From positions 19,377 through 83,376 of IMG/VR virus record IMGVR_UViG_3300017735_002163: a DNA stretch of 64,000 nt; one strand, 5' to 3'. Source of the stretch: a virus. Shown here piece after piece: positions 1 through 64,000 of this stretch. The translations under genes were made by a program, and so were the position numbers. Positions within the stretch are counted from its first letter, which is position 1. Each line of letters begins with the position of its first letter. The notes beneath the pieces are model-generated. The model made no database searches and was not told where the DNA came from. It was given only the letters and a program-made list of their open reading frames with translations.

Positions 1-46
1 AGGACCACATTCAAGTTTAAGCATATCTGTATTTATAATTTAATAG

Positions 47-122
47 TGGCGGTCCGACGGGGAATCGAACCCCGAACACCGCCGTGACAGGGCGGAATTA
101 TAACCGTTTAACTACCGGACCG
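47..122 (-). tRNA. tRNA-Asp (GTC)
   Basis: Read on the minus strand this folds as a full cloverleaf. The 7-bp acceptor CGGTCCG/CGGACCG is perfect, the T-arm contains GGTTCGATTCC, and the anticodon stem CCGCC/GGCGG closes the loop CTGTCAC with anticodon GTC. The 3' CCA is encoded in the DNA. It is the last of three tRNAs in the minus-strand cluster. Confidence 0.95.
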
Positions 123-134
123 GTTATGTACAAA

Positions 135-212
135 TGGTGGGTGATGACAGGTTCGAACTGCCGACCCTCTCGGTGTAAACGAGATGCTCTACCAAACTGA
201 GCTAATCACCCA
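135..212 (-). tRNA. tRNA-Val (TAC)
   Basis: Minus-strand cloverleaf with perfect acceptor TGGGTGA/TCACCCA, D-arm TTAGCTCAG..AGAGC, anticodon stem TCTCG/CGAGA around loop TTTACAC (anticodon TAC), T-loop GTTCGAACC and an encoded CCA. It is separated from the Asp tRNA by only 12 nt, so the two are probably co-transcribed. Confidence 0.95.
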
Positions 213-336
213 CATTGCTTTCTACTCTGGCTCTATTTAGTTTATGTAGGTCCAAGAGCTGTTGACCTGCCATTTGTTTTTGTTGTTTAAAGTCTGTACA
301 AAACGAGCGTCAATACGCAAAAATCAGACTATAGTA

Positions 337-411
337 TGGTACTCCGTAGGAGGATCGAACTCCTATTGCTGAGATGAAAACCCAGTGTCCTAACCATTAG
401 ACGAACGGAGC
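337..411 (-). tRNA. tRNA-Glu (TTC)
   Basis: Minus-strand cloverleaf with acceptor GCTCCGT/ACGGAGT (one G-T pair), anticodon stem CTGGG/CTCAG around loop TTTTCAT (anticodon TTC), T-loop AGTTCGATCCT and an encoded CCA. It is the first tRNA of the cluster when read from the promoter near 662-689. Confidence 0.94.
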
Positions 412-424
412 AAAGATAAATTGG

Positions 425-495
425 AGGGATGGATTACTGTCGTTACTCTGTCGTAAACGAATTGTGGACTGGTAATCACTTGTAATCCTGTCCCT
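425..495 (-). ncRNA. stem-loop element upstream of the tRNA cluster
   Basis: GGATTAC (431-437 as read on the plus strand) is perfectly complementary to GTAATCC (482-488), and GGG/CCC pairs extend the stem outward. Inside it, TCGTT pairs with AACGA. The stem-to-stem length of about 58 nt is too short for a tRNA and there is no T-loop consensus. It may be a processing signal, a decayed tRNA or a small RNA. No function is assigned. Confidence 0.3.
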
Positions 496-517
496 TACCC
501 GAGTCTCTCGACCCCTA

Positions 518-655
518 TTAAACTCCACTGGTCATGTGTTCGTATGCTTCATTACATTCTGTAATTTGCTCGCCACATGCACAGGTTTGCTCTTCTTCAA
601 GAGTTGGCGCACCAACTAATGATCTTATTTGTTCTTCTGTATAATTTTGTTCCAT
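518..655 (-). CDS. 45-aa acidic Cys-containing protein, unknown
   Basis: Small reading frame beginning MEQNYTEEQIRSL and containing a CAC..C cluster. I do not recognise it. The start ATG is at 655. It lies only 6 nt after the TATAAT of a consensus sigma70 promoter (662-689), so the mRNA would start at or next to the ATG and carry no Shine-Dalgarno sequence. That placement is the main support for a real gene, since length alone would not be convincing. It is followed by the stem-loop and three tRNAs on the same strand, so the promoter probably serves the whole group. Confidence 0.5.
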   Translation of the reverse strand: MEQNYTEEQIRSLVGAPTLEEEQTCACGEQITECNEAYEHMTSGV

Positions 656-661
656 GCTACT

Positions 662-689
662 ATTATAGCAAATTAGAAAAGTTTGTCAA
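662..689 (-). promoter_or_regulatory. consensus sigma70 promoter, leaderless geometry
   Basis: On the minus strand TTGACA (689-684), a 16-nt spacer and TATAAT (667-662) match the bacterial consensus at all twelve hexamer positions. Only 6 nt separate TATAAT from the ATG at 655. The promoter should be active early with host sigma70 and drive the 45-aa gene and the tRNAs. Confidence 0.85.
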
Positions 690-694
690 CCTGT

Positions 695-1156
695 TTATTG
701 AATTACAATATCTTCCATTCCAGCAGTTCTAAGTTTTGTGATGTGTCCTATTTGCCATTGCTTGACATCTAAGCCTTTCATAATACCTAAGTACCTGTTT
801 CTCAATAGACTGAATTGGTTACATAGATGCGTTAGGTCAATAACACTATCTTCACCGTCAACATACTTTTCAGCATCTCTGCTGGACAGTTGTCTATTGT
901 ATGTTTCCAAATACTTGCGGAATGTTTTAGAACGTTCTTTGCGAAGTTCTATGTTTAAGTGTTCGAGGATTGCTTCAATCTCTTGTAACTGATTAAAGCG
1001 ATGTTCTGTGATGCCGGGTAAGGCAGAACTGGATTTCTCCAGACTGCCTCTTATCCCAACTTCATACTTGGCTTCCTCAAGTTCGTTTTCAAAGTAATTT
1101 ACTGAATCAACGATCTCACCTAAATTACCAACTACTTTATTATACCAAGTACTCAT
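695..1156 (-). CDS. uvsY: UvsY-like recombination mediator
   Basis: T4 UvsY loads the recombinase UvsX onto gp32-coated single-stranded DNA. This 153-aa protein has the pattern I associate with marine T4-like UvsY: a helical middle, then FRKYLETYNRQLSSRDAEKY (about residues 79-98), then the C-terminal KGLDVKQWQIGHITKLR region. T4 UvsY is 137 aa, so the length fits. It sits directly downstream of uvsX with one 78-aa gene between, as expected for a shared recombination operon read from the gp32 promoter. The identification rests on pattern and context and similarity to T4 itself is low. Confidence 0.75.
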   Translation of the reverse strand: MSTWYNKVVGNLGEIVDSVNYFENELEEAKYEVGIRGSLEKSSSALPGITEHRFNQLQEIEAILEHLNIELRKERSKTFRKYLETYNRQLSSRDAEKYVDGEDSVIDLTHLCNQFSLLRNRYLGIMKGLDVKQWQIGHITKLRTAGMEDIVIQ

Positions 1157-1158
1157 TT

Positions 1159-1395
1159 TTAATACTCGTACTCGTCGTCTTCATCCTCGTCATCAATGCC
1201 TTCGTCAAAATAAGTGACAATGGCAGTTTTCATGACTTTGTCGAATTCGTTCATGTAAACATTAATATCCTGGATATCAATATTTTCTTCAAACAATCTC
1301 AACATGGATTCTGCTACGTGTAAACGATCTTTAGCATTGACATGGGTTTTTACAAGTTCCCATGTCTCACTAAGTAATGCTATCTCAGGACTCAT
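1159..1395 (-). CDS. conserved small acidic protein between uvsX and uvsY
   Basis: 78 aa, predicted mostly helical, with a strongly acidic tail (DEGIDDEDEDDEYEY). I do not know its function. The start ATG at 1395 overlaps the end of uvsX by 11 nt and the stop is 2 nt from uvsY, so it is translationally linked with the recombination genes. An acidic C-terminus recalls T4 gp32, whose acidic tail recruits partner proteins, but that parallel is only suggestive. Confidence 0.7.
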   Translation of the reverse strand: MSPEIALLSETWELVKTHVNAKDRLHVAESMLRLFEENIDIQDINVYMNEFDKVMKTAIVTYFDEGIDDEDEDDEYEY

Positions 1396-2500
1396 CCATC
1401 AACTCCTCTATGTTATCAAGTTCATCTGGGTCAACATCGCCAAGATCAAGATCTTCTTCAAACCCTGTTGCTTTTGGATTTTGACTCCATTCATCTATAA
1501 TTACCTGAAGTTTATCTCCAGACCAACCTTTTCTGAACTCTTTGATTTCTTCACCTGTTACTGGTGAAACATAAGAGAGTTTGTTACCAACTTTATCAAC
1601 GATGCCACGTGTTTCAAGCATTTCTAATAGGCCACTATAAGGATCCATGCCTGTTTCATATGGAATCTTGATTTGCACACCTTCAAACGGTTTGCTGTAA
1701 CGAGACTTAACTACCTTACATGCCGCTCTAATACCTTGCACTGTAGATACTTTGTTACCATCGAGATCTTCTTTTAATTTAAGTTTTCTCATAGCAACAA
1801 CAATACTACTTGCATATATAAAGCCTTGTCCTCCACTTATTTTATCATCTGGATCAAACATGTCCTGTGATGCATAAGTGTGGTTAGTAGCAATTAAGGC
1901 AATCGGAAAAGGTGCAATCTGGTTAACAGTGTTTCTAACCAAGGCTGTTAATGCCTTAGGCTTTCTACCCATGTCACCTTTCATGTCACCTTTTTCAAAT
2001 TGTGCTACGTCAGTAGGCGTTAATAACATACCCAAACTATCAATAACAAATGCTAACTTAGGCATTTCTTCATAGGGGAGATCGCTGTAGTTTGCTTTGT
2101 AGTCTTTAACAAATTCACTAATTGCTTTCGCAACATCGTCAATCATGCTAACACTGATCTTTAATAGTTTCTCTGGTGATGTATCAACGTCAAGTGCTTG
2201 TAGCCAATCTTCGTCGAGTGCGTTCTCTGAATCAAACAACACTACTTGACAGCCCATTTCTTGAGCGTTCTTTACAATGTTGCCTGAACATATAAACGAT
2301 TTACCAGAACCGGATTCACCTGCAAATACACTAACCTTTCCTAACGGAATTCCTTTGTTAAAGTCACTACTGATTAAGTAGTTTAGTGTGTAGTTGCCTG
2401 TGCTAATCCAATCCTGTGGATCGTGGAATCCTGCACTAATACCACTAATACTTTTAGTGATACCAGTACGGAACTTACTTAGGTCAAAAGGTTTTTGCAT
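1385..2500 (-). CDS. uvsX: UvsX, RecA-like recombinase
   Basis: Strand-exchange ATPase of the RecA/UvsX family, 371 aa (T4 UvsX is 393). Walker A is GESGSGKS at residues 61-68. The Walker B strand is LAFVIDSLGMLL, followed by a segment ending ALIATNHTYAS that corresponds to the RecA L2 region. The C-terminus is acidic (DLDLGDVDPDELDNIEELMD), as in T4 UvsX. It lies 12 nt downstream of gp32 and shares its promoter. The start at 2500 is supported by an AGGAGAT Shine-Dalgarno just upstream. It should work with UvsY and gp46/gp47 in recombination-dependent replication. Confidence 0.95.
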   Translation of the reverse strand: MQKPFDLSKFRTGITKSISGISAGFHDPQDWISTGNYTLNYLISSDFNKGIPLGKVSVFAGESGSGKSFICSGNIVKNAQEMGCQVVLFDSENALDEDWLQALDVDTSPEKLLKISVSMIDDVAKAISEFVKDYKANYSDLPYEEMPKLAFVIDSLGMLLTPTDVAQFEKGDMKGDMGRKPKALTALVRNTVNQIAPFPIALIATNHTYASQDMFDPDDKISGGQGFIYASSIVVAMRKLKLKEDLDGNKVSTVQGIRAACKVVKSRYSKPFEGVQIKIPYETGMDPYSGLLEMLETRGIVDKVGNKLSYVSPVTGEEIKEFRKGWSGDKLQVIIDEWSQNPKATGFEEDLDLGDVDPDELDNIEELMDES

Positions 2501-2511
2501 GATGTATCTCC

Positions 2512-3528
2512 TTACCCGTTGCTTCTGTTACGAATCATCTGTAAGATGTCATCTGCTGATTGCTTTCCTTTATCTACTTCAGGTGCAGGAGCAGGTGCTA
2601 CTGGAGCCGCTGTTTCTACTGCTGGTGCAGGTGCTACTGGAGCCGCTTCTGCTACTGCTGGTGCAGGTGCAGGTGCCGCCGTTGGTGCTACTGGAGCCGC
2701 CGCTTGTGCTGGAGCACTTGTGGCTGGTGTCGCTGTGCTTGGAACTTCTACGCCATATGGCTTGTAAAAGTTACCCCAACGCTCTGGATCATACAACTCA
2801 CCATCTACTGATGCCGCAAACATTTCTGTAATTGCTTGGTATCCTTCTGCAGTTGGCTTTGCAGGCAAAAAGTCTGCTAAGTTGTGTAAACCATTTGTGT
2901 CTACTGCCGCAAGTTGTACTTCATCTAATGCACTCTCTTTACGAGCCCATTTTGATGTACTGTAGTCTGCGTATTGACCTTTGGTTGTTTTTGTGACTCT
3001 AAAGTCAGTACCTGCAACATAATCAGTTGGAATGTTTTCCATATCTGGATCCATAAGTGCTGATTTAATAATGTTGAAGATTTGTGGTGAAATCACAAAA
3101 CGTCTAATTGGGTTTTCTGGTGATTCCTCGTTGAGAGGATTCTCAGTTACAAATCCTTGGAAAATGTATGAACGTTTTTTCCAATACTTTCTGCCCATAT
3201 CTTCTAAAGATGCGTCTTTGAACCAAGGACGTACTTCAGTTAGTACTGGACACGAATCGCCGTACATTTCACCGCAAGGTACTTGTACTGTAACTGGTTT
3301 GTTTTCTCCACCTTTCACACCTGGGAAAGTCAAACGAATCATTTGACGTTCTACCCAAAAGAATGTGTTATCTGGATCTGAGTCTGGTAAGAATCTCAAT
3401 ACTGCTGAGGTACCTTCGTCAATATTCCAGTGTGGATAAATTGCGTTGTCGCTTTGTGAGTTATTTTTGGAACCGGGTTTGGTTTCCATTGATGAGAGCT
3501 TCGCTCTGATTTCTGCTAATGAGGCCAT
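2512..3528 (-). CDS. 32: gp32 single-stranded DNA binding protein
   Basis: Coats single-stranded DNA during replication and recombination. 338 aa (T4 gp32 is 301). The N-terminal LAEIRAKLSSM corresponds to the cooperativity region, and the core contains VPCGEMYGDSCPV and the YWKKRSYIFQGFV strand. T4 gp32 binds zinc with three Cys and one His; here only two of the core cysteines are visible (C-x7-C, CPVL where T4 has CPVC), so zinc binding may be lost. Before the C-terminal tip is a 60-70 residue Ala/Pro-rich linker made of repeated PVAPAP-type units, longer than in T4. An AGGAGAAAC ribosome site precedes the ATG. Confidence 0.93.
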   Translation of the reverse strand: MASLAEIRAKLSSMETKPGSKNNSQSDNAIYPHWNIDEGTSAVLRFLPDSDPDNTFFWVERQMIRLTFPGVKGGENKPVTVQVPCGEMYGDSCPVLTEVRPWFKDASLEDMGRKYWKKRSYIFQGFVTENPLNEESPENPIRRFVISPQIFNIIKSALMDPDMENIPTDYVAGTDFRVTKTTKGQYADYSTSKWARKESALDEVQLAAVDTNGLHNLADFLPAKPTAEGYQAITEMFAASVDGELYDPERWGNFYKPYGVEVPSTATPATSAPAQAAAPVAPTAAPAPAPAVAEAAPVAPAPAVETAAPVAPAPAPEVDKGKQSADDILQMIRNRSNG

Positions 3529-3586
3529 GATGTTTCTCCTGTAATTGCCATGTTTGCCATAGTCGTAATCATATGATTACTGGTTT

Positions 3587-3615
3587 ATTATAATTGCCAA
3601 GATAGAATTTGTCAA
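3587..3615 (-). promoter_or_regulatory. consensus sigma70 promoter of gp32-uvsX-uvsY
   Basis: Minus strand: TTGACA (3615-3610), 17-nt spacer, TATAAT (3592-3587), a perfect match in both hexamers. It leaves a leader of about 50 nt before the gp32 ATG, so the recombination operon should be read by unmodified host polymerase. Confidence 0.9.
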
Positions 3616-3677
3616 CCGTTTTTTTACATTGTTTCAAAAAAAACTTTGTTTGTGGAGTTAACTCCTTCTAACAGTTT

Positions 3678-3685
3678 TATTTATC
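3678..3685 (-). promoter_or_regulatory. late promoter box GATAAATA upstream of gp32
   Basis: GATAAATA on the minus strand immediately after the terminator at 3685-3710 and upstream of the sigma70 promoter. It would give gp32 a second, late start. Only the octamer supports it. Confidence 0.5.
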
Positions 3686-3710
3686 AAAAAACCCGCATAT
3701 AGCGGGTTTT
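3685..3710 (-). terminator. rho-independent terminator after the gene at 3739-4995
   Basis: Stem AAAACCCGC/GCGGGTTTT with the 5-nt loop TATAT, followed on the minus strand by TTTTTTG. It separates the late packaging operon from the gp32 operon. A shorter T-run on the other side could let it work weakly in both directions. Confidence 0.85.
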
Positions 3711-3738
3711 ATTTGGTTAGTTCTTTTAAAACAGTAAC

Positions 3739-4995
3739 TTACAGGATATCTAATGATTCCATGAATGCTTCAAACTTAGCACTGTGATCTTCTGCTACTG
3801 CTTTAATTTGTGGTTGATTAGCACTTAGTAAACAACTCTTAATAGTTGCATACTCATGTTGATTAAGTCCTGCTCCACCACCAATCTTTTTACTGATGCC
3901 GTTCAAGTAAGTACCTAACATTGGATTAGTAGATGATTGACTCATTTGTGATACTTGGTGACTAAGTTTTGCCGCTGGTGAAATAAATTCAACACCGTCA
4001 TCTTCTGACAACAAGTTCTTGAGGTTATCAAACTTTTCATTCTGTACTGCTAATGTAATACTTTCTTCAAACTGTGATCTTCTTGACATAGCACTTTTGA
4101 TACTTGACATAGCATTTGCTACTCTGTCATCAAAATGTGTTTCTGTGAATTTTGCTTCTAAGTCAATATCATCTTCAAGTACTTCTATTTGACTTCTACC
4201 AATAACGCTCTCAGATGTATTTGCATAAGTTTTAGCACCTGCAAGTTTCTGTAATGTGTCATTGATACTGTTAATATTTTCAACAGCAATATTTACATAC
4301 TCTTCGTTGGTTTCATTTACCAACCCGCCCTTCTTAACATAACGAACAAACTCTTTTAATGTTCTATGTTCAGCGGCCATTTCAGTAATGCTCTCACCTA
4401 CTGTGTCATGCATTTCTCCGCCTTTCTGTATATGGCGTGCCATTGCTCTTGCGGCTTTCAAATTGTTTTCAGCCATTTTAAATCTTTCGTCACCACGTTG
4501 TATAAAGATGCTGTGGATATTTCTGCTTCTTGCTCCACGTACTTCTTCGTTAACTGCTTTCTTGTGTCTCACAACGATTTTGACATTATCAAGTCCTTGG
4601 TAACTGGTTTTAGTACTGCCAGTCATTGCACCAAATCCTTCTAATACATCTGCCATGTCTTTCTCCTGCTTTTGTGCGATATCAATCATCTCTGATTTAG
4701 GTTCTAATCTTCTATCAAACACTTTAAAGTCAAAGTTTTGTAAATTGTCAGTTGCTAAATCTTTTAACATAGTACGTAATTGCTCTGATTCTTCTGCTGT
4801 ACTTGTAGCAAACTGAATTGTTTGATTAGGCTTGTCATAACGCACAATCATGTTAGGATCCGCTACTACAAATCGTGTTGCGTCCTGTGGATCAATTGTA
4901 ATCTTGCCTTCGGCACTAAAACTTTTAACCTCAAGACCGAAGCCTTTCATAAGGTTAAAGATTTTTTCTCCTACTGCATCTGCGTTAACTGCCAT
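3739..4995 (-). CDS. conserved marine T4-like phage protein, unknown, possibly structural
   Basis: 418 aa, no signal peptide or membrane segment, mixed charge and largely helical in the middle and C-terminal parts. The N-terminus MAVNADAVGEKIFNLMKGFG begins a compact alpha/beta-looking domain of about 90 residues with a short strand-rich stretch (KITIDPQDATRFVVADPNMI). I recognise no catalytic motif. It sits downstream of the terminase gp17 and has its own late box with an AAAGGAG ribosome site, which suggests strong late expression and a role in the virion or its assembly. A functional name would be a guess. Confidence 0.75.
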   Translation of the reverse strand: MAVNADAVGEKIFNLMKGFGLEVKSFSAEGKITIDPQDATRFVVADPNMIVRYDKPNQTIQFATSTAEESEQLRTMLKDLATDNLQNFDFKVFDRRLEPKSEMIDIAQKQEKDMADVLEGFGAMTGSTKTSYQGLDNVKIVVRHKKAVNEEVRGARSRNIHSIFIQRGDERFKMAENNLKAARAMARHIQKGGEMHDTVGESITEMAAEHRTLKEFVRYVKKGGLVNETNEEYVNIAVENINSINDTLQKLAGAKTYANTSESVIGRSQIEVLEDDIDLEAKFTETHFDDRVANAMSSIKSAMSRRSQFEESITLAVQNEKFDNLKNLLSEDDGVEFISPAAKLSHQVSQMSQSSTNPMLGTYLNGISKKIGGGAGLNQHEYATIKSCLLSANQPQIKAVAEDHSAKFEAFMESLDIL

Positions 4996-5019
4996 TGCTG
5001 TTATCTCCTTTAGTACAAC

Positions 5020-5027
5020 TATTTATC
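5020..5027 (-). promoter_or_regulatory. late promoter box GATAAATA with SD-containing leader
   Basis: GATAAATA, then a 24-nt leader region containing AAAGGAG before the ATG at 4995. It lies just after the gp17 stop codon and exemplifies the leadered class of late promoters. Confidence 0.7.
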
Positions 5028-5029
5028 AC

Positions 5030-6622
5030 TTATAGAAGATCTATTGGCATTGGTCCGTCCCATTCATCTTCATCGCTGTACTCTGATAGCACATCATTGG
5101 TGAGATTAGAGTTTACTCGTTCATACACTTCATCTTCAAATGTTGCTATATAATCAATCATACGTACTGCTAATACAAGACTCATTACAAGGTCATCGTG
5201 TTCGCCTACTTTAGCGGCAAAACTGTTACCTTTTGCAACAAAGTTTTTTAACTCTGACATTAGAGGTTTACTTTGAAGTGTAATTTTATCATGTTCAACT
5301 AAACGTTTTAGTGATAAACATGATTCTACTTTAGACTTGTGACTGGTATAAAAACCACGTCTGCCTTTCTTTCCTGATACTTTCTTTGGTTCGTGTAGCA
5401 TTTCACCTGGGAAGTTTTCCTCACCTGTGTCTCTGATAACAACCAGTGCCGCTTCACCAACTGCATTGCTTTCAACACTCCAGTATATTTGTGCTACTTG
5501 TAATTCTTTTAGGTACTGTAGTATATCCATCATAGTACGCATTTGGCCTTCTACAGGTGTTTTATTATGTTGCCATTCTGCTACCTGTGTTAATGTTGGT
5601 AACTCTACAACTTGTATTCCAGCGGCATCGCCGCCTGTGCCTGTGCTTGGATCTAAACTAACTACATAAGTGCAATTAGGATGTGGATGTTTATACCAAC
5701 GTACTTGACCCATTTGTCTTATAGGATCTTGTCCACGCAAATTAACAAGTTTTAACGGAGCAATCAGTGTTTCATCATATATAACAAACTCACATTGGTG
5801 TTCTCGTCTAAAACGTTCTTCACCAATACTTGCCCTTTCTTGTGCCGCCCATGCTTCATCTCTGTCTGGGTGTTGATCCCACACAGCCAAATATGGTTTA
5901 AAACCATTTACACCAAGGTGCGAATCATTACCATATTCATCAAATGTGTTGTTTGCACCAGCCCAAATCATTGCAAACTGATCGTCATCATTGTTTGGTG
6001 TGCTTGTTACAATTGCTTTACCACCTGTTGCAAGTGTAGGAGATAATGAAGTCCAAAACTCTTTAGCAATGGTATTACGCACAAACGCAAACTCATCACA
6101 GTAAACAAGTGTTAAGGACATACCACGTCCAGTTGTTTCAGTGGTTGTACTACTTAAAATACGACTACCATTATCAAAAGTTATACTGCCTTTGTTGTAC
6201 TCGCTTACTCCTGCTCTGATGTGATCTGGTACATTCTCATACGCATATCTGATACGTTGCATAATTTCACTTGCACCTGCCGCCTTGTGAGCCGCAACAA
6301 GTATTGTACTGTCTGGTTGAAACATTGCATACCACAACAAGTAACCTGCGGCTACAGTGGTTTTACCCATCTGTCTGCCCAGCATGTTAATACTATAACG
6401 ATAGTCGTTGTAATTTTTTATTAGTTCTAACTGGTAATCAAATGGTATAAACTTTATACCACCTCTGGTAGGATGCTGTATTTTCATAAACTCTGTCATG
6501 AAAAATAATGCACCAGATGACAAATCGCAACACTTCTGGAATTCTCTTAATTCATCAGGAGTGTAGTCAACTTTAGAATGTGCTGGTTTAACCAGACTGG
6601 AATCTGCTGTACCTCTTGCCAT
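5030..6622 (-). CDS. 17: gp17 large terminase subunit
   Basis: ATP-driven DNA packaging motor and headful nuclease. 530 aa (T4 gp17 is 610). The ATPase domain starts near residue 60 (FIPFDYQLELI). Walker A is GRQMGKTT at residues 82-89, Walker B is LTLVYCDEFAFV, and a coupling motif follows at AIVTSTPNN. The C-terminal RNase H-type nuclease domain begins around YVVSLDPSTGTGGD, whose first Asp is the expected metal ligand, with later acidic residues in WSVESNAVGE and GEHDDLVMSL. The start at 6622 follows a T4-perfect TATAAATA by 6 nt with no Shine-Dalgarno, so the mRNA should be nearly leaderless. Confidence 0.97.
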   Translation of the reverse strand: MARGTADSSLVKPAHSKVDYTPDELREFQKCCDLSSGALFFMTEFMKIQHPTRGGIKFIPFDYQLELIKNYNDYRYSINMLGRQMGKTTVAAGYLLWYAMFQPDSTILVAAHKAAGASEIMQRIRYAYENVPDHIRAGVSEYNKGSITFDNGSRILSSTTTETTGRGMSLTLVYCDEFAFVRNTIAKEFWTSLSPTLATGGKAIVTSTPNNDDDQFAMIWAGANNTFDEYGNDSHLGVNGFKPYLAVWDQHPDRDEAWAAQERASIGEERFRREHQCEFVIYDETLIAPLKLVNLRGQDPIRQMGQVRWYKHPHPNCTYVVSLDPSTGTGGDAAGIQVVELPTLTQVAEWQHNKTPVEGQMRTMMDILQYLKELQVAQIYWSVESNAVGEAALVVIRDTGEENFPGEMLHEPKKVSGKKGRRGFYTSHKSKVESCLSLKRLVEHDKITLQSKPLMSELKNFVAKGNSFAAKVGEHDDLVMSLVLAVRMIDYIATFEDEVYERVNSNLTNDVLSEYSDEDEWDGPMPIDLL

Positions 6623-6628
6623 ATTAGT

Positions 6629-6636
6629 TATTTATA
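6629..6636 (-). promoter_or_regulatory. late promoter TATAAATA for gp17
   Basis: Exact T4 late-promoter octamer, 6 nt before the gp17 ATG. If transcription starts as in T4, the leader would be only about one nucleotide. Confidence 0.75.
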
Positions 6637-6647
6637 GGATTTGAGAC

Positions 6648-7118
6648 TTAGGAAAGAATGTTTTGGAGTTTAGCTCTTAGTGATTTAACAAGTTCTTCTT
6701 TGTCTGTGCTGTAAGAAACATCTTCATATTCCTTTGTACCACCAAAATAGCCGTCATCTTCTTCGCACTCTTCGTCACTGCATTCAGGGTCATCACAACG
6801 TGGACAATCTTCTTCTGCAACTTCGCTGTCTGCAACAACTTCAGGCTCTTCTTCCTTTTCAGGTTGAATTGGGTCTTGATCTGCATTCATACCACTTGGT
6901 AATGTTAATCCTGCAAGTTTTAATACTTTTGCAAGTTCTTGCATATCGTCTGCACTTGCTTCTATGCTTACTGAACCTTTATCAGTGTTCTTGTGCTGTT
7001 TGAATTCTACTGAACCTGTTACTTCTGGTTCTGCTGATACTTGTGGCATGCCAAAACTGTTGAAAGAAACTCCTTCCATAATGTTTAATAATTTTTTGTT
7101 AAGATCTCTTTCGTTCAT
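6648..7118 (-). CDS. acidic protein with Cys cluster, unknown
   Basis: 156 aa between the terminase subunits. The N-terminus NERDLNKKLLNIMEG is amphipathic. The middle holds a CPRCDDPECSDEEC stretch (about residues 99-112) with four cysteines in a CxxC-x4-C-x4-C pattern that could bind a metal, surrounded by Glu/Asp-rich sequence. The C-terminal 20 residues are helical (KEELVKSLRAKLQNILS). The start follows the stop of the preceding gene by one base, with an AAAGGAAC ribosome site, so the two are coupled. Role unknown; the position suggests head assembly or packaging. Confidence 0.7.
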   Translation of the reverse strand: MNERDLNKKLLNIMEGVSFNSFGMPQVSAEPEVTGSVEFKQHKNTDKGSVSIEASADDMQELAKVLKLAGLTLPSGMNADQDPIQPEKEEEPEVVADSEVAEEDCPRCDDPECSDEECEEDDGYFGGTKEYEDVSYSTDKEELVKSLRAKLQNILS

Positions 7119-7119
7119 C

Positions 7120-7809
7120 TTAGTTCCTTTTACTGCTCTGAGATATTACATCAACATGCTTTGACTGTTCTGCACCTTGTCCCATATTAGGAGTGTTCAT
7201 TATAGTATCAAACATAGGTCTTAAATTATCGCCCATGATTTCATCTTTTGAAGGGTAACAACGGAAATAGTCTGCACCTTTCTCACTTTTAATTTTCTGT
7301 AACTCGTCTAAGAATTTTTTGTTAAAGTCTTCACCGAAGCCGTAATCTTTGAGATCGTCTTGCTGTGCTTCGTAATGCTCCATGCTCTCATCATTGAGTA
7401 AAGCATCTTCTTCTGATACTTGTCTATCCTCGTCTGCTTCAAGTCTTTCTGATTGCATATCTGCTTCAAGTCTACGTGGTTCGTTAACACCGTAGCATAA
7501 TACACGTTCATGATCTAAGCCTAAGTTAATTGCTAACCATACTTCTAATATACGTGGATTGACAGGATACTTAAGAACTATGTCTGTTGCACAAACTTCT
7601 GTTACAAGTTTAATACCTTTAGCACGGACAAATTCCATTGGGTTTTCTTCGATTGGAGATCTTTTAAAAGGGGCCGCACTAACAAGATTATACTTTGACA
7701 AACACTGTTCAAGTGTAGTCATGTGCTCACTGCCACAGTCTGCCGCAAGTTTTACCCTGTAAGCATATTCTTTGTTAAAACTTTCTGATATAAATTCTTT
7801 AAATTGCAT
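7120..7809 (-). CDS. unknown protein of the packaging region
   Basis: 229 aa. It starts MQFKEFISESFNKEYAYRVK, the short helical opening common in marine T4-like phage proteins. An alpha/beta N-terminal half (to about residue 110, ending GLDHERVLCYG) is followed by an acidic, coiled-coil-like half rich in Glu/Asp. I recognise no family. It is preceded by a late box and an AGGAG ribosome site and followed at once by the 156-aa Cys-cluster gene. Its location between gp16 and gp17 suggests a head or packaging accessory role. Confidence 0.7.
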   Translation of the reverse strand: MQFKEFISESFNKEYAYRVKLAADCGSEHMTTLEQCLSKYNLVSAAPFKRSPIEENPMEFVRAKGIKLVTEVCATDIVLKYPVNPRILEVWLAINLGLDHERVLCYGVNEPRRLEADMQSERLEADEDRQVSEEDALLNDESMEHYEAQQDDLKDYGFGEDFNKKFLDELQKIKSEKGADYFRCYPSKDEIMGDNLRPMFDTIMNTPNMGQGAEQSKHVDVISQSSKRN

Positions 7810-7830
7810 TGCAAAAATCTCCTGTTACAA

Positions 7831-8331
7831 CTATTTATCTTTTTTATCAGATTTTCCTTCGCCTAAGATTTTTAATAGTTCGTTACGGTCAAAAACATTA
7901 GCCTGCGTAGGTATACCACCGGGTTCTTCACCTTTTGCCGCGGCTCTTTGATCTAAATTTGCCTTCTTAAGCATGAGATCAACTTGTTTTAACTTACGTG
8001 TTACCTTACTATCTTTGGCTTCAAGTGCAATTTTAAGCATGTTAGCGGCATTATTGAACACAGGGCCTGCGGCCATATCCGTCATATTCATGCCTAAACT
8101 CATTAATTGTTCATAACTTTCGATGGCTTGCTTTGCAATAGTGTCCATTTCGCTATCGTGTGCTTCCATACCTCTAACTTGCTGTAATGCACCATTAATC
8201 TTTTCTGATATGCTTAATGCTTCTTCCACAGATTGTATTGGTAACGAATCCTCAGTAGTTGCAGGAATATTATCGTTATCCATTTCATCCATGTGGGGTA
8301 GGTTAAATTCTTCTTCGAGTTTACGTGTCAT
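7831..8331 (-). CDS. 16: probable gp16 small terminase subunit
   Basis: 166 aa, highly helical, with a central coiled-coil-like section (about residues 35-130) flanked by charged, probably flexible ends; the C-terminus ends in Lys/Asp repeats. Small terminases are helical oligomers that recognise DNA and stimulate gp17, and in T4-like genomes they lie just upstream of gp17. Here two small genes intervene. The assignment rests on position, size and helical character, because small terminases are poorly conserved. The ATG lies 5 nt after a CATAAATA late box with no ribosome site. Confidence 0.5.
   Translation of the reverse strand: MTRKLEEEFNLPHMDEMDNDNIPATTEDSLPIQSVEEALSISEKINGALQQVRGMEAHDSEMDTIAKQAIESYEQLMSLGMNMTDMAAGPVFNNAANMLKIALEAKDSKVTRKLKQVDLMLKKANLDQRAAAKGEEPGGIPTQANVFDRNELLKILGEGKSDKKDK
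7832..7839 (-). promoter_or_regulatory. late promoter box GATAAATA with SD-containing leader
   Basis: GATAAATA overlapping the 3' end of the gp16-like gene; the downstream ATG at 7809 has CAGGAG upstream. Confidence 0.65.
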
Positions 8332-8336
8332 AATAC

Positions 8337-8344
8337 TATTTATG
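8337..8344 (-). promoter_or_regulatory. late box CATAAATA, 5 nt before ATG (leaderless type)
   Basis: CATAAATA-GTATT-ATG on the minus strand. With T4 spacing the +1 falls on the A of the ATG at 8331. Confidence 0.65.
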
Positions 8345-8392
8345 CATACTTAACTGCTGGTAAATGAATATATGATCTTAAAAGATCCTAAT

Positions 8393-9247
8393 TTATTTTT
8401 GCCAATGTGGGAATAGTTTTAAGAAATAAAGAGCTAATGCTTGATGCTCGTTTTCATAAAAATGAGAATATTGCTGACCCCTTGCTTCATCCCAATCATT
8501 AATTTTCATATTGTTATCAGATAAGCATTGTAACGTATCAAAATAATCAAATGTACCAAATTGTGAAAGCGATGATACATAATCTGATGAAAAATTATTT
8601 ACAAGACATAATTTTATGTTGTTAGTATTACAATAAGCAATAAGGCTAATAAGATAATTTATCCGGTCACTGAAAAAATTGTGATCCATGCTGGAATGCA
8701 AGGCTTGTTTGACACGTTGGTACTTGTCGTTAGATAAACCATACGTGTGTGGTTCTTTAAATATGTGGCTGATCCAATCACTGCCAATATGCACTAAATG
8801 TCTATTGTCCATATCCTGGTTATCTGTCTCCGATACAACATCAACAAGAATATCTAATTCTTTATGGTAGTGTTCTAAATAATTTGTTGGAACTTTTGGA
8901 CCTTCTGTTGTGTATGCATGACTGTTTAATCTATTATACAATGTAGCAACATCATGGTCAGATTTATCAACACCCCACATCAACACTCTATTCCATTCAG
9001 TAACGTGGAACATGCAATGTGTAATATCTTTATGTTGTTGTAACTTTGCTAATGTGGCAAACACTGTGGTTTTTAAATCGTACCCTGGCATGCCAATACA
9101 ATAACTATTTGCATTATGTTTATCTGCAATTAATCTGCTCCAATGAACAAAATCTGGGTCGGGTTTGTTGTAATCGTCCGGTTGTTGAAGAGAATAAAAT
9201 TCAGTACCAACTTGTGCAAAACTGTCGCCTGCTATAAGGAATGTCAT
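8393..9247 (-). CDS. SGNH/GDSL-like hydrolase
   Basis: 284 aa. The N-terminus FLIAGDSFAQVG matches SGNH block I, with Ser9 as candidate nucleophile in GDS. The C-terminal NEHQALALYF places a His where the catalytic His of block V is expected, although the usual DxxH spacing is not clean. SGNH enzymes remove acyl groups from lipids or sugars. The gene sits in the late structural region under its own leaderless-type late box, so it may act on the cell envelope or on a glycan. The fold call is reasonable and the substrate is unknown. Confidence 0.65.
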   Translation of the reverse strand: MTFLIAGDSFAQVGTEFYSLQQPDDYNKPDPDFVHWSRLIADKHNANSYCIGMPGYDLKTTVFATLAKLQQHKDITHCMFHVTEWNRVLMWGVDKSDHDVATLYNRLNSHAYTTEGPKVPTNYLEHYHKELDILVDVVSETDNQDMDNRHLVHIGSDWISHIFKEPHTYGLSNDKYQRVKQALHSSMDHNFFSDRINYLISLIAYCNTNNIKLCLVNNFSSDYVSSLSQFGTFDYFDTLQCLSDNNMKINDWDEARGQQYSHFYENEHQALALYFLKLFPHWQK

Positions 9248-9252
9248 AGCAG

Positions 9253-9260
9253 TATTTATT
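9253..9260 (-). promoter_or_regulatory. late box AATAAATA, 5 nt before ATG (leaderless type)
   Basis: AATAAATA-CTGCT-ATG on the minus strand, before the SGNH gene at 9247. No Shine-Dalgarno sequence is present between box and start. Confidence 0.65.
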
Positions 9261-9726
9261 ATTTACGTTTTTTAGAAATACGTTTCTTTGAGTTACGTTT
9301 TTTGTTGGTTTGAAATATTTGATCTTCGTTAACTACTTTGAATCTTATACCTTTACGTTGACACCATTCCTGTGCGGCTGTCCATTTAGCGGCATTCTGT
9401 GCTACTGCTAATTGTTGACCTCTGCCTTTGGCGTTTTCCATTGTAGTTTGATTAGAAGGTTTTATTTCTATGAGTTCTACATTAGTACTGCCGTTTCTAT
9501 CGGTGTACTGTATCATAAAATCAGGTACATAATTTGCATACCTGTTTGTTAGTGGGTTCATGTAAGGAATTTTTACGTTTTCGCTGGCCCATTTGTGTAT
9601 GTTAGGATGGCTATCACACATACGCATGAATGCTAACTCCCAACTGCTACGATAATAAGGTTTTTTGTTACCTACGTACTTAGTAGGGTTTTCTACAGTG
9701 TATTCACCTTGTGCGAATCTACTCAT
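9259..9726 (-). CDS. 4: gp4 head completion protein
   Basis: In T4, gp4 finishes the packaged head before tail joining. 155 aa (T4 gp4 is 150). Typical features are the start with NPTKYVG, the segment YYRSSWELAFMRMCD, IPYMNPLTNRYANYVPDFMI and VELIEIKP. The PDFMI and EIKP pieces resemble the PD-(D/E)xK nuclease core (Asp, then E-x-K). The C-terminus is very basic (KKRNSKKRISKKRK), which suits DNA contact. It overlaps the next upstream gene by 4 nt (ATGA type). Confidence 0.85.
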   Translation of the reverse strand: MSRFAQGEYTVENPTKYVGNKKPYYRSSWELAFMRMCDSHPNIHKWASENVKIPYMNPLTNRYANYVPDFMIQYTDRNGSTNVELIEIKPSNQTTMENAKGRGQQLAVAQNAAKWTAAQEWCQRKGIRFKVVNEDQIFQTNKKRNSKKRISKKRK

Positions 9727-10154
9727 TTTTGTATTTGTGACTTAAATCTACTTTTGCTGTTAACAACAGGTGAAACTAATCCTATTTTGTTTCCTGCTGG
9801 TCGAAGTGTATTCATGACTTCATATGTATCAACTGTGAGTTTTAGTGCTTCATCACCAGTAGAAAAATAATCATGAGGACTAACACCTTCTGCTTGTGAA
9901 ACTTGTATTAGTATTGATGCCATAGTTTTTGCTTTTGCATCAGCAAAACCTATCTTTTGTAGTCGTGTTGTGATTGTATCAAGTTCTACAGGATTAATGT
10001 GTCTTGTATCAGCAAGATTTTCTAATATATCAACACTTGCCTCAGGCAAAGGAAACTTAATAGTAGCATTTTCTAAATAAGCAACCAACGTGCCTTGGGT
10101 AACTTGATACTTTACTTCGTTACCAAATGTTGTGTATAAACTTGTGCTTGGCAC
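9723..10154 (-). CDS. unknown protein in the head-tail junction operon
   Basis: 143 aa without recognisable family. The N-terminal 35 residues are strand-rich, then a helical domain (about 40-120) that includes TRLQKIGFADAKAKTMASIL. It overlaps the upstream baseplate-type gene by one base and gp4 by four, so it belongs to a tightly coupled operon of virion assembly genes. A baseplate or head-tail role is likely from context only. Confidence 0.6.
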   Translation of the reverse strand: MPSTSLYTTFGNEVKYQVTQGTLVAYLENATIKFPLPEASVDILENLADTRHINPVELDTITTRLQKIGFADAKAKTMASILIQVSQAEGVSPHDYFSTGDEALKLTVDTYEVMNTLRPAGNKIGLVSPVVNSKSRFKSQIQK

Positions 10155-11416
10155 TATTCACCACCTCCGTCGCTGTCGTTGAATCTTGTACCACGTTCTT
10201 GAACTGTTGCGTTTATAACTCTATTTTGTACTACTCTAAGTGTATTTTCTTTTACGTTACCGCCACTTATCAAAGAAGTTAATGCTGTATCAAGTATTTC
10301 TCCAAATATTCCGCCCGGAGAATCATCTTCTGCTAAATCTGCCGCGGATGGCATAAGTGCGGCACTGCCGTATGTAGCCAACAAATTAGGATCATCTCTG
10401 TTTAATGCAGTACTAACTACTTCGGCTGGAGGTGCTTCAGCGGCCTCTTGGCCTGTGCCATCATCAGACTCTGTCTCTGAGCCTTCTTCTTCTACTACTG
10501 GCGTACCAGCGTTTGCTTGTACAAATGCTGACCTCGGTCTACCTGATAATATAGGATCAAGATCTGTATTGCCTAACTGTGCAAATATTGTGTCTTTGGA
10601 TTCTGCTTGTTTTTCAAACAACTCGCCTTTTAGTTGTATTCCTGTTTTGTCAAATCTTTCTAAATCTTGAGGTGACATGTCTTCATTGAATTTACTATAT
10701 GTTGTAAATCGTTCGTAATCAAATGCTAAATCAAATCCCATTGCTTCACTTGATGCATAATCAATTGAGCTTGGTTTAAAACTTGATAACTTAGGATTAT
10801 GTAAACTGTATTGTACTAATTTTTGTCCGTGATATAAAACAATATCTATTCTTTCAAAAAAGTGAGGATCAATTTGTGCATTTATGCCTGCTCTATTACT
10901 GTCCCATAAACTACCAGCACCAAAACCATCGTCATTTACTTCAAATCCTCCACGTCGATCCACACTGCCTTCTATATCTCTGCTTGTACCATCCTGTTTA
11001 TTTCTCGGATCCATGAAATGATATGCAAAGTATTTCATTAGTACAGTGAGCCATTCGTTGCCTATTGTATCAAACACAGTCATGCTAACAGGATTATAAG
11101 TTACACCTGTTTGTATAATTTTTTTCCTGTTGTATGAATTTTTTATTTCTGTTTGAAAGTCAACACTGGGTAGTTCTGCTGTTCTAACAAGACTACTAAT
11201 GGTAGTACCAAACGCTTTATCTCCGCCTGGTCCTCCAGAGGGATCATCGATTAAGTTATTGAAAAGAGAACGGTTAAGAATAAAGTTTACATAGCCGTTG
11301 AATTGCTGACGAGGGGGGTTTACATCAGGCCTAAATCTGTATGCATTTTTAAAGTCTCTTAAAAAATAAGACCCGCCACCGTTATCAAATCCTAATAAGT
11401 CTAATATGCCTGACAT
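10154..11416 (-). CDS. baseplate/tail-tube adaptor-like protein (gp48/gp54 type, tentative)
   Basis: 420 aa. The N-terminal part (RFRPDVNPPRQQFNGYVNFIL, then LVRTAELPSVDFQTEIKNSY and VTYNPVSMTVFDTIGNEWL) looks like a tail-tube-fold domain as shared by gp19, gp48 and gp54. The region after about residue 280 is acidic and disordered-looking (VEEEGSETESDDGTGQ). It lies directly downstream of gp19 behind a terminator. The T4 proteins gp48 and gp54 cap the baseplate and start tube polymerisation. Which of the two this corresponds to cannot be decided by eye. Confidence 0.55.
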   Translation of the reverse strand: MSGILDLLGFDNGGGSYFLRDFKNAYRFRPDVNPPRQQFNGYVNFILNRSLFNNLIDDPSGGPGGDKAFGTTISSLVRTAELPSVDFQTEIKNSYNRKKIIQTGVTYNPVSMTVFDTIGNEWLTVLMKYFAYHFMDPRNKQDGTSRDIEGSVDRRGGFEVNDDGFGAGSLWDSNRAGINAQIDPHFFERIDIVLYHGQKLVQYSLHNPKLSSFKPSSIDYASSEAMGFDLAFDYERFTTYSKFNEDMSPQDLERFDKTGIQLKGELFEKQAESKDTIFAQLGNTDLDPILSGRPRSAFVQANAGTPVVEEEGSETESDDGTGQEAAEAPPAEVVSTALNRDDPNLLATYGSAALMPSAADLAEDDSPGGIFGEILDTALTSLISGGNVKENTLRVVQNRVINATVQERGTRFNDSDGGGE

Positions 11417-11430
11417 GTATTGTAAACCTT

Positions 11431-11463
11431 AAAAAAATATTGAGGGCATTGACCCTCAATATT
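11431..11463 (-). terminator. rho-independent terminator after gp19
   Basis: Perfect 11-bp stem AATATTGAGGG/CCCTCAATATT with a 6-nt loop, followed on the minus strand by seven T. It would separate abundant tail-tube mRNA from the downstream baseplate genes. Confidence 0.9.
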
Positions 11464-11477
11464 ATTTATGCGTTATA

Positions 11478-12119
11478 TTATGCGCCGGTACCAGTTGTGA
11501 TTTCTGGAGTAGACTGAGGCATTGGGTTGCCGCCTTCTGTTCTACCGTTGATTGAGTTGTCACCATTATAATGTGTTGCATTATCGTAACGAATCTGCAT
11601 AGTAATAGTAACTGGGTCTGTAGCCGCATAGTCACTTTCACTGTAATCAACGTTTGTTAAGAAACAGCCTTCCAAGAACCAAACTTCAGTTGCGCCGACA
11701 TTCACACCATCAAGTATTTCGATATGCATATCGAACTTATAGTCTCCGCCTGCGGCTGGAGTTGTTTGTTGGTAGTGATTTAATTGTCGTTGTATCTGAG
11801 CACCTACTATGTTTGTTGTTTGGTTAGTGATATCATCACGTACCATCAACGTAACCTGTTCCCAACTGTGCTTACCTTGAATGTAAGAACGTGAGTTGTA
11901 ACTATCAAGTATCACTTCTTCATAAGTAATCTTTGGACGTCCAACGCTCATTACATTTTGGGTCAATACAGTGGATTGTGGTTTACCTGCAAATCCGCCT
12001 AACATAGTTACACGGAATCGATATTTTAATTTAGGCATTAAAATACCGGAACCAGATGCACTGTTTCCTATAGGCACACCAAATTTGCTTTTGGTTTCAA
12101 TTGTTTGTATATTTGCCAT
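11478..12119 (-). CDS. 19: gp19 tail tube protein
   Basis: Forms the inner tube of the contractile tail. 213 aa (T4 gp19 is 163). Typical elements are MPKLKYRFRVTMLGGF near residue 28, LTQNVMSVGRPKITYEEV, the SYIQGKHSWEQVTLMVRDD strand pair, and WFLEGCFLTNVDYSESDYA near the end. The last 30 residues form a Gly/Asn/Pro/Thr-rich tail beyond the T4 protein. An AGGAGAAC ribosome site precedes the start, with a late box about 55 nt upstream. Terminators on both sides indicate a separate, strongly expressed transcript, as fits a major virion protein. Confidence 0.95.
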   Translation of the reverse strand: MANIQTIETKSKFGVPIGNSASGSGILMPKLKYRFRVTMLGGFAGKPQSTVLTQNVMSVGRPKITYEEVILDSYNSRSYIQGKHSWEQVTLMVRDDITNQTTNIVGAQIQRQLNHYQQTTPAAGGDYKFDMHIEILDGVNVGATEVWFLEGCFLTNVDYSESDYAATDPVTITMQIRYDNATHYNGDNSINGRTEGGNPMPQSTPEITTGTGA

Positions 12120-12174
12120 TGTTGTTCTCCTACGAACGTTTTAAAATAATAATACTAATTGTATCTTATGCTTT

Positions 12175-12182
12175 TATTTATC
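12175..12182 (-). promoter_or_regulatory. late promoter GATAAATA of gp19
   Basis: GATAAATA about 55 nt before the gp19 ATG, downstream of the gp18 terminator. It belongs to the leadered class with a ribosome site. Confidence 0.7.
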
Positions 12183-12225
12183 TGTTTTTGTGAATTTTAA
12201 TTAACAACTATTATAATACAGCCAT

Positions 12226-12252
12226 AAAAAAGGGCGATAAAAACCGCCCTTT
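12226..12252 (-). terminator. rho-independent terminator after gp18
   Basis: Stem AAAGGGCG/CGCCCTTT with an A/T loop, followed on the minus strand by a T-run. It ends the tail-sheath transcript before the gp19 promoter. Confidence 0.88.
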
Positions 12253-12274
12253 AAAGTTATAACTGACTGTTATA

Positions 12275-15088
12275 TTAACCAGTTTGACCCAATGTGTTTT
12301 GTACACGAATCGGAATGTAGATAAATTCAACTGATTTGACAGGCTGTATAGCAATGTCAACGTGCAATTCGTTTCTATCTATTCTTGCTGGTGTATTGTT
12401 TGATGTATCACAAACTGTTAAGAAGTCAAATAGACCTCGTTGTGTTACAAGGTTTCCAAGGAAACGATCAACTAATACTTTAGCATTCTGACGTGTTACT
12501 TCATCATTTGGTTCAAATAAGAATGGCTTAACGATATCGTCAAGTCTTTCTCTAATGTACACAACTAAACGTGCAACATTAACTCTGTCCAACGCACTTG
12601 CTGTTGGGTTAAGAGTCTTTTGACCAAATACTGCAAGGCCTCTTCCTGGGAAGTTGCCAATTGGGTTAATTTTGTTACTGTAAAGACTGTCTCTTTGACC
12701 TTCACTTAAACTAACTGCTGTCCACTTACCTGTTGTTGCATCAATGTAACCAACGCCGGAAGCATTTGAAACAAGACCTCTTTGGAAGCCTGCTGGTGCA
12801 AACCAAGGGAATGATACCTGGTCGTTATATGCAATAGTTCTTAAAGCAATATGTGAACCTGGTACTGCAACACTTGAACCGTCTAAGTTAGAAGCAAGAC
12901 CATGTGGATAGTAAACACCCATGTAAGGTGAACTTGATAAAAGTCCCTCTTCGCCGTTTTCAAGAGCAACATTACTGTTGTTTGCCCACGCCGCTGTGCT
13001 GGATGAATCTGCCGCTAATCTAAATGGTGCGTCTGCAACAATAAATGCTGTTTCTTTACGATCTACATTTAAAGCAATCATTTCGTCTGCTAATTCAGGA
13101 TAACCTGGAGAAGCAATTAGATTGAAACGATTTGTTTCATTTCTGATTTCTGTGTTAGTGCTGATAGCCGATTGTAAACCTTGTACAACTGCTCTTCTCT
13201 GTGCTTTACGCAACATATATGGAGAACCGTCTGCTTTTTGTCCACTGTAGTCTACCCATCTGTCACCAATAAGTGTTCCGCCTACTGTGTAAGCCACGTT
13301 CCACTGCTTAACGTTACCGCCACTTGCTCTCTTATTCCATGCTAAAATATTAGTTGGATATAAGTCGGCGTTTAGTGCGTCTCCGTCAATTGATGATGAT
13401 GCTGATGCTCTAAAGTCACCAAACACAATACCTGCGTCACTTACTTGATCAGTGTTGTCAATTGCTACCCATAAAGCAGATGCTCTTTTGTACATCTTAG
13501 GATAGTTTTCTAAGTCACTGCTGTCAACCCAAATGTCGCCGTCTACTAATGCACTTGCGCCATCTGATTGTACTGTTGGCTCACTTGCCGCAACGTTAAC
13601 ATCATATGCCCAAGTAGCCCATGTGCCACCGTTGTTATATAAAATGTCAATGCTGTCATCTGATACAACACTGTCATACCATAATGTACCGTCAGTTAGT
13701 GTACCTGTGATTGCTGTTGCACTTGCTTCAAAACTTAAGGCTTCCCAGTTACTGTAAGGAGTATCTGCAACAAGATTTAAATCTGTTGGATCAAATCCAC
13801 CTACATCACCTGCTTTAAGTTCAAGATCGTAACCTGCACTACTTGTGATAGTGATTTTACCTGCAACGTTAGCCACTGCAACTTTATCAGAGAATGTATC
13901 TGCCGCTACTGCTGTGCTTAATGCTGAGTTAAATCCTGCAACCATTTCGTCAACACTTAGGAATCCGTCTGTGTCTACGTCAAAGTTATGGAATGTTACT
14001 GCAATTTCACCTGAAGCACCATTAACGTCATCTCTGTCGTTAACAATTAACTTGACTGCTGTAGTACCGTTAGTATGAGCTGTAGCCGATGTTGCTGTAT
14101 CACTTAATGCCGCTGTTGATTGAGCAGTAAGAGTTTGTGCGCCGTTGTGTCTTTTAATTGACACTGTAGCATCTGCACTTGAATAATCTACCCAAATGTC
14201 ACCAGTTGATAATACTGGATAAGCCGCAAATGCTTGGTAAGAATGTTCTTTACCTTCGACTGTTTCTAACACCCACTGTCCTGTTGAACTGTTGTAAACT
14301 TTAACTACAACGTCTGTTCCACTGTTTGGCTTGTTAGTTTGTAAATATAAATCACCACTTGCTAATGCACCACCACCTGATTTAGTAGTAGGTACTGATG
14401 TATGAGGAGCAACTTGGAAATCTTTTGATCCACTTGCTGTGTCCCATGCTGTGGAACCAATGTGGTACCATGTGCCTGATAATTTATTATATAGTTTGAT
14501 ATCTGCAAGTGAGGCGCCTGCCGCATCTTGATAGACAACACAGTAATCGCCGTCAACACCAAATGCCGCTTTAGGCTCTGAGCCTGCTGTTACATCTGCT
14601 GGTGCAGGTTGCTTAACTGTTTGCTTGACCCATGCACTACCGTTGAACTGCTTTAGTCCCCAAACTGTTGATGCTGTGTCTAACCAATACGCTCCATTGT
14701 TAGGACGTGATGTAGGTGCTGAAGATCTTGCTTCTAATTCACCTAAGTCTACGTCTGCTCTTAAAACGTATGCTCTGTTGGCTAAGCCTAAGAAACTATA
14801 AGCGGCCATTAAACCATATTCGTTTAGTTCATGTCCGTGTAATTGAGTTCCACTGCTTGCCTTGAATGTTGGATTACCATAGTTAGTTAATAGTTCTCTC
14901 TGCGAAGTGATAAGTTTTACGTTACCTGCTTCTGCCGATGCCGTGAATGCCGCTGTACTACCTGCTGGAGCACTTTTATCTTGTGCTGTAGCGATAATAA
15001 TAAGTGGAACTGTACCTGTTCCAGCCGCCGCATAAAAGGATTCGTCAGTGACACTAATGCTAACACCTGGTGATGTTAATTCTGCCAT
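12275..15088 (-). CDS. 18: gp18 tail sheath protein, enlarged
   Basis: Contractile sheath subunit. The start LTSPGVSISVTDESFY and the segment VPLIIIATAQDKSAP are typical, as is the C-terminal domain (RVNVARLVVYIRERLDDIV, RFLGNLVTQRGLFDFLTV, IAIQPVKSVEFIYIPI). At 937 aa it is far longer than T4 gp18 (659). The extra length is a central insert of roughly residues 115-560 with repeated short units of the type GDLYLQT/GDIWVDYSS/YNSSTGQW, which look like small beta modules exposed on the sheath surface. A late box and a GGGAGAAAT ribosome site precede the ATG. Confidence 0.95.
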   Translation of the reverse strand: MAELTSPGVSISVTDESFYAAAGTGTVPLIIIATAQDKSAPAGSTAAFTASAEAGNVKLITSQRELLTNYGNPTFKASSGTQLHGHELNEYGLMAAYSFLGLANRAYVLRADVDLGELEARSSAPTSRPNNGAYWLDTASTVWGLKQFNGSAWVKQTVKQPAPADVTAGSEPKAAFGVDGDYCVVYQDAAGASLADIKLYNKLSGTWYHIGSTAWDTASGSKDFQVAPHTSVPTTKSGGGALASGDLYLQTNKPNSGTDVVVKVYNSSTGQWVLETVEGKEHSYQAFAAYPVLSTGDIWVDYSSADATVSIKRHNGAQTLTAQSTAALSDTATSATAHTNGTTAVKLIVNDRDDVNGASGEIAVTFHNFDVDTDGFLSVDEMVAGFNSALSTAVAADTFSDKVAVANVAGKITITSSAGYDLELKAGDVGGFDPTDLNLVADTPYSNWEALSFEASATAITGTLTDGTLWYDSVVSDDSIDILYNNGGTWATWAYDVNVAASEPTVQSDGASALVDGDIWVDSSDLENYPKMYKRASALWVAIDNTDQVSDAGIVFGDFRASASSSIDGDALNADLYPTNILAWNKRASGGNVKQWNVAYTVGGTLIGDRWVDYSGQKADGSPYMLRKAQRRAVVQGLQSAISTNTEIRNETNRFNLIASPGYPELADEMIALNVDRKETAFIVADAPFRLAADSSSTAAWANNSNVALENGEEGLLSSSPYMGVYYPHGLASNLDGSSVAVPGSHIALRTIAYNDQVSFPWFAPAGFQRGLVSNASGVGYIDATTGKWTAVSLSEGQRDSLYSNKINPIGNFPGRGLAVFGQKTLNPTASALDRVNVARLVVYIRERLDDIVKPFLFEPNDEVTRQNAKVLVDRFLGNLVTQRGLFDFLTVCDTSNNTPARIDRNELHVDIAIQPVKSVEFIYIPIRVQNTLGQTG

Positions 15089-15147
15089 TTTATTTCTCCC
15101 ATTTTAAATTTAAAATATATGGACAAGTATCTCTACTTGGCTACATG

Positions 15148-15155
15148 TATTTATG
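15148..15155 (-). promoter_or_regulatory. late promoter CATAAATA of gp18
   Basis: CATAAATA 59 nt before the gp18 ATG, in the gap between the gp1 and gp18 genes. A GGGAGAAA ribosome site follows near the start codon. Confidence 0.6.
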
Positions 15156-15250
15156 ACATTTAGAAGATTTTATGGCGTTTTGAAAGGTATTGACTGATAT
15201 TAGACGGTATTAGGTAGTATTATTTTTAGCAATATAACTAAATACAACGA

Positions 15251-15910
15251 TTAAATAACTTTAAGTTCTCTGAACTCTCCAGTGTCCCAATTCCTTATAT
15301 TATCCACTTGATGCTGTAAGTCTTGTAATGTACCATTGTTGTTTATGACATAATCACAAGGATAACCAGCCCAATTCCATTCACTTTCGTGAACATCTTT
15401 ATAAGTAGTTTCCATTATACGTCTGCTAACAACGTTAGTTGCTGACGTAGATGCTGTTTCAAACCAGTCTGGTAATTCACCTCGTTGCACCCAAATAATT
15501 TTTCCACCCATATTTTTAATAAGATCTAACTCATTTGTAAAACGTGCATCACTTATCACAACACAAGGTGCATCAGCACGTTGTTTCATTATGCGATATT
15601 CGAGACTGCTTAACCATATGTCTTCATTGAAATGATTACGCATTACTTCTGTGCCCATTAACTGTAATGCAAGACGTGGAGTAAAATTAGATATACCTAA
15701 TTTTTTTGTCCAATACATATCTGGCGTTTCTCTGAAGTCTCTGCTTTCAATAGTATCGCCTGTGAGTAACGATCTTTCCCAACCAAATATTGCTGAACAT
15801 ACATCTTTAAGTGGGGCGGCAAAACTGTCTTGCTGACAGCCTTTTTCTACAAACATTTTTGCTACGGTGTCTTTTCCTGATCCTATAAATCCGACTAAGC
15901 CTATTAGCAT
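15251..15910 (-). CDS. 1: deoxynucleoside monophosphate kinase (gp1-like)
   Basis: Phosphorylates dNMPs to dNDPs for phage DNA synthesis. 219 aa (T4 gp1 is 241). The N-terminus MLIGLVGFIGSGKDTVA carries the P-loop at residues 7-14 (GFIGSGKD). Other markers are DSFAAPLKDVCSAIFG, LALQLMGTEVMRNHF and VVISDARFTNELDLIK with a Walker B-like Asp. It sits between gp13 and gp18 in the late region, 5 nt after gp13, so it is probably expressed late with the neck gene. Confidence 0.88.
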   Translation of the reverse strand: MLIGLVGFIGSGKDTVAKMFVEKGCQQDSFAAPLKDVCSAIFGWERSLLTGDTIESRDFRETPDMYWTKKLGISNFTPRLALQLMGTEVMRNHFNEDIWLSSLEYRIMKQRADAPCVVISDARFTNELDLIKNMGGKIIWVQRGELPDWFETASTSATNVVSRRIMETTYKDVHESEWNWAGYPCDYVINNNGTLQDLQHQVDNIRNWDTGEFRELKVI

Positions 15911-15915
15911 AAATT

Positions 15916-16677
15916 TTATCCTATAATAAATCCAAGCGGTAAATTACCTTCTTCCATATTGTGTACTGATTGAATCAGCGACTCTATTTCAGCCTGTGCT
16001 TCACCTTTGAGTGTTTCACCGTTAAGTTGTATTGCGCCGCCGGCTCCTGGTAGTCCTGAAGCATACTTGCTTCTTGCTTCACCTAACATCTGTTTAGCAG
16101 ATGCTAATGTCCAGTCTGCTAACCACTTGCCTGCATACACATCATTTAACAGCATGTGTTCTGGTATGAAATTATACACACCAACTGCTACTTCCTCATC
16201 GACTGCTACGTTGCGTAGAATCTTTAACACCTTAGTGTTCCTGTTCCAGAGGAAATTATATTCGCTACCAAAGATACGACCAATTGTTTCTTTGTATTGT
16301 GAGAATGCATCAAAAGTTGCTAAGCCTCCAATCTGGCCTGCGTTTAGTAGATACATGTTATTGAATGCTACATCAAATGGATCAAAATTACTACCGGATC
16401 CACTGTTAGTTCCAACACCTCGTCGATATAATCTGCGTACTTCCATTACCTCATTAGGTAAGGTATACTCAGTTGTGTTAGGTTGCGTTTGAATAAAGAT
16501 AACACTCTCTTCTACAGCACCTGAACTTAACTGTCTATATTTTTTTAATGCTTGATCAATCGCAACATCGTAATGTTCACGATCTAATTCCACATCAACA
16601 ACGCCATCAGCAAGACGTAATTGCGTCTCTTTGATAAGCTCTTCTCTGTTGTTATATCCTATTTGGTCTTTTGGCAT
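15916..16677 (-). CDS. 13: gp13 neck protein
   Basis: Neck protein that seals the filled head and receives the tail. The N-terminus (MPKDQIGYNNREELI), LDREHYDVAIDQALKKYRQL, TTEYTLPNEVMEVRRLYRRG and the DVYAGKWLADWTLASAKQML section are typical of gp13 in marine T4-like phages. I place the start at 16677, giving 253 aa. A longer frame begins at 16692, but it would read through the late box GATAAATAGTGTT, which lies directly before this ATG. The same box-plus-spacer precedes the gp14 gene at 23246, so the two neck genes share a promoter sequence. Confidence 0.88.
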   Translation of the reverse strand: MPKDQIGYNNREELIKETQLRLADGVVDVELDREHYDVAIDQALKKYRQLSSGAVEESVIFIQTQPNTTEYTLPNEVMEVRRLYRRGVGTNSGSGSNFDPFDVAFNNMYLLNAGQIGGLATFDAFSQYKETIGRIFGSEYNFLWNRNTKVLKILRNVAVDEEVAVGVYNFIPEHMLLNDVYAGKWLADWTLASAKQMLGEARSKYASGLPGAGGAIQLNGETLKGEAQAEIESLIQSVHNMEEGNLPLGFIIG

Positions 16678-16682
16678 AACAC

Positions 16683-16690
16683 TATTTATC
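16683..16690 (-). promoter_or_regulatory. late box GATAAATA, 5 nt before ATG (leaderless type)
   Basis: GATAAATA-GTGTT-ATG on the minus strand for gp13. The thirteen bases are identical to those before gp14 on the other strand. Confidence 0.72.
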
Positions 16691-16700
16691 ACTTATTTGA

Positions 16701-17834
16701 CTAAAAGGTCTTAAGAATGATTGTGTTTTCGTTAAATCTGCCATTTAATACAGTATCTGTGGTTTTGATGTCGTCGAATGCTTTTTGATACTTTGTTTTA
16801 GCATTACCCTTAAACAACTTTAGTTGCTCTGCTGGTTTACGTAATGTTTTTTGTCTACTTTTAAGAGCATCAAATTCTTGTAAGGTAGTGCCTTTAACAC
16901 TGATGCCTGTTTTTAATGCTTCAACATAGTAAATACCAATCTTTCTTGTTTTAGTATTATAGACCCAAACTTCAGTAGAATCAATTATTTCTGTTGGATT
17001 AACACTTGCAATACCTAAGTCACTGTCGTTAATTTGGTACTTTAATTTGCTGACTATCTTGTCTCTGCTTACTGCTTTTGGCTTACGAGGCTTACGACTT
17101 GCTTTACCTGTAGCAATAAATGTATCACATGCAGTGTTTATTTTTTCATAGAACTCTAAAAATGCTTTACGTAATTTAGGTGAAAAATTGCTGTATGCTT
17201 CTTTGATTTCTTCGTCTTTCCATTCAGCAACTATCATTGCTTCTGCATATTCATTCTCATACATGTCTTTGATAATCTTTGCATGGTTGGGTTTGATTAC
17301 ACCACCTGCGTATGCTCTCATATCATTGTATGGATCAAATTCTTTTAATGTTTTATTACCGTCAATTAAGTCATCTAATAAACCGTCCCATTCCCCACAT
17401 AAATTTGCAACTTGCTCACGCATACGTTCTTGTATGCTGATAACTACTTTTGGTTTCTCTTTTTCCTTTTCTTCTTTTTCTTCGAGAATTGTTAGACCAC
17501 GTTCATACCATTCAACTTTACGTTTTTCAATATATGCTCTCATAACCTCTGGCATGAATCCTAACTTAGATTCTAAGTAGACTGCCGTTGCTGATGTGCT
17601 CCATGCCCAATCAGGATTTCGCAGGATAACATCAACCTCTGCCTTTTCCCAACCTGACGATTCTTTCATCCACTTGCGGAAGATTGTATTTTTTAATTTG
17701 TCAGAAATTTCAGTACGAGCAAAGTAGTCGCAATCACGGAATACCTTCTCATGCTTTTCTGGTGGGGTGTCTTTAAAATTTTTCCAGACAGGTTCTGGTG
17801 TCAAATAAATATTCTTTGCTTTTCTTTTTGCCAT
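16701..17834 (-). CDS. unknown basic protein with sigma70 promoter
   Basis: 377 aa, rich in Lys, no signal peptide. The first 110 residues look helical (WKNFKDTPPEKHEKVFRDCD). A short EKEEKEKEKPK linker separates them from a helical middle, and the C-terminal third (from about 265, KLKYQINDSDLG) appears strand-rich before ending NENTIILKTF. No family is recognised. Unlike the neighbouring late genes it is preceded by a sigma70 promoter and an AAAGGA ribosome site, so it is probably made early. It may be a DNA-related or virion protein conserved in these phages. Confidence 0.7.
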   Translation of the reverse strand: MAKRKAKNIYLTPEPVWKNFKDTPPEKHEKVFRDCDYFARTEISDKLKNTIFRKWMKESSGWEKAEVDVILRNPDWAWSTSATAVYLESKLGFMPEVMRAYIEKRKVEWYERGLTILEEKEEKEKEKPKVVISIQERMREQVANLCGEWDGLLDDLIDGNKTLKEFDPYNDMRAYAGGVIKPNHAKIIKDMYENEYAEAMIVAEWKDEEIKEAYSNFSPKLRKAFLEFYEKINTACDTFIATGKASRKPRKPKAVSRDKIVSKLKYQINDSDLGIASVNPTEIIDSTEVWVYNTKTRKIGIYYVEALKTGISVKGTTLQEFDALKSRQKTLRKPAEQLKLFKGNAKTKYQKAFDDIKTTDTVLNGRFNENTIILKTF

Positions 17835-17865
17835 ATCCTTTACTACTCTTACAATAAACTGCGTT

Positions 17866-17893
17866 AGTATAACACATCATTATGCTTTGTCAA
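17866..17893 (-). promoter_or_regulatory. sigma70 promoter for the 377-aa gene
   Basis: Minus strand TTGACA (17893-17888), 16-nt spacer, TATACT (17871-17866). It overlaps the 3' end of the radical SAM gene and gives a leader of about 25 nt. Confidence 0.8.
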
Positions 17894-19763
17894 TGATGTT
17901 ACTTAAATAACCTCTTCTGCGTCTAAACAAAAGATTGTCCACATGTTCTTTCATGTTTTCCGGGAACATATTTGTTCTGTCACTTACTATATAAGTCGAC
18001 GGGGTCATGTCAAGTTCAATTTTTTGGTCTTGTACGTAATCCCAGAGGTTAGTAAAGGTATTTATAGATTCTGAGTTAAAACGTGTGTTTTTGAATTGTT
18101 TTATACGTTTTATAGTTATATTTCTATAATCTGCAAGGATTTGCTCGGGGGTGTCAGGATATTGTTGTTGTGTGTAATCGCTAACACATTGTATAGCATA
18201 TTCTAATAAGTCTTCGTTTTGCAATGTAGACATCAAACTGATAATAATTTGCCAACTGTCAAATTTGTAGTCTTTGCTTTTGAGTGAAAAGTATCCGGTT
18301 CTGTGCCATTTGTGTATGCCGTCTCTGATTCTATCTTCCAGTTGGATAAACACAGGGTTGCGTTTGAACTCTAAAAACAATCCTTCATAAAATTCTTTGT
18401 AAGTGGTATTACCCTGTTTAACCAATGCTCTCGATATTATATCGGATATACCTTGTGTGTGCAAACCTGTTATGTACCATGCTGTGATAAATGCTTCTAT
18501 GATATCTGATTCAGACATAGTGCTGGTACTTTTTATAATAGGCACGTCTTCGTCAGGCACCTTTGAGTTGAAGTCATTGGTTTCGTAAAACATGTCATGT
18601 GCAATAAATGTTTCCAATTGATACTTTTCAATATCCTGTTGCATTGGTGCATTTTCTAACATGTTTAACAGGAACACGTCGAGCCCACTGTGTAGTCCTG
18701 CATCAAGCACATCATAATAAACATTCTTAATGGTGTCAAGTGTTTCGGTTGGTAATCCAACAATTATTTCTGTGAGAATAGAGATTTGATTTTTTATTCC
18801 TAAGTCTGTGATGTCTCGTATATCATTAATACCCATGTTGGTACGTTTAATTGCTTCTAATACGTTTGGGGTAGTTGTTTGTAAACTTAAAGTAAATCCA
18901 CTTCCTACTCCTGCTTCTTGAAACTTTCTAATGATGCCAAACACATCTGCATTACTGTTTTTAGCATAACTCACACTGAGACCTGTTGGAACTGAATACA
19001 GTTTTTTAGACTCTACTATTTTATCTGCTATGAGATTATCTCTTTCTCTGAACACACCGTAGTTTGCATTTGTGAGATTAATGAAAGGTAGACCGTTTTT
19101 GGCAAACCATTCTATTTCAGCAAACACTCGATCTAATTTAAATTTAATAATTTTACTGTTAGTTGCACTACCCCAATCACAAAATGTACATCTATAAGGA
19201 CAACCTCTGTCTGTCTCTAAAGTAGGCACCCATTCTATATCTGGGTAATCTGTGAGGAAGTGATCGAACACACCATCCAGATAAGGACTGGGTGTTTCTA
19301 ATTTTTTAAGACGTTCAACAGTGTGTGTTCGTGGTAGTTCTTTACCGTCTAAAATCATTAATAGCAATTCTTGTACACATACTTCACCCTCACCAATACA
19401 AATGGTGTCTATGTAAGGGTGTTCTATAAAGTAACTTGGACTTGTATGTGCAACTTCGGGGCCACCAATTAAACTTATAACAGCAGGATTAATTTCTTTG
19501 ACACGTTTTGCTAATTCATAAGTGTAGTTTTTATTCCACACATATAAACTGTACAACACTACATCACACTTGGCTAACTGCTGTGCTGTTTCTTCAACTG
19601 GGTCTCGTCTAAATGCCCAAACGTCTGCTGAAAAATGTTCTCTTATTTCTTCATTTTGTCTTGCATAGGCCCATAGCACACCAGAAGTGTAGGGCAAGTA
19701 GAAAGAATTTAGTATCTTGGGACCAGTTTGAAAATTTATTTGTGCTAACCCAAGAGAGAACAC
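17880..19763 (-). CDS. cobalamin-binding-type radical SAM enzyme
   Basis: 627 aa. The N-terminal 160 residues resemble a B12-binding Rossmann domain (CDVVLYSLYVWNKNYTYELA, then VISLIGGPEVAHTSPSYFIE and DTICIGEGEVCVQELL). The radical SAM cluster motif CPYRCTFCDWG follows at about residues 188-198 (CxxxCxxC), and the core ends near 400; a long helical C-terminal domain follows. Such enzymes do radical methylations or rearrangements on small molecules, lipids or peptides. The start is GTG at 19763, sharing one base with the stop of the epimerase gene, so it is the last gene of a coupled five-gene operon. Substrate unknown. Confidence 0.88.
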   Translation of the reverse strand: MFSLGLAQINFQTGPKILNSFYLPYTSGVLWAYARQNEEIREHFSADVWAFRRDPVEETAQQLAKCDVVLYSLYVWNKNYTYELAKRVKEINPAVISLIGGPEVAHTSPSYFIEHPYIDTICIGEGEVCVQELLLMILDGKELPRTHTVERLKKLETPSPYLDGVFDHFLTDYPDIEWVPTLETDRGCPYRCTFCDWGSATNSKIIKFKLDRVFAEIEWFAKNGLPFINLTNANYGVFRERDNLIADKIVESKKLYSVPTGLSVSYAKNSNADVFGIIRKFQEAGVGSGFTLSLQTTTPNVLEAIKRTNMGINDIRDITDLGIKNQISILTEIIVGLPTETLDTIKNVYYDVLDAGLHSGLDVFLLNMLENAPMQQDIEKYQLETFIAHDMFYETNDFNSKVPDEDVPIIKSTSTMSESDIIEAFITAWYITGLHTQGISDIISRALVKQGNTTYKEFYEGLFLEFKRNPVFIQLEDRIRDGIHKWHRTGYFSLKSKDYKFDSWQIIISLMSTLQNEDLLEYAIQCVSDYTQQQYPDTPEQILADYRNITIKRIKQFKNTRFNSESINTFTNLWDYVQDQKIELDMTPSTYIVSDRTNMFPENMKEHVDNLLFRRRRGYLSNIIDKA

Positions 19764-20719
19764 TACTTTTGCCTGTTATGTCTTGTATCGTCCTTGAATG
19801 GCAAGTTATTTTCTACAATGTTTTTCCAATCAGCAATAGTCTGATCGAGGCCATCACTAAGGGCAACTTTGGGTTTCCACCCTGTCATCTTGGTTAACTT
19901 ATCATTTGAACTGTTTAACAGATATATTTCGCCTGGACGATCTGGCTTTGTGTGCCAAAACACTTCGCCTGTCCAACCAATCTTATCTGCAATTGTTTGT
20001 ACATAATCTCTGATGCGTACTGCATTGTTAGGACCAAGACAGAAGATTTCGTTAATGCATTTTTCTGGGTTTGCAATTACTGTTTCCCATGCATCAAGTA
20101 AATCATCAATGTAAATAAAGTTTCTGTAAGGTTCGCCGTATCCTAAATTAATCTCATTTGGATTTTTCAACATTTGATAAATGATTTGCTCTGTTACAAA
20201 GAAGTTATTGTCCTTTCTACCATATGCATTTGTTTGCCTAATTATAGTATAAGGCATTTCATAACAACGTCCTGCATACTCGAGATATTTTTCACATCCG
20301 TATTTTGCAACGGCATATGGTGCATTTGGATTTGGTTGTGTTTGTTCATCATACGCAGGAATTGTTCCATCGAAGCCCTGCTTGATAACATCACTGATAG
20401 GTTGCCAACCGTATACTTCCATTGTACTTGCAAACACAAAGTTTTTAAAATCTGGTAAGTCTCTGCAACTCTCAATTAAGTTTACTGTGCCAACATAGTT
20501 AATTTCACTAAAAGTAGTTTGTTCGTAAAAACTTTGCTCTACTTCTGTTCTTGCGGCAAGATGGACAACTATTTCAGGATTTGCTTCCTTTACTTGTCTC
20601 TTAACCTCATCGTGATCTCTGAGATCTGCACGAAGAAAAGTTAGTTCATGATTTGGTGATAGTCTTTCGACCATGTGTTGTCCAATGAAGCCATCGGAGC
20701 CTGTAATAAAGATTCTCAT
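19763..20719 (-). CDS. NAD-dependent epimerase/dehydratase (nucleotide-sugar type)
   Basis: 318 aa, extended short-chain dehydrogenase. The N-terminal MRIFITGSDGFIGQHMVERL has the GxxGxxG NAD motif, and the catalytic YAVAK lies in NAPYAVAKYGCEKYLEY. Later segments (RQTNAYGRKDNNFFVTEQI, GEPYRNFIYIDDLLDAW, PDRPGEIYLLNSSNDKL) are those of nucleotide-sugar epimerases and dehydratases of the GDP-mannose 4,6-dehydratase/UDP-glucose 4-epimerase group. ATGA overlap with the upstream oxygenase-like gene shows operon coupling. In this cluster it could supply a keto-sugar for amination. The exact sugar cannot be read from sequence. Confidence 0.88.
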   Translation of the reverse strand: MRIFITGSDGFIGQHMVERLSPNHELTFLRADLRDHDEVKRQVKEANPEIVVHLAARTEVEQSFYEQTTFSEINYVGTVNLIESCRDLPDFKNFVFASTMEVYGWQPISDVIKQGFDGTIPAYDEQTQPNPNAPYAVAKYGCEKYLEYAGRCYEMPYTIIRQTNAYGRKDNNFFVTEQIIYQMLKNPNEINLGYGEPYRNFIYIDDLLDAWETVIANPEKCINEIFCLGPNNAVRIRDYVQTIADKIGWTGEVFWHTKPDRPGEIYLLNSSNDKLTKMTGWKPKVALSDGLDQTIADWKNIVENNLPFKDDTRHNRQK

Positions 20720-21258
20720 ATTTTTAACCTATAATCTATTAGTCCTGTTATTTGCATTGTATACCTTGGTATATAACCTAAGTTTGCAACCGTGTGTATT
20801 ACGCCAGGGAAAATAAAAGTATAATCCCCTTTGTTATAGTTATCAAAAGACTCGTCATCTATATTTAACCAATGTCCGAGTTGATGATCTTGCAAGAATA
20901 TATTTATTCTAACAAGTTCTAAATTTTCTAAAGTATCTTGATTATCTTTCAAGTATTGCTTTAGTCTATACATCGAATCCACATGTGGTGGAATAAATGT
21001 TCCTGTTGTTAATTTGTTTAAAGTAATTTGTTTGTGTTGTACCCAATCAAACTTATTACAAACATCCATAGCCCACTGTGGGCAGTCTTCTCCAAAGCAC
21101 TGATATAAATGTGCAGAACCTATTGGATATGTTGGTTCAGGTACATCTAAAGTTTTCCATAAACCGTTTGCTTCATCGGTGTCTGTGCTTTCAGGGAAAA
21201 CAGTATTGTTAAGCATTTCGTCGGTGACAAAATCAATATTAACATTACCTTTAATCAC
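20716..21258 (-). CDS. 2OG-Fe(II) oxygenase-like (aspartyl hydroxylase/cupin type)
   Basis: 180 aa with a double-stranded beta-helix pattern. IPPHVDSMYRLKQYL gives the first metal motif H-x-D, GDYTFIFPGVIHTVANLGYI the distal His, and the following PRYTMQITG an Arg where 2-oxoglutarate is usually bound. Between them, LVRINIFLQDHQLGHWLNID forms the core strands. It resembles the small 2OG hydroxylases found in marine phage genomes. The start is GTG at 21258, overlapping the amidinotransferase gene by 8 nt. It may hydroxylate the product of this operon or an unrelated protein. Confidence 0.72.
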   Translation of the reverse strand: MIKGNVNIDFVTDEMLNNTVFPESTDTDEANGLWKTLDVPEPTYPIGSAHLYQCFGEDCPQWAMDVCNKFDWVQHKQITLNKLTTGTFIPPHVDSMYRLKQYLKDNQDTLENLELVRINIFLQDHQLGHWLNIDDESFDNYNKGDYTFIFPGVIHTVANLGYIPRYTMQITGLIDYRLKI

Positions 21259-22303
21259 AATAACTCTCTAAGCCTCCTCTTCTTCGAAGGTCGAGTGTAG
21301 CACAATGTATGCCTCCACTTAAAGTCATTGCATGTCTAAATTGAACTGGAACACAATCAATATTATGTTTTTCAAGTTCTCTCATTAATGGCTCTTGCCC
21401 TGAATCACATATAACTGTGTTAGGATCAACACTCAATATGTTCATGCCAATATATGGTGAACAAGGATCTGGATAACCTTTAATTGCATTACCTCTGGTA
21501 ACACAATCATCAAAGTATATCTTATCCCATGACTTAAACATTTCAGGACAGTTGTCAGGTGTTACCCTTGCACTGTTTAATAAAACCAAGCCTGGTCTTA
21601 GTGGTATAATAGTGCTGTCAAAATGTGCAAAACTATATAGTTCACTGTAATGTAATTTATATCCCATTGGTTCAAGAAAACGTTTTAACCACTTATAGCC
21701 TTTCATGTTACCTGAATTACTTACTTGGTATAATAAATCTTTGCCTACTCTAACTATGTTAGGTGCATCAAATATGATTTCGTGATCTAATAATGTAGGT
21801 TTGCCAATTATATCTTCAAATTGATACAAGTCATCATGTAACTTAGGTCTCGGTGCTTGTAACCACATGGCACCATCTTCGAATGCTTCATACATGATGT
21901 CTTCGTATAACCTGTTTTCAAAATATCTTGCTCGAACAGGACTTGGTGTTTCAATCAACATGTCACCTAACGGCAATATGCAATCACGTGGACACCAACT
22001 ATACCAGCCTTTGCTTTTCCAACCTTGGCCTATGTCGTATTCTACGTTTTCCCAGTCGATAATTTTAGGTCTATGCACTTTAACACCCATTTTTGTGAGT
22101 GTGTTTGCAAGACCATCTGCGTCTTCATTGGCTTCGTCTATTACCCATTGTGGGTAAGGACCTGCCGGAGGTAATTCTTCGGGAGTTAATGTTGCATATC
22201 CAAAACTATTAGCACTTCTGTCTGTTGCTATTCTGCTGTGATGGGCATGTCCAACAATAATTTCTTCTAACGGGTCCCAGTCATTGTGTGTGTTAACTAT
22301 CAT
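21251..22303 (-). CDS. glycine amidinotransferase-family enzyme
   Basis: 350 aa. Transfers the amidino group of arginine to an amine, giving a guanidino product and ornithine. The whole active-site set is visible: the early motif WCPRDCILPLGD, DAPNIVRVGKDLLYQ with the catalytic Asp region, FAHFDSTIIPLRPGLVLLN with the catalytic His, and SGGIHCATLDLRRRG with Cys334 as nucleophile. The C-terminal end closely resembles animal and bacterial glycine amidinotransferases, and the family also includes the streptomycin enzymes that make guanidino-inositols. It has a leaderless-type late box. The amine acceptor is unknown; glycine is only one possibility. Confidence 0.9.
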   Translation of the reverse strand: MIVNTHNDWDPLEEIIVGHAHHSRIATDRSANSFGYATLTPEELPPAGPYPQWVIDEANEDADGLANTLTKMGVKVHRPKIIDWENVEYDIGQGWKSKGWYSWCPRDCILPLGDMLIETPSPVRARYFENRLYEDIMYEAFEDGAMWLQAPRPKLHDDLYQFEDIIGKPTLLDHEIIFDAPNIVRVGKDLLYQVSNSGNMKGYKWLKRFLEPMGYKLHYSELYSFAHFDSTIIPLRPGLVLLNSARVTPDNCPEMFKSWDKIYFDDCVTRGNAIKGYPDPCSPYIGMNILSVDPNTVICDSGQEPLMRELEKHNIDCVPVQFRHAMTLSGGIHCATLDLRRRGGLESYCD

Positions 22304-22308
22304 GCTAC

Positions 22309-22316
22309 TATTTATT
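22309..22316 (-). promoter_or_regulatory. late box AATAAATA, 5 nt before ATG (leaderless type)
   Basis: AATAAATA-GTAGC-ATG on the minus strand, partly overlapping the stop codon of the aminotransferase-like gene. It provides a second late start inside the biosynthetic operon. Confidence 0.68.
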
Positions 22317-23191
22317 TAACAATCGCTCATAAAGTCTGAAATACAGACTCTAAAATTACCAGGAACGCCTCTGGAATACATGTAATGTCTTTCTTCGTCA
22401 CCTAAACCAAATAACAGGGTATCGGTGTATACTAAATTTTCTGCTTCACACACTCTTTCATATTCTTTGCCGTGTTTATTCCAATTCCAATCAGGATCAA
22501 AGTGTTTCATAAAGTGTACACCTAAGTTCATGCTTGTTTTATTTTGGTAACCAACATCGTTGATCATTGTAACACCGTCATCAGTTGGTTTTCTTGAGAA
22601 TCGAATACCAACTCTGTGTGTTTCAAGAGGGAAAAAAGGCTTGCTAAGACTGAATACAACTTCTTCTATGCATGGATATTTGTCTAAGTCTATGTGTATG
22701 TTCTTACATATACCCCAATATGCTAAGTCTAAGCACACAGGTATATCTAATGTACAACATATACGCATCATGCGTTCAAATTCAGGGTGCATACAACCAA
22801 AGTCACTAAATGGTGCTGATATAATTAATGCATTCAGTCCTCTACCGACAAATCTGTCAGAGTTTACATCATCTATGTAAGCAAAATCTACATGTTTACC
22901 TTGGCATGCATGATATTGGAAGTCGCCAAGTAATGCATTTATTTGTCTTGTTTTACAATGGCGCAAAATAAAATTATCAAAGGCCTGACTTGTGCCTTGT
23001 GTATAATGTGCTGTGGGAAAGTTATCAAGACCTTCTATAGATTTCATGTCAGTGTAATTAATCCACTCTCTCCATGTGTCTTCATATTCAGACATTGTTA
23101 CTTCTGCAGGGGTAGTGTTCTCATAAAAATCTAAAAGTTCTTTACTGCGTACCGGCCTTGCGCCTTTTTGGTATAACTTGTGTTGCATCAT
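22316..23191 (-). CDS. fold-type I PLP aminotransferase-like protein
   Basis: 291 aa (288 if the second ATG at 23188 is used). It resembles a compact class I/II aminotransferase: YTQGTSQAFDNFILRH near residue 64, NALIISAPFSDFG followed by IPVCLDLAYWGIC with the Asp that pairs with the pyridine nitrogen, and EEVVFSLSKPFFPLETHRVG with the candidate Schiff-base Lys in SLSKPF. Usual enzymes are 350-420 aa, so this is a reduced version. It is the first gene of the five-gene operon and has a late box 5 nt before the ATG. It would supply the amine that the amidinotransferase could modify. Confidence 0.7.
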   Translation of the reverse strand: MMQHKLYQKGARPVRSKELLDFYENTTPAEVTMSEYEDTWREWINYTDMKSIEGLDNFPTAHYTQGTSQAFDNFILRHCKTRQINALLGDFQYHACQGKHVDFAYIDDVNSDRFVGRGLNALIISAPFSDFGCMHPEFERMMRICCTLDIPVCLDLAYWGICKNIHIDLDKYPCIEEVVFSLSKPFFPLETHRVGIRFSRKPTDDGVTMINDVGYQNKTSMNLGVHFMKHFDPDWNWNKHGKEYERVCEAENLVYTDTLLFGLGDEERHYMYSRGVPGNFRVCISDFMSDC

Positions 23192-23196
23192 ACCAA

Positions 23197-23204
23197 TATT
23201 TATC
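23197..23204 (-). promoter_or_regulatory. late box GATAAATA of the biosynthetic operon (leaderless type)
   Basis: GATAAATA-TTGGT-ATG on the minus strand. It is back to back with the plus-strand box at 23233-23240, so one 45-bp gap drives two divergent late operons. Confidence 0.72.
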
Positions 23205-23232
23205 AGTACTATTTTTGCATGGCGAAAGTTCT

Positions 23233-23240
23233 GATAAATA
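23233..23240 (+). promoter_or_regulatory. late box GATAAATA of the gp14 operon (leaderless type)
   Basis: Plus strand GATAAATA-GTGTT-ATG. Box and spacer are identical to those of gp13. It drives the plus-strand operon from gp14 to 27456. Confidence 0.74.
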
Positions 23241-23245
23241 GTGTT

Positions 23246-24304
23246 ATGCCTAAATTAAGTTTATGGAATCCGGTTAAAACACATGACTTCAACTTTATCG
23301 ATAGAATAGTTGGAGAGCATATCTATGCCGGAGGAACAGGTGTCCACATACACAAATATATGGGGATTACCGATAGCGATACAACAAATGACCCGACCAG
23401 ACCAGGTGGAGTAAACACCAATGAATTGTTTATACAAGATTTGTTATTTTTGGAAAACAGAGATAGAAAATACAGTAAAGACATTTTTGAACTGCGTGGG
23501 CAATATAACTTAGGCGATAATGATGCATTTGATCTAACACAGTTTGGTGCCTTTCTTGCAAACGATACACTGTTTATGAATTTTCATACAGAAAGTATGG
23601 TAGATGCAATAGGAAGAAAACTAATGCCGGGTGATGTTTTAGAATTACCACATTTACGTGATGATTTATTACTGGGCAGTGACGAAGCAATAAATAGATT
23701 TTATGTAGTGCAAGAAGGTTCAAGACCTGCAGAAGGATATGATCCACGTTGGTGGTCACACTTGTGGAGAGTAAAACTTGGTCCTATAACAGACAGTCAA
23801 GAATACAGAGATATACTTGGCACTGGCGAAGAAGAAGGCGACTTGCGTAACTTAATGAGTAAGTATGCAGATGAAATTATCATCAATGATGCAATACTTA
23901 CCCAAGCAGAAAGCGATGTGCCAAGCGATCCGCAGGTTAGAGATACTTCTCATTTATATTATGATGAAGCATCAGGTAAACCTCGTATCGATTTACAATT
24001 TGGGGCGGACGGTAATACTCCACCCAATGGAGCCACTCTGGTAGGCAGTGGCGAAACATTCCCAGTTACAAATATTGCTAACGGTTCATACTTTTTACGT
24101 ACAGACTTTACACCTAACAGGTTGTTTAGAAAAGACGGAACAAGATGGATTAAAATTAGTGACGATAATCAACGCTCGTGGGCGGCGGCAAATAGAGCAT
24201 TAACATCATTTATAAATAACGATTCAAGTTTTGTTGAAGATGGCGAAATAAGAAACGAAAAAACAAATTTAAGTAAGGTTATTAAACCACGAACAGACGA
24301 TTAG
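23246..24304 (+). CDS. 14: gp14-like neck protein
   Basis: I start the protein at 23246 (MPKLSLWNPVKTHDFNFIDR), giving 352 aa. Longer in-frame starts from 23180 would run back through the divergent promoter region. The pattern VNTNELFIQDLLFLENRDRK, FDLTQFGAFLANDTLFMNFH, PGDVLELPHLRDDLLL, NRFYVVQEGSRPAEGYDPRW and WSHLWRVKLGPITDSQEY is that of gp14-type neck proteins in marine T4-like phages (T4 gp14 is 256 aa). Gp14 joins gp13 to seal the head. Here it is separated from gp13 by the biosynthetic operon and lies on the opposite strand. Confidence 0.7.
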   Translation: MPKLSLWNPVKTHDFNFIDRIVGEHIYAGGTGVHIHKYMGITDSDTTNDPTRPGGVNTNELFIQDLLFLENRDRKYSKDIFELRGQYNLGDNDAFDLTQFGAFLANDTLFMNFHTESMVDAIGRKLMPGDVLELPHLRDDLLLGSDEAINRFYVVQEGSRPAEGYDPRWWSHLWRVKLGPITDSQEYRDILGTGEEEGDLRNLMSKYADEIIINDAILTQAESDVPSDPQVRDTSHLYYDEASGKPRIDLQFGADGNTPPNGATLVGSGETFPVTNIANGSYFLRTDFTPNRLFRKDGTRWIKISDDNQRSWAAANRALTSFINNDSSFVEDGEIRNEKTNLSKVIKPRTDD

Positions 24305-24312
24305 GAGAAAAA

Positions 24313-24783
24313 ATGTTTTTTGGAAAAGATACAAAATTAGATAGGGAGGCTGTTTTCGAACAGTTAAAAATAGACGAAGGAGTAGTAAATGAAATTTACC
24401 ACGATCATCTCGGATATCCGACTTTTGGTGTGGGTCACTTGGTATTGGAGTCAGATCCTGAGCACGGAGCAGAAATTGGCACTCCGGTTTCAGAAGAAAG
24501 AGTACGAGAGTGCTTTGAAAAAGACCTCGACACCGCAATTAGCGAGTGTGAATTGCTATACGAAGCAGGGGTATTTGGAGATTTACCAGACGAAGTCCAG
24601 CAGATCCTGGTCAATATGATGTTTAATATGGGCAGGACAAGACTAAGTAAGTTTAAGAAAATGCATGCCGGAATACTTGAAGGGGATTGGAAGGAAGCGG
24701 CCAAGGAAGGCAGAGATTCAAGATGGCATAAACAAGTTACTAATCGTGCTGAAAGATTAATGGAAAGATTAGAGAACGTATAA
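24313..24783 (+). CDS. T4-type lysozyme (GH24 muramidase)
   Basis: Cleaves peptidoglycan. 156 aa (T4 lysozyme is 164). The catalytic triad of T4 (Glu11, Asp20, Thr26) is conserved as Glu22 in KIDEGVV, Asp31 in YHDHLGYP and Thr37 in PTFGVGH. The C-terminal domain has the usual VNMMFNMG and RWHKQVTNRAERLMERL helices. No signal peptide is visible, so as a free endolysin it would need a holin; candidates are the two small membrane proteins at 35951-36564. A GGAGAAAA ribosome site precedes the start. It lies between gp14 and gp15, so a virion-associated role is also possible. Confidence 0.93.
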   Translation: MFFGKDTKLDREAVFEQLKIDEGVVNEIYHDHLGYPTFGVGHLVLESDPEHGAEIGTPVSEERVRECFEKDLDTAISECELLYEAGVFGDLPDEVQQILVNMMFNMGRTRLSKFKKMHAGILEGDWKEAAKEGRDSRWHKQVTNRAERLMERLENV

Positions 24784-24966
24784 ATGAGGAGAGGGTCAAA
24801 AGTTCGTGACCCAATCGAATATATCAACGTAAGAATTGATATGCTTGTTAAAGAACGAACTAAAAACGATAACGAAACTGCACACATGGTAATAGATAAA
24901 TGTGTAGGTGAGTTAAGTTATGTGTTAGAACTGTTAGAGAGAAATAAATGTCAGACATCAGAGTAA
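24784..24966 (+). CDS. 60-aa protein, unknown
   Basis: Starts directly after the lysozyme stop (TAAATG) and overlaps the next small gene. Helical and charged (PIEYINVRIDMLVKERTKN, then VIDKCVGELSYVLELLERN), so it probably forms a small helical bundle or coiled coil. No family is recognised. Tight spacing on both sides indicates translation as part of the gp14-lysozyme-gp15 operon. Confidence 0.6.
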   Translation: MRRGSKVRDPIEYINVRIDMLVKERTKNDNETAHMVIDKCVGELSYVLELLERNKCQTSE

Positions 24967-25070
24967 AAGAACCTCAATTTCCAGAAGAGGGCGAGTATAC
25001 TTTAGATACGTCTGGCAATCTTGTACAGTATGTTAACGGACAATGGATAAAAGCAGACAATGGCAGGTAA
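24948..25070 (+). CDS. 40-aa protein, unknown
   Basis: Short frame MSDIRVKEPQFPEEG.. ending WIKADNGR, overlapping the 60-aa gene by 19 nt and the gp15 gene by 11 nt. Overlaps on both sides and a GAGAGAAA ribosome-site-like stretch support translation by coupling. The sequence (EYTLDTSGNLVQYVNGQWI) resembles the short beta motifs found in sheath and fibre proteins of this phage. Function unknown. Confidence 0.5.
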   Translation: MSDIRVKEPQFPEEGEYTLDTSGNLVQYVNGQWIKADNGR

Positions 25071-26403
25071 AAATTTAGATTACTGGTACGATGAACAGAT
25101 AAAACGTTATCTAATTCAACTTGTCAGAGTATTCTCAAACTTTCAAGTAAAAGAAAATACCGAAAATGGTGTTCACTACAATAGAGTTCCTGCACGTTAT
25201 GGTGACATGAGTAGAATGGTTGCACAAATATTGCGTAACAATTCTGAGAATGCAATTAATAATGCACCTCAAATTACTATAGGAATACAAAGCATACAGC
25301 CAGCAAGAGATAGAACTGCTGAACCGTATCATGTAGACACCACGCAAGTTGCTGAACGTGACTGGAACAAAGAAGACAAACGTTATACAAGTGATCAAGG
25401 TAACTTGTACACTACACAACGTTATATGCCAGTACCGTATAACTTAAATATACAAGTTGATATATGGACCACTAACACTGATACAAAATTACAAATTTTA
25501 GAACAAGTATTTGTATTATTTAACCCAAGTATACAACTGCAATCAAATGATAATCCTCTTGACTGGACCAGTGTGTTTGAAGTTGAGATGACTGACATAC
25601 AGTGGAGCAGTAGAGGTATACCTGCAGGCGTAGATGAGCAATTAGACATAGCAACATTAACATTTGCTGTGCCAATTTGGATATCACCACCTGCAAAAGT
25701 ACAAAGACAAAAAATTATACAACGAATAGTAAATGATATTTACAAAACAACAGACATATCAAACTTAGGGTACAGCGAAGACTATCATGACTTCTTTAGT
25801 CAAGTACCAGATGATGCTGTTGTGGTTGTTGCCCCTGGGGATTACCAAATTCAAATAGCATCTGGTAGTGCAACATTGATAAACTCAGCAGGTGTAGGTC
25901 AAAAATGGGCAGACATCATTGAAATGCAAGGTGAGTTATCTAATACCAGTAGGATAGAATTAAATTTAGAAGACAATATACAGGACAGAACCAAATTAGT
26001 TATAGGTAGCATTTCTAAAAATCCAATAGCAGAAGACACATTGATATTTAATTTAGATGCAGACACGTTGCCCACTGACACTATTGCTAATGTAGATAAA
26101 ATTATAGACCCAAGAGCAAGTAGACCCGGTGATGTACTGTTAGGTTCAGCACTTGGGCAAAGATATTTACTGTCAGAAGATGTCAGTATCGATTATGTTG
26201 AATGGGGCATAGAAGCAAAAGCAAACGACATAGTAGAATACGACGGTGCAAAATGGATTGTTGCATTTGACAGTTCAGCAGTTGACAGCGAAGCATTTGT
26301 TACTAATGCATACACAAATGCACAATTCAAATGGACTGGTACACAATGGATTAGCAGTTGGCAAGGAACATATAATCCAGGGTACTGGAGGTTGATACTT
26401 TGA
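25060..26403 (+). CDS. 15: gp15 tail terminator / sheath-stabiliser protein
   Basis: Caps the tail and connects it to the neck. 447 aa; T4 gp15 is 272. The gp15 domain is clear in residues 1-230: LDYWYDEQIKRYLIQLVRVF, NRVPARYGDMSRMVAQILRN, PVPYNLNIQVDIWTTN, LQILEQVFVLFNPSIQLQSN, and the LTFAVPIWISPPAKVQRQKI strand. A C-terminal extension of about 200 residues has strand-rich modules (WGIEAKANDIVEYDGAKWIV, QFKWTGTQWISSWQGTY), as in other marine T4-like gp15 proteins. It overlaps the next gene by 4 nt. Confidence 0.88.
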   Translation: MAGKNLDYWYDEQIKRYLIQLVRVFSNFQVKENTENGVHYNRVPARYGDMSRMVAQILRNNSENAINNAPQITIGIQSIQPARDRTAEPYHVDTTQVAERDWNKEDKRYTSDQGNLYTTQRYMPVPYNLNIQVDIWTTNTDTKLQILEQVFVLFNPSIQLQSNDNPLDWTSVFEVEMTDIQWSSRGIPAGVDEQLDIATLTFAVPIWISPPAKVQRQKIIQRIVNDIYKTTDISNLGYSEDYHDFFSQVPDDAVVVVAPGDYQIQIASGSATLINSAGVGQKWADIIEMQGELSNTSRIELNLEDNIQDRTKLVIGSISKNPIAEDTLIFNLDADTLPTDTIANVDKIIDPRASRPGDVLLGSALGQRYLLSEDVSIDYVEWGIEAKANDIVEYDGAKWIVAFDSSAVDSEAFVTNAYTNAQFKWTGTQWISSWQGTYNPGYWRLIL

Positions 26404-26822
26404 CAGTAGCCGCCGGTGTTGTTTTTCTTGCTAAAGATACGGGAAGATGTATGTTGCAATTACGCGAAGGCAACAAACGTTTCAATCACACATGGGGTTT
26501 TTGGGGAGGCATGATTGAAGATAAAGAATCTCCGTACGAATGCATCCAACGAGAACTAACAGAAGAAATAGGCTTTATTCCAGAACTTAAAAAACTAAAT
26601 CCTATCGATGTTTACCAAAGCAAAGACAAGAACTTTTACTATTACAGTTTTGTTTATGTAGTAGAAGAGGAATTTTCGCCAGTATTAAATGGAGAAAGTG
26701 CCGGGTATGCTTGGGTAGATGTTGGGGTATGGCCGAGACCATTACACCAAGGCGCACATATTACACTGAACAAGAACAGAGGCACGGACAAAATACACAC
26801 TATATTGAACATTAATAGGTAA
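26400..26822 (+). CDS. Nudix hydrolase
   Basis: 140 aa. The Nudix box GGMIEDKESPYECIQRELTE plus EIG fits G-x5-E-x7-REUxEExGU, so it hydrolyses a nucleoside diphosphate linked to another group. I use TTG at 26400 as start, overlapping the gp15 stop (TTGA). The first ATG lies after the first beta strand (TVAAGVVFLAKDTGRCM) and would destroy the fold. Nudix genes occur in many T4-like phages. Possible substrates include mutagenic dNTPs, ADP-ribose and nucleotide sugars. Confidence 0.88.
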   Translation: MTVAAGVVFLAKDTGRCMLQLREGNKRFNHTWGFWGGMIEDKESPYECIQRELTEEIGFIPELKKLNPIDVYQSKDKNFYYYSFVYVVEEEFSPVLNGESAGYAWVDVGVWPRPLHQGAHITLNKNRGTDKIHTILNINR

Positions 26823-26829
26823 GAGTATT

Positions 26830-27456
26830 GTGTCTAAAATAGTTAATTTTACTTGTCTACGTATTCAAGCAGAGTTAGACAAATATAGCAGAACAAAAAC
26901 CATTCCACATGATTTATTAGATGGACTTTGGACCATTGACGATATAGAGTCCTGTTTAGAACATATGCCAAAACGTTATCAGCGTTGGGGTAAAAAATTA
27001 ATAAAAGAATATACAGAATTTTTAGACAGTAATGTTGACGAATTAAAAAAAGCATTACGCAAAGAATACACTGCTGGTATGAAAGCGGCACGAACACGTG
27101 ATAAACATTTTAGTTTCCCAAGAGTTCTTAATAGATATCGCCCAGATATAAATCCTATACGTGCATTATATTACGAAGCACGTAATTTAACAAGAGCATA
27201 CGATTCAGAAGATGAATATCATCAATGGCTTGCAGAATTAGTAACTGATAAATCATTTAATAATGCTATGCTTGATGCAATGTCACATGATATAAAACGT
27301 TTAGAACGTGTGATACAACGTTACTACTGGCCTATGTTAAAATTAGAAGAAGAACAGATACCGCTTGAATTATTTCATGCAAGACAATTGATAAAAGATG
27401 CAAGACATTATTACAACTTCTTTCTTAATTTACAAAACTGGCGACCGGACGAATAA
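26830..27456 (+). CDS. unknown helical protein
   Basis: 208 aa from a GTG at 26830. Almost entirely helical and charged, with SFPRVLNRYRPDINPIRALY and ARNLTRAYDSEDEYHQWLAE in the middle. No signal peptide and no recognised family. It is the last gene of the plus-strand operon and ends exactly where the convergent cyclase gene ends (stop codons at 27454-27456 and 27457-27459), with no terminator visible between them. A weak ribosome site (AAGAG) lies upstream. Confidence 0.65.
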   Translation: MSKIVNFTCLRIQAELDKYSRTKTIPHDLLDGLWTIDDIESCLEHMPKRYQRWGKKLIKEYTEFLDSNVDELKKALRKEYTAGMKAARTRDKHFSFPRVLNRYRPDINPIRALYYEARNLTRAYDSEDEYHQWLAELVTDKSFNNAMLDAMSHDIKRLERVIQRYYWPMLKLEEEQIPLELFHARQLIKDARHYYNFFLNLQNWRPDE

Positions 27457-29514
27457 TTATTTACTTGTAGCAATAAATATTCCATCCCAATCTTTTGGAA
27501 GTGTTTGAGTCTTTTGAAATTCGCAACGCTCAATCCACATATCATAATAACCTTTCATCTTGCCATCAAAATGCGTCTCTAATAATTTACACAATTTAAT
27601 TGCTCTATCAAACTCTTGGTTTCTATAATGTGTATGCATTGCATTATGCATCTCTTTAGACTTAGCATGTTTATCTGCTTTATAATCAAGCACAGTGTAT
27701 ATTTCAATGCCTATTGTTTTACCTTTAACTGCCAAGTCATCAACTTTTAAATAAAAGAATTCGTTTTTAGTTTTGTGATATGTACTACCACCGACTAATA
27801 GTAAGCACCCGTATTCCTTACACTTAGACTCAATTCGTGCGGCAGTTGATACAGCATCTCCAAGTACATCATAACTATGTCTGCTTGTAGAGCCCATCTC
27901 ACCGAGATAACCAACGCCAGTGTTAATGCCAGCCCCCATACCAATTGGAGGTCTTCCTTCTGCTGTGATCTTATCATTAAATTTCTCCACTGCTCTCAGC
28001 ATATCCAAACCTGTTTGCACTGCTGAGTGTTCATGCTTTGCATCATCGTTTGGTGCATTGTGTATATGCATACTTGCATCACCTATGTACTTGATAATCA
28101 TACCGTCTGCATCAAGTACAGGTTGTGTGATAGCATCCATATAACCATTCATTAGTTTTGTGAGTCCTTGTACATCATCTCCAAAACTTTCACCTAATGG
28201 TGTGAAGCCACGCAAGTCTGAGAAGCATATTGATATCTCTCGCTTCATGCCTTCTTTGATCAATGCAGGATTTTCTTGTAACATACGCACAACTGTGGGT
28301 GAACAATATCCTGCAAATTGCTTTTCTATTTCTTGTCTTAATTTAAACTGTATCCAGAAGTTGTTAAAACTTGCCTGTGTAAATATTAAAAATGTTGCTA
28401 TTGCAGGATATGTAGCATCAAATAAAACTAAGTTTGCTGTATAAGAATGTATAGTATAATAAGCAATAGACCCTATAATGCTTATTATACTAAACAATCC
28501 TGCCCATACAGGCAACTTGTATATTGCTAAAGCAACTAATACCATGCTCAACAACGCACACACAAGCTCTGTAAGCGACGATAATTCTGATCTGGTAATG
28601 TTACTCCCATCTATAAAATTCTGTAGCATGTGTGCTTGTATATGCTGTGGATATATGTTGCCTATCGGAGTGGGCACCGGATTGGCAACACCTTCTGCAC
28701 TCACACCCACTATGACGAACTTGCCGCCCATATTCGGTAAACTGTCTGCACCAGTGTATTCTATTTCTTCGAATGTATTATTAAAACGTATGTATGCTGT
28801 TCCATCGCCTTGTGTTACTACAGGAACAAATGGTGGTATAGCAAATTCTTGTATTCCTATCTCACTTGTTTTAATCATGTAACTGGGTTGACCAGTTTGC
28901 ACTCTTAACATTTCAATTGCAAACGAAGGATATATTTTATCCGCTACTGTGATTGCAAGTGGGTATGTTCTTGTTTGATTATCTGGTTGTGGTGCTGATG
29001 CATTAATACCAATACCAGATGCTACTGTTTCCAACTCTGCTATATTTGTTACCAGATTTTTCCAAGTCAATAAGTGTTGCTGAGCCGGGCTCGGGCCTAT
29101 TGTACCAGTCCCTATATGCGGGCCGGAACTCCTCACCCCTTTGGAACTTGGGGTCTGGGATAAAACTATTCCGTTTCCTTTTATCCATGATGCAAAGACT
29201 TCGTCTCCTCCAAAACGATCTACTTCAGGGAACATTAATGTAAAACCTACTATCCCTTGATTTTTTTGTCTTATGTCGTATATCATTTGTGCATAAGACT
29301 GCCTGGGAAATGGATACTGGCCTAAAGCATCTAAACTTTTTTCACCGAGATTAATTATAACTACTTCGTTACTTTGTTTTGTTTCGTCAAGTTGTTGGTA
29401 ATAATCAAATGTCTGCGAACGCAAACTTTGTAGTGGTGTAGGATCTGATATTCTCAAACCAAGTAATAAGCATATTGTTACTGCTACTGCCCAGCCGCTG
29501 TATAACCATTTCAT
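27457..29514 (-). CDS. CHASE2-domain class III adenylate cyclase
   Basis: 685 aa: N-terminal membrane anchor (WLYSGWAVAVTICLLLGLRI), an extracytoplasmic CHASE2 sensor domain to about residue 300 (SLRSQTFDYYQQLDETKQ, PFPRQSYAQMIYDIR, GKFVIVGVSAEGVANPVPTP), two or three membrane helices at about 310-390, then the cyclase domain at about 425-610. ICFSDLRGFTPL and IIKYIGDASM give the two metal Asp residues. Lys in IIKYIGD and Asp in SYDVLGD predict ATP as substrate. The usual Asn of GDxVNxAxR is Ser here (GDAVSTAARIE), though the Arg is kept, so activity may be reduced. It probably senses the periplasm and makes cAMP; partner candidate is the FecR protein. Confidence 0.9.
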   Translation of the reverse strand: MKWLYSGWAVAVTICLLLGLRISDPTPLQSLRSQTFDYYQQLDETKQSNEVVIINLGEKSLDALGQYPFPRQSYAQMIYDIRQKNQGIVGFTLMFPEVDRFGGDEVFASWIKGNGIVLSQTPSSKGVRSSGPHIGTGTIGPSPAQQHLLTWKNLVTNIAELETVASGIGINASAPQPDNQTRTYPLAITVADKIYPSFAIEMLRVQTGQPSYMIKTSEIGIQEFAIPPFVPVVTQGDGTAYIRFNNTFEEIEYTGADSLPNMGGKFVIVGVSAEGVANPVPTPIGNIYPQHIQAHMLQNFIDGSNITRSELSSLTELVCALLSMVLVALAIYKLPVWAGLFSIISIIGSIAYYTIHSYTANLVLFDATYPAIATFLIFTQASFNNFWIQFKLRQEIEKQFAGYCSPTVVRMLQENPALIKEGMKREISICFSDLRGFTPLGESFGDDVQGLTKLMNGYMDAITQPVLDADGMIIKYIGDASMHIHNAPNDDAKHEHSAVQTGLDMLRAVEKFNDKITAEGRPPIGMGAGINTGVGYLGEMGSTSRHSYDVLGDAVSTAARIESKCKEYGCLLLVGGSTYHKTKNEFFYLKVDDLAVKGKTIGIEIYTVLDYKADKHAKSKEMHNAMHTHYRNQEFDRAIKLCKLLETHFDGKMKGYYDMWIERCEFQKTQTLPKDWDGIFIATSK

Positions 29515-29519
29515 AGTTA

Positions 29520-29527
29520 TATTTATC
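29520..29527 (-). promoter_or_regulatory. late box GATAAATA, 5 nt before ATG (leaderless type)
   Basis: GATAAATA-TAACT-ATG on the minus strand before the cyclase gene at 29514. The cyclase is therefore predicted to be made late in infection. Confidence 0.7.
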
Positions 29528-29534
29528 GTAAATA

Positions 29535-30251
29535 TCAGTCAGCAAATGCTCGTTCGAGCATGAAGTCGCCCATTTCGCCAGTGTTTCCTTCTTCCCAATT
29601 TAAATATGAAAAACGCTCTCTGCATTCTTTATTAAGTGAGGGAGAACCGCAAACCATAACAGCATCAGTTTCTTTGGTTAAAGGTGAACCGAGAACTGGT
29701 TCAATGTGATTCCAAAACCTGCCTTGCCTAAAATAGTTTTCTCTGGTTACAGAAGGAATGTATAAAAATGGCATCATACCTGATATATCTTCCATGCTGT
29801 CCTTGTATGTAAGTTCTGCTACTTCTCTTACAGTGTGGAACAAATAGACGTTGTCGAACCTATCGTATGTTGCAGGGTCTTTAGCAATGCTTACAAACGG
29901 TGCTATGCCTGTTCCTGTTGCTAACATTACTAAATTCTTTTTGGGTAATAAGTAATCACAAACTAAACTACCTGTAGTTTTTGGACCTACTAATATATCG
30001 TCACCTATTTTAATATTTTGCAATTTACTTGTGAGAGGGCCATCTTGAACTTTAATACTGAGGAACTCTAAGTGGTCATCATAATTAGTGCTTACAATAC
30101 TGTATGCTCTCATTATTTTTTTAGGTTCGAGCTCTAATCCTATCATAGCAAACTCTCCGTTTTTAAAACGGAAGGTTTTATCTCTTGTAGTTTTAAAAGA
30201 AAATAAGCGATCGCTGTAGTGTGTGATTTCAGTAACTTGCTCTTTATTCAT
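29535..30251 (-). CDS. ferredoxin/flavodoxin-NADP reductase
   Basis: 238 aa from the ATG at 30251; a longer frame from 30284 would read through the late box. It has the FAD motif RAYSIVS near residue 50, the NADP-binding GTGIAPF near 110, the CGSP motif (VMVCGSPSLNKECRERF) and the short C-terminal tail MLERAFAD of bacterial Fpr-type enzymes. It exchanges electrons between NADPH and ferredoxin or flavodoxin. No ferredoxin gene is visible in the window, so it would use a host partner. Possible uses are radical SAM and oxygenase chemistry or host redox control. Confidence 0.9.
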   Translation of the reverse strand: MNKEQVTEITHYSDRLFSFKTTRDKTFRFKNGEFAMIGLELEPKKIMRAYSIVSTNYDDHLEFLSIKVQDGPLTSKLQNIKIGDDILVGPKTTGSLVCDYLLPKKNLVMLATGTGIAPFVSIAKDPATYDRFDNVYLFHTVREVAELTYKDSMEDISGMMPFLYIPSVTRENYFRQGRFWNHIEPVLGSPLTKETDAVMVCGSPSLNKECRERFSYLNWEEGNTGEMGDFMLERAFAD

Positions 30252-30256
30252 GTAGA

Positions 30257-30264
30257 TATTTATT
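30257..30264 (-). promoter_or_regulatory. late box AATAAATA, 5 nt before ATG (leaderless type)
   Basis: AATAAATA-TCTAC-ATG on the minus strand. It fixes the FNR start at 30251. Confidence 0.7.
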
Positions 30265-30265
30265 A

Positions 30266-30784
30266 CTATCTGTTCTTGGAGCATTCTTTTCTGGCACGAC
30301 TCCAGACATGAAAATTGTTTGCCACAATAGCGGCCATAAAATAATTTGCACCAGCGAAATCCTCGTCTGTTAAAACAGTTCGTTTGGTACCGATAAACAT
30401 AGCCGGTATTATAACTACTGATTTTAAAAATACTATTTCATGTAACTCAGGCTTTTTATCCAGTAGCGGATTTGCTTCCTCAATACAATCATACTTTACT
30501 GCTTCAACTGTGTTGTATATATCTAACAACTGAAATGCTGTAAACATTGCCCAGGATAATGGCGAAGCAGGTTCTTTCAGTGGTGGTAGATCTAAAGTGA
30601 TGGCTGGCGGGTATTCGTATTCGAATGTTGCTTGTCGAACTTCCGCTAAAACTTCTTTGCTATAGCAACACCCATGGCCATTGTTTATAAAAAATATTTG
30701 CTCAGGAGAAAGATTTGCTGGGAGATCTGTTGCGTAACAGTTAAGAGAAAGTAGCGACAACATAATCATTGCCGCTAATTTCAT
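30266..30784 (-). CDS. secreted/membrane protein resembling DUF5658-type proteins, unknown
   Basis: 172 aa from the ATG at 30784, which has AAGGAG 8 nt upstream; a GTG further upstream is less likely. A signal peptide (KLAAMIMLSLLSLNCYA) is followed by a periplasmic part with a Cys pair (GHGCCYSKE) and a hydrophobic part with AFQLLDIYNTVEAVKYDC, EEANPLLDKKPELHEIVFLK and VVIIPAMFIG. The D..NT....EANPLL pattern recalls DUF5658-like membrane proteins, but the match is by eye. Its start codon overlaps the end of the -1 frame extension described at 30784-30903 (TAATG). Confidence 0.65.
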   Translation of the reverse strand: MKLAAMIMLSLLSLNCYATDLPANLSPEQIFFINNGHGCCYSKEVLAEVRQATFEYEYPPAITLDLPPLKEPASPLSWAMFTAFQLLDIYNTVEAVKYDCIEEANPLLDKKPELHEIVFLKSVVIIPAMFIGTKRTVLTDEDFAGANYFMAAIVANNFHVWSRARKECSKNR

Positions 30785-30903
30785 TATTCGCACTCCTTAG
30801 GATTACTCGAACAATAGTCTTTAATTTGTTTTATTAACATTTTAATATCATCCTCATTGTCCTGCTTATCTTTGCGATTAGATAACAGGCTTAATCCTTT
30901 TTT
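30784..30903 (-). CDS. candidate -1 frameshift extension of the lipoprotein gene
   Basis: Near its end the lipoprotein frame reads CCA AAA AAG, that is A AAA AAG, the classic -1 slippery heptamer (30903-30897). Slipping there opens 37 further codons ending at TAA 30786-30784: GLSLLSNRKDKQDNEDDIK.. to CSSNPKECE. The frame has no ATG, GTG or TTG before its middle and a TGA closes it just upstream of the slippery site. Its stop overlaps the next gene's ATG as TAATG and contains that gene's ribosome site, which is the normal geometry of translated neighbours. Alternatively only the last 18 codons (from an internal ATG) are translated, or the site is chance. Confidence 0.4.
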   Translation of the reverse strand, partial: KKGLSLLSNRKDKQDNEDDIKMLIKQIKDYCSSNPKECE

Positions 30904-31175
30904 GGTGCTTCTGGTTCTTTTTGTAGTTCGTCAGTTTGTTTGTCAACTTCGGTTGCGACAGTTTCTACAACACCTTGTGCAGTGTTAATAGTTACGTCTG
31001 CAATTGCTTTTGCATCGTTAGTTACTGCAACTGCCATTGTGGCGGCTCCGCCAACAACGCTGTCCACAGTACCTGTGACAATCTCTGTTCCTGCATTCCA
31101 GGCCCCTCCAACTGAGGCGCACCCTACAGTGCCTAAACAAAGTACCGCTACGAAGAACTTAATATGTGTATTCAT
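30891..31175 (-). CDS. small lipoprotein of the curli-linked block
   Basis: 94 aa from the ATG at 31175, which has GGAG 6 nt upstream; an upstream start at 31199 lacks a ribosome site. The signal FFVAVLCLGTVGC ends in a lipobox with Cys19 as lipidated residue. The mature part has alternating small residues (GTEIVTGTVDSVVGGAATMA, VTNDAKAIADVTINTAQGV) typical of short amphipathic outer-membrane lipoproteins, then a charged Glu/Lys tail. The end carries a slippery A-run. No family name is assigned. Confidence 0.7.
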   Translation of the reverse strand: MNTHIKFFVAVLCLGTVGCASVGGAWNAGTEIVTGTVDSVVGGAATMAVAVTNDAKAIADVTINTAQGVVETVATEVDKQTDELQKEPEAPKKD

Positions 31176-31221
31176 ATTATCTCCATGGTTAAATAGCATG
31201 CCAACTGCAATGCTACACTAT

Positions 31222-31229
31222 TATTTATC
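31222..31229 (-). promoter_or_regulatory. late box GATAAATA before the lipoprotein gene
   Basis: GATAAATA on the minus strand 47 nt before the ATG at 31175, in the gap after the 102-aa membrane gene; the leader contains a GGAG ribosome site. Confidence 0.6.
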
Positions 31230-31235
31230 TGAAAG

Positions 31236-31544
31236 TTAGATGCCGTGGCTGTTAAAAGGACGATCTCCTGCTAAACTGTGTTGATCGTGTAGGTGTAATT
31301 CGTAGGCCAAGATATCTTTGGTATTTTGGCAGTCGGTAGTGTGCAGTAGTTTTAATATTTCCATTCTGTTTGCTTCTTCTATTTGATGTACTACGTCACA
31401 CCACATATAAAATACTGCAAATATACTTGGCACAATGATAATATAAAATACTAACCATGGGAAAAAGAAAGTGATAATTAAAACGTGTACGCCTATGACT
31501 GATAGTGAATATATCTTGAGACTATTGAGCCATTTACTTAGCAT
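31236..31544 (-). CDS. small inner-membrane protein, unknown
   Basis: 102 aa. The N-terminal half is one or two membrane helices (SLSVIGVHVLIITFFFPWLV, FYIIIVPSIFAVFYMW); the C-terminal half is soluble and His-rich (ILAYELHLHDQHSLAGDRP). The start overlaps the preceding small gene by 11 nt, indicating coupling. No family is recognised. Neighbouring genes suggest an envelope role connected with the curli-like module or the cyclase. Confidence 0.6.
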   Translation of the reverse strand: MLSKWLNSLKIYSLSVIGVHVLIITFFFPWLVFYIIIVPSIFAVFYMWCDVVHQIEEANRMEILKLLHTTDCQNTKDILAYELHLHDQHSLAGDRPFNSHGI

Positions 31545-31701
31545 CGACCTTCAGGTTTAGTTGTTCTATGTATGCATTGCTGTGCCAATAAGTATCTAAC
31601 ACAATGTCAGCCACAAGAGCAATTAACACCAATGTTAGTATTACAGAAAGGTATAGGTTTATACCCGCAGATATTTTTAACCACTTAATCATATGCTTCA
31701 T
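31534..31701 (-). CDS. small single-span membrane protein, unknown
   Basis: 55 aa from the ATG at 31701 (MKHMIKWLKISAGINLY), with one hydrophobic helix (LSVILTLVLIALVADIVLD) and a short polar tail ending LNLKVDAK. A longer frame from 31737 would pass through the sigma70 promoter and is rejected. The ATG follows TATAAT by 7 nt, so translation would be leaderless, or would use the second ATG at 31692. Function unknown. Confidence 0.55.
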   Translation of the reverse strand: MKHMIKWLKISAGINLYLSVILTLVLIALVADIVLDTYWHSNAYIEQLNLKVDAK

Positions 31702-31708
31702 AGGATAT

Positions 31709-31737
31709 ATTATAGTTGATATTGTAGGACTTGTCAA
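31709..31737 (-). promoter_or_regulatory. consensus sigma70 promoter inside the curli block
   Basis: Minus strand TTGACA (31737-31732), 17-nt spacer, TATAAT (31714-31709), perfect in both hexamers. It lies right after the second curlin gene and drives the small membrane protein genes, and perhaps the lipoprotein, from host sigma70. Confidence 0.88.
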
Positions 31738-31743
31738 CCGGTT

Positions 31744-32631
31744 TTAATTGCTACCGTTTACTGTTACTGAACATCCTGCTGTGTTATAACATACACCTGT
31801 TATACTGTAACTGCCGGCCGATGATGTCATGTTTTGATCTAAGTCAAGTGTGTAAGCACCAGTACCGTATGTTAAATCAATTGCCGCTGTTGCGTTATTG
31901 CCACCACGTTGATTAACATCAACACTATGCCCGTCACCATCTAACACAATGTCTGCCCATTTAACACCACCGTTGCCTCGTTGATATAACACCACATCAT
32001 TGTAATCACCTGTTATCTCTATAAAGCCATCGTGTCCTGATTTGCCTAACTGCCTGTGGTCTACATCATTGTAGTCACCTGTTATAATGTTTGCCAAATG
32101 ATGAGGACCTGCGTTAGTACCGCCTGACGATCTGTTAGTATCTGTTTGGCTACTTGCTAAAGTATTGTTGGAGCCATCTATGGTCCAATATGCTTCGTGG
32201 CCGCCTTCTTCGTCTATGTCAAGATTGCCTGTTAAATGTTTACCTTGCCACACTTTGAGATCATTATTACTACCAGTTGCATCTACTTTTGCAAAGTTAT
32301 CGTTGCCGCCATTGCCTTGAAATAAATCAAACGTGTTGTTACTGCCATTTAAGTTACCTTCAAATAAATGACTGTAGCCTTGCTGATAAAATGTTAAGTT
32401 ATTAGACGCACCAAGTAATTGACTATTGATGTCTATGCCTTGGATTACATTGTCGTATCCATCTTGTGTTACCGTTAGAGTAAGATTGTCACCTGCTTGG
32501 TCAATGAGAATAATGTTGTCTGCATTTGCTGTCATAGGCATTAATAAAAACATGCCCAGTATAATATATCCCAATACTAAAAGAGGGGTATCTTTTGGTT
32601 TCATTTCGTTTAGTTTTTTATCTATGTTCAT
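31744..32631 (-). CDS. curlin-repeat (CsgA/CsgB-like) secreted protein
   Basis: 295 aa. After an N-terminal hydrophobic signal (LLVLGYIILGMFLLMPMTANA) come seven or more imperfect repeats of the curlin type, with the Q-x-G(-x)-N signature: LTVTQDGYDN, NLTFYQQGYSH, FDLFQGNGGND, LKVWQGKH, VVLYQRGNGG, VDVNQRGGNN. Spacing is about 22-45 residues, somewhat irregular compared with E. coli CsgA. Such repeats form amyloid fibre strands. The C-terminus has two cysteines (GVCYNTAGCSV), unusual for curlins. It belongs to the same transcript as the CsgG and CsgF genes and is the likely secreted substrate. Confidence 0.8.
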   Translation of the reverse strand: MNIDKKLNEMKPKDTPLLVLGYIILGMFLLMPMTANADNIILIDQAGDNLTLTVTQDGYDNVIQGIDINSQLLGASNNLTFYQQGYSHLFEGNLNGSNNTFDLFQGNGGNDNFAKVDATGSNNDLKVWQGKHLTGNLDIDEEGGHEAYWTIDGSNNTLASSQTDTNRSSGGTNAGPHHLANIITGDYNDVDHRQLGKSGHDGFIEITGDYNDVVLYQRGNGGVKWADIVLDGDGHSVDVNQRGGNNATAAIDLTYGTGAYTLDLDQNMTSSAGSYSITGVCYNTAGCSVTVNGSN

Positions 32632-32632
32632 A

Positions 32633-33820
32633 TTAACCTTGTGTTTGTCTTATGTATATATTTATACCTGAACAATCATTTACACATATAACGTTAGTTC
32701 TATTCTCTATGTCTGTTTCAAGTCTTGCATTACTGCCAACTGGCACTTTAACACTGATAGTACCATTAACTTCTCTGTAGAACCATATAAATCCAGAACG
32801 ATCTATTATGGTATTAAATTGTGTTTTTGGATCAAACCCTGATGCTAATGTACCTGTTATTATATCAACGCCTTGTTGTCCTTCTGTTTTTTCTGACAAC
32901 ACTGCAAGTTTATCTGCTTCGTCTAATATTTCTAATAAATCCTGTAAAAAATCAACACCTAATATGTCAACATCTAATTCACTGAATTCTAAGTCTATGC
33001 TATCTTCATTTTGATCGTCGAGCAAATTTTCTTCTAAGAAATCTATATCGAGATCACTGAATGCTAAGTAGTCAATGCCCTTTCTTGCTTCTATTTGTTG
33101 TTCTTCTGCTTCTGTGATTTCTGCTGGTTCACTTACAATAAACATGTTGTCTATCATATTTAAATTTAAATCTTGTATAACCACTGGCTGAGTTGGCGGT
33201 GTTTCAAACGTGCTTACCATTACTGCTTGATAGGCTTCTTCTAATACAACTGTTCCGCCATCATTAGTAACTGTGATAGCACCGGACGGTCTACACCCTT
33301 CTTCTAATTTTACCTTGTCTGTGCAATTTGCATCTGGCAATAGTATAACTAAACTCCTGCCTAATTCATCTACTGTGGTTGTAAAATCTGTTCCACGCAC
33401 ACCAATTGTTGCTGTGGGAGTTTGTATGGCTATGTTTTCTTTTGGTACAAGTCCTAATCCGCCTGTGGCAAATCTTGCTGTGCCTGACACAAAATTCATT
33501 GCCATTTTACTTTTGCTTGGATCGGGGTCGTAGACATACTCATTGATTACTATCAACGTATTTTCTGTCAGACTGACCTGTGTTTTATCTACGAATTCAA
33601 TTTTAAGTCTACCTGCTGTAGTTTCTACATTGTCCATACTAACAATTGTAGAATCTAAAACTGCAGACAGTTTTTCACCAGATGTTCGTTCTATACTACC
33701 CGGATTTCCAGTCTGCTCAAATACGCCGCCTATCCTTTCAGCGGCGCTTGAGTTAGACAAAAACGAAAACAGTACAACAAAACTAATCTTTCTGAGTAAT
33801 GCTAACTGTTGCGTTTTCAC
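32633..33820 (-). CDS. FecR-domain secreted protein
   Basis: 395 aa from a GTG at 33820 that overlaps the upstream curlin gene by 38 nt. A signal peptide (ISFVVLFSFLSNSSAAE) is followed by a FecR domain at about residues 35-200: GSIERTSGEKL, AGRLKIEFVDKTQVSLTENT, SGTARFATGGLG and IQTPTATIGVRGTDFTTTVD. The region after 210 is acidic (EENLLDDQNEDSIDLEFSE). FecR-type periplasmic proteins often occur beside CHASE2 cyclases or surface-fibre genes in bacteria. It could be a periplasmic sensor or scaffold linking curlin secretion with the cyclase, but there is no direct proof. Confidence 0.82.
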   Translation of the reverse strand: MKTQQLALLRKISFVVLFSFLSNSSAAERIGGVFEQTGNPGSIERTSGEKLSAVLDSTIVSMDNVETTAGRLKIEFVDKTQVSLTENTLIVINEYVYDPDPSKSKMAMNFVSGTARFATGGLGLVPKENIAIQTPTATIGVRGTDFTTTVDELGRSLVILLPDANCTDKVKLEEGCRPSGAITVTNDGGTVVLEEAYQAVMVSTFETPPTQPVVIQDLNLNMIDNMFIVSEPAEITEAEEQQIEARKGIDYLAFSDLDIDFLEENLLDDQNEDSIDLEFSELDVDILGVDFLQDLLEILDEADKLAVLSEKTEGQQGVDIITGTLASGFDPKTQFNTIIDRSGFIWFYREVNGTISVKVPVGSNARLETDIENRTNVICVNDCSGINIYIRQTQG

Positions 33821-34505
33821 TGTCTATATCTAAATCCATATGACCGTAGCATGAAGTTGCACCAGTGGCACATGTACCGGAACTTTGAATTAAATCAATG
33901 TCTCCGCCTGAACCGTCGTATACTACTTTCATGTACTGATCTGCACCATCAGTTTGGCTGGTTACAATATCGTTATTATCACCAGTTAGGTCAAAATTCC
34001 AAGTTGCATCATCGACTTCAATGTCAATGTCCCATACGTTGCTGTCACCTAAGATTGCTAAGTCGAAATCTAATCTTTCTGCACTTGCGGCTGATCCTAA
34101 GTCAAAGTCAAACGTATTTGAATCACCTTGAATTGTAGCGAGTATATTGCCTGTATCGGCTGAACCTGTGTCACCAACTTTGATGTCCCAGATATTACTG
34201 CTACCAGTAAAAGTCCAATCGTATGTACTGCTGTCTGCAGTTATACTACCAAAAAACTCATTACTGTTACCTATTTGGTCTAAATCGATATTCAATGATG
34301 AACCAACTATAGTTAGATCACTACTTTGATCTGTATCGCCGGCTATCTTGTTACCAAAACCTTGTTGTAAAATAGTTAAATTCAGTGTGTCACCAACTTG
34401 ATCAATTAAGATTTCATTATCAGTTGCACCTGCTGAATAAACTGCTCCACTAAAGGTCATTAACCCTACTACCAAACTTAATGCTGATAAAGTTTTATTC
34501 AACAT
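33783..34505 (-). CDS. curlin-repeat (CsgA/CsgB-like) secreted protein
   Basis: 240 aa with a standard signal peptide (LSALSLVVGLMTFSGAVYSA). The mature part begins with a motif nearly shared with the second curlin protein (NEILIDQVGDTLNLTILQQG versus DNIILIDQAGDNLTLTVTQD). It then carries repeats such as LNIDLDQIGNSN, GDSNTFDFDLG, GDSNVWDIDIE and GDNNDIVTSQTDG. The protein is very acidic. Two cysteines (GTCATGATSC) lie near the end. The start overlaps csgG by 11 nt, so secretion pore and substrate are co-translated. It could be the nucleator or a second fibre subunit. Confidence 0.8.
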   Translation of the reverse strand: MLNKTLSALSLVVGLMTFSGAVYSAGATDNEILIDQVGDTLNLTILQQGFGNKIAGDTDQSSDLTIVGSSLNIDLDQIGNSNEFFGSITADSSTYDWTFTGSSNIWDIKVGDTGSADTGNILATIQGDSNTFDFDLGSAASAERLDFDLAILGDSNVWDIDIEVDDATWNFDLTGDNNDIVTSQTDGADQYMKVVYDGSGGDIDLIQSSGTCATGATSCYGHMDLDIDSENATVSITQKD

Positions 34506-35412
34506 TTGTTTCTCCTATGTTTAAATTTTCTACAGGTGGGAGACTTTCAGCATCATTGCTGGTAATCGTCCAGTAACCTCTATCGTCACCTTGTTCGATG
34601 AGTGCAAGTACTGCCGCTTCCGTGGCGCTCCTTACTGCCCATGTCACACTTTCGTTAGAAGTAATTCCTGTTTCTAATTCTAATAATTTTGTATCCATGT
34701 CAAGAAAACGAAATACATCTCCTCCCATGCCTACACTAAGTATTGTCTTGTATGTCTGTACGTTAAGTATAACTTCGCCTGTTAAAGTACTAACAGCACG
34801 TAGACTAACAATAATGCTGTCTCGTCTGTATTGAGCACTTCCGCCGATACCTAAATATCTGGCTCCGTTACCTCCTGTTTCTATGTTACTATCGTACCCA
34901 ACTATACCGCCTTCAAGTAAAATACCCGCAAACAACATTGGTTGTAGTTTTTGGCTCTCTTTACCTGCTTTGGCATAATCGTCTCTGGTACTGCGGATAA
35001 TTTGTCTTTCTCTGACCAGGTTATCCAGACCTACTCCTCTTTCAACAACACGGAACCAAGTACCGTTTGCAGTCTCACCTGCGCCTGCCGCCTTAAGAGC
35101 ATCAATTAACAATGCTTTTGCACCCTGCGTTACTGCTGTGCTGAACAATGCTATATTGTCTTTTTGTTTTCTTTGACCTGTTAAGTCAGAGAACTGATAT
35201 ACTGCAACCACAGGCATTACTTCTGCAGGTGGTAACTGTCTTAATCTTTCATATGTTGGTAATTCGACTTGTTTTGGTTCTTCGACACACTCCATTACAT
35301 TGTCGTAACACCACTCGCCTGTTAATGCATTATTAGGCAATGACATTGATGCACACCCCGACATTATCGTGCTAAAAAGTAGTGTAGCAATTAGCGAACT
35401 ATAACTTTTCAT
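34495..35412 (-). CDS. csgG: CsgG, curli secretion channel lipoprotein
   Basis: 305 aa. A lipoprotein signal ends in MSGC with Cys20. The CsgG fold is unmistakable: VVAVYQFSDLTGQRK, ALFSTAVTQGAKALLIDALK, RVVERGVGLDNLVRERQIIR, GILLEGGIVGYDSN, GGNGARYLGIGGSAQYRRDS, VSTLTGEVILNVQTYKTIL, VFRFLDMDTKLLELETGI and ALIEQGDDRGYW. It forms the nonameric outer-membrane pore of type VIII secretion. Compared with E. coli, the constriction segment differs: Phe56 is kept in ALFSTAV, but Tyr51 and Asn55 are replaced and there is one extra residue. Confidence 0.95.
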   Translation of the reverse strand: MKSYSSLIATLLFSTIMSGCASMSLPNNALTGEWCYDNVMECVEEPKQVELPTYERLRQLPPAEVMPVVAVYQFSDLTGQRKQKDNIALFSTAVTQGAKALLIDALKAAGAGETANGTWFRVVERGVGLDNLVRERQIIRSTRDDYAKAGKESQKLQPMLFAGILLEGGIVGYDSNIETGGNGARYLGIGGSAQYRRDSIIVSLRAVSTLTGEVILNVQTYKTILSVGMGGDVFRFLDMDTKLLELETGITSNESVTWAVRSATEAAVLALIEQGDDRGYWTITSNDAESLPPVENLNIGETNVE

Positions 35413-35418
35413 ATTGTC

Positions 35419-35961
35419 TTATCCGCCGCCGATGGCAACTCCTACAGGTATATCTATTGTAGTCATTGTTCCGTCTGAGCTTACAATGGTTAGCCTAATT
35501 ATTTCTATGCCGTCATCTCCAACCATTCTTTCGTATGTGACTGTATTTCCTTCGATAGTGAACACACCATAGTCTGCTCCGTCTTCGTTACCGAACATAC
35601 TGTCTACTAACTGTCTACTAATTTGACTGTAAATTCTACTTTCTAAATTTCTCAAAAATTTATTAAGTGTTGAATTTTCTTCTTCACGCTGAATTCTTAA
35701 TAGCTCAGCGTCTATTTGATCTTTAATTTTGTCTTTACGACTTTTTTGTTGATTCTCAATGGTTAGGTAATGGGCGCCTGTTCCTACACCACTGAAACTT
35801 GGATTTTTAAATTTATGTACTAATTCGTCTGCTAATGCTAACGGACTCATGAATAATAGTCCTAACATTATACCGAATGCAAATGCTTTGAATAAATCAC
35901 TACCAGACCATATACGTGGTCCTACTTGCGATTTAAGTAACTCCCAATCTTTATCTCTCAT
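35419..35961 (-). CDS. csgF: CsgF-like curli assembly factor
   Basis: 180 aa from the ATG at 35961, which has AGAGGT upstream. A long N-region leads to the signal FAFGIMLGLLFMSPLALA. The mature start ELVHKFKNPSFSGVGTGAH matches E. coli CsgF (F-x-N-P-x-F), the segment that inserts into the CsgG constriction. LESRIYSQISRQLVDSMFG and FTIEGNTVTYERMVGDDGIE correspond to the C-terminal helix and strands. CsgF in E. coli exposes the nucleator at the cell surface. An extra charged insert (KSRKDKIKDQIDAELLRIQR) has no counterpart in E. coli. It is 6 nt upstream of csgG. Confidence 0.85.
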   Translation of the reverse strand: MRDKDWELLKSQVGPRIWSGSDLFKAFAFGIMLGLLFMSPLALADELVHKFKNPSFSGVGTGAHYLTIENQQKSRKDKIKDQIDAELLRIQREEENSTLNKFLRNLESRIYSQISRQLVDSMFGNEDGADYGVFTIEGNTVTYERMVGDDGIEIIRLTIVSSDGTMTTIDIPVGVAIGGG

Positions 35962-36268
35962 CTGTCTGTACCTCTGACTGTAGTGTGGCAAGAGCCTCTT
36001 TTTGCTTGGCTTCTTTTATTACCTTCTGTCTTTCTTTGTATTCTAAAACTACATTTACTTTTTGCTGTAGTCGTATCATATCCTGATCAAGCATTCGTGT
36101 TTGATCAATTACACGTATTAATGCCATATGCATTGTTTCTAATTCGGGGTCTATTTTCTCACCTATAAACCACCAAACATAATATATAAAATATCCTAAT
36201 CCTACACAAAGTACTATTGGAAAGCCAAATGTGTTAATTGCTTCAGCAATTCCATTCACATCTTCCAT
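35951..36268 (-). CDS. small membrane protein with coiled coil, holin-like
   Basis: 105 aa: one N-terminal membrane helix (FPIVLCVGLGYFIYYVWWFIG), then a coiled coil (MALIRVIDQTRMLDQDMIRL) and a charged Lys/Glu tail. The start is coupled to the preceding gene by TAATG with GGAGAG upstream; the end overlaps the CsgF start by 11 nt. Size and topology suit a class III-type holin or spanin-related protein, but also a membrane partner of the curli module. The phage lysozyme needs a holin and no other candidate is seen in this window. Confidence 0.6.
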   Translation of the reverse strand: MEDVNGIAEAINTFGFPIVLCVGLGYFIYYVWWFIGEKIDPELETMHMALIRVIDQTRMLDQDMIRLQQKVNVVLEYKERQKVIKEAKQKEALATLQSEVQTDER

Positions 36269-36564
36269 TAGTCTCTCCTTGCATCAATTTTGTTATCTTC
36301 TACAAAATTTTCTGCTCGTGCTACTCTGTCGATGTCAGGGCTTAGTTCAAGAGCACTACTTACAAGCAAGTCAATTTTCATCATCTCATTGCTCATTGTT
36401 CTGGCTCGATTTTCTAAACTATTACAAAATATAGTTAGAGTTTTTATTTGCCCTACTATGCCTTCAAGTATTTGTTTGATAACAAGGAATATGAAAAAAC
36501 CCATTACCATACTGCCGGCAATTGGTGCTCCAACTTCTGCTATTAATCCAAAAATTTCATTCAT
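36268..36564 (-). CDS. small membrane protein, holin-like
   Basis: 98 aa: an N-terminal membrane helix (APIAGSMVMGFFIFLVIKQIL), then an amphipathic coiled coil (LENRARTMSNEMMKIDLLVS) and a charged end. It has the same architecture as the next gene, with which it is translationally coupled, so the two may be paralogues working as a pair. It is the first gene after the late box at 36672-36679. Function is inferred from topology only. Confidence 0.6.
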   Translation of the reverse strand: MNEIFGLIAEVGAPIAGSMVMGFFIFLVIKQILEGIVGQIKTLTIFCNSLENRARTMSNEMMKIDLLVSSALELSPDIDRVARAENFVEDNKIDARRD

Positions 36565-36671
36565 ACAATGTGTACCTGTCTTTGTTGTACTCTTTTTTTA
36601 GGTGTTTTGTATGTATGTGTGTTCTATTATACTATCTGTGTTTTAAACTTACCTATCTCTCCTGTACCTAT

Positions 36672-36679
36672 TATTTATC
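36672..36679 (-). promoter_or_regulatory. late promoter GATAAATA of the curli-like operon
   Basis: GATAAATA on the minus strand, just downstream of the fibre terminator, 108 nt before the first ATG of the block at 36564. The transcript would run through the two membrane proteins, csgF, csgG, both curlin genes and the FecR gene. Confidence 0.65.
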
Positions 36680-36703
36680 ACATTTGTAACCAAAAATTGT
36701 ACC

Positions 36704-36730
36704 AAAAAAAAGCACTCCGAAGAGTGCTTT
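36704..36730 (-). terminator. rho-independent terminator with UUCG loop
   Basis: Minus strand AAAGCACTC-TTCG-GAGTGCTTT followed by a T-run of eight. It ends the 1427-aa fibre gene. The hairpin is identical to the one after gp23 at 48442-48468. Confidence 0.95.
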
Positions 36731-36757
36731 TAAAGTTTCTATAATTGTTGTTATAGT

Positions 36758-39700
36758 TTATTGTAAGTTGATTAATGCTTCAACAACACCGTTACCATCT
36801 TCGTTTTCGCTAATTGCTTTACCGATGATTGTACCTGACTTAACGTTTTCTGGGTCAGCGCCTTTGGCTCTACCTGGAATACCTGATGTTACAAGTAAGT
36901 CACCTTTGCCAATTGGACCAACAACTTTAACTGGTACCCTTCCGCATAATGCTACTGGAGTTCCACCTGCTAATTCACTGTTCATCAAGTATGCTGGGTC
37001 TGTGGAAACAACACCTGCTACACGGTAATCTTCATCACCTGCACATTCTGTTATTTCTGCATCGCCACCAAACACAACAACTGTACCTGCATCATACACT
37101 GCATCTGCTGAATAGTTCTCAGCCAAATCCGCATATCTTGCCGTTGTTGCTGTTGCACTAACTACGCCAGCACTAAAGTTACCGGAACCGTCTCTGGCAA
37201 CCACTGTACTTGCTGTATTGGCTGATGTTGCGTTAACATTTAATGTAGCACTACCACTTGATGCGCCACCTGTTAAGTATGAACCTGCCACAACTGCTGT
37301 AATATCACCTACGTTGCCTGTTAGTCCACTTATGCGTCCTGTTACGTGATCGTATACGTCATTACCTGTTGGTATTGATGTGCCGCCGTTTGCAACTGCA
37401 CCAGTAGAAACACTTAATGTAACACTACCACTTGAACCGCCGCCACTTAAATGTGTACCTGCTGTAACACCAGTGATGTCACCAACGTTACTTGTCCAAC
37501 CGGAGTCATTGTTAAACTGACTTAGTTTAAATTCACCAATTGCTTTCTTTCTCTCAGCGCCTGAATCAAGTAAAATAAGTTCGTCATTAGCACCGCTAAC
37601 ATCTGCTGTCATATCAGTAAGTTCTGATAAGTCTAAAGTGATGCTTGGTGTACCTGAAGTACCTCCGCCGTCTAAACCTGTACCTACTGTAATACCTGTT
37701 AAGTAACCAGTGTCTGTTAAACTAATAACACCTGTTGAGCTGTTATATGTAACACCAGTTCCACCACTAACTAATCCTCTAACATGTGAATCGCTTAGTG
37801 CTAAACTAACACTACCACTTGATCCACCGCCAGTTAAACCGTTACCAGCACTTACGTTTGTTATATCACCAACTGTTGTTGAGTAACCGTATGCTTCAAT
37901 CTTATCAGCAACTGCTTTTGCTGTCATTAACACTGTGTCTGAATCACTAAATGCTTCTGAACTTAATTGTATTGCCGCTCCAGCAAAGTCACCAACTGTT
38001 AAATCTGGTAGTCTTGCACTTGCAATAGTACCTGATGCTATTTGACTTGCACCAATTGATATTGAAACTTCGCCACTTGCAGTTAAACGTCCTTTTGCAT
38101 CAACTGTAAATGTTGATACTGTGCCAGCGTCACCAAATGATCCAACTGATGCGGCTGTATCTGCTAATGCTAAACTAACACTACCACTTGAACCACCACC
38201 TGTTAAACCTGAGCCTGCACTTACGTTTGTTATATCACCAACTGTTGTTGAGTAACCATAACTTAGAATTTTATCTTGTACTGCCGCCGATGTCATTAAT
38301 GTTGTATCGTTATCTGCAAAACTTTCTGTGCTTAACTGAATTGTTGCTCCTGCAAATTCACTAATTGTTAAACCACTTACGTTTAATGTTGCTGTACCAC
38401 TTGTAGCACCGCCACTTAAACCAGTTCCTGCTACTACACCAGTAATAAAGTTTGGATCTGTTAGACTGATTACACCACTTGATAAAGTAATACCAGCACC
38501 ACCACTAAAGTGATTTCTAACTTGTGCCGCACTTGGACCTGTGTAACTAATAACACCTGTTGTGCTGTTGTATGCTAATGCACCATCACCACCGTTATCT
38601 GTTACAGAGATAGCACCTCTGGCGTCTGCGTCTGCATACATTGTAGGCTCACTATAACTTATAACACCTGTTGTGCTGTTATATGCTAAGTCACCACTTG
38701 CACTAATTGCCGCTCTTGCTCTTGCAGTTGTATGGTATTGATTAGTACCTTCTGATAAATTACTTGTGCTGTGATTAGCAATACTGCTAACTGTACCAGT
38801 TACATCACCAGTTACATCACCAGTTACATCACCAGTTACATTACCAACTACTGCGCCTCTAAATGTTGTAGCAACAAAATCTGTTGATACTGCCCATCTG
38901 TCGTTTGACTCGTCCCATAGTAACTGTACATTTGTAGCATCACCACGTTCAATTTCAATACCTGCATTGGCTGTAGGGGAACCTGATGCATTGTTGTTTA
39001 GAACGATGATGTTGTCATCAACTGTTAAAGTTTCTGTATTAACAGTAGTTTGTGTACCGTTAATTGTTAAGTTACCATTAACTATAATGTTGTCACTAAA
39101 TGTTTTAGCACCTGCTACTGTTTGAGTACCACTTGTTCTAACTACAGTATTATCTACTGAGAATGAACCGGAACTAACATCTAAGCCGTCACCTGCTGAT
39201 ACATGTGCTCTAACTTGCGCCGCACTTGGACCTGTGTAAGTAATTACACCAGTTGAGCTGTTATAAGCAAGACTTCCGTCTCCGCCTGCGTCAGTAACAC
39301 TAATTGCACTTCTGGCATCTGCATCTGCATACATAGTTGGGGTTGTATAAGACATAACACCTGTTGTGCTGTTATATGCTAAGTTGCCACCTGCACTAAT
39401 TGAAGCTCTTGCTAATGCATCAGTATACTGAGTGATAGTTGTTGCAATAGCACCGTCTGTTACAGTAATACCTGTACCAGCACTAATATGAGCTCTTACT
39501 TCTGAAGCACTTGGGCCTGTGTAAGTAATAACACCTGATGTGCTGTTGTATGCCAATGATCCGTCACCACCTGCATCTGTTACACTAATTAATCCTTTTG
39601 CATAGCTCTCATCAAGTGATATTTCGTCTGCATCAACAGTAATACCGTTGCCTTCACCAATGTTTAATGTAACTGCACCTGCTGTGCCGCCACCTGTTAA

Positions 39701-41041
39701 ACCTGATCCTGCGCCTACGCTTTCAATGTCACCTGCGTCATTAGTAAAACTAAATACACCAGTTGAGCTATCGTATGCTAAATCGCCACTTGCACTAAAG
39801 TGTGCTCTTGTCTCTGCCGCACTTGGTCCTGTGTAAGTAATTACACCAGTTGAACTATTGTATGCCGCACTACCATCACCACCTGCATCTGTTACACTAA
39901 TAAGTGCTCTTGCAGTTGAATCTGTAAGCATGTTTTGATAAGTTGTACCATCGTTTGTAAATGCCCATGAACCTTCTGACTCGTCCCATTTTAGGAATAC
40001 GTCTGCACTTGAGGCTCTGTCTACTTGGAAACCTGTGTCTAATGCACTACCAGTTCCAGCATTTAATAAAATAATTTCATCTGCAATTTCTAATGCACTA
40101 CCTGAACTTGTTAGTGTACCAGTAATTTCCATATTACCTGAGAATGTTTTGTTACCTGCTAACGTTTGGTTACCAGTTGTTCTCATTACAGTACTGTCAA
40201 CAGCAATTGTACCAGTACTAATATCAATACCTGATCCACCGTTAAAGTGAGCTCTTACCTCTGCGGCACTTGGACCTGTGTAAGTAATTACACCATTGTC
40301 TAATGCTAATGAGCCATCGCCGCCTGCATCAGTAACACTTAAGAAAGTTAATGCATCTACATAACCTTTGCTTGCCGCATCACCATCTGCTACTGGAGTA
40401 GAGATATTGTTAATATGGTTGCTGTCTAAATTAACATTTGAACCAAACTTAACACCACCTGCTGAAGTAATTGATTTGTTTGCTGTTAAAACAACATCTG
40501 TTTTCAGTTGGATGTCACCACCTGATGTTAATTCAATATCACCTGTTCCTGTTGAAACAATGCTAATATTTTGGTTGGCGTCTGCACTAAACTGAATAGT
40601 ACCTGAGTTATCAGATAATACTTGTTGTCCGTTAACGTATAAAGATCCCGGACCAACGTATATGTCTCGCCATTGTTTTGTTTCAGAACCTAAGTCGTAT
40701 GTAACGTCTGCATTAGGTATAATGTGTCCTGAGAACGCACCTCCACCTAAGAAACTTTGTACACCGCTTGTAAAAGTTGCTGAAGAAGTATCAAGTGCAA
40801 TAGTGGCCGATCCTGCGTCTGCTCCACCACTTAAACCTGAGCCTGCTACAACGGCAGTAATATCACCTGTTGCCGCCGCTACTACTTCTGAATTTTTTGC
40901 AAGTCTGTGACCACCTGCTGTTGTACCATCATGTACTATGACGGTATTGTTAGTTGTATCGATCGTAATCTCACCCGCTAATCCGGTAAAACTACCGTGT
41001 TGCGTCGAGGTACCTCGTCTTCTTTGAATTGCTGTTGCCAT
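36758..41041 (-). CDS. long tail fibre-type protein
   Basis: 1427 aa. The N-terminus AIQRRRGTSTQHGSFTGLAG, then GEITIDTTNNTVIVHDGTTA, is the head domain common in marine phage fibres. The middle is a long array of about 50-70 residue beta repeats of the type DAGGDGSLAYNSTTGVITY, TGPSAAEVRAH and GDITNVSAGSGLTGGGSSGS. The C-terminal 110 residues (from about 1310) form a conserved domain, ATTARYADLAENYSAD, STDPAYLMN, GRVPVKVVGPIGKGDLLVTS, shared with the 1605-aa protein and probably a trimerisation or chaperone domain. It has a late box and a GGGGAAAG ribosome site. It probably recognises the host. Confidence 0.85.
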   Translation of the reverse strand: MATAIQRRRGTSTQHGSFTGLAGEITIDTTNNTVIVHDGTTAGGHRLAKNSEVVAAATGDITAVVAGSGLSGGADAGSATIALDTSSATFTSGVQSFLGGGAFSGHIIPNADVTYDLGSETKQWRDIYVGPGSLYVNGQQVLSDNSGTIQFSADANQNISIVSTGTGDIELTSGGDIQLKTDVVLTANKSITSAGGVKFGSNVNLDSNHINNISTPVADGDAASKGYVDALTFLSVTDAGGDGSLALDNGVITYTGPSAAEVRAHFNGGSGIDISTGTIAVDSTVMRTTGNQTLAGNKTFSGNMEITGTLTSSGSALEIADEIILLNAGTGSALDTGFQVDRASSADVFLKWDESEGSWAFTNDGTTYQNMLTDSTARALISVTDAGGDGSAAYNSSTGVITYTGPSAAETRAHFSASGDLAYDSSTGVFSFTNDAGDIESVGAGSGLTGGGTAGAVTLNIGEGNGITVDADEISLDESYAKGLISVTDAGGDGSLAYNSTSGVITYTGPSASEVRAHISAGTGITVTDGAIATTITQYTDALARASISAGGNLAYNSTTGVMSYTTPTMYADADARSAISVTDAGGDGSLAYNSSTGVITYTGPSAAQVRAHVSAGDGLDVSSGSFSVDNTVVRTSGTQTVAGAKTFSDNIIVNGNLTINGTQTTVNTETLTVDDNIIVLNNNASGSPTANAGIEIERGDATNVQLLWDESNDRWAVSTDFVATTFRGAVVGNVTGDVTGDVTGDVTGTVSSIANHSTSNLSEGTNQYHTTARARAAISASGDLAYNSTTGVISYSEPTMYADADARGAISVTDNGGDGALAYNSTTGVISYTGPSAAQVRNHFSGGAGITLSSGVISLTDPNFITGVVAGTGLSGGATSGTATLNVSGLTISEFAGATIQLSTESFADNDTTLMTSAAVQDKILSYGYSTTVGDITNVSAGSGLTGGGSSGSVSLALADTAASVGSFGDAGTVSTFTVDAKGRLTASGEVSISIGASQIASGTIASARLPDLTVGDFAGAAIQLSSEAFSDSDTVLMTAKAVADKIEAYGYSTTVGDITNVSAGNGLTGGGSSGSVSLALSDSHVRGLVSGGTGVTYNSSTGVISLTDTGYLTGITVGTGLDGGGTSGTPSITLDLSELTDMTADVSGANDELILLDSGAERKKAIGEFKLSQFNNDSGWTSNVGDITGVTAGTHLSGGGSSGSVTLSVSTGAVANGGTSIPTGNDVYDHVTGRISGLTGNVGDITAVVAGSYLTGGASSGSATLNVNATSANTASTVVARDGSGNFSAGVVSATATTARYADLAENYSADAVYDAGTVVVFGGDAEITECAGDEDYRVAGVVSTDPAYLMNSELAGGTPVALCGRVPVKVVGPIGKGDLLVTSGIPGRAKGADPENVKSGTIIGKAISENEDGNGVVEALINLQ

Positions 41042-41076
41042 TACTTTCCCCTAAAAGTATTAGTTTACTATAGATA

Positions 41077-41084
41077 TATTTATC
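41077..41084 (-). promoter_or_regulatory. late promoter GATAAATA with SD-containing leader
   Basis: GATAAATA 35 nt before the ATG at 41041; GGGGAAAG follows close to the start. Confidence 0.7.
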
Positions 41085-41099
41085 TAAATCTAAAATTTT

Positions 41100-42473
41100 T
41101 CACCTTATTAAAACCAGTTCCATCTCATCTGATAAATCTTTGATCTTTATCCAGTTTTTGTTTAAAACTTGTCCTTTAAAAATAGGTATGGTTCCTAAAA
41201 CACAAACCATTGCCCATCCCTGTCTGTCTTGTCTGCCTTCGTATTCTTGTGCATATTCATATGCAGAATTCACTAAAGGTCTTTTCATCTCGTTACCATC
41301 TTCGTCTGTTTCTATAATACATGCATTCTCTGGTAATGCAAATTTAGGATCAAGTCCGTCTTTATAAAAACTTTTCATTGTAGAAGTTTCTGCTTCCATC
41401 CATTCTACAATTTCATATGCCTGCTCAGCTCGTTTGCCATGCAAGTCTTGAAAATATTTATTTCGCCAATGATTCCATTTTGCATTACTGGCTAATGCTG
41501 ATCTCTCAACTATCACACCAAGTATTGCATCACTGTCATCGTCCGCTACTCTAATTTTTCCTTCCTTTGTAACAGTTACCGTAAATCCGTTCCTGTCTTC
41601 GCCTCTGGCATTTCCATCTTCCCATTCAAAAAATTCTGAATATCCTGATGCATTATTAAATAATGTGCCTCCTGCAAAAACATCACCTTGTCCGTTGACT
41701 TTAAATGTTTCTGTCTTAAGATCGTTTTCACCAACGTTACTATTAACACTGATTGCTTTCCAACCTTTGTTTTCTCCTGGATTAGCATCAATTTTTAATA
41801 CTGATCCTGTGAAATCTTTTGACGGTACTTCTATGTTCATCACATCGCCGTCTGCTTGTTTGTGGTACACACTTAATGTTTCGTTGTTGTTCTTTTTAAA
41901 CTTGTTAATACCAAGAGAACCATCACTAAACACATTAAACCCTTGACGATTCATTCTACTAACTGCTCTTAGAGAAAAACTTTTATCGTCATCACCATCA
42001 CTTTCAATTAATACACCCCTGGTAACGCCATCGCCTACACTGGGCAGTATTGCTTCACTGCTGTAGTTTGCACACTTAAAGTGGGCACTACCTCTACCAA
42101 AACTTCTTGGAGCTCTGGTACCGGAACCTAATTGTCCGTTTTTACCAATCATTAAGATCGGATCTCCTTCTTTAGCAAACATTAATCCATCTAAGTTTGC
42201 TTCTATTGAAAACTGGTGTTCACTGGTAAGTGTAATTTTCTCTCTACGTTGCTCACTTGCAGAATTAATCTTGCCTAATGCAACTTGAAGTTTACCTTCT
42301 ATCTCACCTGAGAACTTATTCATTTCAGTTACCATATCGGCAACTTGTTCTGTTAATTGTGCTTCTACCTGCTTTGTAATTTTTTCTGTTACTTCGGCAG
42401 TGATTTTTTCTATGTCTATTTTATCTACTTTTTGTGCTAACGATAATTCTATATTTTGTTTTGCCTTTGGCAT
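41100..42473 (-). CDS. fibre/appendage protein with Peptidase_G2-type self-cleavage domain
   Basis: 457 aa. The N-terminal 75 residues form a coiled coil (VDKIDIEKITAEVTEKITKQ) and the middle is a beta-rich pyocin/fibre-like part. The C-terminal 190 residues start with SGYSEFFEWEDGNARGEDRN and continue with DDSDAILGVIVERSAL and WNHWRNKYFQDLHG, as in the Peptidase_G2 intramolecular chaperone domain that trims itself from trimeric phage appendages. The family normally uses a catalytic Ser/Asp set, which I could not place with certainty. A GGACAC ribosome site lies upstream. Probably a trimeric fibre or spike. Confidence 0.78.
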   Translation of the reverse strand: MPKAKQNIELSLAQKVDKIDIEKITAEVTEKITKQVEAQLTEQVADMVTEMNKFSGEIEGKLQVALGKINSASEQRREKITLTSEHQFSIEANLDGLMFAKEGDPILMIGKNGQLGSGTRAPRSFGRGSAHFKCANYSSEAILPSVGDGVTRGVLIESDGDDDKSFSLRAVSRMNRQGFNVFSDGSLGINKFKKNNNETLSVYHKQADGDVMNIEVPSKDFTGSVLKIDANPGENKGWKAISVNSNVGENDLKTETFKVNGQGDVFAGGTLFNNASGYSEFFEWEDGNARGEDRNGFTVTVTKEGKIRVADDDSDAILGVIVERSALASNAKWNHWRNKYFQDLHGKRAEQAYEIVEWMEAETSTMKSFYKDGLDPKFALPENACIIETDEDGNEMKRPLVNSAYEYAQEYEGRQDRQGWAMVCVLGTIPIFKGQVLNKNWIKIKDLSDEMELVLIR

Positions 42474-42493
42474 GTGTGTGTCCTATTAAAATA

Positions 42494-43444
42494 TTATGAG
42501 CTAATAACTGCTCTGTCTGTGATTCTTCTCCAATCAGTGCCATCGTAAAAAGCCATTGTAGCACCCCCTGTCTCGTTACTTACAAATATCATATCACCTG
42601 GATTGATATATGTTAATGCATTTGCTTCAGCAACTGTGTAACTATCATGAGATGTTGGTTGTCTATCATCGACTGTGACTACACCATAATCAACTACAAT
42701 GTTTGCCGCTTGTGTAATGCTACCATAGTCTTCTACGTGACTAAATGAGCCCATAACATCTAAGTTTGTAACTTGCAAAGTATTTGTACTGTCATCAAAT
42801 GTAAAATCAGCATCGCCTGATAATACGCCACTCTTATTATATTGTACTTGAGTTGTTGAACCGCCTACGCCGCCTGCATCTGTAAAGGAAAGTGTTCCGC
42901 TACCATCTGTTTTAATAACTTGCCCTGCTGTTCCATCTGCTGTAGGCAAATTGTAAGTATTATTAATAGTGATTGAAGAACCATCTACTTTAAATACCTC
43001 AGAGCTATTACTTGCATTGTATACTTTAAATATTGGATTGTTGCCGGAGTTGTTATCTACTACTCTGATAACACTGGCTGAGCCGTTGCTGTGTTTTAAA
43101 TCTAAATAGGCTCCGCTGTATTGTAAACTTGGGTTGGTACCTAATCTTAAATTACCATTTACAAATAATCTTTCATTTGAACTCGTTGAACCGATGGACA
43201 CGGTGTCATTGGCTGAGTCAACACTTAACGTACCGTTGTCAACTAATAGGGTACTTAAACTTTCTCCTACTGGTTTCCAGCCGCTGTTATATATTTTTAA
43301 AGTGCTGTTATCAGAGTCTATCCAAAGGTCGCCAGCAGATAAATCACTGGATGGTTGTGTGCCTGTAGATATTTTGCTACCACTTGACTTTCCGATCTTA
43401 AATTCAGAAGTAGTGGTACCTTTAAAATTACCAAAAATCGCCAT
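42494..43444 (-). CDS. fibre-associated structural protein
   Basis: 316 aa. The N-terminus (AIFGNFKGTTTSEFKIGKSS) is followed by ASDLSAGDLWIDSDNSTLKI-type beta elements, fibre-like modules (RLFVNGNLRLGTNPSLQYSG) and a C-terminal domain ending GATMAFYDGTDWRRITDRAV. That last module is the one often found in tail fibres of marine T4-like phages. It sits between a long fibre and the self-cleaving appendage protein in one operon. Probably part of the distal fibre or its connector. A GAGGAC ribosome site precedes the start. Confidence 0.65.
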   Translation of the reverse strand: MAIFGNFKGTTTSEFKIGKSSGSKISTGTQPSSDLSAGDLWIDSDNSTLKIYNSGWKPVGESLSTLLVDNGTLSVDSANDTVSIGSTSSNERLFVNGNLRLGTNPSLQYSGAYLDLKHSNGSASVIRVVDNNSGNNPIFKVYNASNSSEVFKVDGSSITINNTYNLPTADGTAGQVIKTDGSGTLSFTDAGGVGGSTTQVQYNKSGVLSGDADFTFDDSTNTLQVTNLDVMGSFSHVEDYGSITQAANIVVDYGVVTVDDRQPTSHDSYTVAEANALTYINPGDMIFVSNETGGATMAFYDGTDWRRITDRAVISS

Positions 43445-43513
43445 ATTGTCCTCGGTTAGTTCAATGTCTTAAACATTGTCAGTATCACGCGATACTGTCT
43501 TCGCCGTTACAAG

Positions 43514-43521
43514 TATTTATC
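43514..43521 (-). promoter_or_regulatory. late promoter GATAAATA with SD-containing leader
   Basis: GATAAATA about 70 nt before the ATG at 43444, in the gap after the 1605-aa fibre gene. The leader contains a hairpin (GTATCGCGTGATAC) before the GAGGAC ribosome site. Confidence 0.65.
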
Positions 43522-43556
43522 ACTATTAAATGATTGCTGTGGGATAGGGTAGAATT

Positions 43557-46500
43557 TTAAACTAAAACTTCAATAATGCCTGGAGCGGCTTCTGTTTTTG
43601 TTTCTAAAGCAATTCCAATGATTTGTAGAGAACTTAAAGAATGTGCCATTGCGCCTACCATTGCATGTCCTGGTAGATCACTTGTAATTAATACATCACC
43701 TTTGTTTACGTTGCCAACAACTTTACATGGCACTCTACCACGTAATGCTACTGCTACACCTTGTGATTCGGCATTCATTAAATATGCTGGGTCTGTGGAA
43801 ACAACACCGGCAACTCTATAACTGCCTGGATTGTCTGTTACTGTTACTTCTGCTTCGCCACCTACTATAACAACTGTGCCTGGATCATAACTGGCATCTG
43901 CTGTGTACATTTCTGCCAAATCCGCATAACGTGCCGCTGTTGCTGTTGCTGTAATAACACCTGCACTAAAGTTACCGCTTCCATCTCTGGCTACAATTTT
44001 ATTTGCTGTATTGGCTGATGTGGCTTGAACGTCTATATCGTCTGCATTAACAGTTATATAATCACCTGCGCCAACTGTTAAAGTAACTGCACCTGATGTG
44101 CCTCCGCCTGATAAACCGGCACCGGCAGTTACACTTGTGATATCACCAACGTTACTTGTCCAACCACCATAGTTACCAAGGTCGTTATTAAAGTCACTTA
44201 GTGTAATTTCACCAATTAGTTTTCTTCTTTCTGCGCCATTGTCAAGTAGGATAAGTTCATCTTGTGTACCAACAACTGCCGCTGTCATATCAGTAAGTTC
44301 TGATAAATCTAAAGTAATACTTGGAGTTGTAGTTGCATTACTTACATCTAAACCTGTGCCAACACTTACACTTGTTACTGTGCCTACTGTGTCGGAGTCT
44401 GTGAAACTGAATACACCAGTTGAGCTGTTATATGAAATGTCGCCACTTGCACTAAACAATCCTTTAATATAAGTATCGTCTGTTGTTATCTCGTCTGCCG
44501 CTACAGATATACCATTTCCGCCTGCAACATTAAGTGTTCTTGTTGTGGTTATATCACCACCGCCTGTTAAACCGGCGCCTGCTGTAATGCTTACCGAACT
44601 GTGATCAACGTGTTCATTTGCTACAAAGCCACTTAAACTATCATGTACAATTTGACTGTCGTTTGTGCTGATAGCACCTGATAATTGATTAAACGAAATA
44701 CCAGTTCCTGAACTTAGGTCGCCTCTGGTGTCACTTGCACTTGGACCTGTGTAAGTAATTACACCAGTTGAGCTGTTATAAGCAAGGCTTCCATGGCCGC
44801 CTGTATCACTAACACTGATTAAACCTCGCACTTCTGCATCTGTTCTTTCAGTTGGAGTAGTGTAACTTATAACACCTGTTGTGCTGTTATATGCTAAGTC
44901 ACCACTTGCACTAATTGCCGCTCTGGCTCTTGTGTTTGTAAACCATAAATTAATAGGTGAACCGTCTTCGTCTATATCGTCTGTGCTTAAAGTTATTGCA
45001 CCAGTCTCACCATTAACACTGGTTACTGGAGCAGTTGCGGCTGAGAAACTGATAACACCTGTTGAGCTGTTATAAGAGATATCGCCACTTGCACTAAGTA
45101 AGGCACGTACTTCAGCATCTGTTCTTTCTGTTGGGGTAGTGTAACTTATAACACCAGTAGTATTGTTGTATGCTAAGTCGCCACCTGCACTTATTAATGT
45201 TCTAATATGAGCATCATCTGTGCCAATGCTATCAGCCGCTACACTTATACCTGTGCCAGCGCCTATATTTAATGTTACCTGTCCTGAGTTGCCGCCACCT
45301 GTTAAACCTGAGCCTGCCGCAACACCTGTGATGTCAGCAGGGTTATCGTTTGAAATAGTAACTGTGTCGCCGGAGTTAGTAACAGTTATATTTGTGCCAC
45401 CTGTTAATATTAACGAATCTCCGCTTGTGATAGGAGCCGATGCTCCTGGACCTGATTCTGTTTGCACTGACCAACTTGAATAGTTATCTGCTGTGGTTGT
45501 TATTACACCAGTTGAGCTGTTATAACTTACTAATCCACTTGCACTGATTGAACCTCTGATGTAGGACTGGTCTGCATTTAATGTTACTGCACCTGATGTA
45601 CCACCTCCAGTTAAACCTGTTCCTGCTGTGACACTTTCTATGTCACCTGCGTCATTGGTAAAACTGAATGTACCTGTTGTGCTGTTATAACTTAAATCTC
45701 CACTTGCACTAAAGGCGCCTCTGATTGCACTGATGTCTGCATCAATTGAAACTGTGTTAGTGTCAGATGTAATAGTTGTATATGTTCCGTCGTTAATGCC
45801 TTTGATACCGTGGTATAAATTACCACCACTTGATCTTTGACCTGAATACAGTTCGTGTGTGCTTGAACCTGTTATACCAGGATTAGCATAAGTTTGACCT
45901 GAACTGGATTCTTCTACATATCCAACACTGCCTGCTGGAGTAATTTGTTTCTTAGTACCATTGACATATACCCATGCCTCATTGGAGTCTGTGAATATTG
46001 CTCCTGCATCTGTTACGTCAGTGGTTGGTAAAATTAATTTACCTGTGAATGTTTTAGTACCTGCTAAACTTTGATCACCTGTTGTTCTTATAACTGTGCT
46101 GTCAACTTCGATGTCATTTGCATTTGCTGTAATACCATCTCCGCCAATAACATTTAATGTTCTACTTGTGGTTATATCACCGCCACCAGTTAAACCAGTA
46201 CCTGCTGTGATATCTACTGCTGAATGGTCCACGTGTTCATTTGCTACAAAACCATCTAAACTGTCATGTTGTATTTCACTTTCTACAGCCTGGAATGCTC
46301 CTGTTGAACTATTGTAGTCAACGCCATTACTTGCACTAAAATGTGCTCTAACATTACTTGCTGAATCGTCTATCCTTGCTTGTACTTCTGCAAGGCTTGG
46401 TCCTGTATAAGTAAATACACCTGATGTACTGTTGTAAGCAAGACTTCCGTCGCCACCACTATCTGTAACACTAAAGTGTGTTCTTGTTTCTGCGGCACTT

Positions 46501-48374
46501 GGACCGGTGTAACTAATAATACCCGAAGTGCTGTTATAACTAATAGAGCCATCGCCACTTACATTGTTAGAACTGATGTGAGCTCTTACTTCTGCTGGGC
46601 TTGGACCTGTGTAAGTAATTACACCTGTGGGTGCATCATAACTTAAACTGCCGTCTCCGCCTCCATCACTAACACTAACAAGCGATCTTATTTCGCTGTT
46701 GTCTGCTGTGAAGGCACCTGTACTACTATTATAATTAATACCACTACTTGCACTAAAATCTGTTAGCAATAATATATCTTTATCAGATGCACCGTCGTTG
46801 CTAAACTGCCATCTGCTTGAACCTGTGTCCCATTTTAAATATGGATCGCTACCGGTTGCTACAACATAAATGTGTGCATCGCCATTACCTGCGGCGCCTG
46901 ATCGCATTGTGATACTTGTATCTTCTACAAGTAAATCTACTTGGGTTAAACTGTTAAATTCACCAGTAACATTTAAGTCGCCTGTGACTGTGAAGCCTGG
47001 TACTGTTGCACTGCTTAAATCTACACTGCCTGTAAATGTTTTGATGCCAGCAATACTTTGATTGCCTGTTGTTCTTACTACTGAAGTGTCAACATCTATG
47101 ACACCACTTGCTAAGTCAATGCCGTCACCACCGCTAAAGTGGGCTCTAACATTACTTGCTGAATTATCTATTCTTGCTTGTACTTGTGCTAAACTTGGAC
47201 CTGTGTAAGTAATAACACCTGTTCCTGAGTTATATGCTAAACTTCCGTCTCCACCAGCATCAGTAACACTGATATGAGCTCTTGTTTCTGCGGCACTTGT
47301 TCCTACAAATGTTATAACACCTGTTGTACTATTGTATGACAATGAGCCATCGTTTCCTGCTGTATCGTCAACACTGATGTGAGCTCTTACTTCACTTGCA
47401 CTTGGACCGGTATATGTGAATGCACCTGTTGAGCTGTTATATGCTAAACTTCCATCACCGCCTGTGTCATTAACAGCCAATAATGCTCTACTGGCACTGT
47501 CAAAGTCTGTGATATGGTTATGAGGTATATTGATTTCTACTTCTGAAATTGCAGTAACTTGACCACGTGAATTGACTTGCGTTCTGGAAACGTGTGTAGC
47601 ATCTCCGTATGTGCCTGGCGTATCGCCGAGTACATTATCAGTGATACTGATATCACCTGTACTTGAACTATATGTTATTCCTGTGCCACCTGTGAAGTGA
47701 GCTCTTGTTTCACTTGCACTTGGGCCTGTATAAGTAATTACACCCGATGCATATGAAAGAGAACCATCGCCACCTGTGTCATTTGCACTAAAAAATCCTT
47801 CGACTACAGATTCTAAATCATTAACTTGTGATGATGCAATATCTATTGTTGTATTAGATGCTGATGTTAACTGTCCACCTGCATTAACTGTAAAAGTAGG
47901 CACTGCTGATGCAGTACCATAATTGCCTGCTGTTACTCCTGTAGCACTGAATACAGTTGCTATGTTTATTGAGTCGCCGGCATTTTGTAAATCGTATGAT
48001 GTAGAACTAACTGCACCTGATACTTGAACTGAAAAAGGAGAAGATAAGGAATCTGCCGCTGTTGCTGTTCCTGTTAAGTTGGCTTCTACTGTAGGTGCTA
48101 CTATTGTTTTATCTATGACAAGTTTGTTGGTTGCACTTTGGTATGTTAATACACCGTATCCGGCGCCTGATCTTAACTTTAATGTTGCGTCTGTGGCTAC
48201 GTCATCTTTGTCGAAGCCATCACTGTTGATAATGAAGGTTTCACCTTCAAACTTTGTTTCGCTGTATGTTACAGTATTGGTATATTGTCTTTGCTCAATA
48301 TTACCTTCAATGATCAGTCGACCCTGAACTATTAGTTCTTCGTCTGCATTTATATATGTTCTTTTATTTGCCAT
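43557..48374 (-). CDS. very long tail fibre-type protein
   Basis: 1605 aa, the largest gene here. The N-terminus RTYINADEELIVQGRLIIEG is the usual marine fibre head (ADEELIVQGxLxIxG). There follow more than a dozen beta repeats with NDTGGDGSLSYASGVITYTG, SASETRAHF and GLTGGGDITTSRTLNVIGGD units. The C-terminal 110 residues match those of the 1427-aa protein (ATAARYADLAEMYTAD, VAGVVSTDPAYLMN, GRVPCKVVG, KGDVLITSDLPGHAM). Repeat sequence is shared between the two genes even at the DNA level, so recombination between them is likely. Late box and AGGAT ribosome site upstream. Confidence 0.85.
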   Translation of the reverse strand: MANKRTYINADEELIVQGRLIIEGNIEQRQYTNTVTYSETKFEGETFIINSDGFDKDDVATDATLKLRSGAGYGVLTYQSATNKLVIDKTIVAPTVEANLTGTATAADSLSSPFSVQVSGAVSSTSYDLQNAGDSINIATVFSATGVTAGNYGTASAVPTFTVNAGGQLTSASNTTIDIASSQVNDLESVVEGFFSANDTGGDGSLSYASGVITYTGPSASETRAHFTGGTGITYSSSTGDISITDNVLGDTPGTYGDATHVSRTQVNSRGQVTAISEVEINIPHNHITDFDSASRALLAVNDTGGDGSLAYNSSTGAFTYTGPSASEVRAHISVDDTAGNDGSLSYNSTTGVITFVGTSAAETRAHISVTDAGGDGSLAYNSGTGVITYTGPSLAQVQARIDNSASNVRAHFSGGDGIDLASGVIDVDTSVVRTTGNQSIAGIKTFTGSVDLSSATVPGFTVTGDLNVTGEFNSLTQVDLLVEDTSITMRSGAAGNGDAHIYVVATGSDPYLKWDTGSSRWQFSNDGASDKDILLLTDFSASSGINYNSSTGAFTADNSEIRSLVSVSDGGGDGSLSYDAPTGVITYTGPSPAEVRAHISSNNVSGDGSISYNSTSGIISYTGPSAAETRTHFSVTDSGGDGSLAYNSTSGVFTYTGPSLAEVQARIDDSASNVRAHFSASNGVDYNSSTGAFQAVESEIQHDSLDGFVANEHVDHSAVDITAGTGLTGGGDITTSRTLNVIGGDGITANANDIEVDSTVIRTTGDQSLAGTKTFTGKLILPTTDVTDAGAIFTDSNEAWVYVNGTKKQITPAGSVGYVEESSSGQTYANPGITGSSTHELYSGQRSSGGNLYHGIKGINDGTYTTITSDTNTVSIDADISAIRGAFSASGDLSYNSTTGTFSFTNDAGDIESVTAGTGLTGGGTSGAVTLNADQSYIRGSISASGLVSYNSSTGVITTTADNYSSWSVQTESGPGASAPITSGDSLILTGGTNITVTNSGDTVTISNDNPADITGVAAGSGLTGGGNSGQVTLNIGAGTGISVAADSIGTDDAHIRTLISAGGDLAYNNTTGVISYTTPTERTDAEVRALLSASGDISYNSSTGVISFSAATAPVTSVNGETGAITLSTDDIDEDGSPINLWFTNTRARAAISASGDLAYNSTTGVISYTTPTERTDAEVRGLISVSDTGGHGSLAYNSSTGVITYTGPSASDTRGDLSSGTGISFNQLSGAISTNDSQIVHDSLSGFVANEHVDHSSVSITAGAGLTGGGDITTTRTLNVAGGNGISVAADEITTDDTYIKGLFSASGDISYNSSTGVFSFTDSDTVGTVTSVSVGTGLDVSNATTTPSITLDLSELTDMTAAVVGTQDELILLDNGAERRKLIGEITLSDFNNDLGNYGGWTSNVGDITSVTAGAGLSGGGTSGAVTLTVGAGDYITVNADDIDVQATSANTANKIVARDGSGNFSAGVITATATAARYADLAEMYTADASYDPGTVVIVGGEAEVTVTDNPGSYRVAGVVSTDPAYLMNAESQGVAVALRGRVPCKVVGNVNKGDVLITSDLPGHAMVGAMAHSLSSLQIIGIALETKTEAAPGIIEVLV

Positions 48375-48407
48375 TTAGTAATCCTACGCCAACAGTTGTC
48401 TTACAAC

Positions 48408-48415
48408 TATTTATC
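48408..48415 (-). promoter_or_regulatory. late promoter GATAAATA of the 1605-aa fibre gene
   Basis: GATAAATA 33 nt before the ATG at 48374, immediately downstream of the gp23 terminator; an AGGAT ribosome site follows. Confidence 0.7.
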
Positions 48416-48441
48416 ATAATGAAACAAAAGATTTTTCAATC

Positions 48442-48468
48442 AAAAAAAAGCACTCCGAAGAGTGCTTT
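48442..48468 (-). terminator. rho-independent terminator with UUCG loop after gp23
   Basis: Same stem, loop and T-run as the terminator at 36704-36730, ending the capsid operon. A strong terminator is expected after the most abundant virion protein. Confidence 0.95.
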
Positions 48469-48492
48469 TAATTTTCTGGTAAGTTTTAAGGC

Positions 48493-49638
48493 TTACTGGA
48501 ATGCTACGTTAGACATGCTAATTGCATCAACGTAATCTGCCGCGTTACCCAATGAACTTGCTGTGTTAGTAAGTTCTTTGTAACCATAACGTGTCATGAA
48601 TGACACTACTGGTTCAAATGTAGCAGGATCCATAACTGGACCTGTGCTCATTAATGGTACGTATGGGCAGTAGAATGCTGGCGCATCAGTTTCGCTTGAA
48701 CCTTTGTAGCCGACAAGTACTTTAGTACCGTCTGCCGCGTAGTTGTCTACGAATACTTTGATTGTTCCATTTAAAGTACCTACAAACTTAGTGTTTGTTG
48801 GAGACTCAAAAGAACCTTCAGTTGTTCTTGCGAACGTTGAAGTTGATGCTGACTGAAGAACAGTTAATGCTTCTGGAGATACTACGATGTAGTTACCAGC
48901 GCCACGTCTTGTTCTTGCCGCTATTCTGTTTGCCGCACGGTTGATTTCGATTGCCAATAATGCATGACGATCACCGACGTATGTAGGAGTATATGCTGAA
49001 CCTAAACCATTAAAGTCTAAAGCCGTACCTGCTCCAGCCAAGTTACGTAAAGAACCGATAATTTCTTGGTCGATTTCTACTACGATTTCTTGTGCTAATG
49101 CCTGCATGATTTCTGCTTCAACGTCTACGCCGTGCATTGCTTCTGCATCTTGAGCCGCCTCAAAAGTCCATCTTGCTGAAAGACGTCTTGTCTTCGCTTC
49201 AACAGTTTCTTTTAAGATTTGAATGCTCATTTTCTTACCTGGTGTTCCCTCAGCCGCCGCTGTGGCGTCTGGGCTACCAGCGTATGAATTAGCAAGTTTG
49301 AAAGGACTTAATGCCTCGTCACCTGCTGTTGCTCCACCACCAGTTTCCGCATAACGGACTCTTAGTGTGTGGATTTGTCCTACTGGACCACTCATTGGTT
49401 GTACACCAACAAGTTCGTTTGCGATCACTGAAGGCATAACCCTTCTGATCAAAGGTAACATTACCTTGTTTAATGTTGCTACTGAACCTGCACCTGTTGC
49501 ACCTGTGGTTGCGGCCTCTGACAATTGACGCTTTGCGTTTTCGAGGACCACGTCCATAGTTTTTTGACGTTGACCACTAAGGCCTTCCATCAATGCATCT
49601 TTGGTTGCGGACCAGTTGCTTTCAAATAAATTTGCCAT
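48493..49638 (-). CDS. 23: gp23 major capsid protein
   Basis: 381 aa (T4 gp23 is 521; marine relatives are often shorter). Typical segments are TLNKVMLPLIRRVMPSVIAN with ELVGVQPMSGPVGQIHTLRV, RRLSARWTFEAAQDAEAMHG with LAQEIVVEIDQEIIGSLRNL, RTRRGAGNYIVVSPEALTVL and KVLVGYKGSSETDAPAFYCP. The first 50 or so residues would be removed by the gp21 protease during maturation. AGGAGC lies upstream of the ATG. It lies 14 nt after the gp22 gene and is followed by a strong terminator. Confidence 0.97.
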   Translation of the reverse strand: MANLFESNWSATKDALMEGLSGQRQKTMDVVLENAKRQLSEAATTGATGAGSVATLNKVMLPLIRRVMPSVIANELVGVQPMSGPVGQIHTLRVRYAETGGGATAGDEALSPFKLANSYAGSPDATAAAEGTPGKKMSIQILKETVEAKTRRLSARWTFEAAQDAEAMHGVDVEAEIMQALAQEIVVEIDQEIIGSLRNLAGAGTALDFNGLGSAYTPTYVGDRHALLAIEINRAANRIAARTRRGAGNYIVVSPEALTVLQSASTSTFARTTEGSFESPTNTKFVGTLNGTIKVFVDNYAADGTKVLVGYKGSSETDAPAFYCPYVPLMSTGPVMDPATFEPVVSFMTRYGYKELTNTASSLGNAADYVDAISMSNVAFQ

Positions 49639-49652
49639 TTTTTTGCTCCTGA

Positions 49653-50762
49653 TTATTTTGAAAGTCCGGCTAATTTACGGATCGTTTGTATTTCTACAAC
49701 ATCCGTGCTGTCATTGGCTTCTACTTTCGCAGATGCCTTCTTGTTGCCTGTTTCTTCTGTTCTTACAGACTCTGTTATTGTCTTTTTCACTCTTGGTGTT
49801 TCGCCATCTAAAACTGATGGAAGATACTTATCGAATTGCTTCTGTAAGTTCTCTGTCTTTACACTTTCAAGTAAATCTGACATAATCTCTCTCTTCTCTT
49901 TACCTAACGGTGACATAAGATTTGTTAAAGTCTCTTTACGAGCATAACGATCTTCTGCTATTCTTAGTTTTGATTCAACAAGTTTATTACCTTCTGATTG
50001 CTCTTCAAGTTTTTCACCTGCTTCTCTTAACTTAGTTTCCATTTCGGCTAATGCTTTTTGGACACCTTTAATTTCTTTTGCTTCATTCAAATAACTTACG
50101 TTATATTCTGTTGCAAATGCTTCAAAGATTCTACGTCCAAAGTCATTTTCACGTGCTGAAGTGATGTCATCACGGAAAGATTTTACTTCATTAACAAGAA
50201 CGTTATTAATAACGCCTTCGACTTTATCAGCCGCTTTCTTAATGAAGTCTTTTTTGGCTTCTGCTAATTGCATTTTGCCTTCTCTAACCATTTTAACTTT
50301 TTGTTCAACTAATGCTTTCTTGTCTTCGTGGAATTCTTTCAATTCCTCTGCTAACTGATCAGTAACAAAGTTATCTAACTTTCCTACATGTTCAGCAACA
50401 CGACTACGGTCGGCACGTAATTCTTTAACTTCGTTTGCTACTGCTGTAGTAACAAATTTGTCAAGTAGTTTTGCATGTTCACTAACAGCCTTGCGATATC
50501 TGACCTGTTGTTCGGCCAACGCCTTTCTGTCTTCTGCCAATTCTGCAACTTCGGCTTCAACTTTCGTTGTTATGAAGTTGTCCATTGCTTCAACGATTAA
50601 ACCCTTATCGTGGGCATATCTTTGAGCGAACTCTTCACGTAGTTCTGCCGTTAATGCTTCTTTGGCTTCAGTTAGGCGTGACTCCCAAGTCTCTTGAATA
50701 GAAACACGCACTTCTTCCGAAAGCTCTGTTCCCTCAAGTATTTCATTAAATGTCACTGCCAT
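49653..50762 (-). CDS. 22: gp22 prohead scaffold protein
   Basis: 369 aa (T4 gp22 is 269), nearly all helical coiled coil. Repeated segments of about 45 residues, each with a (D)NFITTKVEAEVAELAEDRKA or (D)KFVTTAVANEVKELRADRS type unit, show internal duplication. The C-terminus (VEIQTIRKLAGLSK) is typical of the scaffold proteins of this phage group. The scaffold is built inside the prohead and destroyed by gp21. It is in the order gp20-core-gp21-gp22-gp23, as in T4. Confidence 0.92.
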   Translation of the reverse strand: MAVTFNEILEGTELSEEVRVSIQETWESRLTEAKEALTAELREEFAQRYAHDKGLIVEAMDNFITTKVEAEVAELAEDRKALAEQQVRYRKAVSEHAKLLDKFVTTAVANEVKELRADRSRVAEHVGKLDNFVTDQLAEELKEFHEDKKALVEQKVKMVREGKMQLAEAKKDFIKKAADKVEGVINNVLVNEVKSFRDDITSARENDFGRRIFEAFATEYNVSYLNEAKEIKGVQKALAEMETKLREAGEKLEEQSEGNKLVESKLRIAEDRYARKETLTNLMSPLGKEKREIMSDLLESVKTENLQKQFDKYLPSVLDGETPRVKKTITESVRTEETGNKKASAKVEANDSTDVVEIQTIRKLAGLSK

Positions 50763-50776
50763 AGTAGTTCTCCTAC

Positions 50777-51403
50777 TTATTTTAAGTTTAATTCTCTAAT
50801 AAAACCAGTGATTTGATTCATTAGATGTTTTTCTGCACTTATATCGTGTGTTACGGCGGCCGCAGTATTAAATATTACTTCGCCCCCTCTCATGTTAAAC
50901 AAACTCTCATAAATTGTCTTTGGGTAGGCATCCGGAGCACTTGGTTGTGCCACTATGTCGACAGTAACAATGTCAAAATCAGATACTTTACCTGACTCAT
51001 TTACATTACCACTACCCCTACTACTTACACCCAGTTTTGCTCCTGCCTTTAAAAGGCTTCTTGCAATGTTACCCATTGGTGTATCTATGATTTTAAGTTT
51101 ACCTAAGCCATCGCTACCATCTACAGACATGTCTGTGATGATATGGCTTACTCTATCTAAATTGATTTGTAGTTCTTCTGGATGGTCTAATTCGCCCAAC
51201 ACAGTTTCGCCAGTTCCCAATCTTGATCTAACACTTTCTACGGCACGTTCAATTTCACTTTTTGGATATACTCTTCCGTTTTGATTTTTAGTATCGCCCT
51301 GAATGAAAAGTCCTGCCATAAACAAGTCTTTTCCGTCTTCGGATTCTAATAACTTCAGTCCTGCCTGAGCAGGAGCCATATATTCATAAAGTTTTCGTGC
51401 CAT
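50777..51403 (-). CDS. 21: gp21 prohead protease
   Basis: 208 aa, close to T4 gp21 (212). Herpesvirus-type serine protease fold: AGLFIQGDTKNQNGRVYPKS, GELDHPEELQINLDRVSHII with the catalytic His, and GAKLGVSSRGSGNVNESG with the candidate Ser in VSSRG; VDIVAQPSAPDAYPKTIYES closes the domain. It cleaves capsid and scaffold proteins during head maturation. It lies between the acidic core protein and gp22. Confidence 0.95.
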   Translation of the reverse strand: MARKLYEYMAPAQAGLKLLESEDGKDLFMAGLFIQGDTKNQNGRVYPKSEIERAVESVRSRLGTGETVLGELDHPEELQINLDRVSHIITDMSVDGSDGLGKLKIIDTPMGNIARSLLKAGAKLGVSSRGSGNVNESGKVSDFDIVTVDIVAQPSAPDAYPKTIYESLFNMRGGEVIFNTAAAVTHDISAEKHLMNQITGFIRELNLK

Positions 51404-51433
51404 AATTCCTAATTCCTATCAGTTTAAAAAGAC

Positions 51434-52225
51434 TTATGCCTTTTTAGGTTCAACTTTGATGTTGTCTGTAGGTGTGTGATCCTTTGCTGATTCACCTTTA
51501 TTACCTTCGCCGCCATCTTTGGCTTTGACTGGTGCGCCTGCGCCTGCTACTTTAGTAGACTTAGGTGCTTTTGTAAATGGTGATTCGTTGCTGTCTGCTT
51601 CGCCGCCTTTTGGCTCTGCTACAGTATCACTAAATTTTGTTGCTTCTTCAACAACTTCGTCGTCAACTGACTCTTCGATATCATATTCTACAGATTCGAA
51701 TTCTTCTTCTTCGCCGTCCATATCCATTTCCGGTGCTTCTAAATCATCTATTTCTGCGTCGTCTTCTTTATCGTCGTCTGCTAATAACTTTTCGAATTCA
51801 GCTCTTAGATCTTCAAGTTCTGCTTCTAAATCATCGACTTTGTCTTCAAGGTCTTCTTCACCTTCAACACTGTCCATTTCTTCTTCGTCATCTTCTTCAA
51901 GTCCTGACTCGTCTGCTTCGATTTCGTCGTTGTCTCGCATGATGTCGTCTTCGAAGTCGTTAGTTTGGTCGATTGTTTCTTCAACTTCTAACTCTTCTGC
52001 TGACTCTTCAACAGCCTCTTCTTCAGATTCCTCTGACTCTTCAACTGCTTCTTCTTCTGTTTCTTCAGACTCGTCTACTTCAACTTCCTCTGCTTCGTCA
52101 AGTACTTTTTCATACTGTGAACGAGCTTTGTCTACTACGTACTCATGTAAAAGCTCTTCTGCTTTTTCATTTTCTTCAGCAAGGAGAAGTTCAAGAATCT
52201 GCTCTAATTTATTTGATTCTGACAT
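51434..52225 (-). CDS. acidic prohead core protein (gp67/gp68 position)
   Basis: 263 aa. The first 45 residues are a helical domain (LEQILELLLAEENEKAEELL, HEYVVDKARSQYEKVLDEAE) that I associate with prohead core proteins of marine T4-like phages. The rest is extremely acidic, with long Glu/Asp/Ser runs, then a Lys/Gly-rich end (KVEPKKA). In T4, gp67 and gp68 sit at this place between gp20 and gp21 and form the internal core. Acidic peptides from the core remain in the head after cleavage. An unusually strong GGAGGCC ribosome site precedes it. Confidence 0.75.
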   Translation of the reverse strand: MSESNKLEQILELLLAEENEKAEELLHEYVVDKARSQYEKVLDEAEEVEVDESEETEEEAVEESEESEEEAVEESAEELEVEETIDQTNDFEDDIMRDNDEIEADESGLEEDDEEEMDSVEGEEDLEDKVDDLEAELEDLRAEFEKLLADDDKEDDAEIDDLEAPEMDMDGEEEEFESVEYDIEESVDDEVVEEATKFSDTVAEPKGGEADSNESPFTKAPKSTKVAGAGAPVKAKDGGEGNKGESAKDHTPTDNIKVEPKKA

Positions 52226-52362
52226 TAGTGGCCTCCAATTTAATTAAATTAGTACGAAAGGCACATGAGCGTACCTATCTACATATAATACTTATATAAT
52301 CGTGTGAAATGTGGGGGATTATGGTGTGATTTTGGTCTATTTCTGTCTAAACTATAGAATTA

Positions 52363-52388
52363 TTTAGTATTTGGGTACAAATACTAAA
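52363..52388. other. perfect 11-bp hairpin in the gp67-like/core gap
   Basis: TTTAGTATTTG and CAAATACTAAA are perfectly complementary around a 4-nt loop (GGTA). No T-run follows on the minus strand, so it is not a standard terminator for the gene upstream. It lies within the 175-nt gap 52226-52400, where I see no other feature except AT-rich sequence before the core gene. It may protect or process mRNA between gp20 and core transcripts. Confidence 0.4.
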
Positions 52389-52400
52389 AACTACAGTTTA

Positions 52401-52601
52401 TTATAGTGTATCTGATTGTGTAGGCTGGGCATACATAACACGCACAAATTTATCGTGTTCTACGTCTTCGCCTTTTTTCATATCTCTAACTTTTCTTAAC
52501 TTTTGCAATTCTTCCAGAGTCAACTTTGCCTTTCTTGTATCATCAGGCTTACGTTTTGTAAAGTTATCATCTTCTGGATTGTAAAATTCGTTTAATCTCA
52601 T
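52401..52601 (-). CDS. conserved small basic protein beside gp20 (gp67 position)
   Basis: 66 aa from the ATG at 52601 (MRLNEFYNPEDDNFTKRK); a frame starting 15 nt further upstream would include the late box. The pattern MRLNEFYNPED, DDTRKAKLTLEELQKLRKVR, HDKFVRVMYAQP is one I associate with a small protein next to gp20 in marine T4-like phages. Position corresponds to T4 gp67, a prohead core component, but T4 gp67 is acidic in its tail while this is basic. The box GATAAATA lies 5 nt before the ATG, so it is leaderless type. Confidence 0.7.
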   Translation of the reverse strand: MRLNEFYNPEDDNFTKRKPDDTRKAKLTLEELQKLRKVRDMKKGEDVEHDKFVRVMYAQPTQSDTL

Positions 52602-52606
52602 ATCTA

Positions 52607-52614
52607 TATTTATC
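52607..52614 (-). promoter_or_regulatory. late box GATAAATA, 5 nt before ATG (leaderless type)
   Basis: GATAAATA-TAGAT-ATG on the minus strand, overlapping the last codons of gp20 by two bases. Confidence 0.68.
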
Positions 52615-54334
52615 AAATTGTGTCAGTTGGTGCGCCGCCTGTTGCACCTGGATCTGCTACATCGCCTAAATCTGCTGTAGGATCCATTTCAGTATCTAAC
52701 TCGCCTAAGTCTGGTTCAGCATCTATATCGACATCAATATTTGGTTCTGGTCTAACACCGATGTTACTTAATCCTGCCTGTGTTTGATCTTGTGCTTTTT
52801 CATACTTAGCAAATGCATTTTCTTGACGCCACATTTCTTCATTTTCTTTGATTTCGTCTTCAGTAAGACCAAGATACTTCTTAAGTTTAAATTGGTTGCT
52901 CATGTACGGTATTGCTTGTACCTGTGCAAACAGTTGAGCCTTTTGTGCTTCTAACTCAATTTCTCTATAACTGCTGAAGTTCATAGGCTTGTTAAATTGA
53001 ATATAGAAAGATGATGAATCAATTTCTATTCCTCTGTGTTTGAGGAACATTTTAAATTCTCTGTCTAAATCTTCTTGTATTTGTTTTTGTAAACGTTCAA
53101 CATACTTGGCAAATCTGTACTCTTGAATGTATGCTACACCTACTTTTCCATCATTATATGTCGCGGAACCGTCTTCTGGTCCTGTCGGTAAGTAAGAACT
53201 TGGTATACGTAAACCACGTAGAAGTTTATTGTTAAAGTACCTTAAATCATCTATCTGTCCAAGGTTTTCTCCGCCCGGTAATGTGTCAACTTTTGAACCT
53301 CTGCCGTCTGCCGTTTGTGCAAAGAAGTAATCTTCTAACATGCTCATTGGGTTATAAGCACTATCGGCTACACTGCCGCCTTCTTTGTTTTTACCTGGTA
53401 CACGTTTTTGTTGTACTTCGTATTTAACTTGTTCAATATACTGTCTTGCTTTATGAGGAGGCATGTTACCCACGTCAATAAAGAACACACGTCTTTCAGG
53501 TGCTCTATGCACTCTGTATATGATAATACTATCTTCGAGTAATTCTTTTTGCTTGAATATTTTAAAGATTGGTTCTAATATGCTGATACCAAAAGGCCAG
53601 TTATTGTCCATGCCTTCTGTTAAACTGATGTGTACCACGTGTTCTGCTGGTACAGGTATGCCTTGATCAACACCATCCATTGCACCTGTTAAGTAACTAC
53701 CGCCACTGTCAGAATTAGTAGGACTCATAATGCCTGTTATGCCTTGCCCACTACCAAATGGTCTGGCATGCATTGCCGCTACATCTGTTGCAATTTTTTC
53801 TTGGAAAATTGGGTTTAAGTTTTTGATAAAGTAAGTTTCAATTTTCTTACCTTCTGTTTCATTTACAATAACTTTTTCAATGTTTGCTGGGTCAACCCAA
53901 AACAGTTCATATGTTTCCGGGTCTCTTAAAAATACTTGATCTCCGTACTTGATACTGTTACGGAAAATTCTAAATGCTCTTTTATATAAATTATTATGGT
54001 TACACCATTGTGTTAATGTTTTTTGTACAATTTTGTTTTCAGTGTCACTTGGATCTTCTGTCCAATCTACTGCAAATGGTAATCCTGTTGATTCATCTTC
54101 TTGTGTGCCAAACTCTGCAATCGTGTCTAAGGCCGCATTAATCTCTGTGTCGCCATCCATGTTATCGTATTGCATATAACGTATTAAGCGATTAGGTGAT
54201 CCTGCGTACACTTCTGGTAACCAACTGGATAGTTGATTAGCACCGAACCCATGACCATCACCGCCTGGTGTTGATTGGACATTTAATGGCAAGCCACTAT
54301 TGTCAACGGGTGTAAAATGTTTTCTCCAACTCAT
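52613..54334 (-). CDS. 20: gp20 portal protein
   Basis: 573 aa (T4 gp20 is 524). The dodecameric portal starts prohead assembly and passes DNA. Typical segments are RLIRYMQYDNMDGDTEINAA with LDTIAEFGTQED, VDPANIEKVIVNET, EHVVHISLTEGM, ILEPIFKIFKQKELLEDSII, YRVHRAPERRVFFIDVGNMP, and GENLGQIDDLRYFNNKLLRG with LRIPSSYLP. The C-terminal end (about 510-573) is Asp/Pro/Gly-rich and disordered-looking. It heads the capsid operon, with combined sigma70-like and late promoter elements upstream and a weak GGAAC ribosome site. Confidence 0.97.
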   Translation of the reverse strand: MSWRKHFTPVDNSGLPLNVQSTPGGDGHGFGANQLSSWLPEVYAGSPNRLIRYMQYDNMDGDTEINAALDTIAEFGTQEDESTGLPFAVDWTEDPSDTENKIVQKTLTQWCNHNNLYKRAFRIFRNSIKYGDQVFLRDPETYELFWVDPANIEKVIVNETEGKKIETYFIKNLNPIFQEKIATDVAAMHARPFGSGQGITGIMSPTNSDSGGSYLTGAMDGVDQGIPVPAEHVVHISLTEGMDNNWPFGISILEPIFKIFKQKELLEDSIIIYRVHRAPERRVFFIDVGNMPPHKARQYIEQVKYEVQQKRVPGKNKEGGSVADSAYNPMSMLEDYFFAQTADGRGSKVDTLPGGENLGQIDDLRYFNNKLLRGLRIPSSYLPTGPEDGSATYNDGKVGVAYIQEYRFAKYVERLQKQIQEDLDREFKMFLKHRGIEIDSSSFYIQFNKPMNFSSYREIELEAQKAQLFAQVQAIPYMSNQFKLKKYLGLTEDEIKENEEMWRQENAFAKYEKAQDQTQAGLSNIGVRPEPNIDVDIDAEPDLGELDTEMDPTADLGDVADPGATGGAPTDTI

Positions 54335-54355
54335 ACAAGTTCCATAATTTTATAT

Positions 54356-54384
54356 ATTGTAGCAGTATTTATCAGAAAAGTCAA
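54356..54384 (-). promoter_or_regulatory. gp20 promoter: sigma70-like with embedded late box
   Basis: Minus strand TTGACT (54384-54379), 17-nt spacer, TACAAT (54361-54356). The spacer contains GATAAATA (54373-54366), so early/middle and late start signals overlap at the head of the capsid operon. Confidence 0.65.
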
Positions 54385-54390
54385 GTATTT

Positions 54391-57300
54391 TTAGATGTTC
54401 TTGATTTGGTCTATTAGTTCACCGCTTTGTCTTGCTGATTGCATTTCTGTTCTTTGCCCTTGATTTACAAGTTGTGTTAGCAATTCTTCAACTTTGCTTT
54501 CTTTACCTGGAGCACCGTCAGTTGCACTTGCCATAGCAGGCTTTTTAGCACTGAGGTCTTGAGATGCTGGTGATGGTTGTACAGTATCAGTACTGCCAAA
54601 GCCCATTTTTTCTGCTGTGGTGTTATCAACTAAAGTAGACTCTTGCGGTGATACTGGTATTAGTTTTGTTAATTTATCTGTGTCAACTTTTGCTAAACGC
54701 TCGTATGCTTCGCTTAGTGAATTTACTTGTGCTATAGTGGTTTTAATTGCTGTATCTGAAATGCCTTCATTCATTGTGCCATTAAAACTGGTCATTGCAT
54801 CACTGAATAACAATAATGCTGATGCATTTTTACTAACACCTTCTGCATTAATATCTTCTTCACCAAACTTTTTAACTTTTTCTAAAGGACTGTCACCGCC
54901 AAATGCCCAATTAACAAAACTGCCAATGCCTTCCATTAATCCACCTGCACCTGCTACAGCCTGGCCTCCGCCATATGCCGCCATTGCCGCACCAAAGGCT
55001 ACCATTGCCTCTGCGTTTGATGTGATTTTTGCAACATCGCCTATGTCTGCGTCAGCAAATTCTTTTAATTTTTCTAAAGGACTCTTGCCTGGTAATAGAT
55101 CTAATAATCCAGCAATGGTTCCGCCCACAGCACCTACTGCCGCTCCTGCGCCAAATGCCGCTAAGCCGCCGCCAAGTGCCGCCATGCCCCCGGCAACTTT
55201 TGCTAAGTTCATGCCGTCGATGCCTTCAAACGATTTTAATCCTTCTGCTAAAACAGGAAGTGATTTTCCTAATATGACTGATGCCGCTCCAATACCAAGT
55301 GATGCCGCCGCAACTGCCGCCGCAAAAAATGCCGCACCTGCAACTGCCGCCGGAGTAAATGCTGTAAAGAAACCAGCAATTATGCCGCCTAATCCTTTGC
55401 CTATGCCTTTGCCAACATTGGCAATACTTTTACCAAGTCCTTTACCGTTGTCACTGCCTATACCTGAAGGACCTTTTGCTGTGGCGCCGCCAAATAGTTT
55501 ATCTTTTAAAACACCTATGCCTTTTTTAACTGCCATACCACCAACAATTAATCCGCCAATCTTTAACCAGTTAATACGTTCAAAGGCTGTTTTTGCGCCA
55601 TCGTTGTGTGCATCTTTAATGGCTGTCTCTAATTGTTCAGTTTTAACCTCGTCTATGCTGATGCCTTTTTCTTTGGCAACGTCTTGTTTAATTTCGTTTT
55701 TGCGTTCTGCAGAATTTCGAAGTAACCTTGAAAGTTCTTCTTGTTCCGGCCCTGCAGGCAGAGTCATAAGTTCTTTCTCAACACTTGCTTGTTGTGTATC
55801 AGTAAGTGCAACTGCTTCTCCATTACGTTCCATCACAATACCCGACTTGCTGGTTTTTTCATCGTTACCAGTGAAGTCATATATAAATGTTGCTAATGAT
55901 TTTAATGCACTGCCTACTGAACTTAAAAAACCGCCTAATACTTTCATTTTTTCTATAAAGGTATTGAATCCATCTTTTACATTGTTAAATGTTGATTTAG
56001 TATCTTCCCAAAATTGTTTAAAATCAAAAGTCCTAATAAAGTTAGCAACTGTTTCACCTGCACTTTTTATCATCGGAGATAACTTATCTCTTAGTACCTG
56101 AGCAAAATCTTTTACTTCACCGTCTGCTTCTGTAACAGGCATTAATAAATCAATGAATGCTTTTCTAATCTCATCCATTGCATCATTGAACACACTCATT
56201 ATCCCTGGAGTTTTAACCATTTGTTTTTGTTGTTCTTTTGTTAAATGTGTTACATCTGTGACTGCTTCGCCTTGTTTTTTTATTACCTTGCCGTTTGCGT
56301 CGACTATATCTTTAGCAAGTAATAATGCTTTCCCATTTTTATCAAGGATGGCATTATTTTTGCCACGTTTTATACCTTCATTAGTAAATGCATCTGCCAA
56401 GTAAGACAATGGTTTTCCAAGTGCGGCATTAATAGAAGTTTCTATGCCTTCGAATGCGCCTGATAGCATGGCTTTGGCGTTGTCAAATGTTGCCGCGGCT
56501 ATTGCCATTTGATTAACTTCGTCTGCCACACCGTCTGCTAATTTTTTTGCGGCCCTCAATAGGTCTGGTTGCATTGATGCAATCATTTCCACCATTGGAT
56601 TTGTTTGCCCTAATGTTGCCAACATGCTCTGGAATCTCTGAGCACCTTTGCCGCCGTCTGCGGCCATTTCTTCACCTAATTTAATAAATTGTTTTGATAA
56701 TTTTGCTTGTTCTTTTGCGGCACCTTCAGTGTCGCCTGCTTTTATCATTTTGTTAATGTTAAGCAAGGAACCTTCGATCTCTCTACCAGCACTTGTGCCT
56801 GTGGCCATTAAGGCTTCCCTCATTGCCTGAGCACCTTCACTCTGGAATGCATTCACATCAAACATTGCCATACCCATTTGGTCTATGACTTCTTGACTAA
56901 CACCAACTGCTTTTAAATTAGACATAGAACTTGCAGTTGCTACCCTGAATGCTTCTGCGGCTTCAGGTCCTAATGTTTGTGTTGCTCTTATAAATGCTAA
57001 TTTTACTGTGGCTTGATCGGCTAAAGTTTTTTCACTTGCGCCACGTATATCATCTATACTTTTACCTAACAGTTGAGTTTGTAAAAATTGTTCTTTGTAC
57101 AGTTTTTTTGTACGTTTAGCAGTTTCGATAGCATCAATCTTTCCTAAAATACCCAATTGCTGTCTGGTCTCTAATTCTTCTGCTAACACTGTAGACGCTT
57201 CATGCATTGTCATACCAAATTCACTACCAAATCCAGTTGCTTTAGCAAATTCACGTTGAGCCTGTACAAATGCAGGCTTACCCACTGTTTGTACAATACC

Positions 57301-57864
57301 GCTGTATTCAGCCATAAGGCCCGCGGCCTGCTTAGTGGTCATGCCTAATTGATTTAACCCTGCTATAGCATTTGCTGATTCATTGAGAGTGGTATCAAAG
57401 CCTACACCAGTTAATGATAAGTCGCTTAATACCTTACCTAACCCATAAGAACCTGATACTACTGACGCAAAACCACCAACTAAGGTGCCTATAACTGTGC
57501 CTGATACGTATGTTAGAGCTTTTGCAAACATGCCTAACGAGTCTGAGGCCTCATCAGCAATGCCGCCTTTACCGCCTTTATTGTTCTTTTTATCCGTATT
57601 TTTCGCTATGTCGTTTAAAGCCTTGCCTGCTTTATCTCTATCTTTATTGGCTTCTTTTGAGTCTTTTTTATCGTTTTTGTTACCATCAACAATGTGTCCA
57701 ACTAATTTTTCTAATGCTTTTTTACTGTCTTCGTTGTAATTTTTATTAGAATCTGCGGCGGCTAATAACTTTAATTGCGTTTCTTCTAACGCCCATGCTG
57801 GCATATCAACGGGAATAGATACACCGTCTGGTCCAGGTAAATTAATTGTTATTTTTTCTGCCAT
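54391..57864 (-). CDS. tape-measure-like tail protein
   Basis: 1157 aa. Long helical stretches with several hydrophobic Ala/Gly-rich segments (VSGTVIGTLVGGFASVVSGS, FFAAAVAAASLGIGAASVIL, AAFGAGAAVGAVGGTIAGLL) and phage-tail-protein repeats, as in tape measure proteins. T4 gp29 has 590 aa and no such hydrophobic segments, so this is a different or enlarged type. N-terminus ITINLPGPDGVSIPVDMPAW, C-terminus KVEELLTQLVNQGQRTEMQS. It lies back to back with gp26 and its apparent frameshift product, the classical neighbourhood of tail chaperone and tape measure. No clear ribosome site precedes the ATG. Confidence 0.7.
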   Translation of the reverse strand: MAEKITINLPGPDGVSIPVDMPAWALEETQLKLLAAADSNKNYNEDSKKALEKLVGHIVDGNKNDKKDSKEANKDRDKAGKALNDIAKNTDKKNNKGGKGGIADEASDSLGMFAKALTYVSGTVIGTLVGGFASVVSGSYGLGKVLSDLSLTGVGFDTTLNESANAIAGLNQLGMTTKQAAGLMAEYSGIVQTVGKPAFVQAQREFAKATGFGSEFGMTMHEASTVLAEELETRQQLGILGKIDAIETAKRTKKLYKEQFLQTQLLGKSIDDIRGASEKTLADQATVKLAFIRATQTLGPEAAEAFRVATASSMSNLKAVGVSQEVIDQMGMAMFDVNAFQSEGAQAMREALMATGTSAGREIEGSLLNINKMIKAGDTEGAAKEQAKLSKQFIKLGEEMAADGGKGAQRFQSMLATLGQTNPMVEMIASMQPDLLRAAKKLADGVADEVNQMAIAAATFDNAKAMLSGAFEGIETSINAALGKPLSYLADAFTNEGIKRGKNNAILDKNGKALLLAKDIVDANGKVIKKQGEAVTDVTHLTKEQQKQMVKTPGIMSVFNDAMDEIRKAFIDLLMPVTEADGEVKDFAQVLRDKLSPMIKSAGETVANFIRTFDFKQFWEDTKSTFNNVKDGFNTFIEKMKVLGGFLSSVGSALKSLATFIYDFTGNDEKTSKSGIVMERNGEAVALTDTQQASVEKELMTLPAGPEQEELSRLLRNSAERKNEIKQDVAKEKGISIDEVKTEQLETAIKDAHNDGAKTAFERINWLKIGGLIVGGMAVKKGIGVLKDKLFGGATAKGPSGIGSDNGKGLGKSIANVGKGIGKGLGGIIAGFFTAFTPAAVAGAAFFAAAVAAASLGIGAASVILGKSLPVLAEGLKSFEGIDGMNLAKVAGGMAALGGGLAAFGAGAAVGAVGGTIAGLLDLLPGKSPLEKLKEFADADIGDVAKITSNAEAMVAFGAAMAAYGGGQAVAGAGGLMEGIGSFVNWAFGGDSPLEKVKKFGEEDINAEGVSKNASALLLFSDAMTSFNGTMNEGISDTAIKTTIAQVNSLSEAYERLAKVDTDKLTKLIPVSPQESTLVDNTTAEKMGFGSTDTVQPSPASQDLSAKKPAMASATDGAPGKESKVEELLTQLVNQGQRTEMQSARQSGELIDQIKNI

Positions 57865-57898
57865 AGTTCAAAAACTCATTAAGTACCATTTTTATGGT

Positions 57899-57906
57899 GA
57901 TAAATA
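57899..57906 (+). promoter_or_regulatory. late promoter GATAAATA of gp26
   Basis: Plus strand GATAAATA 70 nt before the gp26 ATG at 57977, which has AGGAG upstream. It lies inside the leader region of the divergent tape-measure transcript, so the two late transcripts overlap at their 5' ends. Confidence 0.6.
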
Positions 57907-57943
57907 GATATCATAAGCACTGATACATTTATACTTATTGTAG

Positions 57944-57951
57944 TATTTATC
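57944..57951 (-). promoter_or_regulatory. late promoter GATAAATA of the tape-measure gene
   Basis: Minus strand GATAAATA 80 nt before the ATG at 57864. Its transcript would cover the plus-strand late box at 57899-57906, giving about 45 bp of overlapping divergent transcription. Confidence 0.6.
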
Positions 57952-57976
57952 AATGTCTTAAACAGGAGTTTTAATT

Positions 57977-58834
57977 ATGTCAAAAAACCAAAATCCACTT
58001 CAGGGCTATTTTAGAAGTCCTAAGTTATACACCAAGATACCATCGCAAGGTTTATTTTATATTGATGATGACGTCGTTGACATGCCAGAAAATGGAGAGT
58101 TAGCAATATTTCCAATGACTGCCAAAGACGAAATGATCATGAAAAATCCAGATGCGTTGCTTAACGGTGAATCAGTGGCCCAGGTAATACAAAGTTGTGT
58201 ACCAGCAGTCAATAAGCCAAGGAGTCTCATCAGCAACGATGTAGATGCACTGCTTATTGCTATACAAGGTGCTACTTACGGTGACGAAGTTAACATATCC
58301 GGTACATGTCCAGAATGTGAGGAACCAATTGAAAGTGTTGCCAGTATTGAAATGGCATTAGACACAATGAGCATTGTGGAAGAATCATATGTACACAAAA
58401 CAGCAGACGGTTTAGAACTTGAAATAAGACCATTCACATATGAAAGTTCAGTAAAAGCCGGAATTGCAAATTTCCAAACATCAAGAAGTTTACAAAGCAT
58501 TCAAGAAATTGATGACGAAGTAGAACAACTTAGACAGTTTAACACAAACTTTATGCAAGTTGCCGCACTTAACTTTGAACTCATTGTTGACAGTGTAGCA
58601 AGTGTCAGAGGCAAAGATGCTGAAGGTGAAGAGTTCCTTGTAACTGATAGAAACAATATCAGAGAGTTCCTTGAAAATTCTGAAAGCAGTATTGGTAAGG
58701 CAGTTGAGGCCAAAATTGCAGACGTAAACAAAGTTGGTGTTAACAAAGAAGTTCAATTAGAATGCGAAAAATGTGAGGTCCAATTTACAAAAGAAATTGG
58801 CTTTGACCCTGTAAATTTTTTCACGGCTTCCTAA
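57977..58834 (+). CDS. 26: gp26-like baseplate hub / tail assembly protein
   Basis: 285 aa (T4 gp26 is 208). The N-terminus SPKLYTKIPSQGLFYIDDDV followed by EMIMKNPDALLNGESVAQVI is typical of the T4 gp26 baseplate family in marine phages. Two CxxC pairs (GTCPECEEPI at about 113-122 and LECEKCEVQF near the end) probably bind zinc. In T4, gp26 is needed to assemble the baseplate hub. The stop is preceded by a -1 slippery run, so a longer product is predicted. AGGAG lies 9 nt before the ATG. Confidence 0.82.
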   Translation: MSKNQNPLQGYFRSPKLYTKIPSQGLFYIDDDVVDMPENGELAIFPMTAKDEMIMKNPDALLNGESVAQVIQSCVPAVNKPRSLISNDVDALLIAIQGATYGDEVNISGTCPECEEPIESVASIEMALDTMSIVEESYVHKTADGLELEIRPFTYESSVKAGIANFQTSRSLQSIQEIDDEVEQLRQFNTNFMQVAALNFELIVDSVASVRGKDAEGEEFLVTDRNNIREFLENSESSIGKAVEAKIADVNKVGVNKEVQLECEKCEVQFTKEIGFDPVNFFTAS

Positions 58835-59055
58835 GTCGATCTGAACCCCAAGAGATTCTCAACCTCATAAACAAACTTAGAAAAGAAGCCGATCAATTAG
58901 AAAAGAGTATAATTGAGATAGCCGTGTATTCCAATGGAAGTATATCATGGCAAGATGCTTATATGATGAGTGCAAATGAAAGAGTTGTGGCTACAAAAAT
59001 AATAAACAAGTACAACAAAGCAAAAGCAGGAAAACCAGAATCAGAAGAATTATAA
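58813..59055 (+). CDS. 51: gp51-like tail assembly chaperone, reached by -1 frameshift
   Basis: Before the gp26 stop the message reads GTA AAT TTT TTC. A AAT TTT (58813-58819) and the overlapping T TTT TTC (58816-58822) are canonical -1 slippery heptamers. The -1 frame is open from just after a TGA at 58804-58806 to TAA at 59053-59055 and encodes SRSEPQEILNLINKLRKEAD, EIAVYSNGSISWQDAYMM and VVATKIINKYNKAKAGKP, which resembles gp51-type hub-assembly proteins. The frame has no ATG until near its middle (58966). A fusion of about 359 aa would parallel the lambda G/GT tail chaperones. Confidence 0.72.
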   Translation, partial: KFFHGFLSRSEPQEILNLINKLRKEADQLEKSIIEIAVYSNGSISWQDAYMMSANERVVATKIINKYNKAKAGKPESEEL

Positions 59056-59279
59056 TTTCTGTTAGAAGATCAAAAAAATTTATTCCCTTCAAGTCAAAAT
59101 ATCCTATAAAGTTTAACCTCAAGTAAATAGGCCTGTTAGGCCTTTCCAAACCTCATTCTCTCGTTTCGTTTCACTCAACTCGATCATTCGTTTGAAACAC
59201 TTTAGAAGAAAGAACATATAAACACAATGACATGATTTTGTTTTGAAGAAACAAAATTGGTATCTCATGTAGATTGTAG

Positions 59280-59387
59280 AGGTCAGACGGAACCTATTAC
59301 GGTTCCTTAAAAAAATACCTCATGTGAGTTGTACATCAGCCGAGATCGGAAGTAGGTGTTTTACTGCTACACAATGGGCTCTGACCT
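59280..59387 (+). ncRNA. candidate structured RNA
   Basis: Closed by the 8-bp pairing AGGTCAGA/TCTGACCT. Inside lie the hairpin GGAACC-TATTAC-GGTTCC and the unpaired string GGAAGTAGG; GTAGGT can also pair with ACCTAC just outside. The orientation is not certain. No Rfam family is assigned. Confidence 0.35.
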
Positions 59388-59408
59388 TTCCCAACCTACG
59401 TCGACATC

Positions 59409-59473
59409 TAATGTGCAATATATGTAACATTAAGGACGCATACAGCGGTTAATGTGCAATATATGTAACATTA
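59409..59473 (+). repeat. two 24-bp direct repeats, each with inverted ends
   Basis: TAATGTGCAATATATGTAAC plus ATTA occurs at 59409-59432 and again at 59450-59473, 17 bp apart. Each copy has TAATGT/ACATTA at its ends, so it could bind a dimeric protein. Both copies contain an ATG that opens a frame starting MCNICNI: one of 13 codons, and one of 59 codons (59452-59631) with seven further cysteines. Confidence 0.6.
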
Positions 59474-59677
59474 TACCTGTACTCTCGTTCCTAAGTGTAC
59501 AGTTTTTATGTGTAATATGCAGTTGTTTGATTGACAGCATTCAATCGGCACCAATACTTAACACCAGTGGGTGTGTCTCAGTGTGTACGTGTCTGATTAC
59601 ATTTTCGTCAGTTTTTCCACAGCAGAATTAATAACCGGCCTGCTAACCTTGTGTGCTGTTTATGTTTGTGAAAGACT

Positions 59678-59730
59678 TTGTGTCTGGTGAGTTTGACTTG
59701 GTGTCTGTTAGTTTGACTTTGTGTCTGTTT
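59678..59730. repeat. 20-bp tandem repeat, about 2.6 copies
   Basis: Units TTGTGTCTGGTGAGTTTGAC and TTGGTGTCTGTTAGTTTGAC, then a partial TTTGTGTCTGTTT. It lies between the non-coding region and the stop of the GIY-YIG-like gene. Confidence 0.6.
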
Positions 59731-59750
59731 ATGCCTTGTTCGTTATATAA

Positions 59751-60176
59751 TTATATCTTATCAAGTGCTTCACGCAAGATTTTTGAACCGCCTACTCTAA
59801 CATTAATAATTCCGTTATAGTAATCGTCTGTGAGCAATACATTTCTGTCAAACTGCTCTTTTGCTTCGAGGTAACTTGCAACACCTCTGCTTGGACAAAT
59901 GTGTAAAATTTGTCTGGTAAATTTATCTTCGCCTAATTCTAACACATCTGCTTGTAGATTATCTGAACTACCCCAATAATCACGCCAGTCACTTTCTTTA
60001 GTGCCACGACGTTTGTTCTTTTTACCTTTCAAGGGTGGTTTGGTTGTTTTGAATTTGGCAAGTTTTTTACCTACATACATCCTGCCATTGGTTGTATTAG
60101 TGATCAGATATACAAATGCTTCACAGCCTTCTGGCAATACGTTTAGTACTTTGTTGTTATATGTCCAATCACTCAT
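59751..60176 (-). CDS. GIY-YIG-type endonuclease-like protein
   Basis: 141 aa. The N-terminal half contains AFVYLITNTTNGRMYVGKKL, a variant GIY-YIG pair (VYLI / YVGKK), followed by a basic loop (TTKPPLKGKKNKRRGTKESD) and WRDYWGSSDNLQADVLELGE. A Glu in SYLEAKEQFDRN is where the metal-binding Glu of the family is expected. Proteins like this occur near gp46 in marine T4-like phages. It may be a homing-type or repair nuclease. No strong ribosome site is seen; ACTAAATA lies 6 nt before the ATG and may be a weak late box. It is 9 nt downstream of gp46. Confidence 0.65.
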   Translation of the reverse strand: MSDWTYNNKVLNVLPEGCEAFVYLITNTTNGRMYVGKKLAKFKTTKPPLKGKKNKRRGTKESDWRDYWGSSDNLQADVLELGEDKFTRQILHICPSRGVASYLEAKEQFDRNVLLTDDYYNGIINVRVGGSKILREALDKI

Positions 60177-60185
60177 GTGTGATAT

Positions 60186-61952
60186 TTAGTTAACGTATTC
60201 AGTATCAGTATTATAACTGGTAAATCCGCCCTCTTTAATAACTGTTAGTACATTGTTCACACGACCTACAAGTTCTTCTTTGTGTGAAATTAGGAAAATA
60301 TTTTTGCCTTGTTCTCTGTGCATTTTCTTTAACACCGCAAGTGCATTTTCTACACCTGTTGTGTCCATACCTGAATCAATAAGTTCGTCAATGCACAATA
60401 AGTTCATTGGGTGATTGAGACTTTCGTATATGTCTCTGAAACTCCAACTAAGTCCAAGTATAAGTCTATTACGCTCACCTCTACTTAAATTATCAAAGTC
60501 AAGATCTCTGCCGTACTCTGTGATTTCAACACTTAGGTCACTGCTAAATTTAACTTCATGCGGTAAGCCTAACTTATCCAAATAGTATGCAAGTCTATGA
60601 TTGAGATATGCAATGTTTTGATCAATAATTCTTTTGCGAATAAAACTGTCTTTGCTGGTTAGCAATTTGTACAAGAACTCTTGGTGCTCTTTGAGATATG
60701 TTAATTCATTCATTTCTTCAAAGTTAATTTCTTCGAGTCCTGTTTCCTTTAAAGATTCAATCTGATCATCGTAAGGATTTATGTCGTTTATTTTCTCATC
60801 GAGATTTGTTTTTAATGTGTCGAGATTGTGTTTGTGAGATAACGCATCTTCTAATGTGTTATAAAATGTATCAGCCTCATCCGGTAATTCACCAACTGAT
60901 GTAACAGCCTCGCCTACTTCAGATTGTCTTGTTAATAACTCTTGGTTATAAACTGTTTCTTCATCGATGTCTTTGACTAAGCCATTAGTGTATTCTTCGT
61001 GTGTATCCAAGTGTGCTGTGCTTTGCTCACATGCTGGGCATACACCGTCTTTGGCTTTTTGTAAATTGCTTTTTAATGTTTCTAATTTTTTGTTACTGCG
61101 AATCAACGATGTAGAAATACGTTCAAGCTCTGTGTTTAGAGTTGCTTTCATGTCTGTAGATTCTTTGAGGACAGCATTTGCTTTGTGATTGTTTATTTCT
61201 CTTTCAATATCAATCTCTTCGAGAGTGTCAATTGATGTTTGCATGTCTGCAACTTTATCTTCTTTAGTTTTAGTCCATGCTTTGCCACGACTTTCTATTT
61301 CTTTAATGTTGCGTTCAACACGTTCGTTACTGTTCTTAACAGCAGTAATACGTATTTCTTCTTCCTTAATTCTATCCTTTGTAACTTTTAATAGTTCTTT
61401 GAGAACATCTGCTTTTAATGACAGTTCTGTAATACCCAACAACTGCTCAATCATTGCACGTTGATCATTTGCTTTAAGACTGAGGAACGGTTCTGTGTAT
61501 GTGTTTAGTGCAATAAGTTGCTTGAACATTTCATGAGGGAAGCCAATTATTTTTTCAATTTCTTTTTGTGTTTCTCTGCTATCCCCTTGCTGTTCACCGT
61601 CACCTGGCTCAGTGCCGTTTACAAAAAACTTTAGTGTGTTAGGACGTCTACCACGTTCAATACGATAGTCAACACCATCCTTCTCAAACTCAACAGAAAC
61701 AATCATTGCTTTGCCGTTAGTTTTATTGATGAGATTATCTTTACGTATATTGGTTAATGCATCACCGTATAATCCATAACTAAGTGCATTTACAATAGTT
61801 GTCTTACCAGTGCCGTTTCTACTACCATCGCCACCTAAGTCGAGATTGTGTCCGAGTACTAACGTTAATTGGCATTGATCAAAATTAACAGCCTGTGTTT
61901 GTGCTCCGATACTCATAAAGTTCTTAGCACTTACATTCTTAATTTTTAACAT
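60186..61952 (-). CDS. 46: gp46 recombination endonuclease subunit (Rad50-like)
   Basis: 588 aa (T4 gp46 is 560). SMC-type ATPase: Walker A in SRNGTGKTTIVNALSYG (about residues 43-59), two coiled-coil arms, a zinc hook CPAC in KDGVCPACEQSTAH at the apex, the signature LSRGERNRLILGLSW and Walker B MNLLCIDELIDSG near the C-terminus. With gp47 it resects DNA ends for recombination-dependent replication and takes part in host DNA degradation. It lies 1 nt from gp47 in the operon headed by gp55. Confidence 0.97.
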   Translation of the reverse strand: MLKIKNVSAKNFMSIGAQTQAVNFDQCQLTLVLGHNLDLGGDGSRNGTGKTTIVNALSYGLYGDALTNIRKDNLINKTNGKAMIVSVEFEKDGVDYRIERGRRPNTLKFFVNGTEPGDGEQQGDSRETQKEIEKIIGFPHEMFKQLIALNTYTEPFLSLKANDQRAMIEQLLGITELSLKADVLKELLKVTKDRIKEEEIRITAVKNSNERVERNIKEIESRGKAWTKTKEDKVADMQTSIDTLEEIDIEREINNHKANAVLKESTDMKATLNTELERISTSLIRSNKKLETLKSNLQKAKDGVCPACEQSTAHLDTHEEYTNGLVKDIDEETVYNQELLTRQSEVGEAVTSVGELPDEADTFYNTLEDALSHKHNLDTLKTNLDEKINDINPYDDQIESLKETGLEEINFEEMNELTYLKEHQEFLYKLLTSKDSFIRKRIIDQNIAYLNHRLAYYLDKLGLPHEVKFSSDLSVEITEYGRDLDFDNLSRGERNRLILGLSWSFRDIYESLNHPMNLLCIDELIDSGMDTTGVENALAVLKKMHREQGKNIFLISHKEELVGRVNNVLTVIKEGGFTSYNTDTEYVN

Positions 61953-61953
61953 A

Positions 61954-62970
61954 CTAAATTTCTAATCCGTTATATATTCCGATGAGTTGTTGTTTGTCTA
62001 CTGTGTTGCTTTCTATGGTTTCTAATTGTGTAATAACAATTTGATCCACACTTTCAAATTTAATCTCGCCGCCTTCGAATTCATCCTGTTCTTCTTTGAC
62101 AGCAATTAGTTGTAACTCTCTAACATTATATTGTTCAGCCATCTTCTCTCTGATAAAGTTTGCCTCTTCGTATGAGATGCTGATGTCTAATTTTACCCTT
62201 GAATATGTATACTCGTCGAGTAAGTCTTCGTGGTTGTCTAACAATTGTTTTAGTGTTATAACTGAATACTTAGGACACTGGTCCCAATTAACATACACTG
62301 GCTCTTCGCCCCATGTCAAGAACATTGCACCACGTTCGTTGTCGCTTACGTCTGCATAGTTGTGGGGGAACGCATTGCCAATATAATGAATGTTGTTTTT
62401 GTACTGACGTTTGTGAAAGTGTCCACTAAACACATACTCAGGACCACTTAGCATTTTATCATTGATGCCACCATGGTCTGGCATTTCTACCATTGCATTC
62501 ATTTTAAAGTAAGGTAATTCAAAATGCCCAAACATGTATTTGCATTTCATTTTAGACACTGTTTTATAATCGTCGCCTACAAGCCATGGTATAATAGCAA
62601 CATCATCTTGTTCAAACATGTCATCTACCATAACAAAGTTGGACAAGTCACGAGCATATTCAATGCTGTTCATCTCACGTTTGTCACGATAGTATAAGTC
62701 ATGATTACCTGTAATGAAATATACTTTTTCAAAGTTGTCGTTTAACTTTTTAAGGTCCTTGATTGAAGCATTTAGAGTAGCAACATTTACACTTGCTCTA
62801 TGATGGCTCCAATCGCCCAGAAAAATACATGTCTCAGCATTCCTGGCTTTTGCTTCTGCAATAAACCAGTCTATGTACCTGTGACAATCTTGTAAATGTA
62901 CGCGGCTATTTTGCTTTAGTCCGTAGTGTATATCTGTAAAGCAAGCCGCTGTCTTGAACAGCGAACTCAT
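61954..62970 (-). CDS. 47: gp47 recombination endonuclease subunit (Mre11-like)
   Basis: 338 aa (T4 gp47 is 339). Calcineurin-type nuclease with metal motifs in order: FTDIHYG (Asp13, His15), IFLGDWSHHR, YFITGNHDLYY, MFGHFELPYF and VFSGHFHKRQY. Partner of gp46. The start ATG overlaps the gp55 stop as TAATG, showing translational coupling of the late sigma factor with the recombination nuclease. Confidence 0.97.
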   Translation of the reverse strand: MSSLFKTAACFTDIHYGLKQNSRVHLQDCHRYIDWFIAEAKARNAETCIFLGDWSHHRASVNVATLNASIKDLKKLNDNFEKVYFITGNHDLYYRDKREMNSIEYARDLSNFVMVDDMFEQDDVAIIPWLVGDDYKTVSKMKCKYMFGHFELPYFKMNAMVEMPDHGGINDKMLSGPEYVFSGHFHKRQYKNNIHYIGNAFPHNYADVSDNERGAMFLTWGEEPVYVNWDQCPKYSVITLKQLLDNHEDLLDEYTYSRVKLDISISYEEANFIREKMAEQYNVRELQLIAVKEEQDEFEGGEIKFESVDQIVITQLETIESNTVDKQQLIGIYNGLEI

Positions 62971-63845
62971 TATTGGTCAAATGCCTCGATATCGTTAGTT
63001 TCTGATTCAGTAGATTCTCTTAGTCTACGCATTTCATCTTCGTGTTGTATCTGTCTACTATAACTTGGAAGATGTCCGCTGTCAATCAAAATATCATCTC
63101 TAATGTTTTGATTACGTTTCTCAAGATTAAGAACTCTTGTGAAACTGTTATTAACTGCGGCTGTGTAGTACGCAAATGGGTTGTCTGATTTTGCTTCGTT
63201 GAACTGTAGGCCTACTTGGCTAAGTTGAACAAGTGCTTGTCCTCTCATTTCATCTACGTATGTGTACCCTCTCCAGTTTGCCCTGTGAGAATATCTTTCT
63301 ACTAATTTCAAAAACATTGTACCGAGTGTATTTGTAATACGTCCTTTGTTAGGCTCGAAGTGGCCATTACTTAAACTTCCTTCCCAGTGGCTTCTTACAA
63401 CCTCTTTGATCTCACCATTAACATAAGCATAATGCTTGAATGGTGGGAAGTTTACTTTGGCTTTTGTTTCGGCTTCGTTTTTTGGGTTTCTTTTTCTACC
63501 TGGCTCTAAGGGAATATGCTCGTATGTCATAACTCTAAAAGTCACATCTTCGTCACTGATTGTAGCAGTGTCCACCGCAAAGTCTTTTTGCTTAGGTTTG
63601 TTTCTGTAATCTTTCTTGTCATGACCAAGCATTGCCTGTGCGTAGCCTTCTGATTGAATTCTCGATGCTTGATTGTCTTTTGCAATCTGTAATGCAGTAG
63701 CATCAATTTTGCTGACGTCATCGAGGATAATATCGTTTTGTATATATTTGTCATCCATAACCCAACAAAATGTAATTTTGCTTTTGTGAATTTCTTTTAA
63801 TATATCTTTGTTGTTGAGGTAGTTTGTTTTTTTAGCAACTGCCAT
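62970..63845 (-). CDS. 55: gp55 late-transcription sigma factor
   Basis: 291 aa, longer than T4 gp55 (185). The C-terminal half is the sigma-like part: YVDEMRGQALVQLSQVGLQF, SDNPFAYYTAAVNNSFTRVL and NLEKRNQNIRDDILIDSG. Preceding residues (FLKLVERYSHRANWRGY) belong to the same domain. In T4, gp55 directs polymerase to TATAAATA promoters; the many GATAAATA/AATAAATA boxes in this window are its probable targets. The N-terminal 180 residues are not recognised. A sigma70 promoter and AGGAGTC ribosome site allow synthesis before late genes. Confidence 0.85.
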   Translation of the reverse strand: MAVAKKTNYLNNKDILKEIHKSKITFCWVMDDKYIQNDIILDDVSKIDATALQIAKDNQASRIQSEGYAQAMLGHDKKDYRNKPKQKDFAVDTATISDEDVTFRVMTYEHIPLEPGRKRNPKNEAETKAKVNFPPFKHYAYVNGEIKEVVRSHWEGSLSNGHFEPNKGRITNTLGTMFLKLVERYSHRANWRGYTYVDEMRGQALVQLSQVGLQFNEAKSDNPFAYYTAAVNNSFTRVLNLEKRNQNIRDDILIDSGHLPSYSRQIQHEDEMRRLRESTESETNDIEAFDQ

Positions 63846-63869
63846 ATTGACTCCTGTAATAAGTTATAC

Positions 63870-63898
63870 AGTATACAATATAGTTATAGGAAAGTCAA
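63870..63898 (-). promoter_or_regulatory. sigma70 promoter of gp55-gp47-gp46
   Basis: Minus strand TTGACT (63898-63893), 17-nt spacer, TATACT (63875-63870). It has about 20 nt of leader with AGGAGTC before the gp55 ATG. Host-polymerase control of the late sigma factor fits the T4 cascade. Confidence 0.82.
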
Positions 63899-63945
63899 CC
63901 TAAACCTGCCATTTTCTGGTATTTAACACATGCTTTAATAAAGGT

Positions 63946-63953
63946 GATAAATA
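63946..63953 (+). promoter_or_regulatory. late promoter GATAAATA at the window end
   Basis: Plus strand GATAAATA, then a 28-nt stretch with AAGGAGA before the ATG at 63982. It drives the gene that leaves the window. Confidence 0.7.
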
Positions 63954-63981
63954 TTACACATATAAACAAGGAGATGCTGTA

Positions 63982-64000
63982 ATGGCAGATACAGACGGTA
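63982..64000 (+). CDS. 5' end of a plus-strand late gene (partial)
   Basis: Only six codons are inside the window (MADTDG). A late box and a strong AAGGAGA ribosome site 10 nt before the ATG indicate a highly expressed late gene. The product cannot be identified. Confidence 0.6.

What the first reader, a model, noticed from the sequence alone, without database searches (positions are those of the whole stretch)
17880..23191. Five-gene biosynthetic operon inserted between neck genes
PLP aminotransferase-like protein, amidinotransferase with full Asp-His-Cys set, 2OG-oxygenase-like protein, nucleotide-sugar epimerase and cobalamin-type radical SAM enzyme are consecutive, on one strand, with overlaps of 1-8 nt between several, and start at a late box. 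The combination of keto-sugar formation, amination and amidination parallels guanidino-sugar chemistry in aminoglycoside pathways (streptidine). Possible products: a guanidino or amino sugar for virion or host glycans, a DNA modification, or a small signalling molecule. Late control points to a role during virion production or after lysis.
Basis: partly seen in the sequence, partly recalled or inferred. Interest (0 to 1): 0.87.

Follow-up and report, generated by a model that had tools for sequence, protein, structure and literature searches.

The report
Phage guanidino-compound biosynthesis gene cassette
A large aquatic phage carries, among its virion genes, a conserved set of enzymes that probably transfers an arginine-derived guanidine group onto an amine and then oxidises it; the amidinotransferase and oxygenase stay together in four groups of phage contigs, which suggests a widespread viral chemistry whose product is still unknown.

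Summary
Five same-strand ORFs (17880-23191) overlap or nearly touch and encode a fold-type-I PLP enzyme, a StrB1-like amidinotransferase with complete catalytic set, a 2OG-Fe(II) oxygenase, an NAD sugar-nucleotide SDR (4,6-dehydratase-like tetrad) and a TokK/CysS-like B12 radical-SAM methyltransferase. A cyanophage-type late box (GATAAATA) lies 5 nt before the first start codon.

Comparative data revise the reading. The five genes are not one unit. The core is amidinotransferase + oxygenase, plus a PLP enzyme. In about 250 mostly marine virus loci the oxygenase family sits within 3.5 kb of the amidinotransferase in 42/42, 16/16, 22/22 and 50/63 testable loci of four groups; in the six records searched whole it occurs nowhere else. 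The SDR is lineage-specific and the radical SAM optional (16/42).

I take it to be a late-expressed pathway making a guanidino-bearing, oxidised amine or amino-sugar building block for a surface glycan. The glycan step is inferred: neighbours are glycosyltransferase-rich in cyanophages and Campylobacter phages, but no canonical glycosyltransferase was found in a 250-kb relative. Product, substrate and role remain untested. Single amidinotransferases were noted before in phages; I found no description of this linked unit.

The parts
22316..23191 (-). Gene 1 (G5): short fold-type I PLP-dependent enzyme, aminotransferase-like, 291 aa
   Evidence: AlphaFold2 pLDDT 92.5; Foldseek best HisC 3e-11; VIA-align Z 22 over about 280 of 291 residues; PLP contacts and carboxylate-type Arg invariant or nearly so in 34 homologues
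21251..22303 (-). Gene 2 (AMD): L-arginine:amine amidinotransferase, StrB1-like, 350 aa; catalytic D179, H227, C334
   Evidence: 1BWD StrB1 E 1.9e-88 vs SxtG 1.4e-51 and AGAT 5e-49; catalytic and arginine-site residues aligned; median dN/dS 0.061
20716..21258 (-). Gene 3 (G3): 2OG-Fe(II) oxygenase (AspH/PiuC/proline-hydroxylase-like fold), 180 aa; one to three tandem copies in relatives
   Evidence: AlphaFold2 pLDDT 92.5; VIA Z 13.5 PiuC, 12.2 proline 3-hydroxylase; Foldseek AspH about 1e-5; HxD...H invariant; PF05118 in 4 of 13 members
19763..20719 (-). Gene 4 (EPI): extended SDR, nucleotide-sugar 4,6-dehydratase/epimerase-like, 318 aa
   Evidence: PF16363 1.9e-40, PF01370 5e-40; NCBIfam LegB/dTDP-glucose 4,6-dehydratase rank above GalE; T99-x-E101, Y135, K139; median dN/dS 0.067
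17880..19763 (-). Gene 5 (rSAM): B12-binding radical SAM, C-methyltransferase-like, 627 aa; optional in relatives
   Evidence: PF02310 and PF04055; TokK 7KDX 1.4e-72, CysS 1.2e-45; KedN5 family 9e-65 but far under its cut-off
23197..23204 (-). Late-promoter-like box GATAAATA, 5 nt upstream of gene 1 start
   Evidence: NATAAATA is the reported late promoter motif of cyanophage S-PM2 (PMC2984593)
23233..23240 (+). Divergent GATAAATA box, 5 nt upstream of the flanking virion gene
23246..24304 (+). Flank: virion structural protein (phrog_11591), divergent
   Evidence: start chosen by comparison with relatives (MPRLSLWNP)
16701..17834 (-). Flank: conserved phage protein phrog_11903
15916..16692 (-). 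Flank: head-tail adaptor Ad2 (neck)
   Evidence: phrog_211 2.5e-33

Best explanation
It is a late-expressed phage biosynthetic cassette whose core (PLP enzyme, arginine-dependent amidinotransferase, 2OG-Fe oxygenase) makes a guanidino-bearing, hydroxylated building block. Proposed steps: (1) a PLP enzyme aminates a keto compound (inferred); (2) the amidinotransferase moves the amidino group of L-arginine onto that amine (chemistry strongly implied by the family and intact active site; acceptor unknown); (3) the oxygenase hydroxylates the product (reaction type inferred); in this lineage (4) the SDR prepares a keto-sugar nucleotide and (5) where present, the B12 radical SAM enzyme C-methylates an unactivated carbon (both inferred). 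The building block is then most likely attached to a glycan of the virion or of the host surface (inferred, the weakest step).
For: Conserved linkage: oxygenase family within 3.5 kb of the amidinotransferase in 42/42, 16/16, 22/22 and 50/63 loci of four groups; PLP gene in 80/80 loci of three, and in the fourth a mini-DegT (sugar-aminotransferase family) protein in 72 of 81. Density of the oxygenase near vs far from the amidinotransferase: 0.335 vs 0 per kb (window lineage), 0.138 vs 0.018 (cyano group); genome-wide it occurs only beside the amidinotransferase in six records. Gene order differs (G5-AMD-G3, G3-G5-AMD, G3-AMD) and so do the flanks, so linkage is not just inherited synteny. Purifying selection on AMD and SDR is as strong as on a phage housekeeping kinase (dN/dS 0.061, 0.067 vs 0.093). 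Glycan context: GT25 and other glycosyltransferases, KdsA/KdsB and a second amidinotransferase in cyanophage S-SCSM2R; nucleotide-diphospho-sugar transferases beside the amidinotransferase of Campylobacter phages. StrB1 similarity and a streptomycin-type plasmid cluster. The site adjoins neck genes, as does the hypervariable host-recognition cluster with glycosyltransferases and radical SAM genes in pelagimyophages (PMC7029224). Late box.
Against: No GT2, GT4 (PF00534), GT47, GT25, DegT or NTP-transferase match in the 250-kb relative; none of the families searched for matched the own 83-kb record either. The SDR is missing from other groups carrying the core. The PLP enzyme also resembles arginine oxidases (Plu4, RohP, MppP) and C-S lyases equally well. 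The mini-DegT partner is about half the family length and may not be an active aminotransferase. No transcript, protein or metabolite data.
Confidence: 0.42

Rival explanations
1. The cassette makes a free small molecule: an arginine-derived guanidino amino acid or signal (enduracididine-, hydroxyarginine- or phosphagen-like) acting in the infected cell or after lysis, not attached to any glycan.
For: PLP profile's only solved-structure match by sequence is 7N79 (E 2e-4), listed as the O2-, PLP-dependent desaturase Plu4; Plu4, RohP and MppP, acting on arginine, are within 1.5 Z of the best fold match; amidinotransferases need arginine; no canonical glycosyltransferase found in this lineage.
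Against: The PLP fold match is non-specific (999 chains with Z 8 or more); the sugar-nucleotide SDR is present in 42/42 loci of the lineage; two other phage types keep the amidinotransferase among glycosyltransferases.
Confidence: 0.25
2. The enzymes modify amino-acid side chains of virion or host proteins: AspH-like hydroxylation, amidination and glycosylation of structural proteins.
For: The oxygenase is closest in fold to protein and proline hydroxylases and AspH; GT25 glycosyltransferases accompany it in cyanophages; the cassette lies among structural genes.
Against: Characterised amidinotransferases of this family act on small molecules (family knowledge); the SDR, PLP and B12 radical SAM enzymes have no obvious place in side-chain modification.
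Confidence: 0.12
3. The product is a hypermodified DNA base or a substituent of phage DNA.
For: Phage DNA hypermodification can use PLP and radical SAM enzymes (recalled, not tested here).
Against: No thymidylate-synthase/hydroxymethylase family (PF00303) in four records including the 250-kb relative; the only thymidylate enzyme seen is ThyX; a late box and a position among structural genes fit DNA precursor synthesis poorly.
Confidence: 0.06
4. Unlinked auxiliary genes reprogramming host arginine/nitrogen metabolism (for example creatine-type metabolism) that share a permissive insertion site.
For: Viral creatine-type genes are reported from the ocean (PMC11360552); the site also collects sulfotransferase-like, SGNH-like and radical SAM genes.
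Against: The core genes stay together across different flanks and gene orders in four phage groups; no creatine-methyltransferase partner seen.
Confidence: 0.1

Closest known systems
StrB1, inosamine-phosphate amidinotransferase of streptomycin biosynthesis (1BWD)
   Same: Nearly gapless alignment over 347 residues, same catalytic and arginine-site residues, far better score than AGAT, SxtG or HsvA
   Different: Distant relative only; deep forks of the tree unresolved; no inositol/inosose enzymes recognised in the cassette
Streptidine/aminocyclitol clusters (plasmid cluster of Streptomyces sp. NBC_00853)
   Same: PLP aminotransferase plus amidinotransferase plus oxidoreductase
   Different: Phage core has a 2OG oxygenase and a different PLP family; no DegT aminotransferase, GMC oxidoreductase or StrI-like protein in the window cassette
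Amidinotransferase/radical SAM clusters of Campylobacter phages CP220 and CPt10 (PMC2853527)
   Same: Phage amidinotransferase in a replaceable module with C-H-functionalising enzymes and sugar-transferase-like proteins
   Different: Only 23-30% identical; radical SAM enzymes without 2OG oxygenases of this family; no G3 or G5 family members found
Synechococcus phage S-SCSM2R glycan islands
   Same: Adjacent amidinotransferase (37%) and 2OG oxygenase, overlapping by 4 nt
   Different: Embedded in glycosyltransferases with a mini-DegT protein; no G5, SDR or B12 radical SAM beside it
Host recognition cluster of pelagimyophages (PMC7029224)
   Same: Hypervariable island beside neck genes with glycosyltransferases and radical SAM cassettes
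   Different: No amidinotransferase unit is mentioned in the passages read; different phage lineage
TokK / CysS B12 radical SAM methyltransferases
   Same: Sequence match over about 450 residues
   Different: Far below the KedN5 family cut-off; substrate unknown; phage context

Membership tests
Arginine:amine amidinotransferase (pentein; AGAT/StrB1 family) | Asp-His-Cys catalytic set plus arginine-site residues | tested here: met
   D179, H227, C334, D107, D229, S282 aligned with AGAT D254, H303, C407, D170, D305, S355
Inosamine-phosphate amidinotransferase (StrB1 subfamily) | Falls within the StrB1 clade | tested here: inconclusive
   Best by similarity, but the deep forks are open or weakly supported in the tree
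Inosamine-phosphate amidinotransferase (StrB1 subfamily) | Inosamine-phosphate as acceptor | not testable with these tools
   Needs enzyme assay
Fold-type I PLP enzyme | Fold and Schiff-base lysine with PLP contacts | tested here: met
   VIA Z 22; K184, D155, S181, R193 invariant and Y158 nearly invariant in 34 sequences
Aminotransferase (rather than oxidase, lyase or decarboxylase) | Transamination activity | not testable with these tools
   Fold matches do not discriminate
2OG-Fe(II) oxygenase | Double-stranded beta-helix with HxD...H and 2OG-binding Arg | tested here: met
   VIA Z 13.5; H92, D94, H155 invariant; R165 present in this protein but absent from one paralogue class, R117 invariant
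Nucleotide-sugar 4,6-dehydratase | T-x-E plus YxxxK tetrad | tested here: met
   T99-M100-E101, Y135, K139; T-x-E as a dehydratase mark is from family knowledge; UDP-glucose 4-epimerase is the best solved structure, so activity is open
B12-dependent radical SAM C-methyltransferase (TokK/CysS type) | B12-binding domain and CxxxCxxC | tested here: met
   PF02310, PF04055; C188xxxCxxC; TokK match
KedN5 subfamily (NF033712) | Curated score cut-off 700 bits | tested here: not met
   219 bits
T4-type late promoter | TATAAATA or NATAAATA box upstream of gene | tested here: met
   GATAAATA, enriched before starts, conserved at 5 nt in 14/48 relatives; transcription itself not tested
Phage glycan-biosynthesis island | Glycosyltransferases in the same locus or genome | tested here: inconclusive
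   Present in cyano and Campylobacter phage loci; none of the canonical families searched found in the 250-kb relative of the window lineage or in the own record, which is only a fragment

The most novel reading that the evidence does not exclude
Many marine phages of at least three distinct amidinotransferase clades share a previously undescribed dedicated pathway (PLP enzyme, amidinotransferase, 2OG oxygenase, with optional sugar-nucleotide SDR, B12 methyltransferase, sulfotransferase- and esterase-like proteins) that builds a guanidino-bearing, hydroxylated decoration not known from any virus and installs it late in infection on virions or on the host surface, for example to alter adsorption, superinfection or stability.
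Probability: 0.33. Interest if true: 0.85.

Novelty: new variant of a known kind. Interest (0 to 1): 0.64.

Why it matters
Phages are known to carry scattered auxiliary metabolic genes and host-surface glycan genes, but a compact multi-enzyme unit with natural-product-type chemistry that is kept together across several groups of phages is unusual. The linkage shown here gives a specific three-gene unit to express, so the question 'what do the many phage 2OG oxygenases and amidinotransferases make?' becomes directly testable. A guanidino group is strongly basic; on a virion or on the host envelope it would change surface charge, which bears on adsorption, superinfection exclusion and defence.

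Tried and rejected
DNA search of the 5.3-kb cassette in phage records found nothing. Single-protein radical SAM scan in viral contigs found only the near-identical contig; homologues at 38-56% appeared only through the amidinotransferase loci. Exact TATAAATA is not enriched in the window (5 seen, 6.1 expected); only the cyanophage form NATAAATA before start codons is. AMD's own box AATAAATA (22309-22316) occurs at that spacing in 1 of 48 relatives, so I do not count it as a conserved promoter. dN/dS of G3 (0.52) mixes paralogues and was discarded. Distance-matrix correlation of AMD with G5 (r 0.93 overall) also follows from shared descent and was not used as proof. The recurrent 380-aa neighbour family (A3, invariant E-K...P-F...E-Y-D pattern) looked like a GT-B-type glycosyltransferase from memory, but Pfam and solved-structure searches gave no support, so it is left unassigned. 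Bacterial search with the PLP profile gave one contig, a phage-like fragment in a Synechococcus lacustris assembly; a terminase probe of that genome was empty, which shows little.
Full report
WHAT IS THERE. The window is 64 kb of an 83,376-bp virus record. The phage is a T4-superfamily myovirus whose terminase (57%) and a virion protein (45%) are closest to jumbo phages of the PA5oct group, with Atu_ph07, Phosso and SCTP-2 next. Five minus-strand ORFs without internal stops run from 23191 to 17880, with a 12-nt gap and then overlaps of 8, 4 and 1 nt. They lie between a divergent virion structural gene and phrog_11903/head-tail adaptor Ad2.

WHAT THE PROTEINS ARE. AMD: the best solved relative is StrB1, inosamine-phosphate amidinotransferase (E 1.9e-88, nearly gapless), far ahead of SxtG, HsvA and AGAT. 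The catalytic Asp/His/Cys and arginine-site residues align with AGAT. A tree of 28 sequences leaves the deep order open, so subfamily membership is not settled. G5: no family at threshold, but a model of pLDDT 92.5 is a complete fold-type I PLP enzyme (Z 22), with Schiff-base Lys184 and the PLP contacts conserved in 34 homologues. Arginine-acting PLP oxidases (Plu4, RohP, MppP) score about as well as aminotransferases, so the reaction is open. G3: the model is a 2OG-Fe(II) oxygenase (PiuC Z 13.5, proline 3-hydroxylase 12.2, AspH about 1e-5 in Foldseek) with HxD...H. EPI: extended SDR with T-x-E/YxxxK, nearer to 4,6-dehydratases in the profile search, although the best solved structure is annotated as an epimerase. 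rSAM: B12-binding plus radical SAM domains, nearest to the methyltransferases TokK and CysS.

WHO ELSE HAS THEM. Scans of IMG/VR with four amidinotransferase queries gave about 250 loci. Searching each with profiles gave, for loci with at least 2.5 kb on each side: window lineage, G5, G3 and EPI in 42/42 and rSAM in 16/42; L071-type, G5 and G3 16/16, EPI 12/16, rSAM 7/16; L085-type, G5 and G3 22/22 and no EPI; cyanophage type, G3 50/63, G5 none. The four groups are defined by the query that fetched them; the window and L071 sets overlap in lineage, and their amidinotransferases form one clade, while L085-type and cyano-type form separate clades. In the cyano group a 200-aa DegT-like protein accompanies the pair in 72 of 81 loci, together with GT25 glycosyltransferases, 3-4 copies per locus. 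Gene order changes (G5-AMD-G3, G3-G5-AMD, G3-AMD) and the flanks change (structural genes in the window lineage; DNA polymerase, ThyX-like and exonuclease-like genes in others by my reading of translations). The oxygenase family is dense beside AMD and rare or absent elsewhere in the same loci: 0.335 vs 0 per kb, 0.258 vs 0, 0.138 vs 0.018, 0.193 vs 0.075. In six records searched whole, three of them 239-251 kb, it occurs only there. I take the AMD-G3 pair plus a PLP protein as the functional core, with SDR and B12 radical SAM as lineage-specific or optional additions. In one relative the B12 radical SAM homologue lies far from the cassette.

SELECTION. In the window lineage and its close relatives AMD (median dN/dS 0.061) and EPI (0.067) are under purifying selection comparable to the phage dNMP kinase (0.093); the PLP gene (0.145) and radical SAM (0.245) are looser.

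EXPRESSION SIGNAL. GATAAATA precedes the first gene by 5 nt, and the divergent virion gene has the same box at the same distance. NATAAATA is the reported late promoter of cyanophage S-PM2 (PMC2984593). Before start codons it exceeds chance (16 of 34 vs 5.9 +/- 2.1), and 14 of 48 distinct upstream regions of G5 in relatives have it at exactly 5 nt; 19 of the 48 carry an SD-like sequence. So late expression is likely but not shown.

FUNCTION. That the core moves an amidino group from arginine to an amine is well supported by family and active site; that the product is oxidised is supported by the constant oxygenase partner. For attachment to a glycan the evidence is contextual: glycosyltransferases, KdsA/KdsB and a second amidinotransferase in S-SCSM2R, sugar-transferase-like proteins next to the amidinotransferase in Campylobacter phages, a streptomycin-type cluster around the closest plasmid homologue, sulfotransferase-like and SGNH-like genes joining the cassette in some relatives (weak matches), and a location next to neck genes where pelagimyophages keep their host-recognition cluster (PMC7029224). 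Against it, no GT2, GT4, GT25, GT47, DegT or NTP-transferase match was found in the 250-kb relative. The own record, searched only in part of these ways, gave none either, and it is a fragment of a genome that in relatives is about three times larger. DNA modification is disfavoured by the absence of a thymidylate-synthase/hydroxymethylase family and the late box.

NOVELTY. Putative amidinotransferases were reported in CP220/CPt10 as part of an exchangeable radical SAM module (PMC2853527) and appear in annotation of S-SCSM2R; glycine amidinotransferase is listed among viral genes of a karst lake (PMC8226683); abundant cyanophage 2OG oxygenases are described as functionally uninvestigated (PMC9602691). 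I found no description of the linked unit in the open-access papers searched; subscription papers and preprints were not searchable. I rate it a new variant of a known kind (phage auxiliary biosynthetic cassette).

LIMITS. IMG/VR loci are fragments, many near-identical; counts are loci, not independent events. Groups were assigned by query. All function statements are from sequence and predicted structure.

Noticed in passing
window 27457-29514 (-): Protein with CHASE2 sensor and adenylate/guanylate cyclase domains (PF05226 2e-32, PF00211 1e-16) in a phage, with a GATAAATA box 5 nt before its start; possible cyclic-nucleotide signalling by the phage.
   Followed up: no
window 31744-35412 (-): Curli-type gene set: curlin-repeat protein, FecR-domain protein and CsgG channel. 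Curli genes are known from pelagimyophages (PMC7029224).
   Followed up: partly
window start codons at 6622, 8331, 9247, 22303, 23191, 23246, 29514: Several genes have NATAAATA ending 5-6 nt before the start codon and no Shine-Dalgarno-like sequence, which would place the transcript start at or near the AUG (leaderless late mRNAs?).
   Followed up: partly
L256:14956-16554 (-), same record upstream of the window: Phage-encoded protein with TonB-dependent receptor plug domain and apparent signal peptide (PF07715 1.2e-8).
   Followed up: no
L031:8873-9973, L066:8715-9965, L114:1393-2628 and others (alignment A3): Family of about 380 aa with invariant E-K...P-F...G...E-Y-D pattern next to the cassette in 92 loci, five copies in one 250-kb relative, no convincing Pfam or solved-structure match.
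   Followed up: partly
L257:13354-14247 (Synechococcus phage S-SCSM2R 213353-214246): Second, very divergent amidinotransferase beside KdsA, KdsB, a carbohydrate phosphorylase and 2OG oxygenases; the catalytic Asp position reads Cys in the alignment.
   Followed up: partly
L085:3081-4109 and the L085-type group: The catalytic Asp of the amidinotransferase (AGAT D254) is Glu in all four L085-type sequences examined.
   Followed up: no
L093 (NZ_PXVC01000123.1): A 3.7-kb contig filed under Synechococcus lacustris Tous carries G5-AMD-G3-G3-EPI in phage order: phage fragment in a host or culture assembly, a possible host hint.
   Followed up: partly
L092 (Pelagibacter phage Mosig EXVC030M): A G5-like aminotransferase (31% over half the length) in an enzyme-rich cassette beside tail fibre genes with AspH-type hydroxylases, MoaA-like and carbamoyltransferase genes.
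   Followed up: no

What the first reader, a model, noticed from the sequence alone, without database searches (positions are those of the whole stretch)
27457..29514. Phage-encoded CHASE2 sensor adenylate cyclase
The protein has an extracytoplasmic CHASE2 domain, membrane helices and a class III cyclase domain with ATP-type specificity residues (Lys in IIKYIGD, Asp in SYDVLGD). A full-length transmembrane sensor cyclase is unusual in a lytic phage. It has its own late box. The transition-state Asn is replaced by Ser (GDAVSTAARIE), so it could be weakened or could need a partner. It may raise host cAMP late in infection or read the state of the periplasm.
Basis: partly seen in the sequence, partly recalled or inferred. 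Interest (0 to 1): 0.78.

Follow-up and report, generated by a model that had tools for sequence, protein, structure and literature searches.

The report
Phage curli-linked sensor cyclase, domain-shuffled
A marine giant-phage genome carries a membrane-spanning sensor enzyme predicted to make cyclic AMP; it belongs to a virus-borne curli secretion module already described in other ocean phages, but its sensor and enzyme halves turn out to be swapped freely between phages, and its enzyme half carries a residue pair found in none of the bacterial relatives examined.

Summary
The gene is real: a 685-aa CHASE2 plus class III nucleotide cyclase, with its own conserved late promoter. It is not an isolated oddity. 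It ends a csgF-csgG-curlin-FecR-curlin-cyclase module; every related viral locus with enough flank (51 of 51) has FecR and CsgG within about 10 kb. The module, cyclase included, was published for pelagiphages in 2022 (PMC9599517), without mention of CHASE2 or jumbo phages. New here: (1) the virus belongs to a marine jumbo lineage nearest PA5oct; (2) the gene is a mosaic: one CHASE2 type is fused to two very different catalytic domains, and one catalytic domain to very different CHASE2 types, breakpoint about residue 396; (3) the noted Asn-to-Ser change is fixed with a Thr/Ser-to-Asp change in one phage clade (89 viral, 0 of 107 bacterial homologs), metal Asp, Lys and Arg are invariant, and dN/dS is 0.05, so decay is unlikely; (4) CHASE2 covaries with the FecR domain, not with CsgG, the adjacent curlin or its own catalytic domain. 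Best reading: FecR reports curli/periplasm state to CHASE2, which switches late cNMP (probably cAMP) synthesis. Activity, product, signal and receptor are untested.

The parts
27457..29514 (-). CHASE2 class III cyclase gene, 685 aa
   Evidence: full-length phrog_35576 match E 2.9e-149
29520..29527 (-). late promoter box GATAAATA ending 5 nt before the ATG; no Shine-Dalgarno, so the late mRNA is probably leaderless
28588..29445 (-). periplasmic CHASE2 sensor domain (aa 24-309)
   Evidence: Pfam; model
28330..28587 (-). three transmembrane helices (aa 310-395)
   Evidence: AlphaFold2 secondary structure
28315..28329 (-). recombination junction between sensor and catalytic cassettes (aa 396-400, at KQFAGY)
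27685..28254 (-). class III catalytic domain (aa 421-610): Asp433, Asp479 (metals), Lys475 and Asp549 (base), Ser556 (Asn position), Arg560
27460..27684 (-). C-terminal helical tail ending in DWDGIFIATSK, exchanged together with the catalytic domain
29535..31544 (-). variable insert between curlin 2 and the cyclase: ferredoxin-NADP reductase-like (29535-30284), DUF5658-like (30266-30793), small lipoprotein-like (30891-31199), small membrane protein (31236-31544)
   Evidence: present in only some related loci
31744..32631 (-). curlin-repeat protein 2
   Evidence: Pfam PF07012 E 3.3e-7
32633..33820 (-). FecR-domain protein with N-terminal signal peptide; proposed partner of CHASE2
   Evidence: Pfam PF04773 E 6.2e-12; covariation
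33783..34505 (-). curlin-repeat protein 1 (weak Pfam match)
   Evidence: same gene order as Melnitz
34495..35412 (-). CsgG outer-membrane curli pore
   Evidence: Pfam PF03783 E 3.4e-47
35419..35991 (-). CsgF (true start may lie further in)
   Evidence: Pfam PF10614 E 8.1e-16
35951..36564 (-). two small proteins (105 and 98 aa), each apparently one membrane helix plus a charged helical part, in the place where pelagiphages are said to have 'HK' genes
   Evidence: no histidine-kinase match in Pfam, PADLOC or NCBIfam

Best explanation
The protein is a working inner-membrane sensor cyclase that forms the signalling arm of a phage-borne curli secretion module. Shown: architecture, late promoter box, module linkage, domain shuffling, catalytic conservation and purifying selection. 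Inferred: late in infection the phage makes the CsgG/CsgF pore and curlin-repeat proteins; the exported FecR-domain protein stands between the pore and the inner membrane (C-terminal part tied to CsgG, FecR domain tied to CHASE2) and reports secretion or envelope state to CHASE2; the homodimeric cyclase then makes a cyclic nucleotide, most likely cAMP, that acts on a host receptor of the Crp type, since no cNMP-binding protein was found in the phages. Which catalytic cassette sits under a sensor seems interchangeable, so the output is probably the same for both; the sensor follows its FecR partner.
For: Every viral locus with at least 9 kb upstream (51 of 51) has FecR and CsgG within about 10 kb, 44 of them with both upstream on the same strand within 9 kb. 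Catalytic residues Asp433, Asp479, Lys475, Arg560 are invariant in 227 homologs. Catalytic domain dN/dS median 0.049, the lowest of the four regions measured. CHASE2-FecR partial rank correlation 0.51-0.59, against about 0 or below for CHASE2-CsgG, CHASE2-curlin 2 and CHASE2-catalytic domain; the FecR domain tracks CHASE2 (0.57) and the FecR C-terminus does not (-0.07). In bacteria the immediate neighbours of homologs include FecR (9), cNMP-binding (9) and class II cAMP phosphodiesterase (9) genes among 124 scanned. No cNMP_binding domain in 10 phage records, with 10 of 14 control genomes positive. Literature: S. meliloti CHASE2 cyclases raise cAMP in response to a signal perceived through an outer-membrane beta-barrel protein (PMC13001267), the same outer-to-inner-membrane logic.
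Against: No activity, product or signal has been measured. The Asn that stabilises the transition state is Ser. Pairwise covariation counts are not independent, and co-inheritance of neighbouring genes could cause part of it, although the curlin gene between FecR and the cyclase does not show it (its repeats align poorly, which weakens that control). The host of this phage is unknown, so the receptor is unknown. Most of the phage records searched for receptors may be incomplete.
Confidence: 0.55

Rival explanations
1. The Asp/Ser catalytic clade makes a different product (cGMP, cCMP or cUMP); the paired change at the base-contact residue and at the Asn position marks a switch of substrate.
For: The two changes always occur together (89 Asp+Ser, 0 Asp+Asn, 0 Thr/Ser+Ser among 150 viral sequences) and occur in none of 107 bacterial homologs. 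Cross-matches to Pycsar PycC profiles recall that the superfamily also includes pyrimidine cyclases.
Against: Lys475 with Asp549 is the standard adenine pair of class IIIa cyclases (general knowledge). The same sensors use Asp/Ser and Thr/Asn cassettes interchangeably, which is hard to explain if the outputs differ. The pairing rests on one origin, since the clade is monophyletic.
Confidence: 0.15
2. The catalytic domain is inactive or nearly so; it serves as a nucleotide-binding regulator or scaffold of the curli module.
For: Asn replaced by Ser in the transition-state position.
Against: Both metal Asp, Lys, Asp and Arg kept and dN/dS 0.05; repeated acquisition of whole catalytic domains.
Confidence: 0.15
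3. The cyclase signals host takeover or lysis timing independently of curli; its place in the module is hitchhiking.
For: In the window lineage it has its own late promoter box and variable genes separate it from FecR.
Against: Linkage to FecR and CsgG in all 51 testable loci, across jumbo and T4-like viruses and even where gene orientation differs; CHASE2-FecR covariation.
Confidence: 0.15

Closest known systems
Pelagiphage T8SS (curli) module with adenylate cyclase and FecR (Wittmers et al. 2022, PMC9599517)
   Same: CsgF, CsgG, curlin repeat, FecR, second curlin repeat, cyclase in the same order
   Different: Here in a marine jumbo phage of the PA5oct kind; the paper's main text does not mention CHASE2 or jumbo phages, and I found in its passages no report of domain shuffling, of the Asp/Ser residue pair or of FecR-CHASE2 pairing; no recognisable histidine kinase here
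Methylophilales phage Melnitz gp104 and Pelagibacter phage HTVC008M gp019
   Same: Homologs annotated adenylate/guanylate cyclase, 51% and 33% identical
   Different: Melnitz shares the catalytic domain (86%) but not the sensor (31%); HTVC008M has a Ser/Asn-type catalytic domain
Bacterial CHASE2 adenylate cyclases (for example CyaD1, CyaD2, CyaK of Sinorhizobium meliloti)
   Same: Domain order, class III residues, FecR genes next to some of the sampled relatives
   Different: All 107 sampled bacterial relatives have Thr/Ser plus Asn, never Asp plus Ser; none of the bacterial loci examined has csgG nearby. The S. meliloti proteins themselves were not aligned here
Pseudomonas aeruginosa CyaB catalytic domain (PDB 3r5g)
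   Same: Closest solved structure of the cyclase part, about 30% identical
   Different: Asn and a Thr base-contact residue in CyaB

Membership tests
Class III nucleotidyl cyclase | Guanylate_cyc fold | tested here: met
   Pfam E 1.4e-16; Foldseek TM-score 0.89 by target to 3r5g
Class III nucleotidyl cyclase | Two metal-binding Asp | tested here: met
   Asp433 and Asp479 invariant in 227 homologs
Class III nucleotidyl cyclase | Lys plus Asp/Thr/Ser base-contact pair of adenylate cyclases | tested here: met
   Lys475, Asp549
Class III nucleotidyl cyclase | Transition-state Asn and Arg | tested here: not met
   Arg560 kept, Asn replaced by Ser556 throughout the clade; homology to the family is not in doubt, canonical catalysis is
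Class III nucleotidyl cyclase | ATP turnover | not testable with these tools
   needs assay
CHASE2 sensor | CHASE2 profile and flanking TM helices | tested here: met
   Pfam E 2.1e-32; model
Phage T8SS module (PMC9599517) | CsgF, CsgG, curlin repeats, FecR, cyclase in order | tested here: met
Phage T8SS module (PMC9599517) | Upstream histidine kinase gene(s) | tested here: inconclusive
   Two small ORFs in that place, no kinase profile match; not compared with the published 'HK' sequences
Pycsar (PycC) | PycC-type cyclase with adjacent PycTM or PycTIR effector | tested here: not met
   Only partial cross-matches over the shared catalytic domain; neighbours are curli/FecR genes

The most novel reading that the evidence does not exclude
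Marine phages maintain a shared pool of interchangeable cyclase cassettes under a FecR-paired envelope sensor, and the Asp/Ser cassette is a phage-only catalytic variant with its own kinetics or product, giving phages a virus-specific cyclic-nucleotide signal that couples an amyloid pore in the outer membrane to host control.
Probability: 0.2. Interest if true: 0.85.

Novelty: new variant of a known kind. Interest (0 to 1): 0.55.

Why it matters
Phages are best known for destroying the cyclic-nucleotide signals of defence systems; a widespread virus-borne transmembrane sensor that makes one, tied to an amyloid secretion pore, would be signalling run by the virus. The covariation result gives a concrete, testable partner (FecR) for CHASE2 sensors, whose ligands are mostly unknown, and it offers an alternative to the published reading of this FecR as an iron-related regulator.

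Tried and rejected
Host contamination: rejected, the gene sits among phage structural genes and recurs in viral contigs. Pelagimyophage origin: rejected, terminase and tail sheath are nearest PA5oct-like jumbo phages. Degenerate enzyme: not supported by dN/dS. Pycsar cyclase: only cross-matches. Phage-encoded cAMP receptor: none found. Riboswitch upstream, as reported for the Melnitz tmRNA: Rfam found only three tRNAs in the window. Bacterial Asp+Ser cyclases: a profile made from the phage clade, run on 289 genomes of the class of Thalassospira, gave 30 best loci, all Ser/Thr plus Asn. Same-sensor breakpoints by protein change-point scatter (median 331) because the TM region itself diverges; the reciprocal comparison is tight (median 396, 5-95% 386-398) and the DNA profiles break near nt 1200. 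The AU test on the 98-row tree did not finish; a 41-row set did.

Full report
Observation. The ORF at 27457-29514 (-) encodes 685 aa with a CHASE2 domain and a class III cyclase domain, both far above Pfam cut-offs. The AlphaFold2 model is confident (mean pLDDT 86.5) and shows one N-terminal helix, an alpha/beta sensor domain, three long helices and a cyclase fold whose nearest solved relative is P. aeruginosa CyaB.

Context. The gene lies at the end of a same-strand row: two small membrane proteins, csgF, csgG, curlin-repeat 1, FecR, curlin-repeat 2, four accessory genes, cyclase. The isolates Melnitz and HTVC008M have the same order without the four accessory genes. Wittmers et al. 2022 (PMC9599517) described this module with FecR and adenylate cyclase in pelagiphage podoviruses and myoviruses, found transcripts of curli components and FecR in ocean metatranscriptomes, and inferred an alphaproteobacterial origin. 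Earlier papers on pelagimyophages and Melnitz discuss the curli genes without the cyclase (PMC7029224, PMC9004378). So the presence of the gene is already known in kind. The 2022 paper does not mention CHASE2.

The virus. The terminase of the window is 57% identical to that of PA5oct-like Pseudomonas jumbo phages, and the tail sheath 51%; the terminases of Melnitz and HTVC008M are only 34% identical. Sister contigs of 217, 250, 340 and 349 kb carry a related terminase (59-71%) and the cyclase. The module is therefore shared by jumbo and T4-like marine phages.

Linkage. Among 152 viral loci, 51 have at least 9 kb upstream of the cyclase; all 51 have FecR and CsgG within about 10 kb, 44 with both upstream on the same strand within 9 kb. 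In four loci the curli genes lie on the other strand next to the cyclase, so the pairing survives rearrangement. Of 46 bacterial loci with as much flank, none has CsgG, which agrees with the published statement that bacterial curli operons lack the cyclase. But bacterial relatives have their own FecR neighbours (9 of 124 flanking genes), plus cNMP-binding proteins (9) and class II cAMP phosphodiesterases (9). FecR thus goes with the cyclase even where there is no curli.

Mosaic structure. Window-type CHASE2 domains (65-80% identical to the window) occur on two catalytic domains: one 84-99% identical to the window's, one only about 43%. Conversely the Melnitz sensor is 31% identical to the window's while its catalytic domain is 86% identical. 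The catalytic tree has the Asp/Ser clade as one group with full support; on the CHASE2 tree the same label needs 12 changes, at least 11 forced by strongly supported branches, and a tree that holds it together is rejected (AU p 2.9e-53 on 41 sequences). DNA profiles drop sharply near nt 1200: L004 against L049 goes from 70-100% in the sensor to about 50% in the catalytic part, and in L209 against L179 similarity returns downstream of the gene. Pairs with the same catalytic domain but different sensors put the junction at residue 396 (5-95%: 386-398), right after the last membrane helix.

The Asn-to-Ser change. Among 150 viral sequences 89 have Asp+Ser, 54 Thr+Asn, 7 Ser+Asn; 77 bacterial ones have Thr+Asn or Ser+Asn only, and so do the 30 best bacterial loci of a profile made from the Asp/Ser clade. 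These counts include near-copies; 50 Asp/Ser representatives remain under 88% identity and they form a single clade, so this is one evolutionary origin, not repeated coupling. The catalytic domain of this clade has median dN/dS 0.049 within the jumbo lineage, lower than CHASE2 (0.108), the membrane part (0.200) and the tail (0.140). A decaying enzyme is therefore unlikely. Reduced or altered catalysis is not excluded.

Who the sensor listens to. Across 65 viral loci, pairwise identity of CHASE2 correlates with FecR (rho 0.60), less with CsgG (0.39), and hardly with its own catalytic domain (0.05). In partial correlations only FecR remains (0.51; CsgG -0.02). With curlin 2, which lies between FecR and the cyclase, added as a linkage control (45 loci), CHASE2-FecR is 0.59 and CHASE2-curlin 2 is -0.12. 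Within FecR, the FecR domain tracks CHASE2 (0.57) and the C-terminal part does not (-0.07), while the C-terminal part tracks CsgG (0.39). The simplest reading is that the FecR domain touches CHASE2 and the rest of FecR has to do with the pore. Pairs of sequences are not independent, so I treat these numbers as a lead, not as proof.

Timing. The box GATAAATA ends 5 nt before the ATG in the window, and a box lies at gap 4-7 in 79 of 80 window-type loci with different upstream DNA. Across the window and two sister jumbo contigs, boxes are strongly concentrated at gap 5, absent between 8 and 15, and then scattered from 16 on; none of the 21 genes with a box at gap 5-6 has a Shine-Dalgarno-like motif, against 109 of 245 others. 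By the geometry of T4-type late promoters (general knowledge) the transcript would begin at about the start codon, so these late mRNAs are probably leaderless.

Mechanism and limits. Shown: architecture, module, promoter box, mosaicism, conservation. Inferred: activity, ATP as substrate, FecR as input, host Crp-type receptor (no cNMP_binding domain in 10 phage records). Not known: host, signal, phenotype.

Verdict. An established kind of phage gene in a virus lineage where I found no earlier report of it, with new and testable features: sensor/catalytic cassette exchange, a catalytic residue pair seen only in phages so far, and a candidate partner for CHASE2.

Noticed in passing
window 6629, 8337, 9253, 22309, 23197, 29520 (-); L263, L265, L266, L268, L270, L273: Late box (N)ATAAATA sits 5-6 nt before the ATG in many genes of this jumbo lineage, none with a Shine-Dalgarno-like motif (0 of 21, against 109 of 245 other genes); further boxes lie 16 nt or more upstream. 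Suggests a class of leaderless late mRNAs.
   Followed up: partly
window 29535-31544: Accessory genes between curlin 2 and the cyclase (ferredoxin-NADP reductase-like, DUF5658-like, lipoprotein-like, small membrane protein), each found in only some related loci.
   Followed up: partly
L087 2040-4088: A cyclase of the phage Asp/Ser clade, with FecR upstream, in a contig binned as a Pirellulales MAG; probably a viral contig misbinned in the reference genome set.
   Followed up: no
window 35951-36564: The two small ORFs in the place of the published 'histidine kinase' match no kinase profile; the published label may not fit them.
   Followed up: partly
window 36758-41041, 43557-48374: Very large proteins (1427 and 1605 aa) next to the curli module; the first starts with an Mtd_N domain (major tropism determinant) and has BppL_N stretches, so it is probably a tail fibre. 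No reverse transcriptase was looked for.
   Followed up: no
window 31709-31737 (-): A perfect TTGACA-17-TATAAT site lies between curlin 2 (31744-32631) and the accessory genes, on the module's strand.
   Followed up: no

What the first reader, a model, noticed from the sequence alone, without database searches (positions are those of the whole stretch)
27457..33820. FecR protein, cyclase and curlin genes form a possible sensing circuit
A secreted FecR-domain protein lies between the two curlin genes. The CHASE2 cyclase lies downstream on the same strand with a lipoprotein, small membrane proteins and an oxidoreductase. FecR-domain and CHASE2-cyclase genes are often neighbours in bacteria. The arrangement suggests that a signal from fibre secretion or envelope stress passes through FecR to CHASE2 and changes cAMP.
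Basis: inference. Interest (0 to 1): 0.7.

Follow-up and report, generated by a model that had tools for sequence, protein, structure and literature searches.

The report
Phage curli operon with sensor-cyclase pair
A marine jumbo phage carries genes for a bacterial surface amyloid fibre together with a periplasmic protein and a membrane enzyme that probably report on fibre export by making a cyclic nucleotide; the gene set is already known from other ocean phages, but the protein that seems to connect its two halves has an unreported fibre-like tail.

Summary
The minus strand reads two small membrane proteins, CsgF, CsgG, curlin, FecR-domain protein, curlin, variable cargo, then a CHASE2 class III cyclase. 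This set is not new: Wittmers 2022 (PMC9599517) reported CsgF-CsgG-curlin-FecR-curlin-cyclase in SAR11 phages, and it is in isolates HTVC008M and Melnitz. New here: (1) the carrier belongs to a jumbo-phage lineage (TerL 57% to PA5oct-type phages, 68% to a 340-kb contig with the same module); (2) the 'FecR' is not the iron sigma regulator but a secreted protein whose last ~62 residues are remotely homologous to curlin and whose final I-x-I-x-Q strand occurs in 132/134 relatives; (3) FecR sits beside CHASE2 in Alphaproteobacteria about 35 times more often than chance, with varied outputs; (4) the cyclase domain has been exchanged repeatedly, and one type carries a double active-site substitution absent from the nearest bacterial enzymes; (5) no carrier phage tested encodes a cNMP-binding protein, and 40 of 41 SAR11-family genomes lack one. 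The FecR-CHASE2 pairing is supported by association; contact, stimulus, product and target are not shown. Most likely FecR tethers fibre export to CHASE2 signalling; a purely structural FecR is the main rival.

The parts
36268..36564 (-). small one-TM protein (98 aa, PHROG 18771), first of a paralogous pair upstream of CsgF
   Evidence: homologue in 143 of 185 CsgF loci with room; 47% to HTVC008M, 46% to Melnitz
35951..36268 (-). small one-TM protein (105 aa, PHROG 18771), second of the pair
   Evidence: in 145 of 185 CsgF loci
35419..35991 (-). CsgF
   Evidence: PF10614 8e-16
34495..35412 (-). CsgG, outer-membrane curli pore, lipoprotein-like N-terminus
   Evidence: PF03783 3e-47
33783..34505 (-). 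curlin 1 (240 aa), ends TVSITQKD
   Evidence: PF07012 0.032, below cut-off; position-equivalent to the annotated curlins of Melnitz and HTVC008M
32633..33820 (-). FecR-domain protein (395 aa), secreted
   Evidence: PF04773 6e-12; model; no TM beyond the signal peptide
33131..33739 (-). FecR domain, residues 28-230
   Evidence: PupR signalling domain Z 15.5; adhesin anchoring domain 5ix9 Z 6.6 over residues 27-125
32636..32845 (-). C-terminal beta domain of FecR, residues 326-395, curlin-like by profile comparison
   Evidence: pLDDT mostly 90-96; hhalign 77% probability to curlin-2 C-termini, at most 1.4% for controls against curlins
32645..32665 (-). terminal strand I-x-I-x-Q, residues 386-392
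   Evidence: 132/134 FecRs against 27/1986 background ORFs; Q392 4.32 bits
31744..32631 (-). curlin 2 (295 aa)
   Evidence: PF07012 3e-7
29535..31737 (-). variable cargo: small membrane ORFs, lipoprotein, DUF5658-like protein, FAD/NAD oxidoreductase
   Evidence: differs between relatives; not counted as core module
27457..29514 (-). CHASE2 class III nucleotide cyclase (685 aa)
   Evidence: full-length PHROG 35576; pLDDT 89
28537..29478 (-). CHASE2 domain, residues 13-326, periplasmic between TM segments
27697..28245 (-). cyclase catalytic domain, type A (D433, K475, D479, D549, S556, R560)
   Evidence: Foldseek to CyaB 3r5g
27460..27696 (-). helical C-terminal extension of type A cyclases, ending DWDGIFIATSK
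   Evidence: the same ending occurs in bacterial CHASE2 cyclases

Best explanation
A phage-borne curli (type VIII secretion) module with its own built-in periplasmic sensor pair. CsgG and CsgF make an outer-membrane pore through which two phage curlins leave the infected cell. The FecR-domain protein is a secreted adaptor with three parts: a FecR domain that resembles both FecR/PupR signalling domains and the surface-anchoring domain of a giant adhesin, an acidic linker, and a curlin-like C-terminal segment. Its curlin-like end engages the fibre or the pore while the FecR domain stays in the periplasm, where it is read by the CHASE2 domain of the inner-membrane cyclase, so that the state of fibre export sets cyclic-nucleotide synthesis. 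Shown: gene content, order, wide conservation, domains, intact metal and purine-binding Lys residues of the cyclase, conserved curlin-like FecR tail, FecR-CHASE2 neighbourhood in bacteria. Inferred: FecR-CHASE2 contact, engagement of the fibre or pore by the tail, the sign of the signal, the identity of the product, and its target in the host.
For: Order and co-occurrence in phages; the cyclase is retained even where it is inverted relative to the curli genes (L096, L105, L134). FecR within 5 kb of 39/114 alphaproteobacterial CHASE2 genes, about 1.1 expected, beside histidine-kinase, EAL, phosphatase and cyclase outputs, so the sensor pair is constant while the output varies. The FecR-CHASE2 cluster is also described in Campylobacterota (PMC9239204) and in a Burkholderia biofilm operon (PMC5192318). 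FecR tail: 132/134 against 27/1986, Q392 invariant, profile match to curlin 2, absent from the bacterial FecRs beside CHASE2. Precedent for an outer-membrane barrel feeding CHASE2 cyclases: NsrA in S. meliloti (PMC13001267). Cyclase type changes about 6 times on the CHASE2 tree.
Against: FecR-CHASE2 tree coupling beyond CsgF/CsgG falls from 0.45 to 0.22 with ML distances, and its excess over FecR-catalytic domain is not significant over all loci. Co-occurrence can reflect linkage. No cNMP receptor in the phages or in SAR11. In S. meliloti a FecR-domain protein controlled by cAMP was not needed for signal perception (PMC5498481). The fold of the FecR tail as a curlin solenoid was not shown; part of it (326-363) matches ordinary beta meanders.
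Confidence: 0.42

Rival explanations
1. FecR is a structural part of the fibre: a periplasmic plug or anchor whose FecR domain is held inside while the curlin-like tail passes the pore and nucleates or caps the fibre. It does not signal; the cyclase is a separate neighbour.
For: FecR is tied to CsgG without exception in the sample (24/24 and 44/44), slightly more tightly than to the cyclase (37/39); it lies between and overlaps or abuts the two curlins; its tail is curlin-like; the N-terminal part resembles the cell-surface anchoring domain 5ix9 by fold (Z 6.6, 74 of 76 residues) and weakly by profile (E 0.1).
Against: Does not explain why FecR genes neighbour CHASE2 genes in bacteria that show no CsgG nearby, nor why the cyclase is kept even when inverted.
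Confidence: 0.3
2. Linked cargo: the cyclase manipulates the host or counters a host defence independently, and travels with the curli genes only because of modular exchange between phages.
For: Module moves between phage families (PMC9599517); variable cargo sits between curlin 2 and the cyclase; the type A active site is unusual.
Against: Near-fixed pairing over diverse phages and the general FecR-CHASE2 neighbourhood.
Confidence: 0.15
3. CsgG-CsgF serves as a lysis-timing pore or secretin rather than a fibre exporter (Buchholz 2022, PMC9004378).
For: Proposed for Melnitz on modelled CsgF differences and synteny; two small one-TM proteins with very weak holin-like hits precede CsgF.
Against: The argument rests on absent csgA/csgB, but Melnitz and HTVC008M carry two curlin-type genes each at fixed positions.
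Confidence: 0.08
4. FecR acts as the iron-responsive sigma regulator of the FecIR type (suggested in PMC9599517).
For: Only the PF04773 match.
Against: No cytoplasmic DUF4880 or C-terminal DUF4974 domain in 22 diverse members and no TM segment beyond the signal peptide.
Confidence: 0.02

Closest known systems
Pelagiphage type VIII secretion module (Wittmers 2022, PMC9599517; Zaragoza-Solas 2020, PMC7029224; HTVC008M; Melnitz)
   Same: Same genes in the same order: CsgF, CsgG, curlin, FecR, curlin, cyclase
   Different: Window phage is a jumbo lineage; no histidine kinase as in the podophages; extra cargo before the cyclase; those papers do not mention the CHASE2 domain or the FecR tail in the text searched
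Bacterial FecR + CHASE2 signalling pairs (Campylobacterota PMC9239204; Burkholderia BiofilmReg PMC5192318)
   Same: Secreted FecR-domain protein encoded beside a CHASE2 protein; cyclase output in Campylobacterota, histidine kinase output in a biofilm-controlling operon
   Different: Those examples are not in curli operons; bacterial FecRs seen here lack the curlin-like tail
NsrA - CyaD1/CyaD2/CyaK - Clr of Sinorhizobium meliloti
   Same: Outer-membrane barrel protein and CHASE2 cyclases in one cAMP pathway (PMC13001267)
   Different: Cognate CRP-type receptor Clr is known there; none found in carrier phages or SAR11
Surface-anchoring domain of the Marinomonas giant adhesin (5ix9)
   Same: Fold and weak profile match to the first part of the FecR domain
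   Different: Different secretion route; shared anchoring function is inference only

Membership tests
Curli / type VIII secretion system | CsgG pore and CsgF | tested here: met
   3e-47 and 8e-16
Curli / type VIII secretion system | Curlin-repeat fibre subunits | tested here: met
   curlin 2 3e-7; curlin 1 only 0.032 but equivalent in position and sequence to annotated phage curlins
Curli / type VIII secretion system | CsgE gate | tested here: inconclusive
   no CsgE match among ten module ORFs; rest of the genome not scanned; also reported missing in related phages (PMC9599517)
Curli / type VIII secretion system | Amyloid fibres formed in the infected cell | not testable with these tools
   needs microscopy or Congo red assay
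FecR anti-sigma / sigma regulators | N-terminal cytoplasmic DUF4880 domain and a TM helix | tested here: not met
FecR anti-sigma / sigma regulators | C-terminal DUF4974 domain that binds the receptor plug | tested here: not met
   not found in 22 members; a curlin-like segment instead
FecR anti-sigma / sigma regulators | Adjacent FecI-type sigma factor | not tested
   no sigma-factor profile was run
CHASE2 class III nucleotide cyclases | CHASE2 domain between TM segments, class III catalytic domain | tested here: met
CHASE2 class III nucleotide cyclases | Catalytic residues: two metal Asp, Lys, transition-state Asn and Arg | tested here: inconclusive
   Asp, Asp, Lys, Arg in 121/121; Asn replaced by Ser in type A, 65/121 including the window; bacterial neighbours keep Asn, 28/28; activity untested
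FecR-CHASE2 sensor pair | FecR gene encoded near a CHASE2 gene | tested here: met
FecR-CHASE2 sensor pair | Physical interaction | not testable with these tools
   co-folding of two chains not available; tree coupling weak
LapA-type retention module | Retention-domain fold | tested here: inconclusive
   Z 6.6 to 5ix9, profile E 0.1

The most novel reading that the evidence does not exclude
A phage-made transmembrane circuit in which a curlin-tailed FecR reports export of an amyloid fibre to a CHASE2 cyclase whose type A active site (Asp/Ser in place of the Ser/Asn of its bacterial relatives) makes a cyclic nucleotide other than cAMP, or acts on a receptor not yet recognised, in hosts that mostly lack cNMP-binding proteins.
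Probability: 0.12. Interest if true: 0.85.

Novelty: new variant of a known kind. Interest (0 to 1): 0.55.

Why it matters
Curli modules are among the most widespread unexplained cargo of ocean phages, and the literature offers competing guesses (sibling capture, superinfection defence, uptake pore, lysis pore). The curlin-like tail on FecR and its partnership with CHASE2 turn these guesses into a testable mechanism with named parts: which protein links fibre to sensor, which residues to change, what product to measure. The missing cNMP receptor in SAR11 challenges the simple cAMP reading. A jumbo-phage carrier widens the known range of the module.

Tried and rejected
Iron or sigma-factor reading of FecR: rejected on domain content. 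SAR11 myophage identity of the window: rejected, TerL and a capsid-region protein point to PA5oct-type jumbo phages. Mirror-tree test of FecR-CHASE2: first looked strong (0.45) but weakened with FastTree distances (0.22; bootstrap interval of the difference from the catalytic domain includes 0 over all loci, excludes 0 within each cyclase type), so counted only as suggestive. A genome-contig scan with FecR gave 8 loci; seven (L243-L249) look like phage contigs or fragments binned into MAGs and were no use for bacterial origins. PDB searches gave no curlin match for the FecR tail; its coordinates could not be read, so solenoid versus meander is undecided. Searching for FecR pairs with near-identical sequence and swapped cyclase type found only two pairs, at 68% FecR identity. 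Two literature searches for SAR11 CRP and jumbo-phage curli gave nothing relevant. Oxidoreductase, lipoprotein and small membrane ORFs as circuit parts: set aside as variable cargo.
Full report
What is there. The region on the minus strand encodes, 5' to 3', two small one-TM proteins (36564-35951), CsgF (35991-35419), CsgG (35412-34495), curlin 1 (34505-33783), a FecR-domain protein (33820-32633), curlin 2 (32631-31744), a stretch of cargo (31737-29535: small membrane ORFs, a lipoprotein, a DUF5658-like protein, an FAD/NAD oxidoreductase) and a CHASE2 class III cyclase (29514-27457).

It is known. tblastn against phage records finds the cyclase, FecR and CsgG together only in Pelagibacter phage HTVC008M and the four Melnitz phages of OM43, apart from catalytic-domain matches in Acinetobacter phage records and one short unannotated CsgG record, in the same order. 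Wittmers et al. 2022 (PMC9599517) described the module CsgF-CsgG-CsgA/B-FecR-CsgA/B-adenylate cyclase in pelagiphages of two families, found it throughout the ocean virome and in metatranscriptomes, and proposed FecR and cyclase as regulators. Zaragoza-Solas 2020 (PMC7029224) and Buchholz 2022 (PMC9004378) discussed the pore genes. These papers do not mention the CHASE2 domain in the text searched. The two curlin-type genes of Melnitz and HTVC008M contradict the statement in PMC9004378 that Melnitz lacks fibre genes.

New carrier lineage. The terminase of the window phage is 57% identical to PA5oct-type jumbo phages of Pseudomonas, a capsid-region protein 34%, and 67-74% to contigs that also carry the module, including a 339,794-base contig with the same curli-FecR-cyclase arrangement. 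The other carriers tested are only 33-35% identical in terminase or show no match. So the module also lives in a jumbo lineage whose host is unknown. I found no paper on curli in jumbo phages.

Co-occurrence. Three scans of viral contigs with CsgG, cyclase and FecR gave about 240 loci. Nearly all show CsgF-CsgG-curlin-FecR-(curlin)-CHASE2 cyclase. With room to see, FecR follows CsgG in 24/24 loci and the cyclase in 23/24; FecR and CsgG accompany the cyclase in 43/44; CsgG accompanies FecR in 44/44; the cyclase follows FecR in 37/39. In three loci the cyclase is inverted relative to the curli genes yet retained.

FecR and CHASE2 in bacteria. In 115 genomes of the class of a Rhodospirillales genome, 52 have CHASE2. 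In 50 of these with FecR positions, 39/114 CHASE2 genes have FecR within 5 kb, 27 on the same strand; about 1.1 would be expected if FecR genes were scattered at random in genomes of mean size 3.8 Mb. Outputs next to FecR include histidine kinases, an EAL domain and class III cyclases, and one CHASE2 phosphatase gene also has FecR within 5 kb. No CsgG match of the same 50 genomes lies near a CHASE2 match. Independent reports place FecR beside CHASE2 cyclases in Campylobacterota (PMC9239204) and beside a CHASE2 kinase in a Burkholderia biofilm operon (PMC5192318). So the phages combine two bacterial units, curli export and FecR-CHASE2 sensing.

The FecR protein. It has a signal-peptide-like N-terminus, no further TM segment, and none of the flanking domains of FecIR-type regulators in 22 diverse members. 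AlphaFold with 105 homologues gives a confident FecR domain, a poorly ordered acidic helical linker, and a confident beta-rich C-terminal domain. The FecR domain matches PupR (Z 15.5) and, over residues 27-125, the cell-surface anchoring domain 5ix9 of a giant adhesin (Z 6.6, 74 of 76 residues; profile E 0.1). The last residues form the motif I-x-I-x-Q near the stop in 132 of 134 non-redundant phage FecRs, against 27 of 1986 background ORFs and 177 of 264 curlins. Q392 is invariant and I388 and I390 nearly so, in a part of the protein that is otherwise poorly conserved. Profile comparison aligns the last 62 residues with curlin-2 C-termini end to end (77% probability; controls 0.2-1.4%; curlin 1 against curlin 2 93.7%). 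Bacterial FecRs next to CHASE2 lack this tail. I infer that the tail docks FecR on the fibre or pore; the homologous sequences share ancestry, so the count shows conservation, not independent origin.

The cyclase. Both metal-binding Asp, the purine-binding Lys and the Arg are present in 121/121. There are two catalytic types. Type B keeps the bacterial S/T...N pattern. Type A, including the window and Melnitz, has D...S, that is Asp at the adenine-contact position and Ser for the transition-state Asn, in 65/65. The nearest bacterial catalytic domains have S/T...N in 28/28. Type changes about six times on the CHASE2 tree, against about 31 for shuffled labels. Type A may therefore have altered activity; this is untested.

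Test of coupling. FecR-domain and CHASE2 distances correlate beyond CsgF and CsgG (0.45 with p-distances, 0.22 with ML distances; permuted maximum 0.196), but the excess over FecR-catalytic domain is significant only within cyclase types. This is suggestive only.

Output problem. PF00027 was not found in the window's record or in 15 other carrier records, and occurs in 1 of 41 genomes of the family of a Pelagibacter MAG; class III cyclases occur in 2 of 41, one of which is a phage contig binned in the MAG. Thus for SAR11 carriers a CRP-type cAMP route has no visible receptor. This does not bear directly on the window's unknown host.

Mechanism and verdict. Best supported: FecR is a periplasmic tether between fibre export and a CHASE2 cyclase, comparable in logic to NsrA-CHASE2 signalling in S. 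meliloti (PMC13001267). Main rival: FecR is a structural anchor or nucleator and the cyclase is separate. The gene set is known; the curlin-tailed FecR, the CHASE2 partnership, the type A active site, the jumbo carrier and the absent receptor are what this work adds.

Noticed in passing
window 35951-36564: Two paralogous small one-TM proteins (PHROG 18771) directly upstream of CsgF in most module loci, as conserved as CsgG or more so; possible unreported core parts of the module.
   Followed up: partly
window 33783-33820: FecR start overlaps the curlin 1 end by 38 nt, so the bases that encode the curlin terminal strand also encode the start of the FecR signal peptide in another frame.
   Followed up: partly
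window FecR residues 250-300 (about 32921-33073): Conserved acidic repeats of the type LDxDFLxxDxL in the linker between FecR domain and tail; no explanation found.
   Followed up: no
L243, L244, L245, L246, L247, L248, L249: Contigs with the phage curli module sit in MAGs labelled Pelagibacter, Maricaulis, Neomarinimicrobiota, Pirellulales and Rhodobacteraceae, probably binned phage contigs; the Pelagibacter MAG's only class III cyclase comes from one.
   Followed up: partly
L104:5187-7951: CHASE2 cyclase with an upstream curlin but no FecR or CsgG in more than 5 kb upstream; the only such exception in the sample with room.
   Followed up: no
L009:14866-16935 and L015:6496-8523: Cyclases with T...N residues and a C-terminal ending EWDGVDRKTSK or DWDGVDRKTSK, apparently a third catalytic subtype.
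   Followed up: no
window 21251-23191: Neighbouring genes that look like an amidinotransferase and an aminotransferase-like enzyme, unusual phage cargo.
   Followed up: no
window 36758-41041: 1427-aa ORF with repeated VTDAGGDGSLAYNS-type units, probably a tail fibre protein.
   Followed up: no
window 47-411: Three tRNA genes (Asp, Val, Glu) at the window start.
   Followed up: no
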